The position numbers were made by a program, and so were the translations under genes. Under the pieces are notes generated by a model. The model worked only from the letters and a program-made list of their open reading frames with translations, was not told the DNA's origin and did no database searches. Shown here piece by piece: positions 1 to 64,000 of a stretch of DNA of 64,000 bases. How positions within the stretch are numbered: position 1 is the first letter of the stretch; every line of letters begins with the position of its first letter. Origin of the DNA: Sedimentibacter sp. SX930 (GTDB lineage Bacteria > Bacillota > Bacilli > Lactobacillales > Aerococcaceae); the NCBI GenBank assembly GCA_002155105.1, contig MUZD01000001.1, positions 248,001 to 312,000 of the forward strand. Direction: 5' to 3'.

Positions 1-438
1 TCTCTGGAAGACCTTAAAAAGTCAGTTGTTGTGGAATACCAAGCCTCCGGCGCAACAACAGGCGGTCAAGATGCACAAACTAAAATCACCAAAATTGAAA
101 TCATCACGAACGAAAGTAAATTTGAAGGTTTGAAAAAAGCACTGAACAGCATCGGCATCACAGGCATGACCGTTTTCGATGTATTCGGCTACGGCATGCA
201 AAAAGGGCATAGCACCTATTATAGGGGCGTCGAGACCGAAGCCGACCTGCTGCCAAAGATCCGTGTCGAAGTTGTCGTCAGCACGGTTCCCGTCCAAGAA
301 GTAGTCGATGCTGCCAGAAAAGCATTGTACACAGGCAACATCGGGGATGGAAAAATTTTCATATATAATGTAGAAAACGTCATCCGCGTCAGCACAGGTG
401 ATGAAGGCAAGAAAGCTTTGGAATATCCAAACGAATAA
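1..438 (+). CDS. P-II family nitrogen regulator domain (5'-partial; possibly the C-terminus of an ammonium transporter fusion)
   Basis: P-II proteins sense 2-oxoglutarate, ATP and ADP and control nitrogen uptake. The domain begins about residue 26, near KITKIEII, and keeps the GMTV, GxGxQKGH and GDGKIF motifs of the family through to a normal C-terminus. The frame is open to the left edge of the window, and the GTG at 31 has no ribosome binding site, so the gene probably starts upstream. The extra N-terminal residues (SLEDLKKS...) could be the tail of an Amt transporter fused to P-II; this is inference. At the T-loop tip the residue matching Tyr51 is Thr (YRGVET), so classical uridylylation is not possible there. 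The P-II assignment is firm and the fusion is not. Confidence 0.85.
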   Translation, partial: SLEDLKKSVVVEYQASGATTGGQDAQTKITKIEIITNESKFEGLKKALNSIGITGMTVFDVFGYGMQKGHSTYYRGVETEADLLPKIRVEVVVSTVPVQEVVDAARKALYTGNIGDGKIFIYNVENVIRVSTGDEGKKALEYPNE

Positions 439-443
439 GCAAT

Positions 444-477
444 AAGGGACTGTCTCATGCGAGATGGTCCCTTATTT
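444..477 (+). terminator. Rho-independent terminator after the P-II gene
   Basis: AAGGGAC-TGTCTC at 444-456 pairs with GAGATG-GTCCCTT at 461-473 and is followed by a T-rich tail. It separates the P-II gene from the ribosomal operon. Confidence 0.75.
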
Positions 478-640
478 AATTTTGTTGCATTTCTCGAGTC
501 AGGATATTCAACATTACCATGGGGCTTGCATTCTTCTTACAGATCAGTATAATAGTGAAGGGACAAAATACTTCACAGTGCTCAGGCAATACAAGTCATT
601 TGGATAATAGCAGAAACTGAATATTATTTTCAGAAAAGAC

Positions 641-669
641 TTGCTTTAACTAAGGGGATTATGTATAAT
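641..669 (+). promoter_or_regulatory. Promoter of the S10-spc-alpha operon
   Basis: TTGCTT at 641-646 and a perfect TATAAT at 664-669 are separated by 17 bp. Transcription would start near 676, giving an untranslated leader of roughly 165 nt before rpsJ. The stretch 478-640 upstream is A+T-rich and holds nothing else I can support. Confidence 0.8.
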
Positions 670-729
670 ATATTGGTACGGCATTCATGGTTATGAATAA
701 TGTATTGGGGACCGTTCATTCGGGAACTG

Positions 730-842
730 CAGCTAAGAGACGAGAGGTTGCGACACACCCGGTCGCTTTGTCACGGCGGGTGTGCCGGGGAATTTTCGTG
801 GAGCTAGTCTTATGAATTACATCTGACGAAGGAGGGAACAAC
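730..842 (+). promoter_or_regulatory. Structured 5' leader of rpsJ
   Basis: The leader contains a 7-bp stem, CACACCC at 754-760 with GGGTGTG at 778-784, enclosing a 17-nt loop. A GGAGCTAGTC stretch follows, then the strong ribosome binding site GAAGGAGGG before the ATG at 843. The size and position suit a ribosomal-protein autoregulatory leader. I cannot assign it to a named RNA family from sequence alone. Confidence 0.5.
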
Positions 843-1151
843 ATGGCAAAACAAAAAATACGTATTCGTTTAAAAGCATATGAACACCGTGCTCTTGATC
901 AATCAGCGGATAAAATCGTGGAAACAGCAAAAAGAACGGGAGCTACCGTTTCTGGTCCGATTCCATTGCCGACTGAAAGATCACTATACACAGTGATTCG
1001 TGCTACTCACAAGTACAAAGATTCTCGTGAGCAGTTCGAAATGCTTACACACAAACGTCTAATCGACATCATCAACCCAACAACAAAAACTGTTGACGCT
1101 TTGATGAAACTTGACTTACCAAGCGGCGTAGACATCGAAATCAAATTATAA
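843..1151 (+). CDS. rpsJ: 30S ribosomal protein S10
   Basis: S10 belongs to the 30S head and also pairs with NusB in transcription antitermination. The 102-residue product has the family's full length, with the opening [12 protein letters not shown] and the central PIPLPT segment both conserved. It is the first gene of the long ribosomal operon and sits behind a consensus promoter and a structured leader, so its start region is the likely control point. The ATG at 843 follows GGAGGG at ideal spacing. Confidence 0.98.
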
Positions 1152-1189
1152 TCAAACCTATCATATAAAAAACAAACGGAGGTGTTACC

Positions 1190-1828
1190 ATGACCAAAGG
1201 AATCTTAGGCAAAAAAGTAGGAATGACTCAATTCTTTACTGCAAACGGTGAGTTAGTACCAGTTACAGTTATCGAAGCTACTCCAAACGTTGTTTTACAA
1301 GTTAAAACCAACGAAACGGACGGCTACGAAGCGGTACAACTAGGCTACCAAGAAATGCGTGAAGTATTGTCAAACAAACCTGCTAAGGGTCATGCAGCAA
1401 AAGCAAAAACTGCTCCTAAGCGCTTCATTCGTGAATTTAACAATGTTGAGCTAGGAGAATACGAAGTAGGAAAAGAAATCAAAGTTGATATCTTTGAAGC
1501 CGGCGACATTGTTGATGTTACTGGTACCACTAAAGGACATGGCTTCCAAGGCGTAATCAAACGTCACGGACAAAGCCGCGGACCAATGGCCCACGGATCT
1601 CGTTACCATCGTCGTCCGGGTTCAATGGGTGCTGCTTCATTCCCATCCCGCGTATTCAAAGGTAAAAAATTAGCAGGACGTATGGGTAACGACCGCGTTA
1701 CTATCCAAAACCTTGAAGTCGTTATGGTTGACGTTGAGAAAAACGTTATCCTGATCAAAGGTAACGTACCTGGTTCTAAAAAATCATTAATCGAAATCAA
1801 AGTAGCTCGCAAAGCTGCAAACAAATAA
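1190..1828 (+). CDS. rplC: 50S ribosomal protein L3
   Basis: L3 is an early 23S rRNA-binding protein whose loop reaches toward the peptidyl transferase centre. The 212-residue product opens with [13 protein letters not shown], and the loop near residues 125-160 ([24 protein letters not shown]) is intact. It lies 38 bp behind rpsJ with its own CGGAGGTG site. Length and motifs are typical and nothing is unusual. Confidence 0.98.
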
Positions 1829-1854
1829 TATAAAAGAGAGGAGGAACGAGAAAA

Positions 1855-2478
1855 ATGCCAAACGTAGCCTTATTTAAACAAGATGGAACACAAAACGGTG
1901 AAGTAACTTTGAATGAAGAAATCTTTGGGATTGAGCCTAACGAAAACGTTGTTTACGATGCAATCATCATGCAACGCGCTTCTTTAAGACAAGGAACTCA
2001 CGCAGTAAAAAACCGCAGCGCTGTCAGCGGTGGTGGTCGTAAACCATGGAAACAAAAAGGAACAGGCCGTGCACGCCAAGGTTCAATCCGTTCACCACAA
2101 TGGGTTGGCGGTGGAGTTGTCTTTGGACCAACACCTCGTTCTTACAGCTATAAATTAAACAAGAAAGTTCGTCGCTTAGCTATCAAATCAGTTCTTTCAA
2201 CGAAAGTTGCTGAAGGAGACTTGATCGTAGTTGAAACATTGAACTTCGATGCACCAAAAACAAAAGAATTTGCAAATGTGTTGAAAAACCTTAACGTTGA
2301 TACGAAAGTATTGGTTGTTGTAGAAAACGACAACGATTTTGCAGCATTATCAGCACGTAACCTTCCTGGCGTAACAGTCGTTAACGAAACAGGAATCAAC
2401 GTATTGGATGTTGTTTCAAACAACAAATTAGTCTTGACACAAGCTGCTCTTTCTAAGGTAGAGGAGGCTCTTATATAA
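1855..2478 (+). CDS. rplD: 50S ribosomal protein L4
   Basis: L4 helps form the constriction of the nascent-peptide exit tunnel. The 207-residue product contains the tunnel-loop signature [19 protein letters not shown], near residues 60-80, and the following [13 protein letters not shown]. Its stop codon overlaps the rplW start by one base (TAATG), which suggests translational coupling. Confidence 0.98.
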
Positions 2479-2762
2479 TGGAAGCAACAGACGTTATCAA
2501 ACGCCCAATCATCACGGAAGCTTCTATGCTTGCAATGGATGAAAAGAAATATACCTTTGAAGTGGATGTACGTGCTAACAAAACATTAGTTAAACAATCT
2601 ATCGAATCATTGTTCGGTGTAGATGTTAAAAACGTAAACATCATGAATGTACGCGGCAAACTTAAACGTATGGGCAAATACAAAGGCTATACAAAAAAAC
2701 GCCGTAAAGCAATCATCACTTTGACTGAAAATTCTAAAACAATCGAATTATTCGAAAATTAA
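2478..2762 (+). CDS. rplW: 50S ribosomal protein L23
   Basis: L23 lies at the tunnel exit and is the docking site for trigger factor and SRP. The 94-residue product has the usual [11 protein letters not shown] opening and the [16 protein letters not shown] basic loop. Its ribosome binding site, GAGGAGG, lies inside the end of rplD, and the ATG at 2478 shares a base with the rplD stop. Confidence 0.97.
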
Positions 2763-2796
2763 TTTACTGAAATAATCAAATAGGAGGGGAAAAAAC

Positions 2797-3627
2797 GTGG
2801 CGATTAAGAAATACAAACCTACCACAAACGGCCGTCGTAATATGACTGGTTCTGATTTCGCAGAAATTACAAAAACAACACCTGAGAAATCTTTGGTCGA
2901 ACCAATCAAAAGAAAAGCCGGTCGCAACAACCAAGGTAAAATTACCGTTCGTCATCAAGCTGGTGGACACAAACGTGCTTACCGTGTGATCGACTTCAAA
3001 CGTAATAAAGATGGAGTCGTTGGTATCGTAAAAGCTGTCGAGTACGATCCAAACCGCACTGCAAACATCGCGTTGATCCAATATGTTGATGGAATCAAAA
3101 CTTACATTATTGCCCCTAAAGGCATCGAAGTAGGCCAACAAATCGAATCTGGAGTAGGATCTGATATCAAAATCGGAAACGCAATGCCATTGTCAACTAT
3201 CCCAGTCGGTACTGTTATCCACAACATCGAAACAAAACCAGGCAAAGGCGGTCAATTGATCCGTTCAGCTGGTACAAGTGCTCAAGTACTTGGACAAGAA
3301 GGTAAATATACATTAGTTCGTTTGAACTCAAGCGAAGTTCGTTTAATCCTTTCAACTTGCCGTGCAACAATCGGTTCAGTAGGTAACGAACAACACGAAT
3401 TGATCAACATCGGTAAAGCTGGACGTAACCGTTGGTTGGGTAAACGCCCTACTGTCCGTGGTTCTGTAATGAACCCGAACGATCACCCACACGGTGGTGG
3501 TGAAGGTAAATCTCCAATCGGACGCAAAGCGCCAGTTACTCCTTGGGGTAAACCTGCTCTTGGTTACAAAACTCGTAGCAAGAAAGCTAAATCTAGCAAG
3601 TTAATCGTTCGTGGCCGTAAAAAATAA
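2797..3627 (+). CDS. rplB: 50S ribosomal protein L2
   Basis: L2 is required for subunit association and peptidyl transferase assembly. The 276-residue product carries the conserved C-terminal segment [13 protein letters not shown], near residues 225-240, which includes the histidine region close to the catalytic centre. The start is GTG at 2797 behind AGGAGGGG. A 53-bp gap follows before rpsS. Confidence 0.98.
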
Positions 3628-3680
3628 TTATCACAACAATAATTAACTGAAGCAACACATAATCGAAAGGAGGCTTCACC

Positions 3681-3962
3681 ATGGGTCGTAGTTTGAAAAA
3701 AGGACCTTTTGTCGATGAACATTTAATTAAGAAAGTTGAAGCTGCTCTAGCTAGCGAAAAGAAACAAGTAATTAAAACTTGGTCTCGCCGCTCTACAATT
3801 TTCCCACAATTCATCGGACAAACGATTGCAGTTTATGATGGAAGAAAACACGTTCCAGTTTACATTCAAGAAGACATGGTAGGACACAAATTAGGAGAAT
3901 TCGCTCCAACAAGAACATACCGTGGCCATGCCGCAGACGACAAGAAAACAGGTCGCCGTTAA
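3681..3962 (+). CDS. rpsS: 30S ribosomal protein S19
   Basis: S19 sits in the 30S head next to S13 and near the A-site tRNA. The 93-residue product has the canonical start [14 protein letters not shown] and the motifs TWSRRSTI and [11 protein letters not shown]. It is preceded by AAAGGAGG. Confidence 0.98.
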
Positions 3963-3982
3963 TTACGAGGGGAGGAAATAAC

Positions 3983-4339
3983 ATGCCAGAACAAATCACA
4001 GCTGCAAAAGCATCTGCACAAACTGTTCGCATTGCCGCTCGTAAGGTTCGTTTAGTAGTGGATCTTATCAGAGGCAAGAGCATCGGAGAAGCAATCTCCA
4101 TTCTGAAATTCACACCACGTGGCGCTTCGCCCGTTGTAGAAAAAGTGTTGATGTCAGCAATTGCCAATGCAGAACATAATTATGATTTAGATATCGAAAA
4201 CTTGGTAGTAAGCGAGGCTTATGTTAACGAAGGACCAACGATGAAACGTTTCCGTCCTCGTGCAAAAGGATCAGCTTCACCAATCATGAAACGTACTAGC
4301 CACATCACAATCGTGGTATCAGAAAAGAAGGAGGGATAA
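3983..4339 (+). CDS. rplV: 50S ribosomal protein L22
   Basis: L22 lines the exit tunnel through a long beta-hairpin where macrolide-resistance changes occur in other bacteria. The 118-residue product shows [14 protein letters not shown] near residue 18 and the hairpin [11 protein letters not shown] near residue 90, with no evident insertion or deletion. It is three bases upstream of rpsC. Confidence 0.97.
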
Positions 4340-4342
4340 TCT

Positions 4343-4999
4343 GTGGGTCAAAAAATTCATCCATTAGGATTACGTGTCGGCATCATTCGTGACTGGGATG
4401 CTAAATGGTACGCTGAAAAAGATTTCGCAGCTTTCTTACATGAAGATTTACGTATCCGTAAATATATCGCAAAGAACTTAAGCGAAGCTTCTGTTTCTAA
4501 AATTGAAATTGAACGTGCAGCTAACCGCGTAAACGTTTCTATCCATACTGCCAAACCTGGTATGGTAATCGGTAAAGGCGGTTCTGAAGTTGAAAAAACT
4601 CGTAAAGAGTTAAATGAACTTACTGGTAAAAAAGTACACATCAACATCGTGGAAATCAAAAGACCAGACTTGGATGCTAAATTAGTTGCTGAAGGTATCG
4701 CTAAACAGTTGGAAAACCGTGTAGCTTTCCGTCGTGCGCAAAAACAAGCAATCCAACGTACAATGAGATCTGGCGCTAAAGGGATCAAAACGCAAGTTTC
4801 TGGTCGTTTGAATGGTGCAGATATCGCTCGTGCTGAAACTCATGCTGAAGGAACTGTTCCATTGCATACATTGCGTGCGGACATCGACTACGCTTGGGAA
4901 GAAGCAGATACAACTTATGGTAAATTAGGCGTTAAAGTTTGGATTTACCGTGGTGAAGTTTTACCAGCAAAAAAAACAACTGAGAAAGGAGGGAAATAA
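4343..4999 (+). CDS. rpsC: 30S ribosomal protein S3
   Basis: S3 lies at the mRNA entry channel and contributes to unwinding incoming mRNA. The 218-residue protein has a KH-domain GxxG loop ([12 protein letters not shown], near residue 75) and the C-terminal [21 protein letters not shown] segment. The start is GTG at 4343 behind AAGGAGGG, only three bases after rplV. Confidence 0.97.
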
Positions 5000-5002
5000 C
5001 CA

Positions 5003-5437
5003 ATGTTAGTACCTAAACGTGTAAAACACCGTCGTGAGTTCCGTGGAAAAATGCGCGGAGAAGCTAAAGGCGGAAAAGAAGTAGTTTTCGGCGAATATGG
5101 TTTGCAAGCTGTTGACTCTCATTGGATCACAAACCGTCAGATCGAAGCTGCTCGTATCGCTATGACTCGTTACATGAAACGTGGTGGGAAAGTTTGGATC
5201 AAAATATTCCCTCACAAATCATATACATCCAAAGCTATCGGAGTCCGTATGGGTTCTGGTAAAGGGGCACCTGAAGGTTGGGTATCTCCAGTTAAACGCG
5301 GCAAAATCATGTTTGAAGTAGCAGGCGTCCCTGAAGAAGTGGCACGCGAAGCTCTACGTCTTGCATCTCACAAATTGCCAGTTAAAACAAAAATTGTAAA
5401 ACGTAAAGAAATTGGTGGTGAATCGAATGAAGGCTAA
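5003..5437 (+). CDS. rplP: 50S ribosomal protein L16
   Basis: L16 binds near the A-site tRNA elbow and the central protuberance. The 144-residue product opens [16 protein letters not shown] and has [15 protein letters not shown] and the [11 protein letters not shown] loop around residues 78-92. It overlaps the start of rpmC by 11 bases. Confidence 0.98.
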
Positions 5438-5621
5438 TGAACTTAAAGAGTTATCCACTGCTGAAATGATTGATAAAGAAAAACAATTCAAAGATGAATT
5501 ATTCAATCTACGATTCCAACTTGCAACCGGACAGTTAGAAAATACTGCCCGCTTGAAAGAAGTACGCAAATCAATTGCACGTATTAAAACTGTATTGCGA
5601 CAACAAGAATTGCAAAAATAG
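5427..5621 (+). CDS. rpmC: 50S ribosomal protein L29
   Basis: L29 is a small helical protein beside L23 at the tunnel exit. I place the start at the ATG at 5427, giving 64 residues beginning [10 protein letters not shown], which matches family N-termini. A longer reading from GTG 5412 would add MVVNR, but that codon lies in the GGTGGTG stretch that acts as the ribosome binding site. The gene overlaps the end of rplP. Confidence 0.93.
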
Positions 5622-5648
5622 TAGATCAGCAAAGGAGGTCACAACGAA

Positions 5649-5915
5649 ATGACTGAAGAACGTAACCAACGTAAAGTCTACCAAGGTGTTGTTGTTTCCG
5701 ATAAGATGGATAAAACAATTGTCGTAGAAGTATCTACAACAAAAACACATTCAACTTATGGTAAACGCGTTAAGTACTCTAAAAAGTACAAAGCACATGA
5801 TGAAAACAACCAAGCTAAAATGGGAGATGTAGTTAGAATTATGGAGACTCGTCCTCTATCTGCTACTAAAAACTTCCGCTTACTGGAAGTTGTTGAAGAA
5901 TCAGTAATCATCTAA
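5649..5915 (+). CDS. rpsQ: 30S ribosomal protein S17
   Basis: S17 is a primary 16S-binding OB-fold protein needed early in 30S assembly. The 88-residue product shows [17 protein letters not shown] and [16 protein letters not shown], the two signature strands. An AAAGGAGG site precedes the ATG at 5649. Confidence 0.97.
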
Positions 5916-5958
5916 TCAGACAAATAAATATTTTTATATCCGGAAGGAGGATACTGAA

Positions 5959-6327
5959 GTGATACAAACAGAATCCCGCTTAAGAGTTGCCGACAATTCA
6001 GGCGCTAAAGAAGTGTTAACTATCAAAGTGTTAGGTGGTTCAAACCGCAAATTCGCAGGAATTGGTGATACAATCGTCTGCACAGTAAAACAAGCTACAC
6101 CCGGTGGTGTTGTCAAAAAGGGTGATGTAGTTAAAGCTGTTATCGTTCGTACGAAACACGGCGCACACCGTAAAGATGGTTCTTACATCAAATTTGACGA
6201 AAATGCTTGTGTAATCATTCGTGACGACAAGAGCCCTCGTGGAACACGTATCTTTGGACCAGTTGCACGCGAATTGCGTGACAACAACTACATGAAGATC
6301 GTTTCCCTTGCTCCAGAAGTATTGTAA
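5959..6327 (+). CDS. rplN: 50S ribosomal protein L14
   Basis: L14 lies at the subunit interface and contacts RsfS and 16S helix 14. The 122-residue product opens [18 protein letters not shown] and has the [12 protein letters not shown] signature near residue 52. The start is GTG at 5959 behind GGAAGGAGG. Confidence 0.97.
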
Positions 6328-6361
6328 TCAACTGTCATAAATGAAGGAGGTGCAACAAAGC

Positions 6362-6670
6362 ATGCACGTAAAAACTGGTGATAAAGTTAAAGTCATTACT
6401 GGAAAAGATAAAGGTAAAGAAGGAGTCATCCTTAAAACTTTCCCTAAAAAAGATCGTGTTATTGTCGAAGGCATTAATATTGTCAAGAAACATCGCAAAG
6501 CTTCTCAAACAAACCCAACAGGTGGAATTCTTGAAGAAGCAGCACCTATCCATGTTTCTAACATTATGTTAATTGATGCTAAAACTGGCGAACCTACTCG
6601 CGTAGGATCTAAAGTCGTAGATGGCAAAAAAGTCCGCGTTTCCAAAAAAACCGGCGAAATCATTGATTAA
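6362..6670 (+). CDS. rplX: 50S ribosomal protein L24
   Basis: L24 is an assembly-initiator protein at the tunnel exit with a KOW domain. The chosen ATG at 6362 gives 102 residues starting [21 protein letters not shown], the KOW motif itself. An in-frame ATG at 6341 would add seven residues, but it lies upstream of the AAGGAGGT site at 6344-6351 and is therefore rejected. Confidence 0.95.
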
Positions 6671-6696
6671 TTATTAGAGGAAGGAGGATATTCTAA

Positions 6697-7236
6697 ATGA
6701 ACCGTTTAAAAGAAAAATACACAAAAGAAATCGTTCCATCATTGATGGAAAAATTTGAATACACTTCAATCATGCAAACACCTAAAATTGACAAAATTGT
6801 CATCAACATGGGTGTGGGTGATGCAGTGTCAAACACAAAAAACCTAGATAAAGCAGTTGAAGAACTAACTTTGATCTCTGGTCAAAAACCAGTCATCACA
6901 TTAGCTAAAAAATCAATCGCTGCATTCCGTTTACGTGAAGGTATGCCTATCGGCACTAAAGTTACTTTACGTGGCGAAAGAATGTACGACTTCTTGGATA
7001 AACTAGTAACAGTTTCATTACCACGTGTACGTGACTTCCGTGGGATCAGCAAAAAATCTTTTGATGGTCGTGGAAACTATACTTTAGGTATCAAAGAACA
7101 ATTGATTTTCCCAGAAGTTGACTATGATAGAGTCGACAAAGTACGTGGTATGGATATCGTTATCGTAACTACTGCTAACACTGACGAAGAATCAAGAGAA
7201 TTATTGACACAACTTGGAATGCCATTCCAAAAATAA
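6697..7236 (+). CDS. rplE: 50S ribosomal protein L5
   Basis: L5 binds 5S rRNA and contacts the P-site tRNA. The 179-residue product has [14 protein letters not shown] near residue 30, the [14 protein letters not shown] segment and the C-terminal [17 protein letters not shown]. It is followed after 20 bp by rpsN. Confidence 0.98.
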
Positions 7237-7256
7237 GCTAAGGAGGCGAATAATAA

Positions 7257-7442
7257 TTGGCTAAAAAATCCATGATTGCTAAAAACAAACGTCCCGCAAA
7301 ACATTCTACTCAAGCTTACTCTCGTTGTGAACGTTGCGGACGTCCACATTCAGTTTATCGCAAATTCAAACTTTGCCGTATTTGCTTCCGTGAACTTGCC
7401 TATAAAGGACAAATTCCCGGCGTGAAAAAGGCTAGCTGGTAA
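7257..7442 (+). CDS. rpsN: 30S ribosomal protein S14 type Z (zinc-binding)
   Basis: S14 completes the 30S head. This is the short 61-residue form with four cysteines in two CxxC pairs (CERC at residues 24-27, CRIC at 39-42) that hold zinc. The start is TTG at 7257 with AAGGAGGCG upstream, and no ATG fits the family N-terminus AKKSMIAK. Zinc-free paralogues used under zinc limitation are known in related bacteria; none is in this window. Confidence 0.96.
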
Positions 7443-7476
7443 TTTAACCATACTCGCAAAAGGAGGTATAATGTAA

Positions 7477-7875
7477 ATGGTCATGACAGATCCAATCGCA
7501 GATTTCTTAACTCGTATTCGTAATGCCAACATGGTACGTCACGAATCTTTAGAAGTGCCTGCATCAAAGACAAAATTAGAGATCGCTAACATTCTTAAGG
7601 CTGAAGGTTTCATCAAAAACTTTGATTACACTTCAGACGATAAACAAGGTGTTATCCGTGTATTCTTAAAATATGGTCCAAACAACGAACGCGTCATCAC
7701 TGGTTTGAAACGTATTTCAAAACCAGGTTTGCGTGTATACGCTAAAACTGGCGACATCCCTAAAGTATTGAATGGTTTAGGAATCGCAATCGTGTCTACT
7801 TCTGAAGGTGTTATCACCGACAAAGAAGCAAGAGCGAAAAACATCGGCGGCGAAGTATTAGCTTACATTTGGTAA
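7477..7875 (+). CDS. rpsH: 30S ribosomal protein S8
   Basis: S8 organises the 16S central domain. The 132-residue product opens [19 protein letters not shown] and ends with the family signature [20 protein letters not shown] 7477 is preferred over the in-frame ATG at 7483 because it is 10 bases behind GGAGG and gives the standard N-terminus. Confidence 0.97.
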
Positions 7876-7916
7876 TTTTTAAAAAAAATAAGAGAAAATA
7901 AAGGAGGTGCAGCCCT

Positions 7917-8453
7917 GTGAGTCGTATTGGAAATAAAGCAATCGAAATCCCAGCTGGCGTAACCGTTACTCAACAAGGTAACACTGTTACGGTTAAAGGC
8001 CCTAAAGGCGAATTAACTAGCACATTTAATGAAATGATCGGCATCAAGATCGATGGAAACACTGTTACTTTCACTCGTCCTAACGAAGAGAAATTCACTA
8101 AATCCATTCATGGTACTACACGCGCGTTGGTAAACAACATGGTTGTAGGTGTATCTGAAGGATTTATGAAAGAATTGGACTTAGTAGGGGTTGGGTACCG
8201 TGCTCAATTGCAAGGCAACAAACTTGTATTGAACGTCGGCTATTCTCATCCAGTTGAATTCACACCAGAAGACGGTATCGAAGTGGAAGTACCAACTAAC
8301 ACTAAGATCATCGTTAAAGGTTACGATAAAGCTAAAGTTGGCGCTTTGGCAGCCAACATCCGCGGCGTACGCCCACCAGAGCCTTACAAAGGTAAAGGTA
8401 TCAAATACGTTAACGAAATCATCCGTCGTAAAGAAGGTAAGACAGGTAAATAA
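7917..8453 (+). CDS. rplF: 50S ribosomal protein L6
   Basis: L6 lies near the sarcin-ricin loop and the factor-binding site. The 178-residue product contains two similar alpha/beta halves and the C-terminal signature [22 protein letters not shown]. The start is GTG at 7917 after AAAGGAGGTG. Confidence 0.97.
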
Positions 8454-8517
8454 TAGTCCGCTATTATTACTTGCTTCCTGAACGACCCAACAAAATAACA
8501 TTAAAGAGGTGACAATT

Positions 8518-8874
8518 GTGATTACTAAACCAGATAAAAACAAAGTGCGCCAAGCTAGACACGCACGCGTAAGAAGAAAAATCTCTGGTACTGCAGAGTG
8601 CCCACGCTTGAACGTTTTCCGTTCCAACAAAAACATCTACGCTCAATTAATTGATGACGTAGCGGGTGTGACGCTAGCAAGTGCCTCTACAAAAGAAACA
8701 GAAATCGCAACCGGTACTAAAACTGAAGCTGCTGCTGCAGTTGGAAAACTGATTGCTGAACGTTCTGTTGCTAAAGGTATCAAAAAAGTAGTCTTTGACC
8801 GTGGTGGCTATCTGTACCATGGCCGTGTACAGGCTTTAGCTGAAGCTGCTCGCGAAAATGGACTAGATTTCTAA
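8518..8874 (+). CDS. rplR: 50S ribosomal protein L18
   Basis: L18 brings 5S rRNA to the large subunit. I place the start at GTG 8518, six bases after AAAGAGGTG, giving 118 residues that begin [12 protein letters not shown] as in relatives. The upstream in-frame GTG at 8509 lies within the ribosome binding site itself. The motifs [14 protein letters not shown] and [12 protein letters not shown] are intact. Confidence 0.95.
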
Positions 8875-8894
8875 GAAAAGGAGGATAACCACAC

Positions 8895-9395
8895 ATGGTT
8901 TATGTTGACCCAAATCATATTGAATTAGAAGACCGCGTTGTTGCGATCAATCGTGTAACAAAAGTTGTTAAAGGTGGACGTCGTCTACGTTTTGCTGCTT
9001 TAGTTGTTGTAGGAGACAGAAACGGACATGTAGGATTCGGTACTGGTAAAGCAGCCGAGGTTCCAGAAGCTATTCGTAAAGCTATCGAATCTGCTAAAAA
9101 GAGCCTTATTGAAGTTCCAATGTCTGAATCAACAATCCCTCATCAAGTTATCGGATCTTTCTGTGGCGGTAACGTAATGTTGAAACCTGCTAAATCCGGT
9201 TCCGGAGTTTCTGCAGGCGGACCAGTCCGTGCCGTTGTCGAATTAGCTGGTATCGCTGATATCACAAGCAAATCCCTTGGTTCTAACACACCTATCAACA
9301 TGGTACGTGCTACAATCGATGGCTTGAAACAGTTGAAAAATGCTGAAGACGTTGCGAAATTACGCGGCAAAACAGTTGAAGAATTACTAGGATAA
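8895..9395 (+). CDS. rpsE: 30S ribosomal protein S5
   Basis: S5 supports translational fidelity and lies beside S4 at the mRNA entry channel. The 166-residue product has the N-terminal dsRNA-like domain ([20 protein letters not shown]) and the C-terminal domain with [18 protein letters not shown]. It is followed after 13 bp by rpmD. Confidence 0.97.
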
Positions 9396-9408
9396 GGAGG
9401 ACTACATA

Positions 9409-9591
9409 ATGGCAGAAGTAAAGATCACTTTAAAACGCAGCTTGATTGGACGTCCTCAAAACCAAAAAGATACTTGCAAAGCTTTGGGATTGTCCAAAAT
9501 CGGCAAATCTGTTGTTAAACCAGCTAACCCAGCTATCTTGGGCATGGTCAACACAGTAAGCCACTTAGTTACATCAGAAGAAGTTAAATAA
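9409..9591 (+). CDS. rpmD: 50S ribosomal protein L30
   Basis: L30 is a small peripheral 50S protein. The 60-residue product shows [20 protein letters not shown] and [12 protein letters not shown], which is normal for bacterial L30. The GGAGGACTACATA spacing to the ATG at 9409 is ideal. Confidence 0.95.
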
Positions 9592-9624
9592 TAAACATCA
9601 GATTAAAGGAGGTGCCAAGTTACT

Positions 9625-10064
9625 ATGAAACTTCATGAATTAAAACCTGCTGTAGGTTCACGTAAAGAACGTAACCGTGTCGGTCGCGGATCTTCATCCG
9701 GTAATGGTAAAACATCCGGTCGTGGACATAAAGGCCAAAAAGCTCGTTCAGGCGGCGGTGTGAGACTTGGATTCGAGGGTGGACAAACTCCATTGTTCCG
9801 TCGTCTTCCAAAACGTGGATTCACGAACATCAACCGTAAGGAATATGCTGTAATCAACTTAGAAATCTTAAACCGTTTCGAAGATGGTACAGAAGTTACT
9901 CCAGCTTTATTAGTTGAAACTGGTATTGTCAAAGATGAAAAATCAGGCATCAAAGTTTTGGGCAACGGAAGCGTTGAGAAAAAACTGACAGTTAAAGCTA
10001 ATAAATTCTCCGAAGCAGCACAAAAAGCTATCGAAGCTGCAGGTGGGACTGTTGAGGTGATCTA

Positions 10065-10065
<1 letters not shown>
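9625..10065 (+). CDS. rplO: 50S ribosomal protein L15
   Basis: L15 is a late-assembly 50S protein with a long basic N-terminal extension. The 146-residue product shows [20 protein letters not shown] and the glycine-rich [20 protein letters not shown] stretch. Its stop overlaps the secY ATG by one base (TAATG), coupling the last spc ribosomal gene to the translocase. Confidence 0.97.
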
Positions 10066-12069
<2,004 letters not shown>

Positions 12070-12103
12070 TTGCAAATGTCATTTGAAATTAATCGGAATT
12101 TTC

Positions 12104-12132
12104 TTTTCAATTGATACTTGCTATGGTATAAT
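12104..12132 (+). promoter_or_regulatory. Internal promoter upstream of infA (extended -10)
   Basis: TATAAT at 12127-12132 is preceded by TGG, an extended -10. A weak -35, TTTTCA at 12104-12109, lies at 17-bp spacing. It sits in the 135-bp adk-infA gap and would let infA-rpmJ-rpsM-rpsK-rpoA-rplQ be expressed independently of the upstream operon. Confidence 0.65.
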
Positions 12133-12204
12133 CTAGCAGTTAGAGTAAAAATTGCCAAGACATAAGATTAATCAGCTCAACAGAATGTTAGGAGGTTAGC
12201 AGGC

Positions 12205-12423
12205 GTGGCGAAAGACGATGTAATTGAGATCGAAGGAGTTGTCGTTGAAACTTTGCCCAATGCAATGTTTAAAGTCGAACTTGAAAATGGTCACATAGTA
12301 TTAGCTCACGTATCTGGTAAAATTAGAATGCATTACATCCGCATTTTGCCAGGCGATAAAGTTACGGTAGAATTATCACCGTACGATCTTACTCGTGGAC
12401 GCATTACTTACCGCTTTAAATAA
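12205..12423 (+). CDS. infA: Translation initiation factor IF-1
   Basis: IF-1 blocks the ribosomal A site during initiation. The 72-residue S1/OB-fold product reads [20 protein letters not shown] and contains [19 protein letters not shown]. The start is GTG at 12205 behind AGGAGG. It begins the alpha-operon part of the cluster and has its own likely promoter. Confidence 0.98.
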
Positions 12424-12456
12424 TTGCACTCCATCACTAAATAGGAGGGAATTTAA

Positions 12457-12570
12457 ATGAAAGTTAGAGCATCAGTAAAACCCATTTGCGAAAAATGCAA
12501 AGTCATTCGCCGCAATGGTCGTGTTATGGTGATTTGCGAAAATCCCAAACACAAACAACGCCAAGGATAA
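12457..12570 (+). CDS. rpmJ: 50S ribosomal protein L36
   Basis: L36 is the smallest 50S protein. The 37-codon frame reads [20 protein letters not shown] and onward to HKQRQG. Cysteines at 11, 14 and 27 plus a histidine make the zinc-ribbon form. AGGAGGG precedes the ATG at 12457, and the gene fills the canonical slot between infA and rpsM. Confidence 0.97.
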
Positions 12571-12590
12571 TAACAAGGAGGTGCCTATAA

Positions 12591-12956
12591 ATGGCTCGTA
12601 TCGCAGGAGTAGATGTTCCGCGTGACAAACGTGTAGTTATTTCATTAACTTATATTTTTGGTATCGGATTGAACACAGCTCAAAAAGTTTTAGCAGCAGC
12701 TGAGGTTTCAGAAGATACTCGCGTTCGTGATTTAACGAATGATGAATTAGACCGTATCCGTATTGAAGTGGATAAATTAAAGGTTGAAGGCGATCTTCGT
12801 CGTGAAGTTAACCTAAATATTAAACGATTGATTGAAATTGGATCTTACAGAGGAATGCGTCACCGTCGTGGTTTGCCTGTTCGCGGACAAAACACTAAGA
12901 ACAACGCACGCACTCGTAAAGGCCCATCTAAAGCAGTCACTGGTAAGAAAAAATAA
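12591..12956 (+). CDS. rpsM: 30S ribosomal protein S13
   Basis: S13 is in the 30S head and forms bridges to the 50S subunit and the P-site tRNA. The 121-residue product shows [20 protein letters not shown], the helix-hairpin-helix stretch and the basic tail [28 protein letters not shown] precedes the ATG. Confidence 0.98.
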
Positions 12957-12983
12957 TAATTAAGTGAAGGAGGTCAAAACTTC

Positions 12984-13370
12984 ATGGCTAAAAAAGTAGC
13001 TCGCAAACGCCGCGTGAAAAAGAATGTTGAAGCTGGTGTAGCACATATCCGCTCAACTTTTAATAATACTATTGTTATGATTACAGATGTTCATGGAAAT
13101 GCTATTTCATGGTCATCAGCAGGTTCATTAGGATTCAGAGGTTCTCGTAAATCTACTCCTTATGCTGCACAAATGGCTGCAGAAGCAGCAGCTAAAGTTT
13201 CTATGGAACATGGCATGAAAACAGTTGAAGTAGCTGTTAAAGGTCCTGGTTCTGGACGTGAAGCTGCCATTCGTTCATTACAAGCAGCAGGTTTGGAAGT
13301 TACCGCAATCCGCGACGTAACGCCTATTCCTCATAATGGATGCCGTCCACCAAAACGTCGTCGTGTTTAA
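12984..13370 (+). CDS. rpsK: 30S ribosomal protein S11
   Basis: S11 forms part of the 30S platform near the mRNA exit. The 128-residue product contains [20 protein letters not shown] and ends with [20 protein letters not shown], the invariant C-terminus of the family. An 81-bp gap separates it from rpoA. Confidence 0.98.
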
Positions 13371-13451
13371 TTGAGAATTGTACTTGTATGTAACGAAACG
13401 CAATGGACTCACTAACATGAACTTCACGTTTTGAAAGGGGTAAATTGATAA

Positions 13452-14396
13452 ATGATCGAAATTGAAAAACCAAGAATTGAAACGATTGAGATCAGCGAAG
13501 ATGCTAAATTCGGCAAATTCGTTGTAGAACCACTAGAACGCGGTTATGGAACAACACTTGGGAACTCATTACGTCGAATTCTATTATCTTCACTTCCTGG
13601 TACAGCTGTAACAACTATCCAAATCGATGGTGTTCTACACGAATTTTCAACGATTGATGGTGTTGTCGAGGATGTTACCCAAATCATTCTGAACATCAAA
13701 AAATTAGCTTTGAAATTGTATACGGACGAAGACAAAACAATCGAGATTGACGTAAAAGGTCCAGCAGTCGTGACTGCAGCGGATATTACCCATGACAGCG
13801 ATGTGGAAATCTTAAACCCTGATTTATATATATGTACAGTTTCAGAGGGAGCACATTTTCATGTTCGCTTGGACGTAAAAAATGGCCGTGGTTATGTTCG
13901 TTCCGAATATAACAAGACGGAAGATATGCCGATCGGTGTTTTGCCAGTCGACTCCATCTATACTCCAATCAGCAAAGTGAATTATCAGGTTGAAAACACT
14001 CGTATCGGACAAAAAAATATTTACGATAAATTAACGTTGGATGTCTGGACAGATGGTTCCATCAGCCCGGAAGAAGCAGTCAGCTTGGCTGCCAAAATTT
14101 TAACGGAACATTTGAATATTTTTGTTAATCTGACCGATGAAGCCCGCAAGGCCGAGATAATGGTTGAAAAAGAAGAAACACATAAAGAAAAAATGCTGGA
14201 AATGACTATCGAAGAATTGGATTTATCCGTACGTTCTTATAACTGTTTGAAACGCGCAGGCATCAACACAGTCCAAGAATTGACAGACAAGTCTGAAGCA
14301 GAGATGATCAAAGTACGTAATCTGGGACGCAAATCACTTGAAGAAGTGAAAAACAAGCTGAATGATCTTAATCTAGGCTTGCGTCAAGACGACTAG
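13452..14396 (+). CDS. rpoA: DNA-directed RNA polymerase subunit alpha
   Basis: The alpha dimer nucleates RNA polymerase assembly, and its C-terminal domain contacts UP elements and activators. The 314-residue protein has the N-terminal motif [20 protein letters not shown] (near residue 30) and a complete C-terminal domain with [11 protein letters not shown] and [22 protein letters not shown] lies before the ATG. Confidence 0.98.
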
Positions 14397-14422
14397 TACT
14401 GTACAAAGGAGGAAAACCTAGG

Positions 14423-14803
14423 ATGGCTTACCGTAAATTAGGACGCACAAGCGCCCAAAGAAAAGCAATGCTTCGTGATTTGACTACTGACTTACTCATC
14501 AACGAACGAATCGTTACAACTGAAGCTCGTGCTAAAGAAATTCGTTCAACTACTGAAAAGATGATTACTTTAGGCAAACGTGGAGATTTATCTGCTCGTC
14601 GTTTAGCAGCAGCATACGTTCGTAACGAAGTTGCAGATGTACGTGAAGAAGATGACAAAATCGTTGTTCAATCAGCTTTACAAAAATTGTTCTCTGATAT
14701 CGCACCTCGCTATGCAGAACGTCAAGGCGGATACACACGTATCTTGAAGACAGAACCTCGTCGTGGCGACGCTGCACCAATGGTTATCATTGAATTAGTA
14801 TAA
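14423..14803 (+). CDS. rplQ: 50S ribosomal protein L17
   Basis: L17 lies near the tunnel exit and ends the ribosomal cluster. The 126-residue product opens [20 protein letters not shown] and ends [14 protein letters not shown], both canonical. Two strong hairpins follow within 200 bp. Confidence 0.98.
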
Positions 14804-14900
14804 TTCAATCGCATAATGATGAAACGTTCACTTTTAGATGAAATAGAGTGTTATGATGATGGGATTGCTTCTGGCTTCCCTAGTCTAGCTCAAGGTTCTT

Positions 14901-14936
14901 CCGAAGATCGCATGATCTTCGGGAGGGCATTTTTTC
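14901..14936 (+). terminator. Terminator of the ribosomal super-operon
   Basis: CCGAAGATC at 14901-14909 pairs perfectly with GATCTTCGG at 14914-14922 around a GCAT loop, and is followed by GAGGGCATTTTTTC. It lies about 100 bp after rplQ. Confidence 0.75.
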
Positions 14937-14956
14937 ATCAAAAAAAGTGCTTTTTT

Positions 14957-15006
14957 TATCAAAAGAAACTAGAAAATGCCACTATATTTTCTAGTTTCTT
15001 TTGATA
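14957..15006. terminator. Perfect 21-bp hairpin, probably a bidirectional terminator
   Basis: Arms 14957-14977 and 14986-15006 are exact reverse complements (21 bp) around the 8-nt loop GCCACTAT. The A-rich 5' side and T-rich 3' side could terminate transcription in either direction. It is the second strong hairpin within 110 bp. The rest of the 14804-15197 gap shows no gene. Confidence 0.6.
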
Positions 15007-15122
15007 TATAAATAAAAGCGTTTTATTTCCGTGCTGTGTCAAGACAGTGGATGAAAAATATGGAAGAGTAGTTTATACTTACAAAGTAGACATTCCTTTT
15101 CCGTAATTTTCATCTTTTTTTA

Positions 15123-15161
15123 TACCCGCTTGGCTGTGGGGCGGATGAACGGTTACGGGTA
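15123..15161 (+). promoter_or_regulatory. Short leader hairpin upstream of ecfA1
   Basis: TACCCG at 15123-15128 pairs with CGGGTA at 15156-15161, enclosing a GC-rich segment about 40 bp before ecfA1. It may be the base of a structured leader. I recognise no riboswitch class. Confidence 0.3.
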
Positions 15162-15197
15162 GTAAGATTCAACTATAGAGAAAGTAGGACAGCCATC

Positions 15198-16037
15198 ATG
15201 AATGAAATTATCGAGTTGCGCAATGTGACTTTTTCCTATTCAGAGGAAGATGCAAGACCTGCATTGAACAACGTTTCGTTAACAATCCAGCAGGGTGAAT
15301 GGATCGCCATCATCGGGCCAAACGGTTCAGGCAAGTCAACCTTGGCCAAAACGATCAACGGCTTGATAGAAGCGAACTCCGGAGAAGTGATCATTGAAGG
15401 GATACCTTTAAATGCAGAGACGGTTTGGGATGTACGCAAAAAAATCGGGATGGTTTTCCAGAATCCGGACAATCAGTTCGTCGGTTCGACCGTTCAGGAC
15501 GATGTTGCCTTCGGTTTGGAGAATGTCGGTATTCCCCGTGAGGAAATGGTGAAGCGCGTTGCTGATGCAGTAGCGGCTGTGAACATGGCCGATTTCATGG
15601 ATAAGGAGCCGGCACGTCTTTCGGGCGGACAGAAGCAACGGGTGGCGATTGCTGGGATCGTGGCGTTGTCTCCTGACATCATCATCCTGGATGAGGCGAC
15701 GACCATGTTGGATCCGGAAGGCCGTCATGAAGTCATCGAGACCATCCAGGAGATCAAGGAAAAAGAAAATTTGACTGTGATTTCGATCACCCATGACATC
15801 GATGAGGCCGCCAAAGCGAACCGCATTTTTGTGATGGAAGCCGGGCAGTTGAAACGGATCGGCACACCGGAAGAGATATTCAGCTTGGGCAAGGAAATCA
15901 TCGATATCGGATTGGATATCCCATTCCCTGAAAAGCTGAAATACCAATTGAAGAGACAGGGACTGGAAGTTCCTGAAGAATATTTGACTGAGGAAGGGAT
16001 GGTGAGTTGGTTATGGACATTACTTTCGAAAAAGTAG
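15198..16037 (+). CDS. ecfA1: ECF transporter ATPase EcfA1
   Basis: EcfA1 is one of two ATPases that power energy-coupling-factor transporters, which take up vitamins and metals through interchangeable substrate-binding S components. The 279-residue protein shows a Walker A (GPNGSGKST, near residue 39), the ABC signature LSGGQKQRVAIAG and a Walker B (IIILDEATTMLDPEG). It directly follows the ribosomal cluster, as in many Firmicutes, and its end overlaps ecfA2 by 25 bases. No S component is adjacent, so this is the shared module. Confidence 0.96.
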   Translation: MNEIIELRNVTFSYSEEDARPALNNVSLTIQQGEWIAIIGPNGSGKSTLAKTINGLIEANSGEVIIEGIPLNAETVWDVRKKIGMVFQNPDNQFVGSTVQDDVAFGLENVGIPREEMVKRVADAVAAVNMADFMDKEPARLSGGQKQRVAIAGIVALSPDIIILDEATTMLDPEGRHEVIETIQEIKEKENLTVISITHDIDEAAKANRIFVMEAGQLKRIGTPEEIFSLGKEIIDIGLDIPFPEKLKYQLKRQGLEVPEEYLTEEGMVSWLWTLLSKK

Positions 16038-16924
16038 GCTATTCCTACTCGGCCGGAACGCCCTTCGAAAATCGGGCACTTTATGATGTGAATCTGAATA
16101 TCCCGGACGGTAGCTATACGGCATTGATCGGCCATACCGGCAGCGGCAAGTCGACGGTCACGCAGCATCTGAACGCATTATTGAAGCCAACTGAAGGCAG
16201 CGTAACGATCGGAGACCGCATCATAACGAACAAATCGAACAACAAAAACCTGAAGGACCTGCGCAAAAAAGTGGGGATTGTGTTCCAGTTTCCGGAGTCG
16301 CAGCTGTTCGAGGAGACGATTGCGAAGGATATCGCCTTCGGTCCGATGAACTTCGGCGTCAGTGAAGCGGACGCAATGGCGATTGTGAGGCGCGTGTTGC
16401 CTTTGGTCGGCTTGGATGAGTCCTTCATGGAGCGTTCCCCGTTCGATCTCTCAGGGGGTCAAATGAGACGCGTAGCGATCGCTGGAGTATTGGCGATGGA
16501 ACCGGAAGTGCTGGTTTTGGATGAACCGACGGCTGGATTGGATCCTGCCGGCAGACGCGAAATCATGAATATGTTTTATCAACTCCATATCGACAAAGGC
16601 TTGACCATCGTATTGGTCACGCATCAGATGAATGATGTCGCAACGTTTGCGGATCATGTGGTCATCCTTGAGAAAGGTACGGTTGTCCGGATGGGCCCGC
16701 CAGCAGAGATTTTCCAGGATGCCGCTTGGCTCCAGGAGAAACAATTGGGCTTGCCGTCCGCACTGGCTTTTCTGGATACATTCAGCAAAAAGACAGGCAT
16801 CGATTTTGGAAACGAAAGACCGCTGCGTACGGAACAACTGGCGGCTGTGCTGATCGCGAAAATAAATGAGAACAAAGGCTCCAAAGATGCCGCTAAGGAA
16901 GAGGGTGGCATCGATGTTGGATAA
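16013..16924 (+). CDS. ecfA2: ECF transporter ATPase EcfA2
   Basis: This second ATPase forms a heterodimer with EcfA1. The product has GHTGSGKST (near residue 40), LSGGQMRRVAIAG and VLVLDEPTAGLDPAG. The ATG at 16013 gives the family start MDITFEKV (303 residues). An in-frame TTG at 16007 sits closer to the ideal distance from GGAAGGG, so the exact start is uncertain by two codons. It overlaps both neighbours, implying coupled translation of the three ECF genes. Confidence 0.95.
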   Translation: MDITFEKVGYSYSAGTPFENRALYDVNLNIPDGSYTALIGHTGSGKSTVTQHLNALLKPTEGSVTIGDRIITNKSNNKNLKDLRKKVGIVFQFPESQLFEETIAKDIAFGPMNFGVSEADAMAIVRRVLPLVGLDESFMERSPFDLSGGQMRRVAIAGVLAMEPEVLVLDEPTAGLDPAGRREIMNMFYQLHIDKGLTIVLVTHQMNDVATFADHVVILEKGTVVRMGPPAEIFQDAAWLQEKQLGLPSALAFLDTFSKKTGIDFGNERPLRTEQLAAVLIAKINENKGSKDAAKEEGGIDVG

Positions 16925-17711
16925 ATTATTGTTCGGGCGCTACATCCAAGGCAACTCGCTGATCCATCGACTGGATCCGCGAGCGAAGCTGATTGGAGCT
17001 TTCTATTTCATCCTCGTCATTTTCCTTGCCAATAACTGGCAGACCTATCTGATCATGACATTGTTCACATTCCTGTGCGTCATCCTGTCCGACATCAAAC
17101 TGTCGGTCTTTCTGAACGGCGTGAAGCCGCTGATTTGGCTGATCCTGTTCACGGTGTTGCTGCAGATCCTCTTCACACGGGGCGGGGAAACATACCTGGA
17201 ACTGGGACCAATCAGCATCACTTCGTTCGGGGTGATCAACGGCGCCTTCATCTTCATGCGCTTCGTCCTGATCATCTTCATTTCGACGTTGTTGACGCTA
17301 ACGACGATGCCGCTGTCGTTGACCGATGCGATCGAAAAGTTGCTTGGGCCATTGAAACGCTTTAAGGTTCCTGTCCATGAAATCGCCTTGATGCTTTCCA
17401 TCGCACTGCGTTTCGTGCCGACATTGATGGATGAAGCATCAAAGATCATGAACGCACAACGGGCTCGCGGTGTCGAATTCGGTGAAGGCAATATCGTGAA
17501 GCAGATGAAGGCAGTCACACCGATCTTGGTGCCGCTGTTCGTCAGCTCGTTCAATCGTGCCGATGAATTGGCGAATGCCATGGAAGCACGCGGGTATCAG
17601 GGCGGGGAAGGCCGGACGAAATACCGCATCCTCGATTGGCAGTTGCGCGATACGCTGAGTCTGCTGGCGTTTGTCGCACTGACAGGGCTGTTGCTGTTCT
17701 TCCGATCTTGA
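16914..17711 (+). CDS. ecfT: ECF transporter transmembrane protein EcfT
   Basis: EcfT is the membrane scaffold linking S components to the ATPase pair. The protein of about 265 residues starts MLDKLLFGRYIQGNSLIHRL, has the HRLDPRAKL motif, about five or six hydrophobic segments, and two ARG-containing coupling motifs (QRARGVEFGEG and MEARGYQGGEG) that contact the ATPases. The ATG at 16914 is preferred over upstream in-frame codons, which would translate the tail of ecfA2. Confidence 0.95.
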   Translation: MLDKLLFGRYIQGNSLIHRLDPRAKLIGAFYFILVIFLANNWQTYLIMTLFTFLCVILSDIKLSVFLNGVKPLIWLILFTVLLQILFTRGGETYLELGPISITSFGVINGAFIFMRFVLIIFISTLLTLTTMPLSLTDAIEKLLGPLKRFKVPVHEIALMLSIALRFVPTLMDEASKIMNAQRARGVEFGEGNIVKQMKAVTPILVPLFVSSFNRADELANAMEARGYQGGEGRTKYRILDWQLRDTLSLLAFVALTGLLLFFRS

Positions 17712-17751
17712 ACGCATACAGGCTGAGTCAGCCGCTATAGAACGAGTCTGG

Positions 17752-17782
17752 GGACCGGGTAGTATTTCCGGTCCCTTTTAAA
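17752..17782 (+). terminator. Terminator after ecfT
   Basis: GGGACCGG at 17752-17759 pairs with CCGGTCCC at 17769-17776 and is followed by TTTTAAAA. It lies in the 129-bp ecfT-truA gap. Confidence 0.8.
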
Positions 17783-17840
17783 ATAGAAAAAACCATAATC
17801 CCACAAATTATCCAGAAAAAGAAAGGGGCATACGCCAACC

Positions 17841-18614
17841 ATGACTGCACAACGATACAAATGCATCGTGCAATATGACGGAACGGGTTATGTGGGCTAT
17901 CAGGTCCAACCTAACGGCAACAGTGTCCAGACGGAAATCGAAAAAGCTCTGAAAAAAATGTCGAATGGGCAGATCATTCCGATCCATGCATCCGGCCGGA
18001 CGGATTCGGGCGTCCATGCGCTCGGACAAGTCATCCACTTTGATTACCCGGCTGCAATCAAGCCAGATCACCTGCTGCGGGCGTTGAACAGTTTGCTGCC
18101 CGATGACATTTTGATCAAATCCGTGGAGCTCGCTTCAGAGGAGTTCCATTCGCGTTATCATGCGATGGGTAAAAAATATATTTACCGGGTCGATCTTGAT
18201 CGCTTCCCGAACCCATTCAAACGACTCTACACGACGCACCATCCTTACCGTTTCAATATGGATAATTTGGAAAAGGCCATCAAAAAACTGGAGGGCGAGC
18301 ACGACTTCACCAGTTTCTGTTCGACAAAAACGGACAAGACCGACCTGGTCCGGACTGTCTATGAAGCGAGCGTCAGGAAGGACGAGGAAAACAATGAGCT
18401 GGTCTTCACCTTCAGAGGCAATGGCTTTCTCTACAATATGATCCGCATTTTCGTGGGGACGCTGTTGCAGATCGCTGACGGCCTGAAAAAGGTCGAGGAA
18501 ATCGACCACCTTTTGGAAGTGAAGGACCGACGCAAAGCCGGACCGACAGCCCCGTCGCAAGGATTGTATCTCGTGGAAGTTTATTACGATGAAGAAAGAT
18601 TAAGGAATGGATAG
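17841..18614 (+). CDS. truA: tRNA pseudouridine(38-40) synthase TruA
   Basis: TruA modifies uridines 38-40 in the anticodon arm of many tRNAs. The 257-residue product contains the catalytic-aspartate motif GRTDSGVHA (near residue 53) and the downstream RYHAMGKKYIYR and FLYNMIRIFVGTL segments. In relatives rplM-rpsI usually follow directly. Here about 2.5 kb with three genes and a repeat array intervene. Confidence 0.97.
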   Translation: MTAQRYKCIVQYDGTGYVGYQVQPNGNSVQTEIEKALKKMSNGQIIPIHASGRTDSGVHALGQVIHFDYPAAIKPDHLLRALNSLLPDDILIKSVELASEEFHSRYHAMGKKYIYRVDLDRFPNPFKRLYTTHHPYRFNMDNLEKAIKKLEGEHDFTSFCSTKTDKTDLVRTVYEASVRKDEENNELVFTFRGNGFLYNMIRIFVGTLLQIADGLKKVEEIDHLLEVKDRRKAGPTAPSQGLYLVEVYYDEERLRNG

Positions 18615-18624
18615 GGGGAAGATG

Positions 18625-18891
18625 ATGTTTAAAAAGGAAAGAGCGGAGATCGATGCAATCGACCAGGAACTGGTAAAACTGTTCGAACGCCGGATGGATG
18701 CGGTGACGGAGATTGCGCGGATCAAGAAAGCGCACAAATTGCCGATCCTGGACCAATCCAGGGAAGATAGGGTGCTCGATAAAGTGCGCGGGCTGACCGA
18801 GAACAAAGCCTACGAAGACAGCGTGGAAGACCTCTTCCGTTCCCTGATGACGATCACAAAAGCATTCGAAACCAAGCAGAACGAAGAATAG
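18625..18891 (+). CDS. Chorismate mutase, AroQ type
   Basis: AroQ-fold chorismate mutases convert chorismate to prephenate for Phe and Tyr synthesis. The 88-residue all-helical protein shows EIDAIDQELVKLFERRMDAV followed by KKAHKLPILDQSRED, which matches the family's substrate-binding arginine and lysine positions. ATG 18625 is six bases behind AGGGGG. ATG 18622, and ATG 18607 overlapping truA, are in frame but less well spaced. No other aromatic-pathway gene is adjacent. It ends before a very strong terminator. Confidence 0.88.
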   Translation: MFKKERAEIDAIDQELVKLFERRMDAVTEIARIKKAHKLPILDQSREDRVLDKVRGLTENKAYEDSVEDLFRSLMTITKAFETKQNEE

Positions 18892-18907
18892 AGCAAAAAG
18901 CATGCTG

Positions 18908-18956
18908 AAAAAGCGGGTGTGGAAAAGAGGAAATCTTTTCCACACCCGCTTTTTTG
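18908..18956 (+). terminator. Strong terminator after the chorismate mutase gene
   Basis: Arms 18908-18928 and 18934-18954 form a 21-bp perfect stem around a GGAAA loop, with A- and T-runs on each side. It can serve both the plus-strand gene and the converging minus-strand gene. Confidence 0.9.
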
Positions 18957-18962
18957 CGTGCT

Positions 18963-19165
18963 TGGGAAACGGAAATCAGCGCCAGCTCCGGTGTAGCCAT
19001 AGCTCATCGGAGGACAGCTTCTGCAATCTCCGCCAGCTCCGGCGAAGCAACTCCCGCAGGAGCTGACGCTCCCGCAAACTGTCCGAACTCCGGCGAAGCC
19101 GTCGTTCCCCGGAGGACAGCGCCAAAAATAAAATCCCCCGTCAAGCGCTATCGCTCTTCGGAGGT
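18963..19165. repeat. GC-rich CTCCGG hairpin repeats, locus A
   Basis: This stretch between convergent genes holds several copies of an AGCTCCGGCGAAGC-like unit and its partner CGGAGGACAGC, for example near 18977-19016, 19035-19050 and 19086-19120. The units can pair locally. It contains no supportable gene. Related arrays occur at 45951-46095 and 61562-61737. Confidence 0.6.
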
Positions 19166-19197
19166 TTTCAACATATTTTCTTTTACAATTTACTTTA

Positions 19198-20313
19198 TCA
19201 GACTTTAGCTGTGACCGCAGCCTTCGCAAAGGCCTGACGCAGATCGGCGATCAAATCATCGGGATCCTCGATTCCTGTCGAGATGCGTAGCAAATCGTCC
19301 GTCAAGCCGTAGGATTCGCGGATTTCAACCGGAATATCGGCATGGGTCTGGGTGGTCGGGTAGGTGATCAGACTCTCCACGCCGCCCAAGCTTTCAGCGA
19401 AAGTGAAGATGTTCAGGGCATCCAACACAGCAGGGATGTATGCTTTATCATGGAGCGTGAAGCTGAGCATGCCACCTTTGCCCGGATAATAGACTGATTT
19501 GATCAGATCTTCCGATTCCAGATAAGCCACGACAGCTTTTGCATTCGCTTGATGCTGCTTCATGCGCAACGGCAACGTCTTCATCCCGCGGACCAAGAGC
19601 CAACAGTCGAAGGCGTCCAAAGTGCCGCCTGCCGTGTTCAATTGGAAAGCCAACTGTTCGCCGAGCGCCTTGTCGTTCGTCACGACTGCACCTGCCAACA
19701 GGTCGTTGTGGCCGCCTAGGTACTTGGTGGCGCTGTGGACGACGATATCGGCGCCCAAATCGAGCGGACGCTGCAAGAGAGGGGTGTAGAAGGTATTATC
19801 CACAATCACCACTAAGCCGTGTTTTTTGGCGATCTCAGCCACAGCCGCGATATCCGTTTCCTTCATCAGGGGGTTCGTCGGTGTTTCGATATAGACAGCG
19901 GCCGTATTGTCCTGGATGGCGGACGCGATATCGATCGGGTCATCGACATAAGTGAAGGAATAGAATCCTTTTCTCTCCATATCCTGGAAATAACGGAAGC
20001 TGCCGCCGTAAAGATCCCTGGATGCGACGAAATGGCTGTTGACCGGGAAAATGCTGAAGGCGAGCTGGATGGCGCTCATACCGGAGCTTGTGGCGAACCC
20101 TTGGACGCCGTTTTCAAGCACAGCCAAGCCTTCCTGAAGGATATCCCTTGTCGGATTGGCTGTGCGGGTGTAGTCATAGCCGGTCGATTGGCCCAAGCCG
20201 GGATGTCCATAAGCTGTGGACAAATAAATCGGTGCACTGACGGCACCGGTTTTTGGGTCTTTTCTGTTGCCCAATTGCGCAAGATAACTTTGAATGCTGA
20301 TCTTATCCATCAT
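19198..20313 (-). CDS. Trans-sulfuration PLP enzyme (MetI/MetB/MetC family, probably cystathionine gamma-synthase)
   Basis: Members of this family make or cleave cystathionine in Met/Cys metabolism using pyridoxal phosphate. The protein (about 371 residues) has the PLP-lysine motif SATKYLGGHND, the YDYTRTANPTRD segment and VDNTFYTPLLQRPLDLGAD. The closest remembered match is the MetI type, but substrate cannot be read from sequence. The start is ATG 20313 or 20310 behind AAAGGGG; a longer reading from 20343 lacks a ribosome binding site. No sulfur genes are adjacent and no T-box or S-box was recognised. Confidence 0.88.
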   Translation of the reverse strand: MMDKISIQSYLAQLGNRKDPKTGAVSAPIYLSTAYGHPGLGQSTGYDYTRTANPTRDILQEGLAVLENGVQGFATSSGMSAIQLAFSIFPVNSHFVASRDLYGGSFRYFQDMERKGFYSFTYVDDPIDIASAIQDNTAAVYIETPTNPLMKETDIAAVAEIAKKHGLVVIVDNTFYTPLLQRPLDLGADIVVHSATKYLGGHNDLLAGAVVTNDKALGEQLAFQLNTAGGTLDAFDCWLLVRGMKTLPLRMKQHQANAKAVVAYLESEDLIKSVYYPGKGGMLSFTLHDKAYIPAVLDALNIFTFAESLGGVESLITYPTTQTHADIPVEIRESYGLTDDLLRISTGIEDPDDLIADLRQAFAKAAVTAKV

Positions 20314-20555
20314 CGATTCCCCTTTATGCGAAATGACACACATGAGTGCATTATCATTTATTTATCATTTAAAATTAATATTAGTGTAATGGTAGCATGA
20401 GGTCTTAGAGTGGTCAATATTTTTATGTATTTAAAGTCAGTGAAGCTGCGAGAAATAATCGATCACGCTTGAACGGTTATTTCGCTGGAATGATGTTAAA
20501 ATTCCGAAACTCGCGTATAATGGAAGTATAAGAATGAATGAAGGAGAGTGGAAAC

Positions 20556-20909
20556 ATGGTAACGTTCATCAAGGAACTCAAACGCATCCCACGCGGCGAT
20601 GTGCCGGATTTTGTGTCTGCCGCTATGCCCCAGTTTTATGAAGCAATCGGATGCCCGAATGATGTTGTCCTTTCCGTGCAAGCCAGCATGGCGCATTACT
20701 CGACCCCAAAAAAGAACGTCGAAGCCGAAGAATACGAAGCATTTGAATTGACGATCACCAAAAAAGGTGAGTTCGTTTCGGTGGAAGACATCGTGAAGGA
20801 TAAAAGTATCATCGAAGCGTTCAAGCCACACAAGACTTCCAGCAAAGGTGCCTATCCATTTGTGCCAGCCGAGGTCATCGAGCAATTATATTTATATTTA
20901 AAAAAATAA
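20556..20909 (+). CDS. Conserved-looking protein of unknown function, 117 residues
   Basis: I do not recognise this protein. It is soluble, starts MVTFIKELKRIPRGDVPDF, and has no signal peptide or membrane segment. ATG 20556 is eight bases behind AAGGAGAG; the upstream in-frame ATG at 20538 is part of that site. A TATAAT lies at 20516-20521 but without a good -35. Codon use and a following terminator argue that it is a real gene. It sits between metI-like and rplM. Confidence 0.75.
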   Translation: MVTFIKELKRIPRGDVPDFVSAAMPQFYEAIGCPNDVVLSVQASMAHYSTPKKNVEAEEYEAFELTITKKGEFVSVEDIVKDKSIIEAFKPHKTSSKGAYPFVPAEVIEQLYLYLKK

Positions 20910-20916
20910 TCTGAAA

Positions 20917-20960
20917 AGCCTTCACAGTCGCGGTCCATGCGGTATGTGGAGACTTTTTTG
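20917..20960 (+). terminator. Terminator after the 117-residue protein gene
   Basis: An AAAGCCTTCACA arm near 20917 pairs imperfectly with TGTGGAGACTTTTTT near 20946-20960. The T-run supports intrinsic termination. Confidence 0.55.
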
Positions 20961-20994
20961 CGAAGTGAATGATAAATTATTTCTTTTGAATCGT

Positions 20995-21023
20995 TTGACA
21001 ATTCCTTTGGGATGTCGTATCAT
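20995..21023 (+). promoter_or_regulatory. Promoter of rplM-rpsI
   Basis: A consensus TTGACA at 20995-21000 and TATCAT at 21018-21023 have 17-bp spacing. The predicted start near 21030 leaves a leader of about 78 nt. Confidence 0.8.
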
Positions 21024-21030
21024 ATAAGAC

Positions 21031-21100
21031 GGTATTGTTTGCCCCACGATGAGCCCCGGAAACTCAATTGGATCAAACAGACAGAGAAGAATATGGAGGA
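21031..21100 (+). promoter_or_regulatory. Probable L13-type leader of rplM
   Basis: The leader can close a stem between TGTTTG (21036-21041) and CAAACA (21074-21079), with GCCCCACGATGAGCCCCGG in between. Firmicutes commonly carry an autoregulatory L13 leader at exactly this position. Assignment is by position and size, not by alignment. Confidence 0.5.
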
Positions 21101-21107
21101 AACAAAC

Positions 21108-21551
21108 GTGCGTACAACATACATGGCTAAAGCAAACGAGATCGACCGCAAATGGTTCGTAATCGACGCGACTGACATCCCATTGGGACGTTTATCAACA
21201 CAAGTTGCAACTATTTTACGCGGTAAAAACAAACCAACTTTCACACCACACGTAGATACTGGTGATTATGTGATTGTTATCAATGCAGACAAAGTTACAT
21301 TAACAGGTAAAAAAGCATCTGACAAAATTTATTCCCGTCATTCAGGTTATCCAGGTGGGCTAAAACAAATTTCAGCTGGTGAATTACGTGCTAAGAATTC
21401 AAGAAAATTAGTTGAATTGTCTGTTAAAGGCATGCTACCTAAGAACTCTTTAGGTGCTAAACAATTCACTAAGTTACACGTATACGGTGAAGCAGTTCAC
21501 CCACACGAAGCTCAATTACCAGAAGTTTTAGATATCACTAACCTAATTTAA
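21108..21551 (+). CDS. rplM: 50S ribosomal protein L13
   Basis: L13 is an early 50S assembly protein. The GTG start at 21108 lies eight bases behind GGAGG and gives 147 residues starting [20 protein letters not shown], matching family N-termini. A longer frame from 21012 would translate the leader RNA and is rejected. The motif [17 protein letters not shown] is intact near the C-terminus. rpsI follows after 13 bp. Confidence 0.96.
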
Positions 21552-21564
21552 GGAGGGAATTTCA

Positions 21565-21957
21565 TTGGCACAAGCACAATATATCGCAACTGGTCGTCGT
21601 AAGAATTCGACTGCACGCGTACGTTTATTACCTGGCACAGGTAAAATCATCTTCAACAAAAAAGACATGGAAGAATACATCCCATTCGCTTACTTATATG
21701 AAGTAATCAAACAACCTTTAAACCTTACAGGTACTTTAGGTAGCTACGATATCTTCGTTAACGTAAACGGCGGCGGATTCACTGGACAAGCTGGAGCAGC
21801 TCGTCACGGTATCTCTCGTGCATTATTAGAAGTAGATCCTGACTTCCGCGGACCATTAAAAGCAGCTGGACTGTTAACACGTGACCCACGTATGGTTGAA
21901 CGTAAGAAACCAGGTTTGAAAAAAGCGCGTAAAGCATCACAATTCTCAAAACGTTAA
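21565..21957 (+). CDS. rpsI: 30S ribosomal protein S9
   Basis: S9's C-terminal tail reaches the P-site tRNA. The 130-residue product has [39 protein letters not shown] and the ending RKASQFSKR. The start is TTG at 21565 after AAGGAGGG. The rplM-rpsI pair is co-transcribed. Confidence 0.97.
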
Positions 21958-22041
21958 TATTTATTGTATCAACGTTTTCAAAAAAGTTTTTTGCTTCAAT
22001 TTGGTTCAAAAGACCAATTTGACAAATCAATTAACAGCCTT

Positions 22042-22073
22042 AAAGCATCGGCATCTTGCTGATGCTTTTTTTA
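22042..22073 (+). terminator. Terminator after rpsI
   Basis: AAAGCATCGGCA (22042-22053) pairs with TGCTGATGCTTT (22057-22068), with one G-T pair, and is followed by TTTTT. Confidence 0.85.
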
Positions 22074-22133
22074 TGGCATAAAATCAATAGAATGAAAGCA
22101 TGGAGTGTTCCATCAACAAAGGCGGTGTAAACA

Positions 22134-22262
22134 GTGAATCCAAAAGAAAAAATGTTAGAAATAATCAAGAATAAACAAGGCGGCGGAAGGTCCAAGCAAA
22201 TCGACACGCCGAAAAATGACATTAAGAACATGCGTAAAGGTCCAAAGATTTATAATAAATAA
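22134..22262 (+). CDS. Small basic protein of unknown function, 42 residues
   Basis: The frame GTG 22134 to TAA 22262 encodes 42 residues beginning MNPKEKMLEIIKNKQGGGRS and ending RKGPKIYNK. It is lysine-rich, with no signal peptide or cysteines. It has an upstream AAAGGCGGTG site about seven bases before the GTG and its own terminator behind it, both supporting translation. I think similar short proteins occur in other Lactobacillales, but no function is known to me. Confidence 0.6.
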   Translation: MNPKEKMLEIIKNKQGGGRSKQIDTPKNDIKNMRKGPKIYNK

Positions 22263-22280
22263 GCCGATCTATGATATTTT

Positions 22281-22318
22281 GGAGATCCCATTCGATAGAG
22301 TGAGGTCTTTTTTTTTAT
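22281..22318 (+). terminator. Terminator after the 42-residue protein gene
   Basis: AGATCCCATTC at 22283-22293 pairs with GAGTGAGGTCT at 22298-22308, with two wobbles and one mismatch, then T9. Confidence 0.75.
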
Positions 22319-22410
22319 GGAAATGAGGGGCAGGCTCAAATTCAATAGTGGGCAATGAACAGCTAATAAACCTTAACTTAAGAGCAGAATATCTCCGTTC
22401 TTAGAACACT

Positions 22411-22457
22411 GTTTACAATAATTATTAACTTTCGTGAGTAAATTGTAAACGGTATTA
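22411..22457 (+). promoter_or_regulatory. Inverted repeat and cre-like site upstream of the paired membrane proteins
   Basis: GTTTACAA at 22411-22418 and TTGTAAAC at 22443-22450 are exact inverted copies 24 bp apart. The second copy lies within TGTAAACGGTATTA (22444-22457), which matches the CcpA cre consensus TGWNANCGNTNWCA at all but one fixed position. Catabolite control is plausible but unproven. Confidence 0.45.
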
Positions 22458-22527
22458 TTAAATGGAAAATTTGACTGATTAACAAGAGGACTCATGTTAT
22501 TATTTGTGGTATCAGGGGGTGTTGTCT

Positions 22528-22884
22528 TTGAACTATATCAGAACATTTTTGGCGTATTGTTTAGCTGGTTTTTTGGTCCCTTACCTTTGGAGTTATGTTT
22601 CCATTTTGGGAATTTATGCTGGTTTTGCAGCGGCAATATTAATAATTGGACCCGTTTGGTATATTGTTCACTACAAGGGTCTGATCTATCAAGACAGTGA
22701 GGCAGCGACAGTCGATATGGGAGCTGGCATCGCGATTGCTGTTTTTACGAGAGATGTTTTATCTAACGGGGTCATTAGTAGCTTTTCATCCTTACCAACA
22801 ATTATTCTTTTATCAATCGGCGCAGTGTTTGCAGCAGTAGTTTCACACTACTTTGAAAGAAGGCAGGGGAATCCCGATGTATAG
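22528..22884 (+). CDS. Small membrane protein, possible Lin0368-like glycerol transporter subunit
   Basis: The product (118 residues) has about four hydrophobic segments, a conserved-looking ATVDMGAGIAI stretch near residue 60 and a short polar tail. TTG 22528 is chosen because AGGGGGTG lies eight bases upstream; GTG 22519 is also in frame. It shares a pattern (FLxG...GPxW..., VDMGxxxGI) with the next protein, so the two look like paralogous subunits of one complex. The resemblance to the Listeria Lin0367/Lin0368 pair is from memory and needs a search. Confidence 0.5.
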   Translation: MNYIRTFLAYCLAGFLVPYLWSYVSILGIYAGFAAAILIIGPVWYIVHYKGLIYQDSEAATVDMGAGIAIAVFTRDVLSNGVISSFSSLPTIILLSIGAVFAAVVSHYFERRQGNPDV

Positions 22885-23215
22885 AGAAATATTAACAATT
22901 ATAGGCGGATTTATATTGCCTTTCACTATTTTACAAGTATGGGGAAGATTGGTAAACCGCTGGAAAGTAGCAGGAGGTTTTTTGTCGGCTTTTCTAATTG
23001 TTGGTCCAATATGGTTAATGAACCATGGCATGACTTTTTCTCTTATACACCAAACTGGAGGAGCTTTTGTTGATATGGGATTAGCAACTGGCGTAGGTAT
23101 ATTTGTGTATGGATTATTAGGAGGAAAAAGTTTTCAAAAATCACTATACCTATTATCAGCTGCGCTTCGTGGTGGGCTAATTGCAGGTATTTTACTCTAT
23201 TTAGTCAGTAAATAA
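22877..23215 (+). CDS. Small membrane protein, partner of the preceding gene (possible glycerol transporter subunit)
   Basis: The product (112 residues) has four hydrophobic segments and the motif GAFVDMGLATGVGIFVYGLL near residue 68, echoing VDMGAGIAIAV in its neighbour. ATG 22877 lies inside the last codons of the upstream gene, so translation is probably coupled; AGGGGAA precedes it. No glycerol kinase or dehydrogenase is present nearby. Confidence 0.5.
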   Translation: MYREILTIIGGFILPFTILQVWGRLVNRWKVAGGFLSAFLIVGPIWLMNHGMTFSLIHQTGGAFVDMGLATGVGIFVYGLLGGKSFQKSLYLLSAALRGGLIAGILLYLVSK

Positions 23216-23295
23216 CTATCCTTACATAACCCTTATGACTTCCAAAAAATATTTCTTGGGCGGTGCACTTGCTGCGCGCATGTTACAAATTGGGT

Positions 23296-23325
23296 GATCC
23301 TATTCAGAAGAGTGGGATCTTTTTG
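23296..23325 (+). terminator. Terminator after the membrane-protein pair
   Basis: GATCCTATTC at 23296-23305 pairs with GAGTGGGATC at 23310-23319 (10 bp including wobbles), then TTTTT. Confidence 0.75.
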
Positions 23326-23392
23326 TATTTTTCTAATTTAAATCGGGTTTATCAAGCAACTTACTTTACAAAAGTTAGTCGCTGTTTTATAA

Positions 23393-23420
23393 TTGATTAA
23401 TCAACAGTTGACGAGTCAAT
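23393..23420 (+). promoter_or_regulatory. Two palindromes upstream of the MarR gene (candidate operators)
   Basis: TTGATTAATCAA at 23393-23404 is a perfect 12-bp palindrome. TTGAC-GA-GTCAA at 23408-23419 follows it at once. MarR regulators usually bind such sites in their own promoters, so autoregulation is likely by analogy. Confidence 0.5.
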
Positions 23421-23464
23421 TGTTTGGTCAGTCTAGTAAATCCGCATAATCGAGGTGAATGTTT

Positions 23465-23878
23465 ATGAACTTAAGAGAAATCAGTAGGCTGCTTTATCAA
23501 ATCAAACTCACAAATCAGGAAATCAACACCCTGTTCGAAAAAGAAACTGGCTTCAGTTTGACGCGGTATGAGATGCTGATGTTCCTGAAAGAAAAGGGGA
23601 TTTGTTCCCAAAACCAGATCCAGACAGAGCTGAAGATAGATAGCGCGGCAATTACGCGCCATCTGAAAATATTGGAACAAAAGGGCTATGTCATCCGGGA
23701 ACGGAACGCTGACAACAACAGAGAGGTCTTTGTTCAATTATCCGACAAAGCGATCCAGGATTTGGAGGCTTGCAGAAAAGAACATGATCAGGGGAAATCT
23801 TCCCTGACCCTTTCATTAAGCGATGAGGAAGCGGAACAATTATCCAAATTGCTGAACAAACTATACTTGAAAAGATAA
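23465..23878 (+). CDS. MarR family transcriptional regulator
   Basis: This is a 137-residue winged-helix protein with the pattern LTRYEMLMFLKEKG, then QIQTELKIDSAAITRHLKILEQKGYVIRE (recognition helix and wing, residues about 45-80) and a C-terminal dimerisation helix. ATG 23465 is nine bases behind GAGG and is preferred to ATG 23459. It directly precedes a nitroreductase and an ABM monooxygenase, suggesting control of a small redox or detoxification operon. The ligand is unknown. Confidence 0.88.
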   Translation: MNLREISRLLYQIKLTNQEINTLFEKETGFSLTRYEMLMFLKEKGICSQNQIQTELKIDSAAITRHLKILEQKGYVIRERNADNNREVFVQLSDKAIQDLEACRKEHDQGKSSLTLSLSDEEAEQLSKLLNKLYLKR

Positions 23879-23897
23879 AAAGAAAGAGGCTGCAAAA

Positions 23898-24536
23898 ATG
23901 ACCAATAAACTTATCAACAACGATTTTTCGGATATCGCATTCGGAAGAAAATCGATCCGTCTTTATGATGAAAATTTCAAAATCAGCCAAGAAGAGATGC
24001 TAGAAATGATCCAGGAAGCCACGACGACCCCCTCATCCGTGAACATGCAACCTTGGCGTTTTGTGGTTGTCGAGAGCGAGGAAGCGAAGGCCAAATTGAA
24101 GCCGCTGATCCGTTTCAACACAAGACAAAATGATACCTCGTCAGCGATGGTGCTGATATTCGGCGATATGCAATGCTACGAATATGGGGAAGAAATCTAC
24201 AACGCAGCCGTCGAAAAAGGGAAAATGTCCGCAGAAGTCCGGGATCAACAACTGGCTGCCATCATTCCTTACTACAAGAACTTTTCAAAAGAACAGATGA
24301 ATGATGTTGTAAAAATCGATTCCAGTCTGGCAGCGATGCAGTTCATGCTGGTGGCTCGTGCCCATGGCTATGACACGAACCCTATCGGAGGATTTGAAGC
24401 GGATCAATTGGCAGAAGTGGTTGATTTGGACAAAGAAAGATATGTTCCGGTCATGATTTTGTCAATCGGCAAGGCAATGGAACAAGGCTATGAATCCGTG
24501 CGATTTGCACCAGAGAAAATCACTAACTTTAAGTAG
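23898..24536 (+). CDS. Nitroreductase family protein
   Basis: These FMN enzymes reduce nitro compounds, quinones or similar substrates with NAD(P)H. The 212-residue protein has the FMN-binding start FGRKSIRLYDE, the PSSVNMQPWRFVVV motif (near residue 45) and a typical C-terminal PVMILSIGKA strand. It starts 19 bp after the MarR gene and 8 bp before the next gene, so the three are probably co-transcribed. The physiological substrate is unknown. Confidence 0.88.
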   Translation: MTNKLINNDFSDIAFGRKSIRLYDENFKISQEEMLEMIQEATTTPSSVNMQPWRFVVVESEEAKAKLKPLIRFNTRQNDTSSAMVLIFGDMQCYEYGEEIYNAAVEKGKMSAEVRDQQLAAIIPYYKNFSKEQMNDVVKIDSSLAAMQFMLVARAHGYDTNPIGGFEADQLAEVVDLDKERYVPVMILSIGKAMEQGYESVRFAPEKITNFK

Positions 24537-24544
24537 GTGGAGAA

Positions 24545-24832
24545 ATGATAGTAATCAATGCAGAATTTTATATTACACCTGAGCAAAAACAACAATTTTT
24601 AAATGAAATTTCAGAACTAATTAAGGAATCTAGGAAAGAAGAAGGCTGCTTGTCCTATCAAATTTACCAAGCAGTTACAGATGAAAATAATTTTGTAATG
24701 GTTGAAAAATGGGAAAACCCACAAGCGATTGAGTTGCATAATACAATGTCTCATTTACAAAACTTCGCTAAGAAAGTTCCTAATTATAGTCGCAAGGCGC
24801 CTCAAATTACAGTTAGTCTTGTAAAAGACTAA
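24545..24832 (+). CDS. ABM-domain monooxygenase-like protein (YgiN type)
   Basis: This 95-residue dimeric alpha/beta-barrel-type protein has the ABM pattern FYITPEQKQQFLNEISELI, EEGCLSYQIYQ and FVMVEKWENPQAIELHN. Characterised relatives oxidise quinols or anthracycline-like compounds without a cofactor. The pairing with a nitroreductase suggests quinone handling; this is inference. Confidence 0.8.
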   Translation: MIVINAEFYITPEQKQQFLNEISELIKESRKEEGCLSYQIYQAVTDENNFVMVEKWENPQAIELHNTMSHLQNFAKKVPNYSRKAPQITVSLVKD

Positions 24833-24915
24833 TTGAAATCTTCTCAATACCCGAAGTCCAGAAGATGCTTGACAAAATTGCGTTCCTTTAAAATAAGTAT
24901 ACTCAGCTCTATCCA

Positions 24916-24953
24916 AAAAGACCTCATTCACAGAAAGAGTGAGGTCTTTTTGA
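24916..24953 (+). terminator. Terminator after the MarR-nitroreductase-ABM operon
   Basis: AAAAGACCTCATTC at 24916-24929 pairs with GAGTGAGGTCTTTT at 24937-24950 (14 bp with one wobble), then T-rich sequence. Confidence 0.85.
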
Positions 24954-25037
24954 TATATAGATTTTACTATTGAAGATGGGAAAGCATTTCTGGGAAGCAG
25001 CTTTTCATTATTTTAAACTTATGCAGAACAGACTTCA

Positions 25038-25262
25038 ATGCTAAACGATAAATTGATTGAGGGTGTTGTTGCCAATATTACAGGGGTGATCAATGAGGAC
25101 TGACGGTATACTAAATGGGAGGAAAGTTTAACAATTAAGCTCAAACATCGACTCAATCCAGTTAAACTTGAGCAAGCGTTTCACGAAACAAACATTTATC
25201 AAAATGATCTTCAACTCTTAATTAAAAATGGACAAACATATTTGTGTTTACCGGAAAAGTAA
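25038..25262 (+). pseudogene. Broken gene of unknown function with one internal TGA
   Basis: One frame runs ATG 25038 to TAA 25260-25262 and is interrupted only by TGA at 25101-25103. It reads MLNDKLIEGVVANITGVINED, stop, then RYTKWEESLTIKLKHRLNPV and on to NGQTYLCLPEK. The amino-acid content is protein-like on both sides of the stop. A glycine codon GGA changed to TGA would explain it. No ribosome binding site is obvious and the 5' side meets a stop at 25014, so this is probably a decaying gene or remnant. The family was not recognised. Confidence 0.45.
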
Positions 25263-25286
25263 TGGCTATGCTTCTTAAGGCAGAAA

Positions 25287-25337
25287 AAAAACGAGACTGT
25301 CTCTTGGAAAAAGAGATAGTCCCGTCTTTTGTTATTA
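25287..25337. terminator. Bidirectional terminator at the end of the flavin operon
   Basis: GACTGTCTCTT (25295-25305) pairs with AAGAGATAGTC (25311-25321) around GGAAA. An A-run on the left acts as a T-run for the minus-strand operon that ends at 25373. Confidence 0.8.
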
Positions 25338-25372
25338 TGCGGAATATATTTGCAACGGCTTTTGTACAGTGT

Positions 25373-26569
25373 TTATGCCTTGACCGATGCACTTGTACCA
25401 GCATCCACATCATCGCTGTAGTTGTCTTTGACGGAGGCACTGGAAACGGCATCGACATCGCCCTCGAGTTTTTGGCCGGTTTGGGCCAGATACCAGTCGA
25501 TGATCGGTTTGAAGTCCAGGATGTATTCGTTTACGCCGGCATAGTTGCCATCTTTATCATGCAGCGCTTGATAATTATGCACGACATATTTGTCCGGACC
25601 ATGAGTCGGAACGTTGACACGGAAGGCGTCCATTGTGCCGGAACGCAATTGTTGGAGTACCCATTCCACGCCTTTGTGGACTTTTTCCGGGTGGCATTTG
25701 GAGAGCGGGTTGCCGACTTGGCCGGGCACGCGCGCAGCGAGCATTTCTTCTGCCGGTTTCGTATGGTTATAGTATAGGAATTGGTTGTTGCTGTCTGCAT
25801 AAGTCAATTCCATCGGCATAGAAGCCAGGAAGTAATTCAGCTGATCAACGGTCAACAAGCCGCGTTCAAGTTTGACGTAGGTATTGCCTTCCACAGCGCC
25901 CACAAGCTCAGCGGCTTGTTCCAGCCAGTCGTCGGCTTCCTTATCTACGCCTTCAATCGTTGTTGCGATCTTTCCGGTAGCGTAAAGGTCTTCCGGTTCG
26001 AGCACCGGTTTTTTCGGCCCTTCAACAGCAGAGACCAACGTGATGAACTGGGTGAATTTTTCCAGGCAGCTGCCCAGAAAAACGACGGTGCGTTTGTCTT
26101 TCAGATTTTCCTGTTCATCGAAGGCTTCTTTGACCTTGCCCAGCAAAAATTCATTGCCTGGAAAGACGATGGCATTGACGCCGGGTGCATCGAGAATTTG
26201 GCGCAGGTGCAGTTGGGCACGGGAGGAGCCTTGATCATAGTAGGAAGCTCCAACGATCATGACCGGTTTGTTTTCCAATGGATGGATTTTGAAGGACAAC
26301 CACTCCAGCACACTCTTCAAGCTTGCAGGGATTGTATGGTTGTGTTCAGGAGTGGCGATGATGATGCCATCCGCCTGCAGGATTTTTTGGTTCAACTTTT
26401 GCACAGCAGCGCTGTTCGTTTGGTCATCACTCTGATTGAACAAAGGGATGTCCTTGATTTCTAAAATCTCCAGGTCGAACAAGTGGCTGAATTGCTTTTT
26501 GATGTATTTCAACAAGATGCGGTTATATGACACTTCCGCGTTGGAACCTACAATACCGACTAATTTCAT
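25373..26569 (-). CDS. NAD(P)H-dependent FMN reductase with PAS-like domain and C-terminal flavinylation-like repeats
   Basis: Residues 1-190 form a flavodoxin-like FMN reductase (GIVGSNAEVSYNR, ATPEHNHTIPASLKSVLEWLS, GASYYDQGSSRAQ). Residues about 230-360 resemble the PAS-type domain seen in DUF438 proteins. The tail has two tandem 16-residue units ending DAVSSAS (373-379) and DAGTSAS (389-395). These resemble the DxxSGAT-type site where ApbE enzymes attach FMN to Ser/Thr. An ApbE-like gene heads the same operon, so covalent flavinylation of this tail is a reasonable inference. No signal peptide is present, so the protein is cytosolic. ATG 26569 follows CGGAGA. Confidence 0.85.
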   Translation of the reverse strand: MKLVGIVGSNAEVSYNRILLKYIKKQFSHLFDLEILEIKDIPLFNQSDDQTNSAAVQKLNQKILQADGIIIATPEHNHTIPASLKSVLEWLSFKIHPLENKPVMIVGASYYDQGSSRAQLHLRQILDAPGVNAIVFPGNEFLLGKVKEAFDEQENLKDKRTVVFLGSCLEKFTQFITLVSAVEGPKKPVLEPEDLYATGKIATTIEGVDKEADDWLEQAAELVGAVEGNTYVKLERGLLTVDQLNYFLASMPMELTYADSNNQFLYYNHTKPAEEMLAARVPGQVGNPLSKCHPEKVHKGVEWVLQQLRSGTMDAFRVNVPTHGPDKYVVHNYQALHDKDGNYAGVNEYILDFKPIIDWYLAQTGQKLEGDVDAVSSASVKDNYSDDVDAGTSASVKA

Positions 26570-26587
26570 AATGTTTGTCTCCGATCT

Positions 26588-27196
26588 CTAGTTATTTTCC
26601 CAAGAAAAGTTTTCAGCTGCTTTAACGTGTGCGGCGTGGGTGTGCGATAGTTGTTTCATGATGTTGATAAACATTAGGAAGTCCTCGAACAAGCCTTCCA
26701 GCTCTTGGACCTGATCCGGATTCTTCAGGTTGTTGTCTGTGTCGAAAGCCTGCAAAGAATGGCTGAGCAGGAACTCAGAACTTGGCATGATGCGGGCTTT
26801 CAATTCCGGCGCATCCAAGATCTGACGCAAATGCGCTTGCGCCCGTGAGGAACCGAGTACGCCATAGGAAGCTCCTGTGATCATGACGGGCTTGTCGACG
26901 AAGGGGTAGATGCCGTAGGACAACCAACTCAAGGCGCTCATCAGGGAAGCGGGGACTGCGTGATCATATTCTGGTGTGCTGATGATGACGCCGTCAGCTG
27001 CTTCGATCTTTTCCGCCAAGGCTTTCGCCTCAGCCGGGATCTGCATGTCTGCCGGTTTGTCGAAGATAGGCAGGTCCTTGATTTCGACAATCTCGATGTC
27101 TGCCTTATCGGAAAAATGCTTTTGGATGTATTGCAGCAGCATACGGTTAGTGGAGTGGTCCGAGTTTGTGCCGACGAGGCCGATTAATTTATTCAT
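26588..27196 (-). CDS. NAD(P)H-dependent FMN reductase
   Basis: This 202-residue flavodoxin-fold protein is similar to the N-terminal half of the downstream gene: GLVGTNSDHSTNRMLLQYIQ, STPEYDHAVPASLMSALSWL and GASYGVLGSSRAQAHLRQIL match nearly position by position. It lacks the PAS-like and flavinylation-like parts. ATG 27196 follows GGAAGGAAG. The two reductases look like a tandem duplication within the operon, separated by 18 bp. Confidence 0.9.
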   Translation of the reverse strand: MNKLIGLVGTNSDHSTNRMLLQYIQKHFSDKADIEIVEIKDLPIFDKPADMQIPAEAKALAEKIEAADGVIISTPEYDHAVPASLMSALSWLSYGIYPFVDKPVMITGASYGVLGSSRAQAHLRQILDAPELKARIMPSSEFLLSHSLQAFDTDNNLKNPDQVQELEGLFEDFLMFINIMKQLSHTHAAHVKAAENFSWENN

Positions 27197-27249
27197 ATGA
27201 ATACTTCCTTCCAAATATTATTTTTTTTATGATTCATTTAAACACGTAA

Positions 27250-28194
27250 TTAGGCGGGCTGTTTTCGTTTCAGCCGGTTTTCCAAGCCTTTGGAGCAGAT
27301 GAGGCCGCCGTCTTTCATGATCAGGATGCCGTCGATTGTTTCGGATTGGTCCAATGTGGCGAGGATCACGTCGGCAGGTTGGCCGAACAAGCGGGTCGTC
27401 CAGATTTCCCCATCGACAGAGTCATCGGCAACCACGGTCAGGCTGATGACATCTGTTTCTGCCGGATAGCCGGTTTTGGGGTCCAGAATGTGGTGATAGT
27501 GCTTTCCTTGGGCTTCCAGCTGCCTTTCATATACACCGGAGGTAACCGCTGATTGGTTCTGGATCTTCAATACCGCGCTATAGTGCGCGCGGGGGAGCAG
27601 TGGGTTTTGGATGCCGATGCGCCAATAGGGATCTTCATGATTCTGGGATGGTCCGAACACGATGACATTTCCGCCCAAATTGATGAGAGCGGAAGCTACG
27701 CCGGCTTCCTTGAAGTATGCCGTCAGTAGATCGGCAATATAGCCTTTTGCCACAGCCCCCAAGTCGATCGCCATGCCTTCTTGCTGAAGGAAAACGGTCT
27801 GGTTCTTCTCGGACAAGAGGATTTTGTTGGGATCGGTGATTGCGAGAAGCCTCTGAATCTCTTCGGCATTCGGGACTTTTGCATCACCGAAACCGATCCG
27901 CCAAGTCTGCACCAACGGTCCAATCGCGATATTCAGATGACTGCCAGGAGCTAAGCTGTGGTATTTCCCCACCTTGATCAAGTGGAACAAATCAGGATGG
28001 ACGGCAAGAGGTGCTTTCCCTGCCAAGTGATTGATCTGCATCAGCTCCGACGTTGGATCATTGGCGCTGAACCGCTGTTCGTATATTCGCAGGCGTCGGA
28101 TCGCCTCCTCCAAAATAGCATCAGGGTGCGTGTGTGTCACAAGCAGATCGATGATCGTTCCCATCAGACGGACCGTTGCCTTCTTTTGTTCCAT
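27250..28194 (-). CDS. ApbE-like FAD:protein FMN transferase
   Basis: ApbE enzymes use FAD to attach FMN to a Ser/Thr of target proteins. The 314-residue protein has RFSANDPTSELMQIN near residue 51, the conserved AIDLGAVAKGYIADLL at about 142-157, GGNVIVFG, and the metal-site region LDPKTGYPAETDVISLTVVA. It has no lipoprotein signal, unlike most extracytoplasmic ApbE proteins, so it should act in the cytosol. ATG 28194 lies behind GGTGGGGG. It is the second gene of the operon and its likely substrate is encoded two genes downstream. Confidence 0.9.
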   Translation of the reverse strand: MEQKKATVRLMGTIIDLLVTHTHPDAILEEAIRRLRIYEQRFSANDPTSELMQINHLAGKAPLAVHPDLFHLIKVGKYHSLAPGSHLNIAIGPLVQTWRIGFGDAKVPNAEEIQRLLAITDPNKILLSEKNQTVFLQQEGMAIDLGAVAKGYIADLLTAYFKEAGVASALINLGGNVIVFGPSQNHEDPYWRIGIQNPLLPRAHYSAVLKIQNQSAVTSGVYERQLEAQGKHYHHILDPKTGYPAETDVISLTVVADDSVDGEIWTTRLFGQPADVILATLDQSETIDGILIMKDGGLICSKGLENRLKRKQPA

Positions 28195-28222
28195 TTTTTC
28201 CCCCACCTTCAGGATAAACATG

Positions 28223-29101
28223 TCATTCTTTTACGGGATTCCCTGAAAGGATCTCGCTTTCTAACTGCGCCAATTCTTTCAGCGCGATCGTGTTTTTGTT
28301 GATTTTTGAATAGGCTCTGGCATCGTAGATCAATTCCAGCACCTCTTGCTGCGGCTTCTCTTGGATGATGGCATTTTTGGCCAACTGGATGGCTGCACGG
28401 GCAAGATAGTAGGTCACGTGATTGTCTGAACAAATGGAGACAGCATAGGAAAGCAGTGCATTACTCAGTTCAATTTCATTGATGAGGGAATAGAAGGTAC
28501 CGCTTTGGAAAACAATATTCAGTACACGCCAGACATCCTCCATCGTCTTAATCGGATAAGCATAAATTTTTTCCAGGACCTTACTGAAATAAAACTCTGC
28601 CTTTTCCAGTTTTTTTTCACGGCTGTAGACCATGCCGATACCGGTGTAGGCCAGCAGGCGATAGATTTCCATGTCGGCTCCATCATCCGCCAGCAAAATT
28701 TGATCGAAGGTGAACAATACATCGGTCACTGGAACCTGCTGCGCAACCATGATGAAGCCGTTCAAATAATGGAAGCGCAGTGCCAGACTGTTTTCTTCGA
28801 TTTCACTCACGGCGATGCTCTGCAGCAAGTCCGAGGCTTGGTCGTATTCACTTGTGATCAGAAAGAATTCTGCTTTGTTCATTTTTTCTGTCGCTTCTGT
28901 ATACTTGACGCCTACTTTAGGGAACAACTCCCCCAAGGGTAGATTCAGTCTGGTGCACAGCTTGATCAGAATTTTAAGATTGGGGACTTGACCATTGTTC
29001 TCAAATCGGCTCAAGGTAGCTTGTGTGCAGATGCCTTCCGCCAGTTCCATTTGCGAGAGGTTCAACGCTTTGCGGGCTTCAATAAATCGTTCAATGTTCA
29101 T
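28223..29101 (-). CDS. XRE-family HTH regulator with TPR-like C-terminal domain
   Basis: The 292-residue protein begins with an XRE helix-turn-helix (ARKALNLSQMELAEGICTQATLSRFENNG, residues about 8-36). It continues as helical repeats to the end, the architecture of peptide-responsive Rgg/PlcR/NprR-like regulators. ATG 29101 follows GGGAGG; the longer reading from 29269 would cross the promoter region. It lies just upstream of apbE on the same strand and probably controls the operon. No signalling-peptide gene was recognised nearby. Confidence 0.85.
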   Translation of the reverse strand: MNIERFIEARKALNLSQMELAEGICTQATLSRFENNGQVPNLKILIKLCTRLNLPLGELFPKVGVKYTEATEKMNKAEFFLITSEYDQASDLLQSIAVSEIEENSLALRFHYLNGFIMVAQQVPVTDVLFTFDQILLADDGADMEIYRLLAYTGIGMVYSREKKLEKAEFYFSKVLEKIYAYPIKTMEDVWRVLNIVFQSGTFYSLINEIELSNALLSYAVSICSDNHVTYYLARAAIQLAKNAIIQEKPQQEVLELIYDARAYSKINKNTIALKELAQLESEILSGNPVKE

Positions 29102-29349
29102 TTTTTCCTCCCTAATAATCAAAGCGGCTCGGATGGCAGCAGCGGAGATTCGAGTTGATATTGTGCTTTGTTTCACATTGGTTATATGAGTAATTATACG
29201 CTTACTGAATATAAGGGTCAATAGAATATATAAAAAATTATATAAAAGAATGGTTGGAAGATGCTTCACGTCTTCTGAGAAGGCTTATCATTTCCAAATT
29301 GTAAGTAAGTGTATTAGACTATTCTTACAAAGACAAAGGAGTGAGTTAG

Positions 29350-30243
29350 ATGACTGAACCTATTTTGAAGGATCCACGTGAGTTGTATCATACTGGAAAA
29401 TTTGCAGATCAGGATCAAGACACCCCGGCTTTGCAAGATAAGATGCTGCCGAAACCCGATTGCGGGGAGGAAAGCTACGTAGGCAACCACCTGCTGGAGA
29501 ATCGCCGTGTGTTGATTACCGGTGGGGATTCCGGAATCGGACGGGCTGCAGCGATAGCTTATGCCAGAGAAGGCGCCGATGTGGCGATCCAATTTTTCCC
29601 TGGTGAAGAACGCGATGCGGAAGAAGTCGCTGAATATATAAAGAAGGCCGGCAGGAAGGCTGTGTTGCTTCCATACGACCTTCGTGATGAATCCAAATAC
29701 CAAGAAATAATCGATAAAACCGTCGAAGCATTGGGCGGTCTGGACACACTTGTATTGAATGCCGCCCAGCAGATTGCGCGGGAGTCCATTTCGGAATTGC
29801 CGTTGGAACAGGTCAAAGATACGTTCACAGTCAACATCATCTCGATGTTCGGGCTGGTGAAAGCTGCTGAACCGCATCTGCCGGCGGGAGGCGCCATCAT
29901 CACGACAACATCGATCCAGGCATACGATCCAAGTGCCCATTTGATGGATTATGCCGCCACCAAGGCAGCGATCGCCAGCTTCACGATCAGCTTGGCGAAA
30001 CAGTTCGCCAAGAAAGGCATCCGCGTGAACGGGGTGGCACCGGGACCAATCTGGACGCCGTTGCAATTGGATCATGGGCAACCCGAAGGCGCTTTGCCGG
30101 AATTCGGGCAGAAAACGTTGTTGGGAAGGGCGGGGCAGCCGGTCGAACTGGCGCATGTCTACGTCTTCCTGGCATCCAACAACGCCAGCTATGTGACCGC
30201 GCAAATCTATGGCGTGACCGGTGGCGACGTAATCGATTTGTGA
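29350..30243 (+). CDS. SDR family oxidoreductase
   Basis: This is a 297-residue short-chain dehydrogenase of the longer YghA/YhdF-like type with an N-terminal extension (ILKDPRELYHTGKF). It shows the NAD(P)-binding TGGDSGIG at residues 57-64, LVLNAAQ, the catalytic Ser and YAATK pair and PGPIWTP. AAAGGAGTGAG precedes the ATG. It diverges from the regulator at 28223-29101. Substrate unknown; relatives are often stress-induced. Confidence 0.9.
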   Translation: MTEPILKDPRELYHTGKFADQDQDTPALQDKMLPKPDCGEESYVGNHLLENRRVLITGGDSGIGRAAAIAYAREGADVAIQFFPGEERDAEEVAEYIKKAGRKAVLLPYDLRDESKYQEIIDKTVEALGGLDTLVLNAAQQIARESISELPLEQVKDTFTVNIISMFGLVKAAEPHLPAGGAIITTTSIQAYDPSAHLMDYAATKAAIASFTISLAKQFAKKGIRVNGVAPGPIWTPLQLDHGQPEGALPEFGQKTLLGRAGQPVELAHVYVFLASNNASYVTAQIYGVTGGDVIDL

Positions 30244-30315
30244 TTTCTGAATCATCGATCGGAAATTGTTGAAGACACTGTACAGAAAAAGTAATTTCAA
30301 AACAAGAAGAAGGAC

Positions 30316-30350
30316 GGACGAGAGCAGCCATGTGCTCTTGTCCTTTTTAT
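30316..30350 (+). terminator. Terminator after the SDR gene
   Basis: GGACGAGAGCA (30316-30326) pairs with TGCTCTTGTCC (30333-30343), with one G-T pair, followed by TTTTTAT. Confidence 0.85.
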
Positions 30351-30647
30351 ATTATTATTTTAGAAATTAATGACATATTGGGTGAATATCAAACTTTTTG
30401 TTAGATTTACAAGTTTGTTTTGTATTGTGGACATGACCAACTTATTGTAAAGGATTAAAACGACCTTGAATTGTATTATCGAAGAAACAATAGCAAATAG
30501 AAATACTTAATATATTGATTTTCACTTTTGCTTTGTTAATAAAGCCTATAAAAAATAATGCTTTTGACTTATAATTAATAATAATAATAATATTAAAAAA
30601 ATTCATAAATAATCTGTTTAATTTATTTAGTTAAAGGATGAAGTAAT
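30351..30647. other. A+T-rich leader region of the defence island
   Basis: This 297-bp stretch is strikingly A+T-rich and contains a TAA microsatellite at about 30575-30592 but no supportable gene. It marks a sharp compositional change from the SDR gene. AAAGGATGA before ATG 30648 is the ribosome binding site. No confident promoter could be chosen. Confidence 0.6.
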
Positions 30648-32099
30648 ATGACGGATAACTTAGTTACGATTTTACCTAATGCGGCTAGTTTAATCGAAAG
30701 TATGCGTTCAATAGGTTATTCTTTTGAAACCGCTCTTGCTGATATTATTGATAATTCCATCAGTGCGAAAGCAACAAAGATCGAAATTTTTGAACGAAAA
30801 AGAAATGGATTTCATTATGTGCAAATCATTGACAACGGATTAGGAATGACTAACGACGAATTAATCGAAGCTATGCGTTTAGGGAGCAGAAATCCAACTG
30901 AAAAAAGGAATAAGGACGATCTTGGAAGATTTGGACTAGGTTTAAAATCTGCTAGTTTTTCTCAGTGTAGGGTCTTAACAGTTGTATCGAAAAAAAATAG
31001 AAAAATTAATGGATATCAATGGAATCTAGATCTTGTACAAAAAACAGATAGATTTGATGTATTAAAGTTATCAGAGGATTACTTTAAAAAATTCCAAAAT
31101 ATTAGTGAATTAGAAAAATTGGAAAGTGGCACAATAGTTCAGTGGGAGAATTTTGACAGAATTTCTGACTCCGCTCAGGATTTAGATAGTGAACTAGGCG
31201 ACTTAATGAACAAGGCAATCGATCACATAGCTTTAATATTTCATCGTTTTATAGATGAAGGATTGAAAATTTCTGTGAATTTTGAACCTGTTTTAGCAAA
31301 AGATCCGTTCTTAATAAAACACAGAGGAACACAAGAACTTAAAGAAAAAAAAGTAAAAATTGAAGGGGAAACCATTTATTTATATCCTTATGTCCTTCCA
31401 CATTACACAAAGCTCAATCAAGAAGATAAAAGAAAATCTGGAAAAATTAATGAACACTTTAAATCACAAGGTTTTTATTTATATAGAAATAAACGTTTAA
31501 TCGTTTGGGGAGATTACCTTGGCCTGGCAAAGAGAAGTGAATTAGGCAAAAATGTAAGAATTAAAGTAGATATTCCAAACAGTTTAGATTATTTGTGGGA
31601 GATTGATGTCAAGAAAAGTAGAGCAAATGTGCCTAGCAAAATTAAAAAGAACCTTCTTTCGGTAATTTCAGATGGAGAAATGGCGTCAAAAAGTGTAAAC
31701 ACATTTAGAGGGAAAAGAGAGTTTGGGAAAATTAAGCCTTTATGGGAATTTTTTGAAGAGAGGGATGGCAATTTTCACTTTGAAATCAATAAACAAAATG
31801 ATCATTATCTCCAATTTATTTCGACTCTTGACGAAAAGCAAAAACGATTATTTGAAGTATTCTTGAAATCTTTGACTGCAAGTATCCCTTATCAAACTAT
31901 CTATGCTCAAATCAGTAATGGTAGAGAAATTCAGAATAATTATGATGATTTAGTGGAATCCTTGGATGAGACTGTCCATATTCTTCGGGAAAATAATTTA
32001 CTTAATATGGATAACTGGTTGAAATCACTATTGTCAGAAGAGCCATATGCATCGAATAAAAACGCAATTGAATACATTAATAAAGAATTGGGGGATTAG
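30648..32099 (+). CDS. MORC/HSP90-like GHKL ATPase of a defence operon
   Basis: This 483-residue protein has an N-terminal GHKL ATPase: the N-box ADIIDNSISAKA (near residue 30), DNGLGM (near 61) and LGRFGLGLKSAS (near 92) are all present, followed by a transducer-like domain with the conserved KSRANVP segment. Such ATPases act as ATP-driven clamps on DNA. It is the first gene of a four-gene operon, with its TAG immediately followed by the ATG of the Z1 gene. Similar MORC-type ATPases were described computationally in restriction-modification neighbourhoods (Iyer, Abhiman and Aravind, 2008, as I recall). Its codon usage is more A+T-rich than that of its neighbours. Confidence 0.87.
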   Translation: MTDNLVTILPNAASLIESMRSIGYSFETALADIIDNSISAKATKIEIFERKRNGFHYVQIIDNGLGMTNDELIEAMRLGSRNPTEKRNKDDLGRFGLGLKSASFSQCRVLTVVSKKNRKINGYQWNLDLVQKTDRFDVLKLSEDYFKKFQNISELEKLESGTIVQWENFDRISDSAQDLDSELGDLMNKAIDHIALIFHRFIDEGLKISVNFEPVLAKDPFLIKHRGTQELKEKKVKIEGETIYLYPYVLPHYTKLNQEDKRKSGKINEHFKSQGFYLYRNKRLIVWGDYLGLAKRSELGKNVRIKVDIPNSLDYLWEIDVKKSRANVPSKIKKNLLSVISDGEMASKSVNTFRGKREFGKIKPLWEFFEERDGNFHFEINKQNDHYLQFISTLDEKQKRLFEVFLKSLTASIPYQTIYAQISNGREIQNNYDDLVESLDETVHILRENNLLNMDNWLKSLLSEEPYASNKNAIEYINKELGD

Positions 32100-34763
32100 A
32101 TGTTAAATTTTGAGGCTATGTTATTAAGTCAAATTGATATGTTAGAAACTGAGCCTGAGATTATTAAATTAGCTCAACAATTGAGAACTATACCTATGTT
32201 TTCTAATTTGGCAGAGGAAGAATACGAAAGAGCTTTAAATGTTGCTGTAAAATCTCTTAGGGAATCTTTTGGTCAAAGTTACGTTGTAGAAAGTGATGAA
32301 AAACATGTACCATGGTTTGAAGCATATTACAAAGATTTGGGTGTGACCCGTTGGGACAGATATGTTGACTATCTTCGTAATCAAAAAAAATTTGCACCTG
32401 CTGTTGTAACGGGTATGCAAAAAAATCTTTTCAAAATTACGGATCTTCTTGGAGACCCAAATGGAATGAATTTTAAGCGTAAAGGTTTAATAATAGGAGA
32501 CGTTCAATCGGGAAAGACTGCTAATTACGTTGGACTCATGAATTTAGCTACAGATGCACGCTACAAATTAATTGTTGTATTAACCGGAACTACGAATACT
32601 CTTCGGGAACAGACTCAGATTAGAATTGAAGAAGGCTTGGGAAAAGCTAAACTGAGCAAAGGCGTTTCAACTATACAAAATACAAACTACAAGGAATTTT
32701 CACATAAAAATCCAGTATATCTTACAAGCAAGCAAAGTGATTTTGACACTAACTCAAGGAAAAATATTCAACAATCTATAGAAACAACTAACGTGCCAAT
32801 TGTTATAGTTACTAAGAAAAACTCAACCGCACTACAAAATATTTATGAGTGGTTAGATAATTATAGTAAAAAAAATCCACATGACGATCATATTGATTCT
32901 TCAATACTTTTAATTGATGATGAAGCGGATTTTGCTTCAGTTAATACAATGAAGGAAGATAAAGAAAAACCTACTTCGATTAATAAGAAAATTCGTGAAA
33001 TTTTAGAGTTATTTACTAAGAGTAGTTACATTGGATTTACAGCTACACCTTATGCGAATATTTTTATTAACCCGGATAATGAAACAAAAATGTATGGACA
33101 GGACCTTTTTCCAAGAGACTACATTTACGTTTTGGGGGAGTCAGAGGAATATATTGGTGTTCAGAGTGTCTTTGGTAAGGATGCAAAGCACTCCAATATG
33201 TTGGTTCCATTAAATCCAAGTAATGTAGAAAACTATTTAATACTGAAACATAAAAAAGAAGATTTGTTTACCAGCCTAGCGCCAAGTATGATAGACGCAT
33301 TAAATTTGTTTTTTATGGCTAATGTGATTAGAGATTTAAGAGGTGATTTAACGAAACATCGTTCAATGTTAATGAATATTAGCCGGTTTACGATGATGCA
33401 CGACAAAATAAAAAGTGTAGTACTTGAATATGTTATCCAAGTACAAAAAGACGTTAGATTACATGGTAAGTTGCCTCTTGAAGAAGCTTTAAATATTCCC
33501 ACAATTGCTGCAATGAAAAAGAGTTACGACGAACATTATTCCACATTACAAGATGGTGTCTCTTTTGAAAAACTATTAAAAGGTATGAATGATTCGATCT
33601 ATCGAATTCAAGTTGCCATTGTAAATAAAGACAATAAGGAACTTGATTATTTATTGAATGAAGATGAAGGTGAACGAGTAATTGTTATTGGAGGGTTTGC
33701 ACTTTCGCGTGGTTTAACACTTGAGGGATTAATGATCAGTTATTATTTTCGTAATTCAGTAATGTATGATTCATTGTTGCAAATGGGCCGATGGTTTGGT
33801 TATAGACCTAATTATGCAGATCTTTGTAAAGTATACATGACTCAAGATGTGATTAGTGATTTCAAGTTCATCGCAATGGCAACAGAAGAATTGAAAGATG
33901 ATTTGGAGATAAATTCAAAGCGAGGATTAACACCTAAAGAATTTGGTATTAAGGTGAGAAGCGGTCAAACAGGTTTGATAATAACCTCAAGAAATAAGAT
34001 GCGTACAGGAAAGCAAATTACAGCACGTATTGATTTCAGTAAGGATATAGTGGAAACCACAGCTCTCACAATTGCAAATGATGAGATTAACAAACAGAAT
34101 CACAAGATTATTGAAAAGTTAATTGATAAGCACAAGGGGAGTATTTCCGATAATTTAGATCCAAATCCCAAAAATATTTCAAGAGGTTTAATTGATTTAG
34201 AAAAAGTTGACATTATTCAATTTTTAAAAGATTATACTCCAGCCCCAGGCTCGAAATTTGACAGTCAACTTATCATAAAATGGTTGAGATCTAATACATC
34301 AGAAATATTAGATAATTGGGATATGGCATTTGTCACTGGGTCAGAAAATGAAATATTTGATTACGGTAACGGAATAAAGGGAACAGCTTCTAAACGCACG
34401 ATGATAGCAGCTAAAGATTTAGAGGGAGTTTATAAAAATTCTAACTCTCGTTTAGGTTCACCAACGGATGGCAGATATGGACTTAATGAGAGTCAGTTTG
34501 AAAAAGTGAAATCAACCTATGGCGGAAAAGGCGAAACCATAGCGCAAAAAAAATATTTTGAATCTGAATTTAAACATAAACCGATAATAATAGTATATTC
34601 AGTTGTTCCAATTGATGGAGACAATCGAACAATATCGTCAGAATATATCCCGTTGCTGTCATTGGGTATTCCAGAATTAGGTTTTGGCAAAAGCAGATAT
34701 GTTGATTACAGAGTAAATAAGGTTTATCAAGATATCGAGGACCTTGAGGTGGAAGAAGAATGA
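32100..34763 (+). CDS. Z1 domain-containing SF2 helicase-like protein
   Basis: The 887-residue protein has superfamily 2 helicase hallmarks: Walker A GDVQSGKT (residues about 133-140), Walker B LLIDDEAD (about 269-276), FTATPYANIF (near 312), and the motif V/VI region GGFALSRGLTLEG and LLQMGRWFGYR (near 540-568) that belongs to the Z1 domain. It probably translocates on or remodels DNA for the associated nuclease. It begins directly at the stop of the ATPase gene and overlaps the next gene by four bases (ATGA), so the products are likely made together. Confidence 0.92.
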   Translation: MLNFEAMLLSQIDMLETEPEIIKLAQQLRTIPMFSNLAEEEYERALNVAVKSLRESFGQSYVVESDEKHVPWFEAYYKDLGVTRWDRYVDYLRNQKKFAPAVVTGMQKNLFKITDLLGDPNGMNFKRKGLIIGDVQSGKTANYVGLMNLATDARYKLIVVLTGTTNTLREQTQIRIEEGLGKAKLSKGVSTIQNTNYKEFSHKNPVYLTSKQSDFDTNSRKNIQQSIETTNVPIVIVTKKNSTALQNIYEWLDNYSKKNPHDDHIDSSILLIDDEADFASVNTMKEDKEKPTSINKKIREILELFTKSSYIGFTATPYANIFINPDNETKMYGQDLFPRDYIYVLGESEEYIGVQSVFGKDAKHSNMLVPLNPSNVENYLILKHKKEDLFTSLAPSMIDALNLFFMANVIRDLRGDLTKHRSMLMNISRFTMMHDKIKSVVLEYVIQVQKDVRLHGKLPLEEALNIPTIAAMKKSYDEHYSTLQDGVSFEKLLKGMNDSIYRIQVAIVNKDNKELDYLLNEDEGERVIVIGGFALSRGLTLEGLMISYYFRNSVMYDSLLQMGRWFGYRPNYADLCKVYMTQDVISDFKFIAMATEELKDDLEINSKRGLTPKEFGIKVRSGQTGLIITSRNKMRTGKQITARIDFSKDIVETTALTIANDEINKQNHKIIEKLIDKHKGSISDNLDPNPKNISRGLIDLEKVDIIQFLKDYTPAPGSKFDSQLIIKWLRSNTSEILDNWDMAFVTGSENEIFDYGNGIKGTASKRTMIAAKDLEGVYKNSNSRLGSPTDGRYGLNESQFEKVKSTYGGKGETIAQKKYFESEFKHKPIIIVYSVVPIDGDNRTISSEYIPLLSLGIPELGFGKSRYVDYRVNKVYQDIEDLEVEEE

Positions 34764-35728
34764 TAAATGAAAACAGATTTAGTGAATACAAGCATACTTT
34801 TTCTGAAATTCAAAAGGATATTGAAGAAGATAAAAATGTATTTACACCACAAAAAATTGGAAAAAGGGTTAAGCTCCTTGCTGGAATAGACCAAGGAAAA
34901 TATGCAATATCTGTTCGGTCCGAAGAGCGAGAAATTGCTTTAACCAGCACTGAATTAATTCATGTTCGAAAGATATTAATCAGGCCAAAAGAAATGGCTA
35001 CAATATTTGTTTTAAGTGATGAACAGCTCCTATCAATATTCATTGCATTCGCAATCGATTTAGAAACTGTTATTGATACAGATGATAATGTTTCGATAGT
35101 GGAGATTTATAACAGATATCTTTATTGGCAAAAAATGTTCAAAGTCGAAATGCAAAAAGTACAAGAAGCTACAATAAAAGGTTTAATTAACGAGTTACAT
35201 ATTTTGGAAACTTATATGTTTTCAAAATATGGTTCCGACGAGGCAGTCCGTGGTTGGGTAGGGTCAGAGAACGATCACAAAGATTTTGCTTATAGTGACG
35301 CAATGTGGTATGAGGCTAAGGCAATCAATGTCGGTAAAGTTACGGTTAAGATATCCTCAATCGAACAACTTCAAGCGAATAGTCACGGAGTATTAATAAT
35401 TTCTGAATTAGAAAAAACAAGTTCTGAAAATTCAAATGGAGTAAGATTATTTGATCAGATAAATAGAATCAAAGAAAAAATAGAACTTGAAGATGTTGAA
35501 CTAAGTTTTCTTAACAAAATTAGCTTGATAGGTTTCTCGCTAGATATCATATCTGACCCCAACCATGAAGCCAATAAATCTCGGTATATCATTCATAACG
35601 ATCGGTTTTATTCTGTAGACGATACTTTCCCAAGGATAAAGCGTGAAGATTTACCATCTGCTATTGGGCTTGTTAGTTACGAACTAATTATTGCAGAAAT
35701 TGAAGAAAAAGCCATTGATTTCAAATAA
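34760..35728 (+). CDS. PD-(D/E)XK family protein (DUF4420-like)
   Basis: The 322-residue protein has a nuclease-like core, DFAYSDAMWYEAKA, at about residues 174-188. This fits a D...(E)xK metal site (Asp, then Glu-Ala-Lys) preceded by a conserved GWVGSENDHKD. Proteins of this type (Pfam DUF4420) accompany Z1 and AIPR genes. It is the best candidate for the DNA-cutting subunit; this is inference from fold and context. ATG 34760 overlaps the Z1 stop. Confidence 0.75.
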   Translation: MINENRFSEYKHTFSEIQKDIEEDKNVFTPQKIGKRVKLLAGIDQGKYAISVRSEEREIALTSTELIHVRKILIRPKEMATIFVLSDEQLLSIFIAFAIDLETVIDTDDNVSIVEIYNRYLYWQKMFKVEMQKVQEATIKGLINELHILETYMFSKYGSDEAVRGWVGSENDHKDFAYSDAMWYEAKAINVGKVTVKISSIEQLQANSHGVLIISELEKTSSENSNGVRLFDQINRIKEKIELEDVELSFLNKISLIGFSLDIISDPNHEANKSRYIIHNDRFYSVDDTFPRIKREDLPSAIGLVSYELIIAEIEEKAIDFK

Positions 35729-35749
35729 TTAAGGAACATAGGAGAAAAA

Positions 35750-37840
35750 ATGGAACTAAAAGAGTATATTGAATCCTTTACTAATGATGTACAAGCAGAT
35801 GCAGATACTTTTCAAACAAGCATTGAAGAAGCTTTCTTGACAAATATTGCCGAAAAACTAATTGAGAATGAAACAATTTCTGAATACACTATTGGTTATT
35901 TTAAAAAGAATGGAAGACAAAATCGTAAAATTGAAATCAACGGTTATAGTTACGAGGATGCGGATGGTACTTTCAATTTTTTTGTGGTAGATGATTTAGA
36001 TGATTTTGATTCCACACTGACTAATACCAAACTTGATACTCTAATTAAGCGTGCTGAAGAGATAGTATATTGTGGCATTGAAAATAAATTTCTTGACTGG
36101 GAAGAAAGCAGTGTTGGCTATGATGTGGGAAGCCAGATTTATCGGCTCTATAATAATCGCGTAAACCAACAAATTGATTATGATCTGAAAAAAATACGGA
36201 TTTTTATACTGACCAATAAATCTTTAAGTACAAAATTTAAAAATATAAAGCGAGAATCAATACACGAAATTACTGTCGAGTTTTCTGTTTATGATGCTAC
36301 AAAATTATTTGATATGGCTAAAGCAGGTTTTGAGAAAGAACCGGTAGATATTAAATTAGCTGATTTTGGTGTTGAAGGAATACTTGCAATTCAGTGTGCG
36401 ACTAAAGAAGGGGAGTTTGAAAGCTATCTTGCACCTCTACCTGGGACAGTGTTGGCAAATATTTATTTAGCACATGGTACTCAAGTGTTAGAAGGAAATG
36501 TTCGTGCGTTTTTAAGTGTTCGAGGAAAGGTGAATAGGGGAATAAGAAAGACAATTTTAAGTGAACCTGAAAAGTTTTTCTTACTAAATAACGGTATAAC
36601 AGTTACCAGCAGTGGAATTGAAACTGAGATTCGAGCCGAGGGATTACTTATAAAAGAAATAAATGATCTGCAAATTGTTAATGGTGGACAAACTACGGCA
36701 TCTCTTGCTAATGCGATAGTTAAAGATAAAGTAGATTTGTCTAACGTTCAAGTTATGATGAAATTATCAGTTCTAAGCAGTCATGAAGTTGCCGTTAAAC
36801 TAGTTCCTGAAATATCTCGCGCTTCTAATTCACAAAATAAAGTTGACGAAGCTGATTTCTTTTCTAATCATCCATTTCATATTAAAATTGAGGAATTGTC
36901 TAAAAAAATACTTGCACCCGCTGTTGATGGAAATCAATACCAAACAGCTTGGTTCTACGAGCGTGCACGAGGACAATACACGGTTGCACAAATGAAGCTG
37001 ACTGCTGGACAAGCTAAATCATTTCAACTAAAAAATCCTAAAAAGCAAGTGATTAATAAAACTGATTTGGCAAAATATATGATGACTTATGATGGTTATC
37101 CTCACGAGTCAAGCAAAGGTGCACAATCTGTTATGAGGAAGTTTTCTTCAATTGTTCAAGGGACAGACGGTGAGGGCGGATTTTGGACAAAAGATTCTTC
37201 CATTGTAAATGAAAAATATTTTAAAGAATTGATTGCTAAAGCAATTCTGTTTAAAGAAACTGAAAAAATAGTCTCGAATTTAGATTGGTATAAGGAAGTG
37301 AAAGCCTACCGAGCCAATATAGTTGCATATACCATCGCAATCCTTTCTAAATATGCGAAAGATAGAAAAATGGAAATAGATTTAAATAAGATATGGAATA
37401 CTCAACGTATGTACGATGCTTTAGTTTATCAATGTACAATCACGTCTAAAGAAGTCTATGATTTTTTGACTGGTCCCAGAGAAACTCAGAACGTAACAGA
37501 ATGGGCCAAAAAAGAAAAATGTTGGTCAATTGCTCAGAAAAAAGAGTGGACATTTTCTCCTGGGTTTATCGAATCATTAGTTCAGGTAGTTAAAGAAAAG
37601 AAAACTGCAATTACTGAAGCTACTGTAGATTCAATGGAATTTGTCATAGAAAAAGATTCTGATTTTTGGATTCAACTAAAAAACTGGGGAAAGAAATATC
37701 TTTATCTAACACCCAAAGATGAAGGACTTTTAAATGCAGCTGTGAAAATTCATACAGATGGAAAAATTCCAACTGAGAGGCAATTTGCTGCAATCGTTGG
37801 GATTTATAATTCCTTAATTGCTAAAGGATACAGCGAATGA
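35750..37840 (+). CDS. AIPR family protein (abortive-infection phage-resistance type)
   Basis: The 696-residue protein contains the AIPR core: LPGTVLANIYLAHGTQVLEGNVRAFL (from about residue 227), KVNRGIRKTI, and FLLNNGITVT near residue 279, followed by QIVNGGQTTASLANA. AIPR proteins are linked to phage resistance, but their biochemistry is not established to my knowledge. It is the last gene of the four-gene operon (21-bp gap, AGGAG upstream). The N-terminal 200 residues may hold a further nuclease-like domain, which I could not confirm. Confidence 0.87.
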   Translation: MELKEYIESFTNDVQADADTFQTSIEEAFLTNIAEKLIENETISEYTIGYFKKNGRQNRKIEINGYSYEDADGTFNFFVVDDLDDFDSTLTNTKLDTLIKRAEEIVYCGIENKFLDWEESSVGYDVGSQIYRLYNNRVNQQIDYDLKKIRIFILTNKSLSTKFKNIKRESIHEITVEFSVYDATKLFDMAKAGFEKEPVDIKLADFGVEGILAIQCATKEGEFESYLAPLPGTVLANIYLAHGTQVLEGNVRAFLSVRGKVNRGIRKTILSEPEKFFLLNNGITVTSSGIETEIRAEGLLIKEINDLQIVNGGQTTASLANAIVKDKVDLSNVQVMMKLSVLSSHEVAVKLVPEISRASNSQNKVDEADFFSNHPFHIKIEELSKKILAPAVDGNQYQTAWFYERARGQYTVAQMKLTAGQAKSFQLKNPKKQVINKTDLAKYMMTYDGYPHESSKGAQSVMRKFSSIVQGTDGEGGFWTKDSSIVNEKYFKELIAKAILFKETEKIVSNLDWYKEVKAYRANIVAYTIAILSKYAKDRKMEIDLNKIWNTQRMYDALVYQCTITSKEVYDFLTGPRETQNVTEWAKKEKCWSIAQKKEWTFSPGFIESLVQVVKEKKTAITEATVDSMEFVIEKDSDFWIQLKNWGKKYLYLTPKDEGLLNAAVKIHTDGKIPTERQFAAIVGIYNSLIAKGYSE

Positions 37841-37888
37841 AAAAGAGACTGCAAGAGCCAAATGTTTGGCCCTTGCAGTCTTTTATTT
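37841..37888. terminator. Shared terminator between the AIPR and methyltransferase genes
   Basis: GACTGCAAGAGCCAAA (37847-37862) pairs with TTTGGCCCTTGCAGTC (37865-37880), one G-T/A-C-type mismatch in 16, flanked by A-run and T-run. It lies between two converging genes. Confidence 0.85.
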
Positions 37889-39171
37889 CATATTGCAACA
37901 TTTTTCTTTTTAATTGGGATGATGTTATCATGTTGAAAGAAACAATTCTGGATAGTAAACATCTCTTTGAAAATATGTTCCAAAACATTTACAACAATAC
38001 TATTACCAGAAAGCTTTAGAAGCTTTGAGTGGCTGAGAAAACTTCTAGATTTTGATAATTCTAAATTATTCCCCATAAGTTTATCGAAATCACTTTCATC
38101 AAAACCCATTAGTAGGAAAGTTTCTCTAGGTGTTAGATTTCTGTAGGGAGCTTTAGTCTGTTCTAAGTCTAATTCGTGTAGAATTACGCCAGCATTTGGA
38201 TTTCTATCTTGTTTAGTTGTGATAGTTTTTGCGATTAATCCCTTTGTTCGTGAGCCTTCAGCTAAAATGCTGGAATCTTTATGAATTGTTTTTCGGGATT
38301 CAGTCCAGTTTGGTGTACTTGCAATCGCTTCTTTGAGATAAACTGGATTTGTATAATCTAAGCGAAGAAAAGGCTCTATGCTCGGTTCTTCAGTGATTTG
38401 ATGCAAACAACTGTTTTCAAGATATTCATTTATTTCGCTCCAATTATCATCAACTAGTATGCTTAACATATAAGTACGGATACGATTTTGTGGAACACCA
38501 AAGTTTTTTGCATTAAGATCTAAATTGGAATAACTCCTGTATCCCATTTCTTTCAACTCATGTTTCCATGTTTCAAAGTTATCAAGGTGTCTAGGACTTT
38601 TAATCGCTGTAACATTTTCCATTAGAAGAAATCGTGGTTTTTTTAACCCTTGTTCATGATACTCTTTTAATATACGTTCAATTTCCCAGAGCAAGCTAGA
38701 GCGATTGTTTGCATTGCGGTCTATACCTGAGAAATTATTGTGCCAATAACTTGATATCGATAGATCTTGGCAAGGAAAACTGTAAGTTAGTAAGTCTGCC
38801 TCAGGGAGATCGCACGCATGTACAGAAGATATGTCAACATAGTTGTTGTTATTATTAATAGCATGTAAAATTGCTTTTAACTTATCAATAGGCATGCGTT
38901 TAAGTGAATTTTTTGATAAGGGTTGCTTTCCATCAGAACTAAGATTGAATTCACTTAGCTTTTCCATAAGATCGTTTCTTGATAGGTGCGAATATTTACT
39001 CAAATCTTGTTCTCCATGATGTAGGATGTCATACGCATACATTGCGCCAATTTCCCACTCAACGGTGGCGACAACTTCATATTTAAAATCAGGATTGTTA
39101 TCATATATTCTTTGTAGCGCCTTCGCTTGTGCGCCAATTCCCGAAAAAGTTTCAATAACTCTAAAAGTCAT
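37888..39171 (-). CDS. DNA (cytosine-5)-methyltransferase
   Basis: The 427-residue enzyme transfers methyl from S-adenosylmethionine to cytosine C5. Motif I is ETFSGIGAQ (residues 7-15), the catalytic loop is SFPCQDLS with Cys134, motif VI is MENV (184-187), motif VIII is VPQNRIRTYML, and motif X is LSGNSIVVNV. It converges on the defence operon and diverges from vsr. ATG 39171 follows GGGGGT. It would protect host DNA, as in Dcm-type restriction systems. The recognition sequence cannot be read from the protein. Confidence 0.93.
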   Translation of the reverse strand: MTFRVIETFSGIGAQAKALQRIYDNNPDFKYEVVATVEWEIGAMYAYDILHHGEQDLSKYSHLSRNDLMEKLSEFNLSSDGKQPLSKNSLKRMPIDKLKAILHAINNNNNYVDISSVHACDLPEADLLTYSFPCQDLSISSYWHNNFSGIDRNANNRSSLLWEIERILKEYHEQGLKKPRFLLMENVTAIKSPRHLDNFETWKHELKEMGYRSYSNLDLNAKNFGVPQNRIRTYMLSILVDDNWSEINEYLENSCLHQITEEPSIEPFLRLDYTNPVYLKEAIASTPNWTESRKTIHKDSSILAEGSRTKGLIAKTITTKQDRNPNAGVILHELDLEQTKAPYRNLTPRETFLLMGFDESDFDKLMGNNLELSKSRSFLSHSKLLKLSGNSIVVNVLEHIFKEMFTIQNCFFQHDNIIPIKKKNVAI

Positions 39172-39264
39172 AGTATTACCCCCAATTATCTCAATAAGCA
39201 ACTTACCTTAAAATAAGTTAGAATTCAAGGGAAATCGAATGTTTGTTTGCTATATAAGTAATTT

Positions 39265-39270
39265 ATTATA
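39265..39270 (-). promoter_or_regulatory. Extended -10 element of the methyltransferase promoter
   Basis: On the minus strand TGG-TATAAT reads across 39273-39265, about 95 bp upstream of ATG 39171. No good -35 is visible. An AACTTA...TAAGTT inverted repeat (39200-39205, 39214-39219) lies between it and the gene and could be an operator. Confidence 0.45.
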
Positions 39271-39335
39271 CCATATCGAATTTAAAATGTAGCTTTATCA
39301 TGAATTTATTTTATGTAATTGAGAGGTGGGTTATT

Positions 39336-39770
39336 TTGTCCGAAACAAGAGGGTACAGATCACAAATGATGTCTAAGATTCACTCAACCGGAGGAAAAGC
39401 AGAATCTATTTTAGCTAAAGCGCTTTGGCACGAGGGTATTAGGTATTTTAGAAATTACACCAAAATAATTGGGAAACCAGACATAGCAATCACCAAATAT
39501 AAAATTGCCATTTTTGTTGATGGTGAATTTTGGCATGGATATGATTGGGAAAACCAAAAAAAGATAAGACTCCATCACAATCGAGAATATTGGATAGAAA
39601 AGATTGAAAAAAACATCGAAAGGGATAAGTATGTAGTGGAGCAGTTGGAAAAACAAGGATGGCTAGTAATTCGATTTTGGGAAAAACAAGAAGTTTTAAG
39701 CAATCTTCCACAATGTGTCTCTAAAGTGGAAAAAGCAATTGAAGAGAGAGCTGATAGAAGTAAAAATTAA
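39336..39770 (+). CDS. vsr: Very short patch repair endonuclease (Vsr)
   Basis: Vsr nicks T:G mismatches that arise when 5-methylcytosine deaminates, and therefore accompanies m5C methyltransferases. The 144-residue frame from TTG 39336 (behind AGAGGTGGG) starts MSETRGYRSQMMSKIHSTGG and keeps Glu23, Asp49 (GKPDIAI) and VDGEFWHG with His67, then the final WLVIRFWE. ATG 39300 would add 12 residues but has no ribosome binding site. It is divergent from the methyltransferase, 164 bp away. Confidence 0.92.
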   Translation: MSETRGYRSQMMSKIHSTGGKAESILAKALWHEGIRYFRNYTKIIGKPDIAITKYKIAIFVDGEFWHGYDWENQKKIRLHHNREYWIEKIEKNIERDKYVVEQLEKQGWLVIRFWEKQEVLSNLPQCVSKVEKAIEERADRSKN

Positions 39771-39851
39771 AGTTTAATTCAAACAGGGGTGCTTTCGCTT
39801 CTCTTTTATTTTTTGCTCGCACCCCAAAATGAATAAATTCCAAAATCGCTG

Positions 39852-39900
39852 TTGACATTCGGAATCGGTTCCATTATACTCTGTTTATGAAATCGATACC
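39852..39900 (+). promoter_or_regulatory. Promoter and operators of the LacI-family gene
   Basis: TTGACA (39852-39857) and TATACT (39875-39880) have 17-bp spacing. GGAATCGGTTCC (39861-39872) lies in the spacer, and GAAATCGATACC (39889-39900) lies just after the -10. Both resemble the perfect palindrome GGTATCGATACC before the GH13 gene, so the regulator likely represses itself. Confidence 0.7.
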
Positions 39901-39924
39901 ACAAACAGGAGAGGAGTGATTCGC

Positions 39925-40923
39925 ATGGCGACGATTAAGGATGTTGCGAAAAAGGCAGGGCTGTCCGTTTCGACAGTATCCCGGTATCTGAACGACCATC
40001 CTTATATTTCGGATGATAAGAAGAAACGCATCAAAGACGCGATGGATGAATTGAACTATTCGCCCAGCTTGGTGGCGACGCAATTGCGCTCGAAAAAAGG
40101 CACCATGATTGGGATCTTGGTTTCGCGCATAACGAATCCGTTTTTCTCCTATCTGGTGGATTCGATCGAGAAGAACAGCAAGCTTTTGGGCTACAATGTG
40201 TTGGTCATGCAGACCTACGACGATCCGGCGGCTGAACTGAAGATGCTGGAAATGCTGAAGCAGCAGGTGATCACTGGTTTGATCATGTGCTCAGTCGAAG
40301 GGAATCCCGACGTGATCGAAACGTACCAGCAATACGGACCCATCGTCTTCTGCAACGAAAGGATCCCAGGTTCGACGATTCCGCAAGTCTATACGGATCA
40401 GGAACAGGCGACTTTTGAAGCCACAAACTACCTGATCGGGAAAGGCTACAAAAAAATCGCCTATTGTACGGGCGGCAGCCTGACAAAGGGCGGCCACGGA
40501 AATGCCCGGACAGCGGGATTCGAGAGGGCGCTCTTGGAAAGCCGACTTTCGATGAAGAAAGATTGGATCTTCAAGGAGGTCCACACCATCGCGGATGGCC
40601 ATCATATTGCCGAGAACATTTTGAGCTTGCCGGCAAGCAACCGCCCGGACGCGATCTTTACAGGCAGCGATGAAGTGGCAAGCGGCATTTTGCAGAAGTT
40701 CTTGGAGGCAGGGAAGAAAGTGCCCGAAGATTTGGCGATCATGGGCTTCGACAATCAACCGTTCACGGCGATGCTTGCGGTCAAGTTGACGACGATCGCG
40801 CAACCGGTCGATGCATTGGGAAGAGAAGCCACGAAAGTGTTGGTAGCGCAGATCGAAGAGACTGCTTATCAGATAGATACAACAGATTTGAAATTAGAAT
40901 TGATCGAAAGGGAATCCGCTTAG
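39925..40923 (+). CDS. LacI/GalR family transcriptional regulator
   Basis: The 332-residue repressor has an N-terminal HTH (ATIKDVAKKAGLSVSTVSRYLN) with hinge SPSLVATQLRSKK, then a periplasmic-binding-protein-like sugar domain (IGILVSRITNPFFSYLV, GSDEVASGILQ, IMGFDNQPFTAM). ATG 39925 follows GGAGAGGAG. Operators in its own promoter and before the next gene indicate local control of GH13-PTS genes. The inducer is probably a phosphorylated glucoside. Confidence 0.93.
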   Translation: MATIKDVAKKAGLSVSTVSRYLNDHPYISDDKKKRIKDAMDELNYSPSLVATQLRSKKGTMIGILVSRITNPFFSYLVDSIEKNSKLLGYNVLVMQTYDDPAAELKMLEMLKQQVITGLIMCSVEGNPDVIETYQQYGPIVFCNERIPGSTIPQVYTDQEQATFEATNYLIGKGYKKIAYCTGGSLTKGGHGNARTAGFERALLESRLSMKKDWIFKEVHTIADGHHIAENILSLPASNRPDAIFTGSDEVASGILQKFLEAGKKVPEDLAIMGFDNQPFTAMLAVKLTTIAQPVDALGREATKVLVAQIEETAYQIDTTDLKLELIERESA

Positions 40924-40948
40924 GCGGGTTCTCAAAAAACAGAAATGT

Positions 40949-40960
40949 GGTATCGATACC
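40949..40960 (+). promoter_or_regulatory. Perfect palindromic operator upstream of the GH13 gene
   Basis: GGTATCGATACC is a perfect 12-bp palindrome located 18 bp before the start codon. It shares its ATCGATACCACAAAC context with the site upstream of the LacI-family gene. No separate promoter is obvious in the 55-bp gap. Confidence 0.7.
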
Positions 40961-40978
40961 ACAAACGGAGGAGTCAGC

Positions 40979-42703
40979 ATGAAAAACGCAATCAGGGAAA
41001 GAAAGGACAGTGAACGCATGGAACAAAAGCAGTGGTGGAAAGAGGATGTCGTCTATCAGGTTTACCCGAAGAGTTTTTACGACAGCGACAACGACGGCAG
41101 TGGCGACATCAAAGGAATCACGCAGAAATTGCCTTATCTGGAGGAACTGGGGATCACGATGCTGTGGATCTGTCCGATCTTCACTTCGCCGATGGTAGAC
41201 AATGGCTATGACATTTCCGATTACCAAGGGATCCAGCCCGAGTTCGGTTCGATGGGTGATTTTGAGGAATTGCTGGATGAAGCCAAGAAGCGGAACATCA
41301 GCATCATCCTGGATTTGGTGGTGAACCATACTTCTGATGAACATGATTGGTTCAAACAGGCATTGCGCGATCCGGAAAGCAAATACCGGGATTATTATAT
41401 CTTCAAAGAAGGCAAAGACGGAAACCCGCCTAACAACTGGCGATCCATTTTCGGCGGCAGTGTTTGGGAGAAAGTGCCGGGCGAAGAAAACCTGTATTAC
41501 TTCCATACATTCGACAGAAGACAGCCGGACCTGAACTGGGAAAACCCAGCATTGCGTGAGGAAATCTACGCGATGATCAATTGGTGGCTGGAGAAAGGCA
41601 TCGCCGGTTTCCGCATCGACTCCATCACCTTCATCAAAAAGGATCAGGATTACAGCGATGTACCGGCCGATGGCGCCGATGGATTGGCCAGCGTGAAGCA
41701 CAAGGGCAGGAACCGGCCGGGAATCGCCGACTTCTTGGCGGAACTGAACAAAAAAACATTCAACAATTATCCATGCGTTTCTGTTGGCGAAGCGCCCGGT
41801 GTGACTTATGATGAATTTGACCAATACATCGGTGAAGGCGGCTATTTCAACATGATCTTCGATTTCCACTATGCGGATATCGATGTGGAGAACGGCAGCG
41901 AATGGTTCCGCAAAACCGACTGGCAGCCGAAGGAACTGAAGGAACTGATTTTCGAAAGCCAAAAAGCTATCCAAAAATCGGGCTGGGGAGCGAACTTCCT
42001 GGAAAACCACGACCAGCCGCGGTCCATTTCCAAATATATCAAGGAAGAAGCTTATCAGAATGAAATCGGCGCGAAAGCCTTGGGAACGCTCTTCTTCTTT
42101 TTGCGGGGGACGCCATACATCTATCAAGGGCAGGAAATCGGGATGAAGAATTTCAAACGGGATACAATCGCTGACTTCAATGATGTGTCCAGCCTGGATA
42201 ACTATCCGCGCGCGATGCTGGAGGGCTTCACTGCGGAAGAATCGCTCGCCTTTGTGAACCAGCGCTCCCGCGACAACGGGCGCACGCCTTTCCAATGGGA
42301 CGCCACGAAAAATGCCGGATTCAATGAGGGAGCGGAACCTTGGCTCAAACTGGTGGGCGATCACGAAGAAGTGAACGCTGCGGACCAAGTGAACGATCCT
42401 GATTCCATCTTCAGCTTCTATAAAAAGATGATCCAGCTCAGGAATCATTCAACGCACAAGGATACGCTGATTTATGGAGAATTCAGGCCGATGGATACGC
42501 CGGATGCGGTGATTGGCTACGAGCGCGTCGGAGATGAGCTCATCCAGATTTTAGTGAACATGAGCAATAAAGAAACCGCAATTGAGAAGGTTTCCGGAGA
42601 AATCTTATTGAACAATTATGCAACCATTGAACAATCCGGAACGCAATCGATTTTAAAACCATACCAAGCCATCGTAATCAGAAAGGATGAAGAAAATGTC
42701 TAA
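40979..42703 (+). CDS. GH13 alpha-glucosidase (oligo-1,6-glucosidase / phospho-glucoside hydrolase type)
   Basis: The 574-residue TIM-barrel hydrolase has the catalytic set of GH13: nucleophile Asp in GFRIDSI (near residue 214), acid Glu in VGEAPG (near 271) and the third Asp in ENHDQPR (near 345). It lacks a signal peptide and sits before a PTS EII gene, so the substrate may be a disaccharide imported as a phosphate (trehalose-6-P or a sucrose isomer). MalL-type activity on free isomaltosides is equally possible. ATG 40979 is six bases behind GGAGG; ATG 41018 is an alternative closer to family N-termini. Confidence 0.87.
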   Translation: MKNAIRERKDSERMEQKQWWKEDVVYQVYPKSFYDSDNDGSGDIKGITQKLPYLEELGITMLWICPIFTSPMVDNGYDISDYQGIQPEFGSMGDFEELLDEAKKRNISIILDLVVNHTSDEHDWFKQALRDPESKYRDYYIFKEGKDGNPPNNWRSIFGGSVWEKVPGEENLYYFHTFDRRQPDLNWENPALREEIYAMINWWLEKGIAGFRIDSITFIKKDQDYSDVPADGADGLASVKHKGRNRPGIADFLAELNKKTFNNYPCVSVGEAPGVTYDEFDQYIGEGGYFNMIFDFHYADIDVENGSEWFRKTDWQPKELKELIFESQKAIQKSGWGANFLENHDQPRSISKYIKEEAYQNEIGAKALGTLFFFLRGTPYIYQGQEIGMKNFKRDTIADFNDVSSLDNYPRAMLEGFTAEESLAFVNQRSRDNGRTPFQWDATKNAGFNEGAEPWLKLVGDHEEVNAADQVNDPDSIFSFYKKMIQLRNHSTHKDTLIYGEFRPMDTPDAVIGYERVGDELIQILVNMSNKETAIEKVSGEILLNNYATIEQSGTQSILKPYQAIVIRKDEENV

Positions 42704-44117
42704 ATTGCCGAATTACCAGGAGATTGCCAAAAAAATAGTAGCGATAGTGGGGGACGATAATATCGTCTCCGCTACCCACTGCGCGACGCGTTTGCGTCTG
42801 CAGGTGAAAGACCGCAAAGCGATCGACGACGATCAGGTGGAGGAAGTGGCAGAAGTCAAAGGTGTTTTCTATAACGCCGGCCAATACCAGATCATCCTCG
42901 GATCCGGCATAGTCAACAAAGTGTACGCCGAATTGCAAGCGCTGTATTCCTTCAATGAAGCTTCCAAAGACGAGATCGCGAGGGATGAATCATCGGCATT
43001 GCAGCGGGGAGTGCGCAACATCGCGGATATTTTTGTCCCGATCATCCCGATCCTTGGCGCAACCGGATTGTTTTTGGGACTGAAGGGCGTGCTGTTCAAT
43101 GAAACCGTACTGGGTGCGATGGGGCTTACGCCTGATGCCATCCCAACTTGGCTGAGCGCCAGCGTGACCGTTTTGACGGATACAGCTTTCGGTTTCCTGA
43201 CCGCCTTCATCTGCTGGTCGGCGTTCAAAAAAATCGGCGGTTTGCCGATCATCGGCTTCCTGATCGGATTGATGCTCGTATCGCCGGCCCTGCCGAATGC
43301 CTACGCGGTAGCGGGCGGGACGGCTGAACCAATCATGGCTTTCGGAATCATTCCGTTGGTAGGTTACCAAGGATCGATATTGACAGCTTTGATCACCGGA
43401 ATTATCGGTGCCAATCTGGAGAAGAAGCTGCGGAAGGTGATGCCGAACGCGATGGACCTTATCTTCACGCCCTTTGTGGTCATCCTGGTTTCCGTATTCA
43501 TCGCGTTGTTTGTGCTCGGACCCTTGGTGCACGGCTTTGAGGCCCAAGCTGTCAAATTGATCGAGATGTTCCTGCATCTGCCTTTTGGTATCGGCGGTCT
43601 GATCATCGGCTTCATCTATCCGATTGCGGTCATGACCGGGATGCACCACATGTTCATCATGATCGAAACGTCGCTGATCGCTACAACCGGATTCAATCCG
43701 CTGATCACGGTTTGTGCGATGTACGGATTTGCGAACGCAGCCGTGTGTCTGGCGATTGCGTTGCGCACCAACAGCGCTGCGGTCAAAACAGCCGGCATTT
43801 CCGCGACCGTCACCCAAATGTTGGGCATCAGCGAACCGGCGCTGTTCGGGGTCGTGATGCGCACCGGCATGAAGGCGATCGGCGTGATGTTGGCGAGTTC
43901 CGCTCTGGGAGGCATGGCCCTGTCGCTGTTGGGAATCCAGGCGAACAGTTACGGATTGGCGGTATTGTTGTCACCGCTGATGTATATCTACGATCCGTAC
44001 CAATTGACGATGTATGTGGTGATCGGCATCGCTACCTTCATCCTGGCGTTTGTTTTGACGAACGTACTGGTGATGGGGAATGAAACAATTGTGACGAAGG
44101 TCAAAATTCAGCATTAA
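42696..44117 (+). CDS. PTS transporter subunit EIIBC (glucose/sucrose/trehalose superfamily)
   Basis: The 473-residue membrane protein starts with an EIIB domain (phosphocysteine Cys29 in ATHCATRLRL) and continues as a multi-pass EIIC domain with LTDTAFGFLTAF, GMHHMFIMIE and LGISEPALFG. No EIIA domain is attached, so phosphate must come from a EIIA encoded elsewhere. It overlaps the GH13 stop by eight bases; ATG 42696 follows AAAGGATGAAG. Together with GH13 it forms a sugar uptake and cleavage operon under the LacI-family protein. Confidence 0.92.
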   Translation: MSKLPNYQEIAKKIVAIVGDDNIVSATHCATRLRLQVKDRKAIDDDQVEEVAEVKGVFYNAGQYQIILGSGIVNKVYAELQALYSFNEASKDEIARDESSALQRGVRNIADIFVPIIPILGATGLFLGLKGVLFNETVLGAMGLTPDAIPTWLSASVTVLTDTAFGFLTAFICWSAFKKIGGLPIIGFLIGLMLVSPALPNAYAVAGGTAEPIMAFGIIPLVGYQGSILTALITGIIGANLEKKLRKVMPNAMDLIFTPFVVILVSVFIALFVLGPLVHGFEAQAVKLIEMFLHLPFGIGGLIIGFIYPIAVMTGMHHMFIMIETSLIATTGFNPLITVCAMYGFANAAVCLAIALRTNSAAVKTAGISATVTQMLGISEPALFGVVMRTGMKAIGVMLASSALGGMALSLLGIQANSYGLAVLLSPLMYIYDPYQLTMYVVIGIATFILAFVLTNVLVMGNETIVTKVKIQH

Positions 44118-44122
44118 TTTTC

Positions 44123-44165
44123 AGACCGACTATCCATGTTAACATGCGGATAGTCGGTCTTTTTG
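44123..44165 (+). terminator. Terminator after the PTS gene
   Basis: AGACCGACTATCC (44123-44135) pairs perfectly with GGATAGTCGGTCT (44148-44160), with a smaller inner ATGTTAACAT palindrome, then TTTTT. Confidence 0.9.
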
Positions 44166-44301
44166 GTATCGTTTTCATCATTGGCAGAACAAGAACATGA
44201 CAGATATCGTGAAAAACGTTCACAAATTGTTAATAATAAATCCGTTGTATGCACAAAAAATGCGTGGTATATTTTGTGTGTAAATGTTACGTCGTTTCAT
44301 T

Positions 44302-44315
44302 TGAAAACGTTTATC
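44302..44315 (+). promoter_or_regulatory. Candidate cre site upstream of the GPH symporter gene
   Basis: TGAAAACGTTTATC matches the left half and the CG core of the CcpA consensus but departs at its last two positions. A GTGAA-AAACG-TTCAC palindrome lies upstream at 44209-44223. The leader 44166-44416 holds no gene I can support. Confidence 0.4.
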
Positions 44316-44416
44316 GTTTTTTAATCGCAACCGAGTATCGCATAGTGATATTGTTACAATCCATTTTATCAACTGGTTCGGCGTCGATTTATCAATATAA
44401 GAAAAGGGGTCATGAA

Positions 44417-45868
44417 ATGCAACACGCAAGCGCAAATAAAGTACAAAATGTAACCGATGACAAAAAAAATGTAAGGGAATTCGGTCTGATCGATAAATTA
44501 GCCTATATGGCGGGAGACATCGCAAATGACTTGTTCTTCATTTTTTCAAGTTCTTTCTTGATGTTGTTCTATACAAAAGTATTGGGAATCAGCGGAGCCG
44601 TTGTAGGTACGTTGTTCTTGTCGGCACGGGTTGTTGATGCTTTTACGGATATGGGTATGGGACGTCTTGTTGATACGCTGAAGCCTTCTAAGGACGGCCG
44701 CTTCCGCGTTTGGATCAAACGCGTTGCGCCATTCGCTGTTATCGCAGGTTTCCTGATGTTCTTGTCAGTCGTTCAAAACTGGTCCATGACTGCAAAAATC
44801 GTCTACATCTTCGTGACTTATCTGTTCTGGGGCAGCATCTGCTACACAGCGATCAACATCCCTTATGGATCGATGGCATCAGTCATCAGCGAGAAACCTG
44901 AAGACCGTGCTTCCCTTTCTGTTTTCCGCAGCATGGGAGCCAGCCTTGCCAGCATCTTCATTTCCTTCTTTGTTCCGTTGTTCGTCTACACAACCGACGC
45001 AAACGGCGCACAAATCGTTATTCCGGAACGCTTCACGCTCTTGGCCGGTGTTTTTGCTGTTCTTGCTTTCGCACTGTATCAATTCTGTTATCACTTCACA
45101 ATCGAACGTGTTCAGATTCCGCAAAAACCAGAAACTGAAAAACAATCTTTCGGTAAAGAAATGGCCGTTCTGGTCAAAGGCTTATCAACAAACCGCGCAC
45201 TTGGCGGCATCATCGCAGCTGCAATCTTCCTGTTGTTGTCCATGCTGTTGGTGAACACAATGAATGCTTATCTGTACGCCGATTATTTCAAGAGCTCCAA
45301 GACATTGGCTGTAGCCGGTATCCTAGGAACTGTCGGAACATTGATGCTTGCGCCTTTCGCAAATAAAATCGCTTCCCGTTTCGGTAAAAAAGAATCAGCG
45401 ACTGTAGCGTTGTTCTTCTCGGCAGCTGTATACGGAGTCCTGTACTTCCTACATACAGACAATGTCATGTTATTCTTACCGATGGCGTTTCTTGCAAGTC
45501 TGGGAATGAACTACTTCAACGTAGTCATCTGGGCTTTCATCACGGACATCATCGACTACCAAGAAGTCAAAACCGGAAGTGCGGATAGTGGTACAGTATA
45601 CGCCGTCTACTCTTTCTCAAGAAAACTTGGCCAAGCATTGGCTGGCGGTTTGGGCGGATTCGCTCTGGCTGCTATCGGTTATGCATCAGCTGCGGCAACA
45701 CAAGAAGCTTCTGTTCTTGACAGCATCTACGATGTGGCTACGCTCGTGCCTGCGATCGGGTACACAGGCGTTGCGCTATGTCTATGGTTCATCTATCCGT
45801 TGACTAAAGAAAAAGTAGCTGAAAACGTGGCAATCTTGGCAGAACGCCGTAAACAAGCAGCAAAATAA
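44417..45868 (+). CDS. GPH family sugar:cation symporter (MFS-like)
   Basis: The 483-residue membrane protein has 12 probable hydrophobic segments and the glycoside-pentoside-hexuronide family pattern: KLAYMAGDIANDLFF near the N-terminus, then DMGMGRLVD and the central cytosolic loop. It takes up a glycoside with Na+ or H+. ATG 44417 sits six bases behind AAAAGGGG; the longer reading from 44249 covers the promoter region. Genes for a GDPD-like protein and a PHP hydrolase follow, but a terminator intervenes. Confidence 0.9.
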   Translation: MQHASANKVQNVTDDKKNVREFGLIDKLAYMAGDIANDLFFIFSSSFLMLFYTKVLGISGAVVGTLFLSARVVDAFTDMGMGRLVDTLKPSKDGRFRVWIKRVAPFAVIAGFLMFLSVVQNWSMTAKIVYIFVTYLFWGSICYTAINIPYGSMASVISEKPEDRASLSVFRSMGASLASIFISFFVPLFVYTTDANGAQIVIPERFTLLAGVFAVLAFALYQFCYHFTIERVQIPQKPETEKQSFGKEMAVLVKGLSTNRALGGIIAAAIFLLLSMLLVNTMNAYLYADYFKSSKTLAVAGILGTVGTLMLAPFANKIASRFGKKESATVALFFSAAVYGVLYFLHTDNVMLFLPMAFLASLGMNYFNVVIWAFITDIIDYQEVKTGSADSGTVYAVYSFSRKLGQALAGGLGGFALAAIGYASAAATQEASVLDSIYDVATLVPAIGYTGVALCLWFIYPLTKEKVAENVAILAERRKQAAK

Positions 45869-45885
45869 TATGAAGTAAGCTCGTT

Positions 45886-45927
45886 AAAGGGGCGCCATCC
45901 TGTTGATCAGGGTGGCGCCCCTTTTTG
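45886..45927 (+). terminator. Terminator after the GPH symporter gene
   Basis: AAAGGGGCGCCATCCTG and CAGGGTGGCGCCCC form a long stem from 45886 to 45921, followed by TTTTTG. Confidence 0.9.
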
Positions 45928-45950
45928 TGTGCTGATCTTTTTTGAGTGTC

Positions 45951-46095
45951 TAAACCTCAGCTCCGGCCAAGAGAACCTTCACCGGAGAATATGACCCTAT
46001 TTCATCCCCAGCTTCGGCGAACAGCGGCTAACAGGTGCTGAGGCCCCTGCTCATTTCCGCTTCTCCGGCTAGACAGCCTTGGCCGGAGAAGGCGA
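45951..46095. repeat. GC-rich CTCCGG hairpin repeats, locus B
   Basis: Units include AGCTCCGGCCAAG with CACCGGAGAA, AGCTTCGGCGAAC, and a clear hairpin TTCTCCGGC...GCCGGAGAA at about 46061-46090. The array is related to those at 18963 and 61562. A spurious open frame beginning at 46079 starts inside it. The rest of the gap to 46273 shows no clear promoter. Confidence 0.6.
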
Positions 46096-46273
46096 CCACT
46101 GTGACTACCGCAGCCCAATCGATTTGATGGTACTAAATTCACATTCGAACAAAAAATACTTCGTTTACAAAGATGCTACAAATTTCGTGTATATTTTATT
46201 GTATTTTGACGGGATATTTACAATGCCTTGCTATAGTGAATTAATAAGCAAAATGAAGGGGGCGTCATCAGAA

Positions 46274-46942
46274 TTGTCATATCTAACAGCGCAATCCGGC
46301 AGTGATGGATTGGCGGACAACAGCATGGAGTTTGTTGGCTTCTTCTGCGACAAACAGGAAATTTCCGCCATCAAAGTTGATGTTCGGATGAACAAGGAAA
46401 AACAACTTGTTCTGCACCACGATACATTGGAAGAGGGACAGTATTATGTCGCTTTGGAAGACGTGTTTGCGTATATCGCCCGGGAAAACAGCCCGATCCG
46501 CATCAATTGCGACCTGAAGGAAACCGGCCTGGAAGAGGCCGTGTACGGATTGGCCGACAATTATGCCCTATGGCCGCAAGTTGAGCTGAGCGGAACGGTG
46601 GCCTGTAGGTATCTGGATAAATGGCGCGATCAGATTTTGATGAACATCGAAAACGGCATGGATGATTCATTTCATGGCGAACACATCGGGCGATGGGGAG
46701 AAAATGTATTGCTCGAAGCATTGGCCAAATTGTCCCGAAGCCATGCAAAAGTCATCAACATCAATCATCAGTTGTTTACGGATGCCGTGCAGGAAAAAGG
46801 TAAGCAGTTAGCGTTGGAGTTTTCCTTGTGGACTGTGAACGACTTGAACGCGATCGGAAATTACGAAAAGGAAAATATCTACAACATCACGACCAGAAAA
46901 GCCTGGACCTACGTTCAACTGAAAGGGGTGCAGACAGGATGA
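46274..46942 (+). CDS. GDPD-like protein with altered catalytic residues
   Basis: The fold pattern of glycerophosphodiester phosphodiesterase is visible: an N-terminal strand with ADNSMEFVGFF, AIKVDVRMNKEKQLVLHHDTL near residue 35, and the C-terminal LEFSLWTVNDLNAIGNYEKENIYNITTR. But the invariant HRG is QSG (residues 7-9), ENT is DNS and the ExD metal pair is KVD, so classical activity is doubtful. TTG 46274 follows AAGGGGGC and gives the usual N-terminus (222 residues). ATG 46223 and ATG 46253 are alternatives without good sites. Confidence 0.7.
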   Translation: MSYLTAQSGSDGLADNSMEFVGFFCDKQEISAIKVDVRMNKEKQLVLHHDTLEEGQYYVALEDVFAYIARENSPIRINCDLKETGLEEAVYGLADNYALWPQVELSGTVACRYLDKWRDQILMNIENGMDDSFHGEHIGRWGENVLLEALAKLSRSHAKVININHQLFTDAVQEKGKQLALEFSLWTVNDLNAIGNYEKENIYNITTRKAWTYVQLKGVQTG

Positions 46943-46996
46943 AACGCTTGAAAAGAGTGGAAGCATCGTTGAGCATCCGTCACACTCATGCAAAGG

Positions 46997-47031
46997 GTGC
47001 CTTCCACTGCTAAACAGCGGAGGCACTTTTT
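46997..47031 (+). terminator. Terminator after the GDPD-like gene
   Basis: GTGCCTTCCACTG (46997-47009) pairs with CAGCGGAGGCAC (47015-47026) with one bulge, then TTTTTG. Confidence 0.7.
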
Positions 47032-47070
47032 GTGGTTGTGAATAGAGAATTATCCAAGGGAGGAAATTTG

Positions 47071-47357
47071 ATGATCCAAATGCACACAAGAACAGAGTCC
47101 ATGGAAACGATAGTCGAGAAGGAAATGGTTTTGACACCGGCCTGCCATCTGAGGCACAACAAGATTCCGTTCGTGCTGGCGAAAGCCTATCAGAGTCTGT
47201 ATGTGCAGTTTTCCTTTTCGCCGCAGCATGTGGACCGGGAAAAGGCATTAGTCATCATCTCTCAGGTGCTCCCAGATTATTTTTGGTGCTGGGACATCCG
47301 CATTGTCTGATTTCGGATCAGGTCCAAGTCAGTCTGACGATTCAAGGAGGAAATTAA
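47071..47357 (+). pseudogene. Probable decayed N-terminal part of a CehA/McbA-type protein
   Basis: From ATG 47071 (behind AAGGGAGG) the frame encodes 79 residues with LRHNKIPFVLAKAYQSLYVQ and FSFSPQHVDREKAL, which looks like the beta-rich N-terminal domain that precedes the PHP domain in CehA/McbA-family proteins. It stops at 47310. Beyond about 47280 a different frame reads LGHPHCLISDQVQVSLTIQG until TAA 47357, a plausible continuation. That suggests a frameshift plus loss of the middle of the domain. The intact PHP gene begins two bases later. It could instead be a genuine short gene. Confidence 0.45.
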
Positions 47358-47358
47358 T

Positions 47359-48327
47359 GTGGATTATTATGCAATCGAACTGCACGCGCACACGAATCAC
47401 AGCGATGGCGGATTCACGACCGAGGAACTGCTGGGAAGCGCCAAGGATTTCGGCTATGACATCCTGACGATCACCGATCACAATACGGTTGCACCTTATG
47501 AGGAATGGAAAAAGAATCAGCACTGGTCGGGAAATCTGCTTGTCATTCCGGGGATCGAATGGACCACCTACTTCGGCCATATGCTGGTCATCGGTTCGAA
47601 GCAGATGATCGATTGGCGCAAAGCCGAGCTGGATACAATCGATTCCCGCATCAGCGAAATCAAAGAAAGTGGCGGCATTGTAGGCATTGCACATCCTTTT
47701 TCGATTGGCAGTCCGATTTGTACCGGTTGCCGTTGGGAATTTCAGGTGAAGGATTACGACAACATCGACTTCATCGAATTATGGAATCGGGTCAATCCGG
47801 ACGAAAGCTTCCGGAGCCGATTGGCGTACGAAATGTGGACGGATCTGCTGAAGAAAGGCCACCGGATTTCCTGCAGCGCCGGACGTGATTGGCACCGCGT
47901 CGAAAGCGAAATGGACAATACTGCGCTGACGTATATCGGATTGCAAGAGCTGACGGAGGATGGAGTCAAGGAAAGTCTGGAAAATGGCAACTTTTACATC
48001 ACGCTCGGTCCGCGGCTGCAGATGCAGATTGAGCAGAGCGGGCGCATCCATCATCTTGGCCAGGAACTTCGAGCTGGAGACGTGCAGCTGCAGGTCCGGC
48101 TGGAGGCGATTTTGCAGGATAAATTGAGAAATTTCGGCTTCAAAGGGGAAAGGCTGGCGGTCATCCAAAATGAAGAAGTCATTGCTGAAATCGACCTGAA
48201 AGAAAATCAGTCAAGGGAAGTTCCGCTGACGCTCCAACCGGGATATGTGAGGCTGGAACTGTATGGGGAAGCGAAGGGCGAAAAGGGCAGGCTGCTGGTG
48301 ATCGGCAATCCGTTTTATGTGGTCTGA
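47359..48327 (+). CDS. PHP domain metallohydrolase, CehA/McbA family
   Basis: The 322-residue protein begins straight into the PHP domain: ELHAHTNHSDGGFTTEELL (metal-binding HxH at residues 9 and 11), TITDHNT (Asp/His near 38-40), GIEWTTYFGHMLVIG, and GIAHPF near residue 111, with a later SAGRDWHR. These enzymes hydrolyse phosphoesters or related bonds using two or three metal ions. GTG 47359 follows AAGGAGG by eight bases. The preceding short frame may be its lost N-terminal domain. Confidence 0.85.
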   Translation: MDYYAIELHAHTNHSDGGFTTEELLGSAKDFGYDILTITDHNTVAPYEEWKKNQHWSGNLLVIPGIEWTTYFGHMLVIGSKQMIDWRKAELDTIDSRISEIKESGGIVGIAHPFSIGSPICTGCRWEFQVKDYDNIDFIELWNRVNPDESFRSRLAYEMWTDLLKKGHRISCSAGRDWHRVESEMDNTALTYIGLQELTEDGVKESLENGNFYITLGPRLQMQIEQSGRIHHLGQELRAGDVQLQVRLEAILQDKLRNFGFKGERLAVIQNEEVIAEIDLKENQSREVPLTLQPGYVRLELYGEAKGEKGRLLVIGNPFYVV

Positions 48328-48368
48328 AGCGGGGATGACGTGCCTGCCATCCCGCACATAAAACAAAC

Positions 48369-48400
48369 AAGGGGTTCCCTCAACTGAGAGAGCCCCTTGT
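48369..48400. terminator. Bidirectional terminator between convergent genes
   Basis: AAGGGGTTCCCTCA and TGAGAGAGCCCCTT (48369-48398) form a 14-bp stem with wobbles between the PHP gene and the minus-strand gene at 48408. Confidence 0.8.
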
Positions 48401-48407
48401 TCTTACT

Positions 48408-48902
48408 TCATTCAAACTGGACAAAAATGTCCAGATCATAAGGCGTATAGGCTGTTTCGACTGTTTTTGAATCATCCGAATAGATTTTGTAGCGTCCACC
48501 GGTGACATAGACGAATGCGGTGAAATCATTTTTTCCGTAATAAGGGCTTATTTCTTTCCACTGTTCTGCAGGAAGTTTCCCAAGGGACAGGCCCTCAATC
48601 ATAAGGTTGCCGTCTTTGATGGCCACGTTCAGCGTAGTGACTTGTTCGTATTCATAGATTCGCCGATTTGTCCGAGCAATCGCTTCATCCTCAAGACCTC
48701 CGAACGGTTTGCAGAAGGGGTCTTCCAGGATGATGTGCTGCGCAACTTTCTGGATAAGGCTGTTATCCGCGAACAGTGCACTGCTTCTCCAGCGTGTCTG
48801 AAACAGTATTCGGCCAACGCCGTCGTTTGCATCTTCTGAAGCGTCGGCAACAGGCCAAGCCTTTTCTTTAGGCCTTTTTTTGAAAAAGTCGCGTATACCC
48901 AT
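48408..48902 (-). CDS. Protein of unknown function, 164 residues
   Basis: I do not recognise this protein. It starts MGIRDFFKKRPKEKAWPVAD and is soluble, acidic toward the C-terminus and rich in beta-type segments (FTAFVYVTGGRYKIYSDD), with no signal peptide or cysteine cluster. ATG 48902 follows CGGAGATG. It stands alone between a PHP hydrolase and a divergent small membrane protein. Confidence 0.75.
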   Translation of the reverse strand: MGIRDFFKKRPKEKAWPVADASEDANDGVGRILFQTRWRSSALFADNSLIQKVAQHIILEDPFCKPFGGLEDEAIARTNRRIYEYEQVTTLNVAIKDGNLMIEGLSLGKLPAEQWKEISPYYGKNDFTAFVYVTGGRYKIYSDDSKTVETAYTPYDLDIFVQFE

Positions 48903-49119
48903 GATACATCTCCGTTCATTTGTAATAGTTCCTTCAATTGTATCACAGCGCCACCAAGTTCGGAATTGCGGAAAGAAATGTTAAAACAGACCGATCGGAC
49001 ATAGAGGATCTTTTTTAGGACTGTCACTCCTGCTCGCTGCGATAGAATCCAACACATATTAACGTATGTCATCTGTCCATATTCGGTTATTCTTAACCTT
49101 TTAGAACCAAGTGCTGTGC

Positions 49120-49125
49120 TATAAT
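49120..49125 (+). promoter_or_regulatory. Extended -10 promoter of the zinc-ribbon membrane protein gene
   Basis: TATAAT at 49120-49125 is preceded by TGC. It lies about 78 bp before the TTG start at 49203. No good -35 is visible. The rest of 48903-49119 shows nothing else. Confidence 0.5.
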
Positions 49126-49202
49126 GGGACAATAGTGCTTGTTACTGAAGCGTTTTTTCGGCTCTAGGAACAGGCAAACGAAGAACTAAGGGGATAAGCC
49201 GA

Positions 49203-49613
49203 TTGGAAAAATTGAAAAGAAAAATAATGAATTTTATGCGCGGAAGATACGGCGCGGATCAGCTTTACAACGCGCTGGTCATTTCCGGCATGGTGCTGTA
49301 CTTTTTGGGTGCAATGACAGACTTGGGTGTGTTGGTTATCTTGGCGCAACTGTTGATCTTTTGGGCCTTGTTCAGGGTCTATTCGAAAAAAATATATAAG
49401 CGCGCTGAAGAAAATCGCAGATTCCTGAAGTGGTGGCAGCCAAACCAGAAAAAGCTGAAATTGTTGTTCAGAAGGTTCAAGGAAATCAAAGTGGCCCGTT
49501 TCCGCAAGTGCCCTAACTGTAAGACGACCTTGCGTTTGCCTGTCCAACGAGGCAAGAAGACAGTCAAATGTCCGACCTGCCATCAGAAATTCGAATCACG
49601 CATCATTTTATAA
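49203..49613 (+). CDS. Small membrane protein with C-terminal zinc ribbon
   Basis: The 136-residue protein has two hydrophobic segments (about residues 24-60: LVISGMVLYFLGAM and GVLVILAQLLIFWALF), a strongly basic middle, and a C-terminal pair of CPNC and CPTC motifs (residues about 103-126) that should bind zinc. The start is TTG at 49203 behind AAGGGGAT. The role is unknown; position and basic face suggest membrane-associated nucleic-acid or ribosome contact, which is speculation. Confidence 0.8.
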   Translation: MEKLKRKIMNFMRGRYGADQLYNALVISGMVLYFLGAMTDLGVLVILAQLLIFWALFRVYSKKIYKRAEENRRFLKWWQPNQKKLKLLFRRFKEIKVARFRKCPNCKTTLRLPVQRGKKTVKCPTCHQKFESRIIL

Positions 49614-49679
49614 ACAAAAGGAGTGGGTGTCCTGATTCAGGATCCCCTCTTTATTGTGGTTTGCCTTTGGTGCGGCTGG

Positions 49680-49926
49680 TTGTTTGATAACCGCGAAGAA
49701 TCGGACAACCAGCAAGCGTTCGATAGTTCCGATGTCCGATAAATGCGAAGAATCGGACAAGCAGCAAGCGTTCGATAGTTCCGATGTCCGATAAATGCGA
49801 AGAATCGGACAAGCAGCAAGCGTTCGATAGTTCCGATGTCCGATAACCGCGAAGAATCGGACAACCAGCAAGCGTTCGATAGTTCCGATGTCTGATAACC
49901 GCGAAGAATCGGACAACCAGCAAGCA
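49680..49926. repeat. 52-bp tandem repeat array, five copies (family 1, locus 1)
   Basis: Copies begin at 49680, 49732, 49784, 49836 and 49888, exactly 52 bp apart, with few differences (for example ACCGC versus AATGC inside the core). Each has a 29-bp core with inverted arms close to TTGTCCGAT and ATCGGACAA, and a 23-bp linker that is the same in all copies. The array lies between convergent genes. Minus-strand frames stay open across it only because of the repetition. The remaining 49614-49679 and 49927-50037 contain no gene. Confidence 0.9.
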
Positions 49927-50037
49927 ACCAGACCGGCACGCTTGCATCCGAGCATACCGGCCTATACGAAAAAGCACAAAACACTCAAAAAAGAAGCCCC
50001 GCCAATTAATAAAAATTGTGCGGAGGCTTCTTTTTGT

Positions 50038-51255
50038 CTATGCTTCGTGGATGAGTACTTCTTCCTGGGTTCCCAAAAGGATCGTCTTTTCGGAAGGGCG
50101 CAGGCTTCCTTTGTTTTCGTCGCGTCCCTGCAGAACGACACGCGGGCTTGCGGCCTCGATTGTGTCGAAGGCTTCGCGCGCCAATTTTTGGGTGTCATCG
50201 TTCATGTAGCGGTTGAAGAGGACGCAGAGTTTGGCGTCCTGCAATTCCACCATCATATCGTAGTCGCCGGTGCTGTCCCCGAAGAGCATCAACGGCTGTT
50301 TTTCGTTGTGCTTCGGCATCAGTTGTTCCGTGATGACGGCTGTTTTGCCGGGGCCTTTGGTGATGTTTTTGCCCGGCTGCATGCAAGGCTGGATCAGGCC
50401 GTTTTCATCCTTGTTGTAATACATGCCGATGACGTGCTCGTTGTCCAATCCGTAACCGAAGTCCGGATGCGTTGCGGCGACCTGGACGACATCTACAGGC
50501 GAAGCCGAAATGACATAGACGACGATGCCGTTCGACTTCAGAACGTGATAGAGTTCCTTCAATTCGGTAGGGAACGCCAAGCCTGTATCGTAATGGGACA
50601 CGATGACGCCGGCTTTGCTAGACAATTCAGCTGGGCTGGTCAAGGTCACGCGTTCGAATTTGCCGTATTGCAACCAATAAGAGATGGATTGGTAAGCCAG
50701 TTGGCGCAAGTCTTCACTTGTGCGTTGCGCGAAAAGGTAAGTCATCCAAGGATAGCCGGCTTTTCTTTTGAAATCGCCGTTGATGACCGTGTAGAACAGA
50801 CGTATTTTTGCGGCGAATTCTTCATAGTAAGAAGTTTTTTTAGCTTCTTCCAATGAAAGTGTACCGCCTTGCATAAAACCTTCATAGTGCTTATACAACC
50901 AAGCATAGGCCGTTTTGATATCGTCAGCGATATTGCCGATAGTTGCAAGCGGATTGGTCTTATCGAGTAGCGTCGCCTCTGTTGCGCCGACATTCTCGAG
51001 GCCATCGGTCAAAATCGCATGGAACTGATCGGGCGTCAAACGGTAATCCAAATGCAGCAACATGTAAAGCATCAAGGTATCTTCTATATCCATGATGGCG
51101 GAAGTATTGTCGAAATCAAATACAACGTATGGAGGGTCAGCTGGGTCGAATGAGCTGTTTTGGTTCCCGTAGGCAGCGATGACAGCATTCAGCGCTTGGT
51201 GCGTATGTGGTGCCCAGTTTTTAGAAGAAAGAATTCTATTATGTTTTTCTGGCAA
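50038..51255 (-). CDS. HAD-superfamily phosphatase (phosphorylcholine-phosphatase-like)
   Basis: The 405-residue protein has the HAD nucleophile motif VFDFDNTSAI (Asp47 and Asp49), a large helical cap, VVYVISASPVDVV as motif II, and LMLFGDSTGDYDMM as motif IV. The long cap and NTS after the nucleophile resemble phosphocholine or phosphoserine-type phosphatases. There is no signal peptide, so it is cytosolic. The start is TTG at 51255 behind AAAGGGG. Confidence 0.85.
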   Translation of the reverse strand: MPEKHNRILSSKNWAPHTHQALNAVIAAYGNQNSSFDPADPPYVVFDFDNTSAIMDIEDTLMLYMLLHLDYRLTPDQFHAILTDGLENVGATEATLLDKTNPLATIGNIADDIKTAYAWLYKHYEGFMQGGTLSLEEAKKTSYYEEFAAKIRLFYTVINGDFKRKAGYPWMTYLFAQRTSEDLRQLAYQSISYWLQYGKFERVTLTSPAELSSKAGVIVSHYDTGLAFPTELKELYHVLKSNGIVVYVISASPVDVVQVAATHPDFGYGLDNEHVIGMYYNKDENGLIQPCMQPGKNITKGPGKTAVITEQLMPKHNEKQPLMLFGDSTGDYDMMVELQDAKLCVLFNRYMNDDTQKLAREAFDTIEAASPRVVLQGRDENKGSLRPSEKTILLGTQEEVLIHEA

Positions 51256-51382
51256 AGTAAGTACCCCTTTATCATGGAATTTTCATCTGCAGTCATTTTA
51301 TCAAAAAACGGCTGAAAGAGATACTGAAAAGTGCCCGTTTCGGTTGATCCATCCCATTACGGTGAAATGAAATGAGAATTAC

Positions 51383-51411
51383 CAATAAATTGTCCATCGG
51401 ACAATTTATTG
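51383..51411. promoter_or_regulatory. Perfect 13-bp inverted repeat in the HAD-glnQ divergent region
   Basis: CAATAAATTGTCC (51383-51395), ATC, GGACAATTTATTG (51399-51411) is an exact palindrome with a 3-nt centre and no T-run, so an operator is more likely than a terminator. Its centre TTGTCC-ATCGGACAA equals the family 1 repeat arms joined without the internal 11 bp. Confidence 0.5.
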
Positions 51412-51626
51412 CGAATGAAGTGTTTTTTCTCAATACGCTTGATTTACGCGGATTTATTTTTATGAAAGCGACATCCGTGGAAGGGTTTCTAATATAACGA
51501 GCATAAAATAGGCTGTTTTTAACAATTAAGTAAGAATACAGAAAATTCGTGTTAGAAAACCTGACATTTTCACGGAACAATTTAATTGATTTTTAATCAT
51601 GCTTTCATTATAATTTTGCTTAATGG

Positions 51627-51632
51627 TATAAT
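51627..51632 (+). promoter_or_regulatory. Extended -10 promoter of the amino-acid ABC operon
   Basis: TATAAT at 51627-51632 is preceded by TGG. It is about 93 bp before the TTG start of the ATPase gene. The leader contains no recognised riboswitch. Confidence 0.55.
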
Positions 51633-51724
51633 AATAAGAAGCGGTCCTTTCTTGATAAGGATCCAATCCATGCTCTTGAAATAATAGTAGTATGATGACG
51701 AGCACAAAAGGGGTTGAGGCAAAA

Positions 51725-52447
51725 TTGATTAAGTTAGAGCACGTAAATAAGTATTTCGGCGCCAACCATGTGTTGAAGGATATCAACCTGGAAGTTGCCG
51801 AAGGGGAAAAAGTGGTCATTATCGGTCCTTCAGGTTCCGGTAAAAGTACAACGGTGCGTTGCATGAATTTCCTCGAAGAACCTACAGATGGAAAAGTTTT
51901 TATAGATGGCACAGAAGTCACAACAAAAAATAAGTTGGATATTGTGCGCCATTCCTCTGCAATGGTTTTTCAACAATTTAATCTATATCCACATATGACA
52001 GTGTTAGGGAACCTGACAATCGGCCCTATGAAGCTGCAAGGCAAATCCAAAAAAGAAGCGGAAGAAATGGCTTACGAATATTTGGATATCGTTGGCTTGC
52101 GCGAAAAGGCGAATGTTTATCCTTCAACGCTTTCAGGCGGGCAACAACAAAGGGTGGCAATTGCAAGAGCGCTTTGCTCACAGCGAAAAATCATTCTTTT
52201 CGATGAACCTACTTCAGCATTGGACCCTGAAACGGTTCAGGAAGTATTGGACGTCATGATCAAGCTTTCCAGCATGAACATCACGATGGTTGTCGTGACG
52301 CATGAAATGGGCTTTGCGAGACAGGTTGCTGATCGGGTCATCTTTATGGCTGATGGCATGATTGTAGAGGAAGGCACTCCGGAGCACTTCTTCGATAATC
52401 CGACACATGAGCGGACGAAAGCATTCCTGGGTAAAATTTTAAGATAA
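51725..52447 (+). CDS. Polar amino-acid ABC transporter ATP-binding protein
   Basis: The 240-residue GlnQ-type ATPase shows [11 protein letters not shown] (near residue 33), [15 protein letters not shown], and [17 protein letters not shown] 51725 is five bases behind TTGAGG and yields the standard start [15 protein letters not shown] 51692 would add 11 residues but has no site. First gene of a four-gene operon. Confidence 0.93.
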
Positions 52448-52487
52448 CCGAACTTTTCGGAATACAACATTATAGGAGGAATTTGGT

Positions 52488-53321
52488 ATGAAAAAGAAAA
52501 ATCTATGGGTTTCATTATGTTTATCAGCTGCATTGTTCTTGGGTGCGTGCGGCAGTGACGCTACGGATACAGCAGATTCTGCAGCTGGATCTGCAACAGA
52601 TGCTTCCGGTCAAGTGACTGTAGAGTCAATCAAAGAAGCTGGCGTATTGAAAGTCGGCGTTAAAGAAGATGTACCGAATTTTGGTTTAAGAAACACTGAA
52701 ACAAACGAAATCGAAGGCTTTGAAATCGACATCGCTAAGAAAATCGCTGAAGAAATCTTAGGCGATCCTGAAGCAATCGAATTGGTTCCAGTAACCGCAA
52801 AAACGCGTGGTCCATTATTGGATAACGGCGAAGTGGATATGATCATTGCAACTTTCACTGTAACAGAGGAACGTAAAGAAACGTATAACTTCTCTGATGC
52901 TTACTACGTGGATGCAGTCGGCCTTTTGGTTAAGAAAGATAAAGGCTATGCAGGATTGGCAGACATGGACGGCGCTACAGTCGGGGTTGCCCAAAGCTCG
53001 ACAACAGCCGATGCGATTACTGCTGAAGCTGAACAATACGGCATCACTTTGAACTATTCAGAATTCGCGACTTACCCAGAAATCAAAGCAGCTTTGGATT
53101 CCGGCCGTGTGGACGCATTCAGCGTGGACAGATCCATCTTGGCTGGCTACTTGGATGATTCAACTGAAATCCTGAAAGACCGCTTCGCTACGCAAGATTA
53201 CGGTGTTGCGATCAAAAAATCAAACACAGAATTGGCAACATCTGTTAATGAATTAATCACTGCATGGGGAGAAGACGGCACTCTTGATGCACTGACTACA
53301 GAGTGGGGCTTGGGCGAATAA
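52488..53321 (+). CDS. Polar amino-acid ABC transporter substrate-binding lipoprotein
   Basis: This 277-residue extracellular binding protein is anchored by a lipid on Cys21 (lipobox LGAC). It has the family-3 solute-binding pattern VGVKEDVPNFGLRN, EGFEIDIAKKIAEEIL, and MIIATFTVTEERKETYNFSDAYY. A Ser/Thr/Asp-rich linker follows the cysteine. Substrate is a polar amino acid such as Glu, Gln or Asp; which one cannot be told. AGGAGG precedes the ATG. Confidence 0.93.
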   Translation: MKKKNLWVSLCLSAALFLGACGSDATDTADSAAGSATDASGQVTVESIKEAGVLKVGVKEDVPNFGLRNTETNEIEGFEIDIAKKIAEEILGDPEAIELVPVTAKTRGPLLDNGEVDMIIATFTVTEERKETYNFSDAYYVDAVGLLVKKDKGYAGLADMDGATVGVAQSSTTADAITAEAEQYGITLNYSEFATYPEIKAALDSGRVDAFSVDRSILAGYLDDSTEILKDRFATQDYGVAIKKSNTELATSVNELITAWGEDGTLDALTTEWGLGE

Positions 53322-54043
53322 TGAGAAGTACCAATCCATTCGCTCTCTGGCGTTGGGAAAGCCTTCTTGAAAACAGCAGCGACTTTGGAGCCGGATTTAT
53401 CCGGACGCTCCTAGTCGCTGTGTTGGCGTTATTGCTGGCTTTGGTAATCGGGGTTGTCGTGGGGACCATGTCCACGGCAAAAGGCCGATTGCCTCGTGCT
53501 GTTGCCAGAATATACGTAGAAATGTTTCAGAATATCCCGTTGCTCATCCAAATCTTCTTCATGTATAACGGGCTTGCCATGGCAGGCTTGGTTTTGAGTG
53601 AATTTACTATCGGGGTAGTCGGTGTAGGGATATATCACGGTGCCTACATCGCTGAAGTCGTTCGTGCAGGGATCCTCGCTGTTCCGAAAGGCCAAGAAGA
53701 GGCAGCTTACTCAGAGGGCTTCAACTACATCCAAACAATGCGTTACGTCATCTTGCCGCAGATGGTCAAAATCATTTTGCCGCCATTGACCAATCAAGCC
53801 GTCAACTTGATCAAAAATACTTCCGTATTGGCGATCATTGCCGGAGCGGACCTGATGTATGTAGCAGATTCTTATGCTTCTTCAAGTTTGAACTACGGCC
53901 CTGCTTATGCAGTAGCCGGTTTGCTTTACTTCCTGCTTTGCTTCCCGCTTGCAACATTTGCGCGGAAATACGAGCAAAAACTGAAAGACAATGATTCGGT
54001 TGTCGTCAACATTGGCGTAGATATTCCGGAGGTGATGGAATGA
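53321..54043 (+). CDS. Polar amino-acid ABC transporter permease 1
   Basis: The 240-residue HisM/GlnP-type inner-membrane protein has about five hydrophobic segments and the EAA-loop motif EEAAYSEGFNYIQTMRYVILPQ that contacts the ATPase. ATG 53321 overlaps the previous stop (TAATG). It ends four bases into the next permease gene. Confidence 0.92.
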   Translation: MRSTNPFALWRWESLLENSSDFGAGFIRTLLVAVLALLLALVIGVVVGTMSTAKGRLPRAVARIYVEMFQNIPLLIQIFFMYNGLAMAGLVLSEFTIGVVGVGIYHGAYIAEVVRAGILAVPKGQEEAAYSEGFNYIQTMRYVILPQMVKIILPPLTNQAVNLIKNTSVLAIIAGADLMYVADSYASSSLNYGPAYAVAGLLYFLLCFPLATFARKYEQKLKDNDSVVVNIGVDIPEVME

Positions 54044-54699
54044 TGGAATCAATCAGAACAGTCTTCACACCATCGAATGTGTCGTTCATGATGGAAGGAT
54101 TGAAACTGGCATTGCTGATTTCGGTCGGTGTCGTCATCCTTTCGATCATCTTCGGTACGGTATTGGGTCTGTTGCGTAATTATGATAAAAAAATCTTCGG
54201 AAAGTTGGCCGGTGCCTACATCGAGCTCTTCCGGAATACACCGTTATTATTATGGATGCTTTCATGTTCATTCTTGATACCGGGCAGCACGATCACCTTG
54301 AAAGGGTCTTTTGCCCTGTTCCTGTACACATCGGCAGTTGTAGCCGAAATCGTGCGCGGCGGATTGAATTCGATACCGAAAGGGCAATTTGAAGCTGCCC
54401 ACTCCCAAGGTTTTTCATTCATGCAATCTTTGTGGTATATCGTTCTGCCACAAGCATTCAAGAAAATCATCCCTTCGCTGTTGTCACAAGTGATCACCAC
54501 CATCAAGGATACTTCTTTCTTGGCCGGTCTGGGGATCATGGAATTCACAAGAAGTGGACAAGTCATCCTTGGTAAAGTGACGAAAACCTCAGAAGTATTT
54601 TTGGTCTATGGCTTCCTGGCTTTGGTATACTTCATCATCTGCTTCACGCTTTCGACAGTCGTCAGAAGCTGGCACAAGCGTAATGCAGAACATGCTTAA
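54040..54699 (+). CDS. Polar amino-acid ABC transporter permease 2
   Basis: This 219-residue second permease pairs with the first. Its EAA loop reads FEAAHSQGFSFMQSLWYIVLPQ. ATG 54040 is seven bases behind GGAGG and overlaps the upstream stop (ATGA). The operon order is ATPase, binding protein, two permeases. Confidence 0.92.
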   Translation: MMESIRTVFTPSNVSFMMEGLKLALLISVGVVILSIIFGTVLGLLRNYDKKIFGKLAGAYIELFRNTPLLLWMLSCSFLIPGSTITLKGSFALFLYTSAVVAEIVRGGLNSIPKGQFEAAHSQGFSFMQSLWYIVLPQAFKKIIPSLLSQVITTIKDTSFLAGLGIMEFTRSGQVILGKVTKTSEVFLVYGFLALVYFIICFTLSTVVRSWHKRNAEHA

Positions 54700-54709
54700 C
54701 AATATGAAT

Positions 54710-54755
54710 AGCCCCCGACTTACAGCTTATAACGCTGTATGCGGGGGCTTTTTGT
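54710..54755 (+). terminator. Terminator of the amino-acid ABC operon
   Basis: AGCCCCCG (54710-54717) pairs with CGGGGGCT (54742-54749), with an inner ACAGC/GCTGT stem, then TTTTTG. Confidence 0.88.
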
Positions 54756-54780
54756 CTTTATTGGATTAATGGTGCTTGCG

Positions 54781-54868
54781 TTGTCCGATAATCCGGAAGA
54801 ATCGGACAACCGGAGAACACAAGCGTAGCAAGTAGTCTGATAACCACAAAAATCCGACAACCGGAGGC
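54781..54868. repeat. 52-bp repeat, one good and one degenerate copy (family 1, locus 2)
   Basis: A 29-bp core with perfect 9-bp arms TTGTCCGAT and ATCGGACAA lies at 54781-54809. A decayed copy (TAGTCTGAT...ATCCGACAA) begins at 54833, exactly 52 bp later. It lies between the ABC operon and the convergent aldolase gene; nothing else was found in 54869-54959. Confidence 0.75.
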
Positions 54869-54959
54869 TAGATATAGCGCAAGTTGTCGGCTTCCTCAAT
54901 TATTATTCAGTTTTGAAATCTATCTGAAAGAAAAGAGCACTCTGTGTTTTTTACATTTG

Positions 54960-55847
54960 TCAAACAATCGATGCGTCATAGATGGACTGGATTGAATCGG
55001 CTAGGGTCGTCTGGAATACATCATCCGTCATGTCTGCACTCAAGCCTTCGGACAACGCCCGCGAGAAGCTGGCGATCAAGCCGGGATTGTGGGTCAATTT
55101 TTCGTTGGCTTCTTCACGCGAATAGCCGCCGGATAAAGCCACGACCCGCACGACTTGCGGATGAGCAATCAGTTCCTTATAAAAATCAGCGACGCTTGGA
55201 ATCGAGAGTTTCAGCATCACAAATTGGTCCGGATTCAACGCATCCAGCGCCAACAACAATTCTTCCTTGAGAATAGCTTCCGATTCAGCTTTGTCCGTGC
55301 TGTGGATGTCGACTTCCGGTTCGATGATCGGGATCAGTCCAGCCGCAATGATTTGCTTGCCGACTTCGAATTGCTGGGCGACGACTTTTTTGATGCCTTC
55401 ACGATTGGCTGATTTGATCACGGAACGCATCTTGGTGCCGAAGATGTGGCGCTCGTTTGCGCGCGCAAGGAGGGCGCCCAAATCCGGATTCGGTTTCATC
55501 AACTGCACGCCATCCGCTTCCGTATCAAGTCCTTTATCGACTTTCAGGAAAGGCACTACACCTTTTTTCTCCCAGAGGTAGTCGGCCGTATAGAGTCCAT
55601 CGACATTGCGGTCCATCGTCTGCTCGAACAGGATGGCCCCCAAGATGTGTTCCGAGCTGAAAGCAGGCGATGTGACGATGCGAGAGCGCATCTCATGGAC
55701 AAGCGTGAACATTTCTTCTTCGCCGTTGTAGCTACCTTCCTGAATGCCGTACAACGCCAGTGCCTTGGGCGTGCTGCCGCCGCTTTGGTCCAACGCCGCA
55801 ATGAAACCTTTGCGATTTTTCATGATATCGAATTGCTCTTTGTTCAT
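54960..55847 (-). CDS. fda: Fructose-bisphosphate aldolase class I
   Basis: The enzyme splits fructose-1,6-bisphosphate into two triose phosphates in glycolysis. The 295-residue product follows the staphylococcal class I enzyme closely: [29 protein letters not shown], the PFLKVDKGL segment, and the Schiff-base region [11 protein letters not shown] near residue 210. A GAAGGGG site precedes the ATG. It is a single-gene unit. Confidence 0.95.
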
Positions 55848-56115
55848 GATACAAACCCCTTCGATTTTCAGATTTCCGAAATCCGGATCCGGTCCTGCTT
55901 TTTCGTGGAATGAGGATCTCTAAAGTCAGTATAGCACTAATGCTATGCATTTCTGAGTGAAATGCCCTGTAGATTTTGACGGTATTAAGCTTCAAAATTG
56001 ACATGAAAATTATTTTTTGTTGAAACCTTTTTGATTTAGGAGTAGAGTTGTTTTATGGGATTTTTCAAGCACTTATAAGGGATAACAACAAAATCGAACG
56101 AGAGAAGGCGTACAG

Positions 56116-56328
56116 ATGATTTTTTGGCTGAAATCGGACAAAACAAATGCGGAATACACGGAACTAAATGTCTACAAACGTGGCATCCTGATGGGCGGAA
56201 TTTCTCATCACAAGGACGACGATTTCTGGCAATGGTGGGTGGAAGGCGTGGGCAAGAAGAAAACCCGCAAAATGTACAAAGAAGCAACCGAAGACGAAGC
56301 CAGACGGGCTGTCGAGTACGAAATCTGA
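56116..56328 (+). CDS. Small protein of unknown function, 70 residues
   Basis: I do not recognise it. It starts MIFWLKSDKTNAEYTELNVY, is rich in Trp and charged residues (DDDFWQWWVEGVGKKKTRK), and has no membrane segment. A GAGAGAAGG site precedes the ATG by about seven bases. TTGAAA (56020-56025) with TAGAGT (56043-56048) is a weak candidate promoter. The repeats of locus 3 follow. Confidence 0.6.
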   Translation: MIFWLKSDKTNAEYTELNVYKRGILMGGISHHKDDDFWQWWVEGVGKKKTRKMYKEATEDEARRAVEYEI

Positions 56329-56421
56329 TAATTAAATATAACGGCGCAGGGCAGGGATCATTCGTTGGATGAGACTTGGCCTGCGTTTTTAATGAACAGT
56401 AGGCTTCGGATGTCGTGCGGA

Positions 56422-56555
56422 TTGTCCGATAACTGGGAAGAATCGGACAATCGGAAAGCCAACGTCGTGGGCATTGTCCGATAACTGGGAAGAATCGGAC
56501 AACCGGAAAGCCAATGTCGTGGGCATTGTCCGATAACCGGAAAGAATCGGACAAC
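56422..56555. repeat. 52-bp tandem repeat array, three copies (family 1, locus 3)
   Basis: Copies begin at 56422, 56474 and 56526. The 29-bp core has perfect 9-bp arms TTGTCCGAT/ATCGGACAA with an 11-bp middle. The 23-bp linker (CGGAAAGCCAATGTCGTGGGCA-like) is shared within this locus but differs from the linker at locus 1. A partial linker precedes the first copy at about 56402. It lies between convergent genes. Confidence 0.9.
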
Positions 56556-56619
56556 AACAAGTAAAAACAGTAAGGATGCAGTGAAAACTTTCACCGCATC
56601 CTTGCTGTTTTCTGCAAAT

Positions 56620-57639
56620 CTATACACTGTACTGTTTATTTTTCACAACGAAGGCTTCGTTGTGCGAGGACACCATCGCGTGCTTTTCAGCGGTGGGGTT
56701 CAGGTATTGCTTGACGCTGTTCACAGCATTCACGGCATCCTGGAAGGTGCCGACCAGCAGGTTGACTTTGCCCGTGTAGGCGATCGCGTCTCCGGCGGCG
56801 AAGATGCCGGGGTGGCCGATTGTGCTGTCGGGGCTGCCTTCGATGAAGTTGTTTTCGTTGAACTGTAGCTCCATTGCATCACCGAACGCAATCGCCTGTT
56901 TGCTGGCGAAGCCGTGGTTGACGATGACCGCATCGGCAACGACAGTCCTATGCTCACCGCCGACCGAGAGGGAAACGGCTTCGATTTCACCTTCGCGGTT
57001 GGAACGGAAGGAGCGGATCTGCGTTTCCAGAAGCAGCTTGCCGCCGTTATTGCGGAAAGTCTCCACGCTGTGTTCATGCGCGCGCAATTCACTACTGCGG
57101 CAAGCGAGGGTCACGCCGTTTGCGATAGACAGCAATTCGTTCGCCTGTTCGATCGCTGTGTTTCCGCCTCCCGAAAGGAAAACCTGTTTGTTGCGGAACG
57201 CATGCAGACTGGTCGGGATGTAATGCAGATTGGTCCGTTCGAACTGCTCCGCACCGTCGACCGCCAGCCTGTTCGGTGTGATGATGCCGCTGCCGTATGC
57301 AAGGATCACCGCTTTCGTGTAATGATGGTCGCCATTGCTGGCGCGGATGTCGAAAATGCCGGAGCCTTTGGTGATTTGGCTGACTTCCGTATTCAGACAG
57401 ACGGTCGGGTTGAACGTCAGTCCTTGCGTGATGCAATTGGAAAGGAACTGTTTGCCGGTGATCGGCGTCAGACCGCCTACATCCCATAATATTTTGTCGG
57501 GGTACAGGTTGACTTTGCCGCCGAGGACGGACTGGGATTCGATCAGCTTCGTTTTGAGATTGCGCAAACCGCTGTAGAAAGCACTGTACAGACCCGAAGG
57601 CCCGCCACCGATTATCGTTACGTCGTATACTTCGTTCAA
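56620..57639 (-). CDS. TrxR-like ferredoxin/flavodoxin-NADP reductase (YumC/YcgT type)
   Basis: The 339-residue flavoprotein has an FAD P-loop (TIIGGGPSGLYSA), an NADPH site (FLSGGGNTAIEQANELL) and the C-terminal FAD contact GIFAAGDAIAYTGKVNLLVG. It lacks the CxxC pair of thioredoxin reductase, as in type-2 FNRs. Divergence from a siderophore transporter across a Fur box suggests it supplies electrons to release iron from imported siderophores; this is inference from context. The start is at 57639 behind GAGGTGGTC. Confidence 0.88.
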   Translation of the reverse strand: MNEVYDVTIIGGGPSGLYSAFYSGLRNLKTKLIESQSVLGGKVNLYPDKILWDVGGLTPITGKQFLSNCITQGLTFNPTVCLNTEVSQITKGSGIFDIRASNGDHHYTKAVILAYGSGIITPNRLAVDGAEQFERTNLHYIPTSLHAFRNKQVFLSGGGNTAIEQANELLSIANGVTLACRSSELRAHEHSVETFRNNGGKLLLETQIRSFRSNREGEIEAVSLSVGGEHRTVVADAVIVNHGFASKQAIAFGDAMELQFNENNFIEGSPDSTIGHPGIFAAGDAIAYTGKVNLLVGTFQDAVNAVNSVKQYLNPTAEKHAMVSSHNEAFVVKNKQYSV

Positions 57640-57700
57640 AAGACCACCTCATTTTCTGTTGACTAATTGGTTGTTATGAATGATAATGGAATAAATTATA

Positions 57701-57719
57701 AATGAGAATGATTCTCATT
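57701..57719. promoter_or_regulatory. Fur box between the reductase and siderophore-transporter genes
   Basis: AATGAGAATGATTCTCATT is a perfect 9-1-9 inverted repeat containing TGAGAAT-G-ATTCTCA, matching the 7-1-7 Fur consensus with G/C in place of T/A at one symmetric pair. It lies 62 bp from the reductase gene and 88 bp from the ABC operon, so one Fur dimer pair could repress both. Confidence 0.85.
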
Positions 57720-57806
57720 ATCAATTAAATAATTTTTATTCGAAAATGTCAAGAACGGTCCGGCATTGGATCGCTTCTGCAAGGATAAAGAAAGGGGAAT
57801 GAAGGC

Positions 57807-58601
57807 ATGTGCAGCCTGAAAGTTGAGGAGGTGCAAATCAAATACGACAAGCAGATTATTGTGAAAAATATCTCAGTCACCATCGCGCCGCAGAAAATCA
57901 CGACGATCATCGGGCCGAACGGATGCGGAAAATCTACCTTGTTGAAGGCGATGTCGCGCATCCTGACTTGCTCAAGCGGCGACATTCTGCTGGACGGTGT
58001 TTCGATTTTTGCGATGGATACGAAACAGTTGGCGAAGCGGATCGCCATCCTGCTGCAGCGTCAGGAAAATCTCGCCGGCATCACGGTTGAAGAGATCGTC
58101 TCGTACGGAAGGTTCCCGCACAGGAAAGGCTTAAGGGGATTGGGCAGCGAGGACAAGGAAATCATCGATTGGGCCATCAAGAAGACGCAAATCGACGAGC
58201 TGCGCTTCCGTTATATCGATGAACTGTCAGGCGGGCAGCGGCAACGGGTCTGGTTGGCGATGGCGTTGGCGCAAAAGACCGATATCATCTTTTTGGATGA
58301 ACCGACGACCTATCTGGACATCAGCTACCAGCTGGAGATTTTGGAACTGCTGAAGAAACTCAATGAAGAGGAAGGCTATACGATCGTGATGGTGCTGCAT
58401 GACATCAATCAGGCATCGCTCTATTCCGACCATATCGTGGCGCTTGCGGACGGCAAAGTCGTTTGCCAAGGTGCGGCGGAGGAAGTGGTCACCGCCGCGA
58501 ATATAGCGTCCATCTTCAACATCCGCCCGACCATCCAGCCGGACGAAAAGACAAAAAAACCCGTCATCATCGGGTATGAATTGATAAACAGAGGAGAATG
58601 A
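57807..58601 (+). CDS. Iron-siderophore ABC transporter ATP-binding protein
   Basis: The 264-residue FepC/FhuC-type ATPase has IIGPNGCGKSTLLKAM (near residue 33), LSGGQRQRVWLAMALAQ, and IIFLDEPTTYLDISYQ. It starts at ATG 57807 behind AAAGGGG and overlaps the binding-protein region by four bases. First gene of the Fur-controlled operon. Confidence 0.92.
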   Translation: MCSLKVEEVQIKYDKQIIVKNISVTIAPQKITTIIGPNGCGKSTLLKAMSRILTCSSGDILLDGVSIFAMDTKQLAKRIAILLQRQENLAGITVEEIVSYGRFPHRKGLRGLGSEDKEIIDWAIKKTQIDELRFRYIDELSGGQRQRVWLAMALAQKTDIIFLDEPTTYLDISYQLEILELLKKLNEEEGYTIVMVLHDINQASLYSDHIVALADGKVVCQGAAEEVVTAANIASIFNIRPTIQPDEKTKKPVIIGYELINRGE

Positions 58602-58603
58602 AT

Positions 58604-59533
58604 ATGAAAAAAATGAATAAACTATCACTGACAATGCTGATGGGTGCCGGCTTGATTTTGGGAGCCTGCTCCGCTACGGACACATCTGATGAGGCGAGCG
58701 AAAGCGCAGCAGCCGAAACGGTGACGTACACAACGGTCGACGGCGAAGAAATCGCGGTTCCCGCAAGCCCAGAACGGGTAGTGGTGCTGTCATCCTATGC
58801 TGGGGACCTCATCAACTTTGATGTCAACATCGTCGGCGTGGACGCTTGGTCAGCCGGGAATCCGAACTTCAGCGAAGGGCTCTCAGGCGTCGCAGTCGTA
58901 TCGAATGCTGACGTCGAAAAAATTCTTGAATTGGATCCGGATTTGATCATCGGCCTGGACAACATCGAAAATGCCGACCAATTGTCGGAAATCGCCCCTA
59001 CGGTATTGTTCACATACGGTGAATTATCCTACCTGGATCAGATCGTGGAAATCGGTAAAGTGGTGAATAAGGAAGAGGAGGCTGTCGCATGGGTGGAGGC
59101 ATTCCAAGCTGAAGCACAAACGGTAGGTGAGGAAATCAAGGTTGCCATCGGCGAGGAAGCGACGGTCACGGTTGCCGAGAACTTCGATAAACAGATGTAC
59201 ATTTTCGGCGACAATTGGGCACGCGGCACGGAGATTCTTTATCAGGAAATGGGGCTGAACATGCCTGAAACGGTCAAAGAAAACGCCCTTGATGCAGGTT
59301 ATTATGCCATTTCCGAAGAGGTGCTCGGTGATTACATCGGCGACTACCTGATCCTGAGCTTGGCCGCAACCGATCCGGAATCGAGCTTTTTGGATGCCGA
59401 ATGGTTCAAGAGCATTCCGGCTGTGCAGAACAACCAAGTGTTTGTGGCTGATGCCGAGACATTCTATTTCAATGATTCGCTATCGTTGGATTACCAACTG
59501 GACTTCTTCGAGGAATCCTTTTTAGCGGAATAA
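58604..59533 (+). CDS. Iron-siderophore substrate-binding lipoprotein
   Basis: The 309-residue binding protein has lipobox LGAC (Cys22) and the two-lobed fold with VVVLSSYAGDLINFDVNIVG, KILELDPDLIIGLDN and QVFVADAETFYFNDSLSLDY. It delivers ferric siderophore to the permeases. ATG 58604 is seven bases from GAGGAG; ATG 58598, which overlaps the ATPase stop, sits one base from it and is less likely. Confidence 0.92.
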   Translation: MKKMNKLSLTMLMGAGLILGACSATDTSDEASESAAAETVTYTTVDGEEIAVPASPERVVVLSSYAGDLINFDVNIVGVDAWSAGNPNFSEGLSGVAVVSNADVEKILELDPDLIIGLDNIENADQLSEIAPTVLFTYGELSYLDQIVEIGKVVNKEEEAVAWVEAFQAEAQTVGEEIKVAIGEEATVTVAENFDKQMYIFGDNWARGTEILYQEMGLNMPETVKENALDAGYYAISEEVLGDYIGDYLILSLAATDPESSFLDAEWFKSIPAVQNNQVFVADAETFYFNDSLSLDYQLDFFEESFLAE

Positions 59534-59548
59534 GAGGGGACGATTGCA

Positions 59549-60550
59549 GTGATTAAACGGAAACGAAACGCCTTTGGAATCTATCTGGCTGTAACGGTCA
59601 CCTTGTTGATTGCGGCAGCGGTCCTGGCGCTTTACACAGGAGCGGCGGACACGGATTGGTCGGACCTGATCGAAGCAATCATCGGTGAAGGCGGCGGAGA
59701 TTATTATCTTGTGCTTAGGGGCATCCGTTTCCCGCGCATCCTGGGTGCCTTCTTCGTAGGCAGTTCCTTGGCTGTTGCCGGAGCGATCATGCAGGCGCTG
59801 ACGCGGAATCCGTTGGCCGACCCCGGGCTTTTGGGGCTGACTTCCGGAGCGAACATCGCTGTGGCCTTGATCTATGCCTTGGCTCCGCAGAGTTCCTACC
59901 TGCTCGTTTCAATTGCTTGCTTTGTGGGTGCGGGTTTGGCTATGCTGTTCGTGTACGGTCTCAGTAATGCGACCAGAAGTGGACAATCACCCTTGAACCT
60001 GATCCTGATTGGAGCAGCCGTCTCGTTCTTTTTCCAGGCCATCGCGGACGGAATTGCGATCTGGTTCCGCATCTCGAAGGATGTTTCGATGTGGACTTCC
60101 GGCGGCCTGATGGGCGTGGATTGGAATATTTTGAGCATCACGCCGGTCATCGGACTGGCGCTGCTGTTGAGCCTGGTGTTCAGCGGCCAGTTGACTGTGC
60201 TGAGTTTGGGCGAGGAAACAGCGATCAGCATGGGGCAACGGACCAATCTGATCCGGACCGCCCTGATTCTTTTGATCACGTTGCTTGCAGGCAGCGCGGT
60301 CGCCATCGCCGGCAATCTGGCCCTGATCGGTCTGATGATCCCGCATGTCGTGCGCAAAATGGTCGGGCAGGATTACCGAAAAATCATTCCGTTGTGCATC
60401 ACGGTCGGCGGGACTTTCGTGATCCTGGCTGATTACATCGGCCGCACGGTTGTCAGTCCTTTCGAAATTCCCGTTGTGGCGATCGTTTCCGTGATTGGCG
60501 TGCCTTTTTACGTGACGATCGCCAGAAAAGGGGGAATCAGAGCTGTTTAA
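59549..60550 (+). CDS. Iron-siderophore ABC transporter permease 1 (FecCD family)
   Basis: The 333-residue protein has about nine membrane segments and the FecCD signatures RGIRFPRILGAFFVGSSLAVAG, TRNPLADPGLLGLTSGANI and GLMIPHVVRKMVG. The start is GTG at 59549 behind AGAGGGGA. Confidence 0.93.
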   Translation: MIKRKRNAFGIYLAVTVTLLIAAAVLALYTGAADTDWSDLIEAIIGEGGGDYYLVLRGIRFPRILGAFFVGSSLAVAGAIMQALTRNPLADPGLLGLTSGANIAVALIYALAPQSSYLLVSIACFVGAGLAMLFVYGLSNATRSGQSPLNLILIGAAVSFFFQAIADGIAIWFRISKDVSMWTSGGLMGVDWNILSITPVIGLALLLSLVFSGQLTVLSLGEETAISMGQRTNLIRTALILLITLLAGSAVAIAGNLALIGLMIPHVVRKMVGQDYRKIIPLCITVGGTFVILADYIGRTVVSPFEIPVVAIVSVIGVPFYVTIARKGGIRAV

Positions 60551-60578
60551 TGAATGGAATCTGACTTATCGGAAAAAA

Positions 60579-61550
60579 TTGTGGCTATTCCTCTTTTTGT
60601 TCGTGGCGGCTTTTATCGCTGCCTTGTCCATGGGTTATTCTTCGCTTCCGTTGGACCGCATCCTGCAGGTGCTGTCAGGGAATGGGGCTTTTAAAGAAAA
60701 CTACGTCTTTTACCAGATTCGCTTGCCTCGGGCTTTGGTATTGACGATGGCCGGCGCCTGCTTGGCAGGTGCCGGCATCATCCTGCAGACTTTGAGCAAC
60801 AACGACTTGGCCGATTCGGGGCTTCTGGGCATCAATTCCGGTGCCGGCCTCGGCGTGACGATCTTCTATCTGTTTGCGGGCGAAGGCATGCTACAGTTTT
60901 CGGCGGTCCTGCCGCTTGTCGCTTTCATCAGCGCGCTGGTGGCTGCCTCCGCGGTTTACCTGCTCAGTTACAGCCGCAGCCATAAACAGCATGCGATGCA
61001 ACTGGTGGTCATCGGAGCGGGGATCTCCTCCGCCTTTTCGGGGTTGATCGTCCTGCTGATGTCCGCTTCTGACCGGACAGATGTCAGCTTCATCACCGCC
61101 TGGATGTCGGGAAACATCTGGGGATCGACCTGGCCTTTCGTGTTCACGATTATGCCCGGTTGGCTGTTGGCGCTGGGGATCCTCTTCCTGAAAGCCCCGA
61201 CGCTGAACATTCTCGCGCTGGGTGAGGAGACCGCTGCTGCCTTGGGATTGAAGCTCCGGAACGAAAAACTGATTCTGTTGCTCTGCGCGGTCGCTATCGC
61301 TTCCGCGGCGATCTCGTTGACGGGCAACATCGGTTTCATCGGTCTGATGTCCCCGCACATCGCCAAAAAGCTGGTCGGCAAACGGCATGAACGGTACAGT
61401 TGGATCGCGCTGCTGATTGGCAGCGTCATCCTGTTGGTCGCCGATGCAATCGGCCGCACGGTGATGGATACCGCTTTTCCGACCGGCATCGTCGTTTCCC
61501 TGATCGGCGCGCCTTATTTCCTGTATCTGCTGTTGGGGAGGATGCGCTGA
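60579..61550 (+). CDS. Iron-siderophore ABC transporter permease 2 (FecCD family)
   Basis: The 323-residue partner permease has IRLPRALVLTMAGACLAGAG, SNNDLADSGLLGINSGAGL and GLMSPHIAKKLVG. TTG 60579 is the first conventional start in frame but has only a weak GGA upstream. The frame is open back to 60516, and a CTG at 60543 lies eight bases behind AAAGGGGGAA, which would add NEWNLTYRKK-type residues. The real start may therefore be a non-standard CTG. It closes the operon before repeat locus C. Confidence 0.9.
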   Translation: MWLFLFLFVAAFIAALSMGYSSLPLDRILQVLSGNGAFKENYVFYQIRLPRALVLTMAGACLAGAGIILQTLSNNDLADSGLLGINSGAGLGVTIFYLFAGEGMLQFSAVLPLVAFISALVAASAVYLLSYSRSHKQHAMQLVVIGAGISSAFSGLIVLLMSASDRTDVSFITAWMSGNIWGSTWPFVFTIMPGWLLALGILFLKAPTLNILALGEETAAALGLKLRNEKLILLLCAVAIASAAISLTGNIGFIGLMSPHIAKKLVGKRHERYSWIALLIGSVILLVADAIGRTVMDTAFPTGIVVSLIGAPYFLYLLLGRMR

Positions 61551-61561
61551 GTCGATTTAAG

Positions 61562-61737
61562 TACGGTTCGGCAGGAGCCAACCTGCCTGGATCAGTTGCT
61601 CTTCTCCGGCGAAGCCGGTGTGGCCGGAGTATTCGGCCCAAAACAGTCGTTCTTCTCCTGCCAAGCGCTCGCCGCCGGAGCAGAGGGTCCGAAACCGACA
61701 TCCACCTCCGACGAAGGCTCTCTTGACCGGAGTTGAA
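61562..61737. repeat. GC-rich CTCCGG hairpin repeats, locus C
   Basis: Units include TTCTCCGGCGAAGCCGG with GGCCGGAG (about 61602-61629), TCGCCGCCGGAG and CACCTCCGACGAAGG. The array lies between convergent operons, as at 18963. All open frames across it are low-complexity and unsupported. Confidence 0.6.
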
Positions 61738-61823
61738 GAAAAACACCACAAATCCTTATTACCGAAAACCTCAAAAAAACGCGTCATCAGCCGAAAAGGG
61801 CTTGATGGCGCGTTTATTTGTGT

Positions 61824-62588
61824 TCACAAAGCAGTCTTATTAAATAGTTTTACCGCCGCAACAAGAGCTGAACCGATCATCAGTCCCGTCGTCAGCAGCG
61901 GATTCCGAAGATCCTCAAGCATAAGTGTACCTTGCAGCATGTCCATATTGCGCGAAGCCAGCACAAGCGGATTCCACTCGGCCGCTTCCGGGAACAGGTT
62001 CCACAAGAACAGCACCATCAGGAACGCACCAGTCAACAGCAGCGGCCCATAGGCATTTTTGAACAGGATAGCCCCGAGCAGCAGAACGGCAATCAGCAGG
62101 ATGCCGAACAGATAGAGGCTGGTGACGGAAAGTGCCAAATTTTCGGTCGTGCCTTCGGGGAAGTAATACAGCGTGTACCCCAAAGTGATGAAAAAGCAGA
62201 GCCAATAGCTGACGGTCCAGAGCAGCAGGGCACTTGTGAATTTTGAAAAGAGGATCGTCCGGCGCGGCAGGCCTTTCGTGACCATATTGATGAGCGTGCC
62301 TTTTTCATATTCCTTTGCCATCATGCCGCTCAAGAGGATGACGATGATGAACAGGCCGGTCTGGGTGCCGTTCTTGAAGAATTGGATCCAGGAATCGAGG
62401 TTCGTCGGTTCCGCAATCAGGATCGTGATCCCTTCCGGCATGAAGTTTCCCAACAGATCGGGCAAAAATTTGGCCGTCAACGGATTCATGATGCCCAACA
62501 ACGCAAACAAGGCGATCGCCAAGAACAGTTTGAAGTTGCGAGTATATTCGGTCAGTTCTTTTTTGGTGAAGGCAAGATACGCTCTCAT
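61824..62588 (-). CDS. ABC-2 type transporter permease
   Basis: The 254-residue protein has an amphipathic start (YLAFTKKELTEYTRNFK), then six hydrophobic segments typical of ABC-2 exporters, with KEYEKGTLINMVTKGLPRRTI as the cytosolic loop before segment 3. It overlaps the ATPase stop by four bases. Export substrate unknown. Confidence 0.87.
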   Translation of the reverse strand: MRAYLAFTKKELTEYTRNFKLFLAIALFALLGIMNPLTAKFLPDLLGNFMPEGITILIAEPTNLDSWIQFFKNGTQTGLFIIVILLSGMMAKEYEKGTLINMVTKGLPRRTILFSKFTSALLLWTVSYWLCFFITLGYTLYYFPEGTTENLALSVTSLYLFGILLIAVLLLGAILFKNAYGPLLLTGAFLMVLFLWNLFPEAAEWNPLVLASRNMDMLQGTLMLEDLRNPLLTTGLMIGSALVAAVKLFNKTAL

Positions 62589-63502
62589 CGGACCACCTCC
62601 AGGAAGATATCCTCCAGTTTGGGTTCGGCCGTTTCCAAGCGGAGCGGCACCAGTCCTGTCTCGCCAAGAATCCGGATGATCAGTGCCATGGTCACTTCCG
62701 GGTCATCGGCTTTGATGGTGACGGAAGGATCTTTTGCACGCAAAGCGGTATTCGTCAGATTTATCCGCGGATCGCCCTGGAACACAGCAGCATCCGCTGG
62801 GGTCCGGAAGGTGACTGTGCAGGAATGTTTGGAGTAGGTGGTTTTCAATTCTGACACCGATCCGGTCAGGACGATTTTTCCTCCGTCAAGGATGCCCACC
62901 CGATCGCAGATGGCTTCAACATCGGTCAGGACATGCGTCGAAAAGACCACAGTTGTCCGTTCTTTCACCTTCAGCAGGATATCCAGTATTTCCCTGCGGC
63001 CGATCGGATCCAATGCGGAAGTCGGTTCGTCGCAGATCAGCAGTCGCGGTTCGTTCAGCAAAGCCTGGGCGATCCCCAAGCGCTGCTTCATGCCGCGGGA
63101 AAACGTGCCGATGCGTTTTTTCACATCCGCCAGCCCGACCAGATCCAACAGCTCCTCGGATTTCGTTTGGATAAGTGCGGACGGCATGCCTGTAATGTCG
63201 CCGCACAACCGCAGATATTCCTTTGCGGTCATGAAGCCGTAGAATTCCGGTACATCCGGCAGATAGCCGATGAAGCGGTTCGTCCTTGTGTCGCCGTAAT
63301 GCACTTTTTCGCCGCAGATGCTGATTTCTCCGGCATCAGACTGCAACAAGCCCAAAACGATTTTCATGGTTGTCGTCTTCCCGGAGCCGTTTTTGCCGAT
63401 GAAACCGTAGATCGAGCCTTCAGGGACGGAGAAGGACAGGTCATCGAGAACGCGTTGGTTCCCGAAGGATTTCCCCAATCCGGCAATCGTGAGGATGTCC
63501 AT
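62585..63502 (-). CDS. ABC transporter ATP-binding protein (ABC-2 exporter)
   Basis: The ATPase of about 305 residues shows GKNGSGKTT (near residue 38), FSRGMKQRLGIAQALL and [13 protein letters not shown], then a C-terminal extension common in CcmA-type exporters. ATG 63502 overlaps the stop of the upstream small gene; GTG 63505 is also in frame. It forms an exporter with the following permease. Confidence 0.92.
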   Translation of the reverse strand: MDILTIAGLGKSFGNQRVLDDLSFSVPEGSIYGFIGKNGSGKTTTMKIVLGLLQSDAGEISICGEKVHYGDTRTNRFIGYLPDVPEFYGFMTAKEYLRLCGDITGMPSALIQTKSEELLDLVGLADVKKRIGTFSRGMKQRLGIAQALLNEPRLLICDEPTSALDPIGRREILDILLKVKERTTVVFSTHVLTDVEAICDRVGILDGGKIVLTGSVSELKTTYSKHSCTVTFRTPADAAVFQGDPRINLTNTALRAKDPSVTIKADDPEVTMALIIRILGETGLVPLRLETAEPKLEDIFLEVVR

Positions 63503-63705
63503 CACTCATCGCCCCTTCCAATCAGGAAATACAGGACCGGACCGACGATGTTCAGGAAGATGATGATGAAGATCCAAAGATTTTTGCTGCCTATTTTTAC
63601 TTGTGGATGCTTGTTCAGGTGGAGCAGAGCCGTGATCAGAAGGATGATCTGGATCACGACCAAAGGGATCAGGATGGGTAAGTATGGCTGCAGTTCTGCT
63701 ATCAT
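63502..63705 (-). CDS. PLDc_N domain small membrane protein
   Basis: The 67-residue protein has two hydrophobic helices (ILIPLVVIQIILLITALLHL and LWIFIIIFLNIVGPVLYFLI) ending GRGDE. This matches the cardiolipin-synthase N-terminal domain (PLDc_N) found as a stand-alone gene in front of ABC-2 exporters. It is the first gene of a three-gene operon with overlapping stops and starts. Confidence 0.85.
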   Translation of the reverse strand: MIAELQPYLPILIPLVVIQIILLITALLHLNKHPQVKIGSKNLWIFIIIFLNIVGPVLYFLIGRGDE

Positions 63706-63807
63706 AAAAGTTTGCCTTCTTTCTTTTTACGCCTATTAGCTCATATCTTCATTTTACGCGTCTGAATGGTTTTCCACAACTTTATCCCTATTGGTAGTTA
63801 TATAACA

Positions 63808-63835
63808 AGTATAACACTTACAGTGGGATTTGCAA
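63808..63835 (-). promoter_or_regulatory. Promoter of the PLDc_N-ABC exporter operon
   Basis: Reading leftward, TTGCAA (63835-63830) and TATACT (63813-63808) are 16 bp apart, about 100 bp upstream of the PLDc_N start. Confidence 0.6.
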
Positions 63836-63915
63836 GTCGGAAGAGTGGCGAAACCTATCATGTAAGGAGGCCTCGCAAAGGGTCACGGCTGTATGGGACT
63901 GGCGCTGTCCTGTGC

Positions 63916-63921
63916 TATAAT
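63916..63921 (+). promoter_or_regulatory. Extended -10 promoter of the last gene
   Basis: TATAAT at 63916-63921 is preceded by TGC, about 50 bp before ATG 63971. No convincing -35. Confidence 0.5.
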
Positions 63922-63970
63922 GAAGCAAAGATACCAGAACAGCCAGTGCTGTCAAAGGAAGGACAGAAGG

Positions 63971-64000
63971 ATGAATCCATTTTTTAAATTGATGCTTAAG
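63971..64000 (+). CDS. Start of a gene running off the window (3'-partial)
   Basis: ATG 63971 opens a frame MNPFFKLMLK that is still open at the right edge. It follows AAAGGAAGGA and an extended -10 promoter. Ten codons are too few to name a product. Confidence 0.5.
   Translation, partial: MNPFFKLMLK

Follow-up and report, generated by a model that had tools for sequence, protein, structure and literature searches.

Results

Gene content and conserved motifs

The window, i.e., the complete stretch of 64,000 nucleotides analyzed here, harbors a set of six genes (Table 1), whose reading frames are all open at the coordinates given in the initial annotation. Four of them, encoding a GHKL ATPase, an SF2 motor with a Z1 domain, a DUF4420 protein and an AIPR protein (in the following referred to as the core), succeed each other with a zero gap, a 4-bp overlap and a 21-bp gap, exactly as had been reported. 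The gene for a C5-cytosine DNA methyltransferase (MTase) is convergent to this operon and the Vsr gene is divergent from the MTase gene. For the MTase, ATG 39171, which is preceded by a plausible ribosome-binding site, is a likelier start than TTG 39201, and for Vsr the start is probably TTG 39336, located behind AGAGGTGG as a plausible ribosome-binding site. Terminator-like sites between 30200 and 39950 amount to 6 versus 4.3 expected from shuffles, and an Rfam search gave no match within 25000-45000.

Table 1. Features of the locus, with positions referring to the window.
Feature	Position	Strand	Length or remark
GHKL ATPase with S5-fold MORC motif, MzaB-like	30648..32099	+	483 aa
SF2 motor with Z1 domain, MzaC-like	32100..34763	+	887 aa
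DUF4420 putative PD-(D/E)XK nuclease, MzaD-like	34760..35728	+	322 aa
AIPR protein with AIPR_N domain, MzaE-like	35750..37840	+	696 aa
Hairpin with 16-bp stem separating the AIPR gene from the convergent MTase gene	37846..37881	-	terminator-like on the minus strand
C5-cytosine DNA methyltransferase (MTase)	ORF 37888-39201, likelier 37888..39171	-	437 aa / 427 aa
Vsr-type mismatch endonuclease	ORF 39300..39770	+	156 aa; 144 aa from TTG 39336
Low-GC island	30238..39825	.	about 9.6 kb; limits from homology to two same-genus genomes

The Pfam assignments of the six proteins are far beyond chance and agree with the domains that had been named from the sequence: HATPase_c_3 (4e-36) in the protein 30648-32099, Z1 (5.7e-70) in 32100-34763, DUF4420 (7e-37, 'putative PD-(D/E)XK family member') in 34760-35728, AIPR (7.2e-97) plus AIPR_N (1.7e-23) in 35750-37840, DNA_methylase (1.3e-47) in the MTase and Vsr (1.5e-24) in the Vsr protein. 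A known sequence-reading domain was absent from the Pfam matches of all four core proteins.

Conserved residues were deduced from four alignments comprising 17 Z1 proteins (A1) and the window protein together with 62 of 64 listed DUF4420 references (A2), 65 of 67 listed AIPR references (A3) or 35 of 66 GHKL references (A4), all references having been listed under limits for length and start codon. The key ATPase, helicase and methyltransferase motifs had been described as intact, and the respective residues are indeed present. In the GHKL protein, the ATP-binding residues are conserved in all 36 aligned rows and GFYLYRNKRLI at residues 275-285 fits the MORC motif GhXhhpXXRhl, which is found in 33 of these rows; the nearest solved sequence relatives of the GHKL profile are MORC2, MORC4, MORC3 and MutL. 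In the Z1 protein, QSGKT as Walker A and DDE as Walker B are likewise kept in all 17 rows, and DSLLQMGRWFG at residue 557 shows only one conservative change, DS for DT, in relation to DThhQXuRhFG, a motif present with DT or DS in 16 of the 17 rows and with DT in 14, while the C-terminal region of this protein (about residues 781-880) is variable. All 63 aligned rows share residues E145, D175, E185, K187 and Q203 of the DUF4420 protein, K187 being the lysine of the YEAK motif highlighted in the initial annotation. The AIPR domain bears the polar motifs NNG at 280 (66/66 rows), NGGQT at 311 (64/66), N-x-QN at 360 (64/66) and ER-x-RG at 404 (60/66), the conserved residues of which appear, as judged from the alignment, to form an enzyme-like set. 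The MTase shows the motifs FSGIG, PC, ENV, QNRIR and GNS. The names of the MORC, Z1 and RE-fold motifs are those of Iyer et al. (2008; PMC2292703).

The nuclease fold proposed for the protein starting at 34760 is supported by the Pfam result and the invariant E-D-ExK-Q set, but it was not recovered at the structural level. Its model is confident (pLDDT 92.5, pTM 0.79) but gave no match at an E value of 0.001 or better when searched against PDB and BFVD, and hence independent confirmation of the fold was not obtained from these two libraries; the top-listed matches, kinases and polymerases, show TM values of about 0.1-0.2 and are meaningless. The AIPR model (pLDDT 89.9, pTM 0.59) also gave no fold match at E 0.001 or better. 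Among its low-ranked matches (E 0.27-3.6, match ranges not shown) are HamA of Hachiman, AF1548, McrC, Can2 and Bax1, which are nuclease-like or nuclease-linked proteins. A PD-(D/E)XK-like AIPR_N domain would fit these matches and may be considered as a lead only, against which stands that a conserved ExK is absent and that the window protein has N at position 64, where D is found in 57 of 66 rows.

A genomic island in a variable chromosomal gap

From about 30.3 to 39.8 kb, the GC content is 0.32-0.35 compared to 0.45-0.52 in the adjoining 5 kb on each side. This island is bordered by an SDR gene on one side and by a LacI-type regulator with an alpha-phosphotrehalase-like gene on the other. In two genomes of the same genus (G069 and G066), the left flank is homologous up to 30237 and the right flank from 39826 on, leaving only about 78 bp (78 or 79) in between. 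Different DNA occupies the gap in three other genomes. In one of the same species (G068), it encodes a MutH-domain protein together with two m5C MTases, GHKL and Vsr proteins; in the same-genus genome G062 it carries a type I restriction-modification (R-M) set and in the same-genus genome G060 a gene for an AAA_13/SMC-like protein. As it is empty in two and differently filled in three genomes, the gap can be regarded as a site of defence gene turnover. The locus makes a good test case, since the copy in the window is compact and intact and the corresponding site is naturally empty in sister genomes.

Besides, the SDR-LacI gap as seen in loci L057, L058, L059, L060 and L061 resembles a defence hotspot in the genus, with partial SDR copies persisting in L058 and L059 where the right flank begins. 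To the left of the island, window positions 28223-29269 encode a helix-turn-helix plus TPR regulator-like protein, which is considered to lie outside because its flank also occurs in genomes without the island. Genes for ribosomal proteins, SecY and RpoA are found within window positions 1-24600, placing the island not far from core chromosomal genes.

Distribution and relatives

Within the family, any Z1 match was obtained in 11 of 76 genomes (own included), several of which represent another Z1 system. At 1e-30, matches to the GHKL protein were obtained in 10 of 398 genomes at the class level and in 5 of 398 at the phylum level, the own one being included in each case. The spread of the system is patchy. 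The best relative found resides in G092 (locus L055), with identities of 59, 61, 46 and 67% for the four core genes and a convergent MTase 63% identical to that of the window; Vsr was not detected at this locus.

When the GTDB genome contigs were scanned with the 17-row Z1 alignment, at least 582 matching stretches were found, from which the best 80 loci were kept; using a single Z1 protein as query, the scan gave no match. All four core genes, as identified with local profiles, are present in 74 of these best 80 loci, which come from many phyla as judged from the record titles. Among the remaining six, DUF4420 was not detected in L119 and L125 and GHKL not in L175, L133 and L187 are short contigs showing GHKL and Z1 only, and L180 is cut by a contig end. 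From the plasmid records with a Z1 match 11 of 39 were retrieved, from those of the phage collection 1 of 6. A Helicobacter plasmid (L104) bears a Z1 gene near genes for a HaeIII-family enzyme and an MTase, and a Priestia plasmid (L107) a Z1-DUF4420 pair near genes for an AlwI-family enzyme and an MTase; MORC and AIPR were not detected in either stretch. Broken or interrupted copies also exist (L063, L064, L065 and L094), having a shortened or split Z1 gene, a fragmented GHKL gene or ORFs between the Z1 halves.

Association with methyltransferase, Vsr and sigma factor genes

Using an MTase profile built from earlier loci of this system, by which dissimilar MTases could be missed, an m5C MTase was found within 4 kb of the core in 56 of the 58 loci that, among the best 80, possess at least 4 kb of flank on both sides. 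In the two exceptions (L112 and L184), MTase ORFs are located farther off. With the same flank criterion, Vsr lies within 5 kb of the core in 41 of the 58 loci. The count of MTase ORFs is 78 for 563 kb near the core versus 9 for 434 kb farther out, and in many loci the MTase gene is co-directional and directly beside the core. A set of loci with GHKL and Z1 collected earlier by hand (window included) gives a similar picture, having an MTase in view in 23 of 24 cases, that of L108 being taken from the record's own annotation, and Vsr in 10 of 24; in this set, L063 has its MTase at a distance of about 4.5 kb, L065 is fragmented and L094 lacks an MTase. The linkage to an MTase is near-constant across both locus sets and is therefore considered a property of the system. 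Hence, the co-occurrence in other genomes, the loss of which the initial annotation had named as a refutation of its own proposal, held, and both the operon structure and its tie to MTase and Vsr are supported.

A profile of two linked sigma factors did not reveal an MzaA-like sigma factor when compared with the ORFs of 90 aa or more located between window positions 20001 and 50000, and MzaA was not among the PADLOC matches shown for the six window proteins. With the same profile, a sigma-like ORF was obtained in only two of the best 80 loci (L113 and L178), in both cases weakly. A linked MzaA-like sigma factor is no property of the system.

Relationship to known systems

The individual protein families had been regarded as known from restriction neighborhoods, which is correct, but the operon as a whole is already in print as well. 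Iyer, Abhiman and Aravind (2008) described a third type of MORC/Z1 operon as a predicted R-M system, in which methylases and Vsr are frequent and AIPR is part of the neighborhood graph (PMC2292703). It shares with the window a MORC GHKL+S5 protein, an SF2 helicase with Z1 motif, an RE-fold protein 'NRE' with E-D-ExK, cytosine methylases, Vsr and AIPR in the neighborhood, and nothing in the cited part of that paper is decisively different, the Z1 motif of the window beginning with DS and not DT (PMC2292703). Later, Miller et al. (2022) presented a 'Type II' putative defence system with about 20% identity to mzaBCDE (PMC9523054). By its content as described in the cited passage, it likewise combines Z1, PD-(D/E)XK, cytosine methyltransferase, AIPR and MORC-family proteins, but also has a linked transcriptional regulator, which was not identified at the window locus. 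That the mechanism has not been established, as initially stated, agrees with our searches of open-licence papers, among which a mechanistic dissection of the MTase-linked form was not found. As far as could be seen, the window therefore contains a good, intact member of a known, apparently undissected kind, whose prediction dates from 2008 and which occurs in many phyla. This kind is relevant to the beginnings of the interplay between MORC ATPases and methylated DNA, the bacterial enzymes having been proposed as ancestors of the eukaryotic chromatin MORCs (PMC2292703).

Two further known systems are close but not identical. With MzaABCDE (Gao_Mza), the window shares components B, C, D and E in the same order, and PADLOC as well as NCBIfam models recognize all four. 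However, the sigma factor was not found and the NCBIfam bit scores are far below the equivalog cut-offs (274/850, 441/1500, 64/420 and 294/1050), so that the window system is not a strict MzaABCDE. With the CglI/NgoAVII systems (N-R-M), it has the Z1-domain SF2 motor and an m5C MTase in common, whereas it possesses MORC, DUF4420 and AIPR proteins and the R protein described there is a PLD nuclease with B3 domain (PMC4267653). As RE_NgoFVII or PLD gave no Pfam match in any of the six window proteins, i.e., the PLD-B3 protein is absent, the window system is not of the CglI/NgoAVII type. A Corynebacterium island with Z1, DUF4420, a Dcm-like methylase and an EcoRII-like enzyme has also been published (PMC5379612).

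Proposed function and alternative explanations

Based on gene content, motifs, conserved gene order and the near-constant m5C MTase linkage as observed, we infer with a probability of about 0.62 that the six genes constitute one ATP-dependent R-M system on a mobile island, with GHKL-Z1-DUF4420-AIPR restricting, the m5C MTase modifying and Vsr mending deamination. On this view, unmarked DNA would be restricted in the following succession of steps. The MTase would mark target sites in the host and Vsr would mend the m5C deamination caused by this marking, while the core complex would load on DNA without the mark. The Z1 SF2 motor might then translocate by analogy with its CglI/NgoAVII counterpart, which shows ATPase activity, coupled to cleavage, on DNA bearing unmethylated sites and for which translocation has been proposed (PMC4267653). 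The MORC-type GHKL dimer would close as a clamp or, alternatively, loop DNA, and the DUF4420 PD-(D/E)XK protein would be the one to cut. AIPR would participate as a near-constant partner. In support of a loop, MORCs in R-M operons have been proposed to loop DNA between recognition and cleavage sites (Iyer et al., PMC2292703), and as to a clamp, MORC-1 of Caenorhabditis elegans topologically entraps DNA (PMC8277788) and a Shedu protein having GHKL ATPase and PD-(D/E)XK nuclease domains has been proposed to act in this way (PMC12137116). The site-reading part might be sought in the Z1 protein (see below).

The chief rival to the R-M reading is a core acting independently of the MTase, which would sense another feature of phage DNA or replication, as MzaABCDE may do, with MTase and Vsr being neighbors with another task, for example, protection from other restriction. 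The MzaB-E models recognize each of the four core proteins, and MzaABCDE is called validated in the cited passage of PMC9523054, where mzaA is a sigma factor and an MTase is not among the named parts, suggesting that the core may not need one. Moreover, the MTase gene of the window is convergent to the operon and, consequently, not co-transcribed with the core. This explanation is nevertheless unlikely when considering that 56 of the 58 loci with sufficient flank among the best 80 have an MTase at a distance of up to 4 kb, that MTases are much rarer farther out, and that in other loci it is often co-directional and directly beside the core.

The name of AIPR derives from abortive infection, and AIPR could also be an effector stopping or killing the infected cell, with GHKL-Z1-DUF4420 serving as sensor. 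Indeed, the PADLOC AbiU model matches the window AIPR at 1.7e-24 and the enzyme-like polar residues of the AIPR domain would suit an effector, but the DUF4420 nuclease site, needless in a pure sensor, is kept in 63 of 63 rows and the MTase linkage suggests self-marking, rendering this scenario clearly improbable. A module for repair or recombination, in which a MutL-like ATPase, helicase, nuclease and Vsr would act on mismatches at methylated sites, might explain why the GHKL protein also resembles MutL and why Vsr is often adjacent (41 of 58 loci among the best 80). It is, however, hardly reconcilable with the patchy spread (10 of 398 class-level genomes, own included) and the island position, the same gap holding R-M or other genes in sister strains, and is by far the least probable of the explanations.

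Methyltransferase subfamily and target

Compared with the window MTase, the enzymes of six MORC-Z1 loci (L055, L056, L064, L119, L166 and L169) show 44-63% identity and those of three more (L140, L168 and L179) 37-41%. Identities of 47-53% were obtained for the MTases encoded by eight NgoFVII-type Z1 loci (L067-L074), while other matched MTases show about 23-30%, mostly over partial length, with the exception of one viral-contig locus (36%). These values place the window MTase in a subfamily common to MORC-Z1 and NgoFVII-type Z1 systems, a lead which may be new. As the subfamily occurs beside two different Z1 machines, MTases are exchanged between loci while the core stays, which would fit a modification partner that is needed yet replaceable.

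The MTase gene of L074 neighbors one for a PLD-B3 nuclease of the NgoFVII family according to Pfam, with homologues in L067-L073 at 28-33% identity. This locus, whose source genome belongs to the same genus as that of the window, comprises a Z1 system with the PLD-B3 nuclease, an m5C MTase and three proteins without Pfam match; for its R protein, no PDB sequence match was obtained at E 0.01. A kinship of the NgoFVII-type accessory proteins with DUF4420, AIPR or GHKL was considered but is unsupported by 12 profile comparisons over the eight loci, the highest hhalign probability being 14.6 (E 0.0019, 35 columns) for x307 versus GHKL, with the x307 group containing one extra L070 ORF from another position.

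Within the stretch presumed to be the target recognition domain, 17 of 18 rows (all but L168) have almost the same sequence around TITTKQDRNPNxG. TxSR is found in all 18, with a preceding STP shared by the window, by L055 and L119 and by six of the eight loci of the NgoFVII type. However, identical positions are less frequent in the recognition stretch than in the catalytic part, 53/100 versus 94/138 in L055 and 36-45/100 versus 69-89/138 in the eight NgoFVII-type loci, and this weaker conservation would speak against a shared target. The closest solved sequence relative over near the whole length of the MTase is PDB 4dkj ('Cytosine-specific methyltransferase', 9.3e-43), which we assume to be the CG-specific M.MpeI. 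A CG specificity was set aside, as the target-recognition stretch aligns poorly with this structure. M.BatI was likewise considered for specificity, and a link to the MORC-Z1 system was not found in the cited part of PMC8936443. GCSGC is the sequence methylated in CglI and NgoAVII, which are related systems (PMC4267653), so that a GCNGC-type target is a fair guess, but no more.

The Z1 C-terminal region as candidate site reader

If MTases are exchanged, the core part reading the same site should change with them. Among the 84 of 96 loci having a full-length core plus MTase, Z1 similarity correlates with MTase similarity at a partial r of 0.159 given the other three core proteins, compared to 0.074 for AIPR, 0.049 for DUF4420 and -0.002 for GHKL. 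In sliding windows, the top three positions fall within Z1 801-860 (r 0.19-0.22), followed by the conserved motor stretches Z1 111-160 and 561-610 at 0.16-0.18, and some windows, including Z1 261-310, go down to -0.13. The maximum over windows from 200 label shuffles has its 95% point at 0.129 and never exceeded 0.154, in shuffles made without correction for ancestry. The C-terminal Z1 windows remain at or near the top in core-identity subsets and when leaving out the MTase subfamily of the window. Furthermore, the MTase sits at the core ends, and proximity alone would favor AIPR or GHKL. Since the effects are small (partial r about 0.2) and the shuffles ignore ancestry, the covariation of Z1 and MTase is taken as a lead, a weak one, pointing to the Z1 C-terminal region as the part possibly reading the target site, which may be new.

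Going beyond this, one might envisage a distinct class of ATP-dependent restriction in which the target is chosen by the Z1 C-terminal region, the m5C MTase is exchangeable, the MORC clamp and AIPR license the cut, and the NgoFVII-type Z1 machines sharing the MTase subfamily would perhaps have the same target, a picture that we consider rather doubtful.

As a minor observation on the MTase, a 172-aa open frame in another same-genus genome (G063:C38:184335-184823, L239) corresponds to the C-terminal part of the MTase only, with 55% over query positions 260-427.
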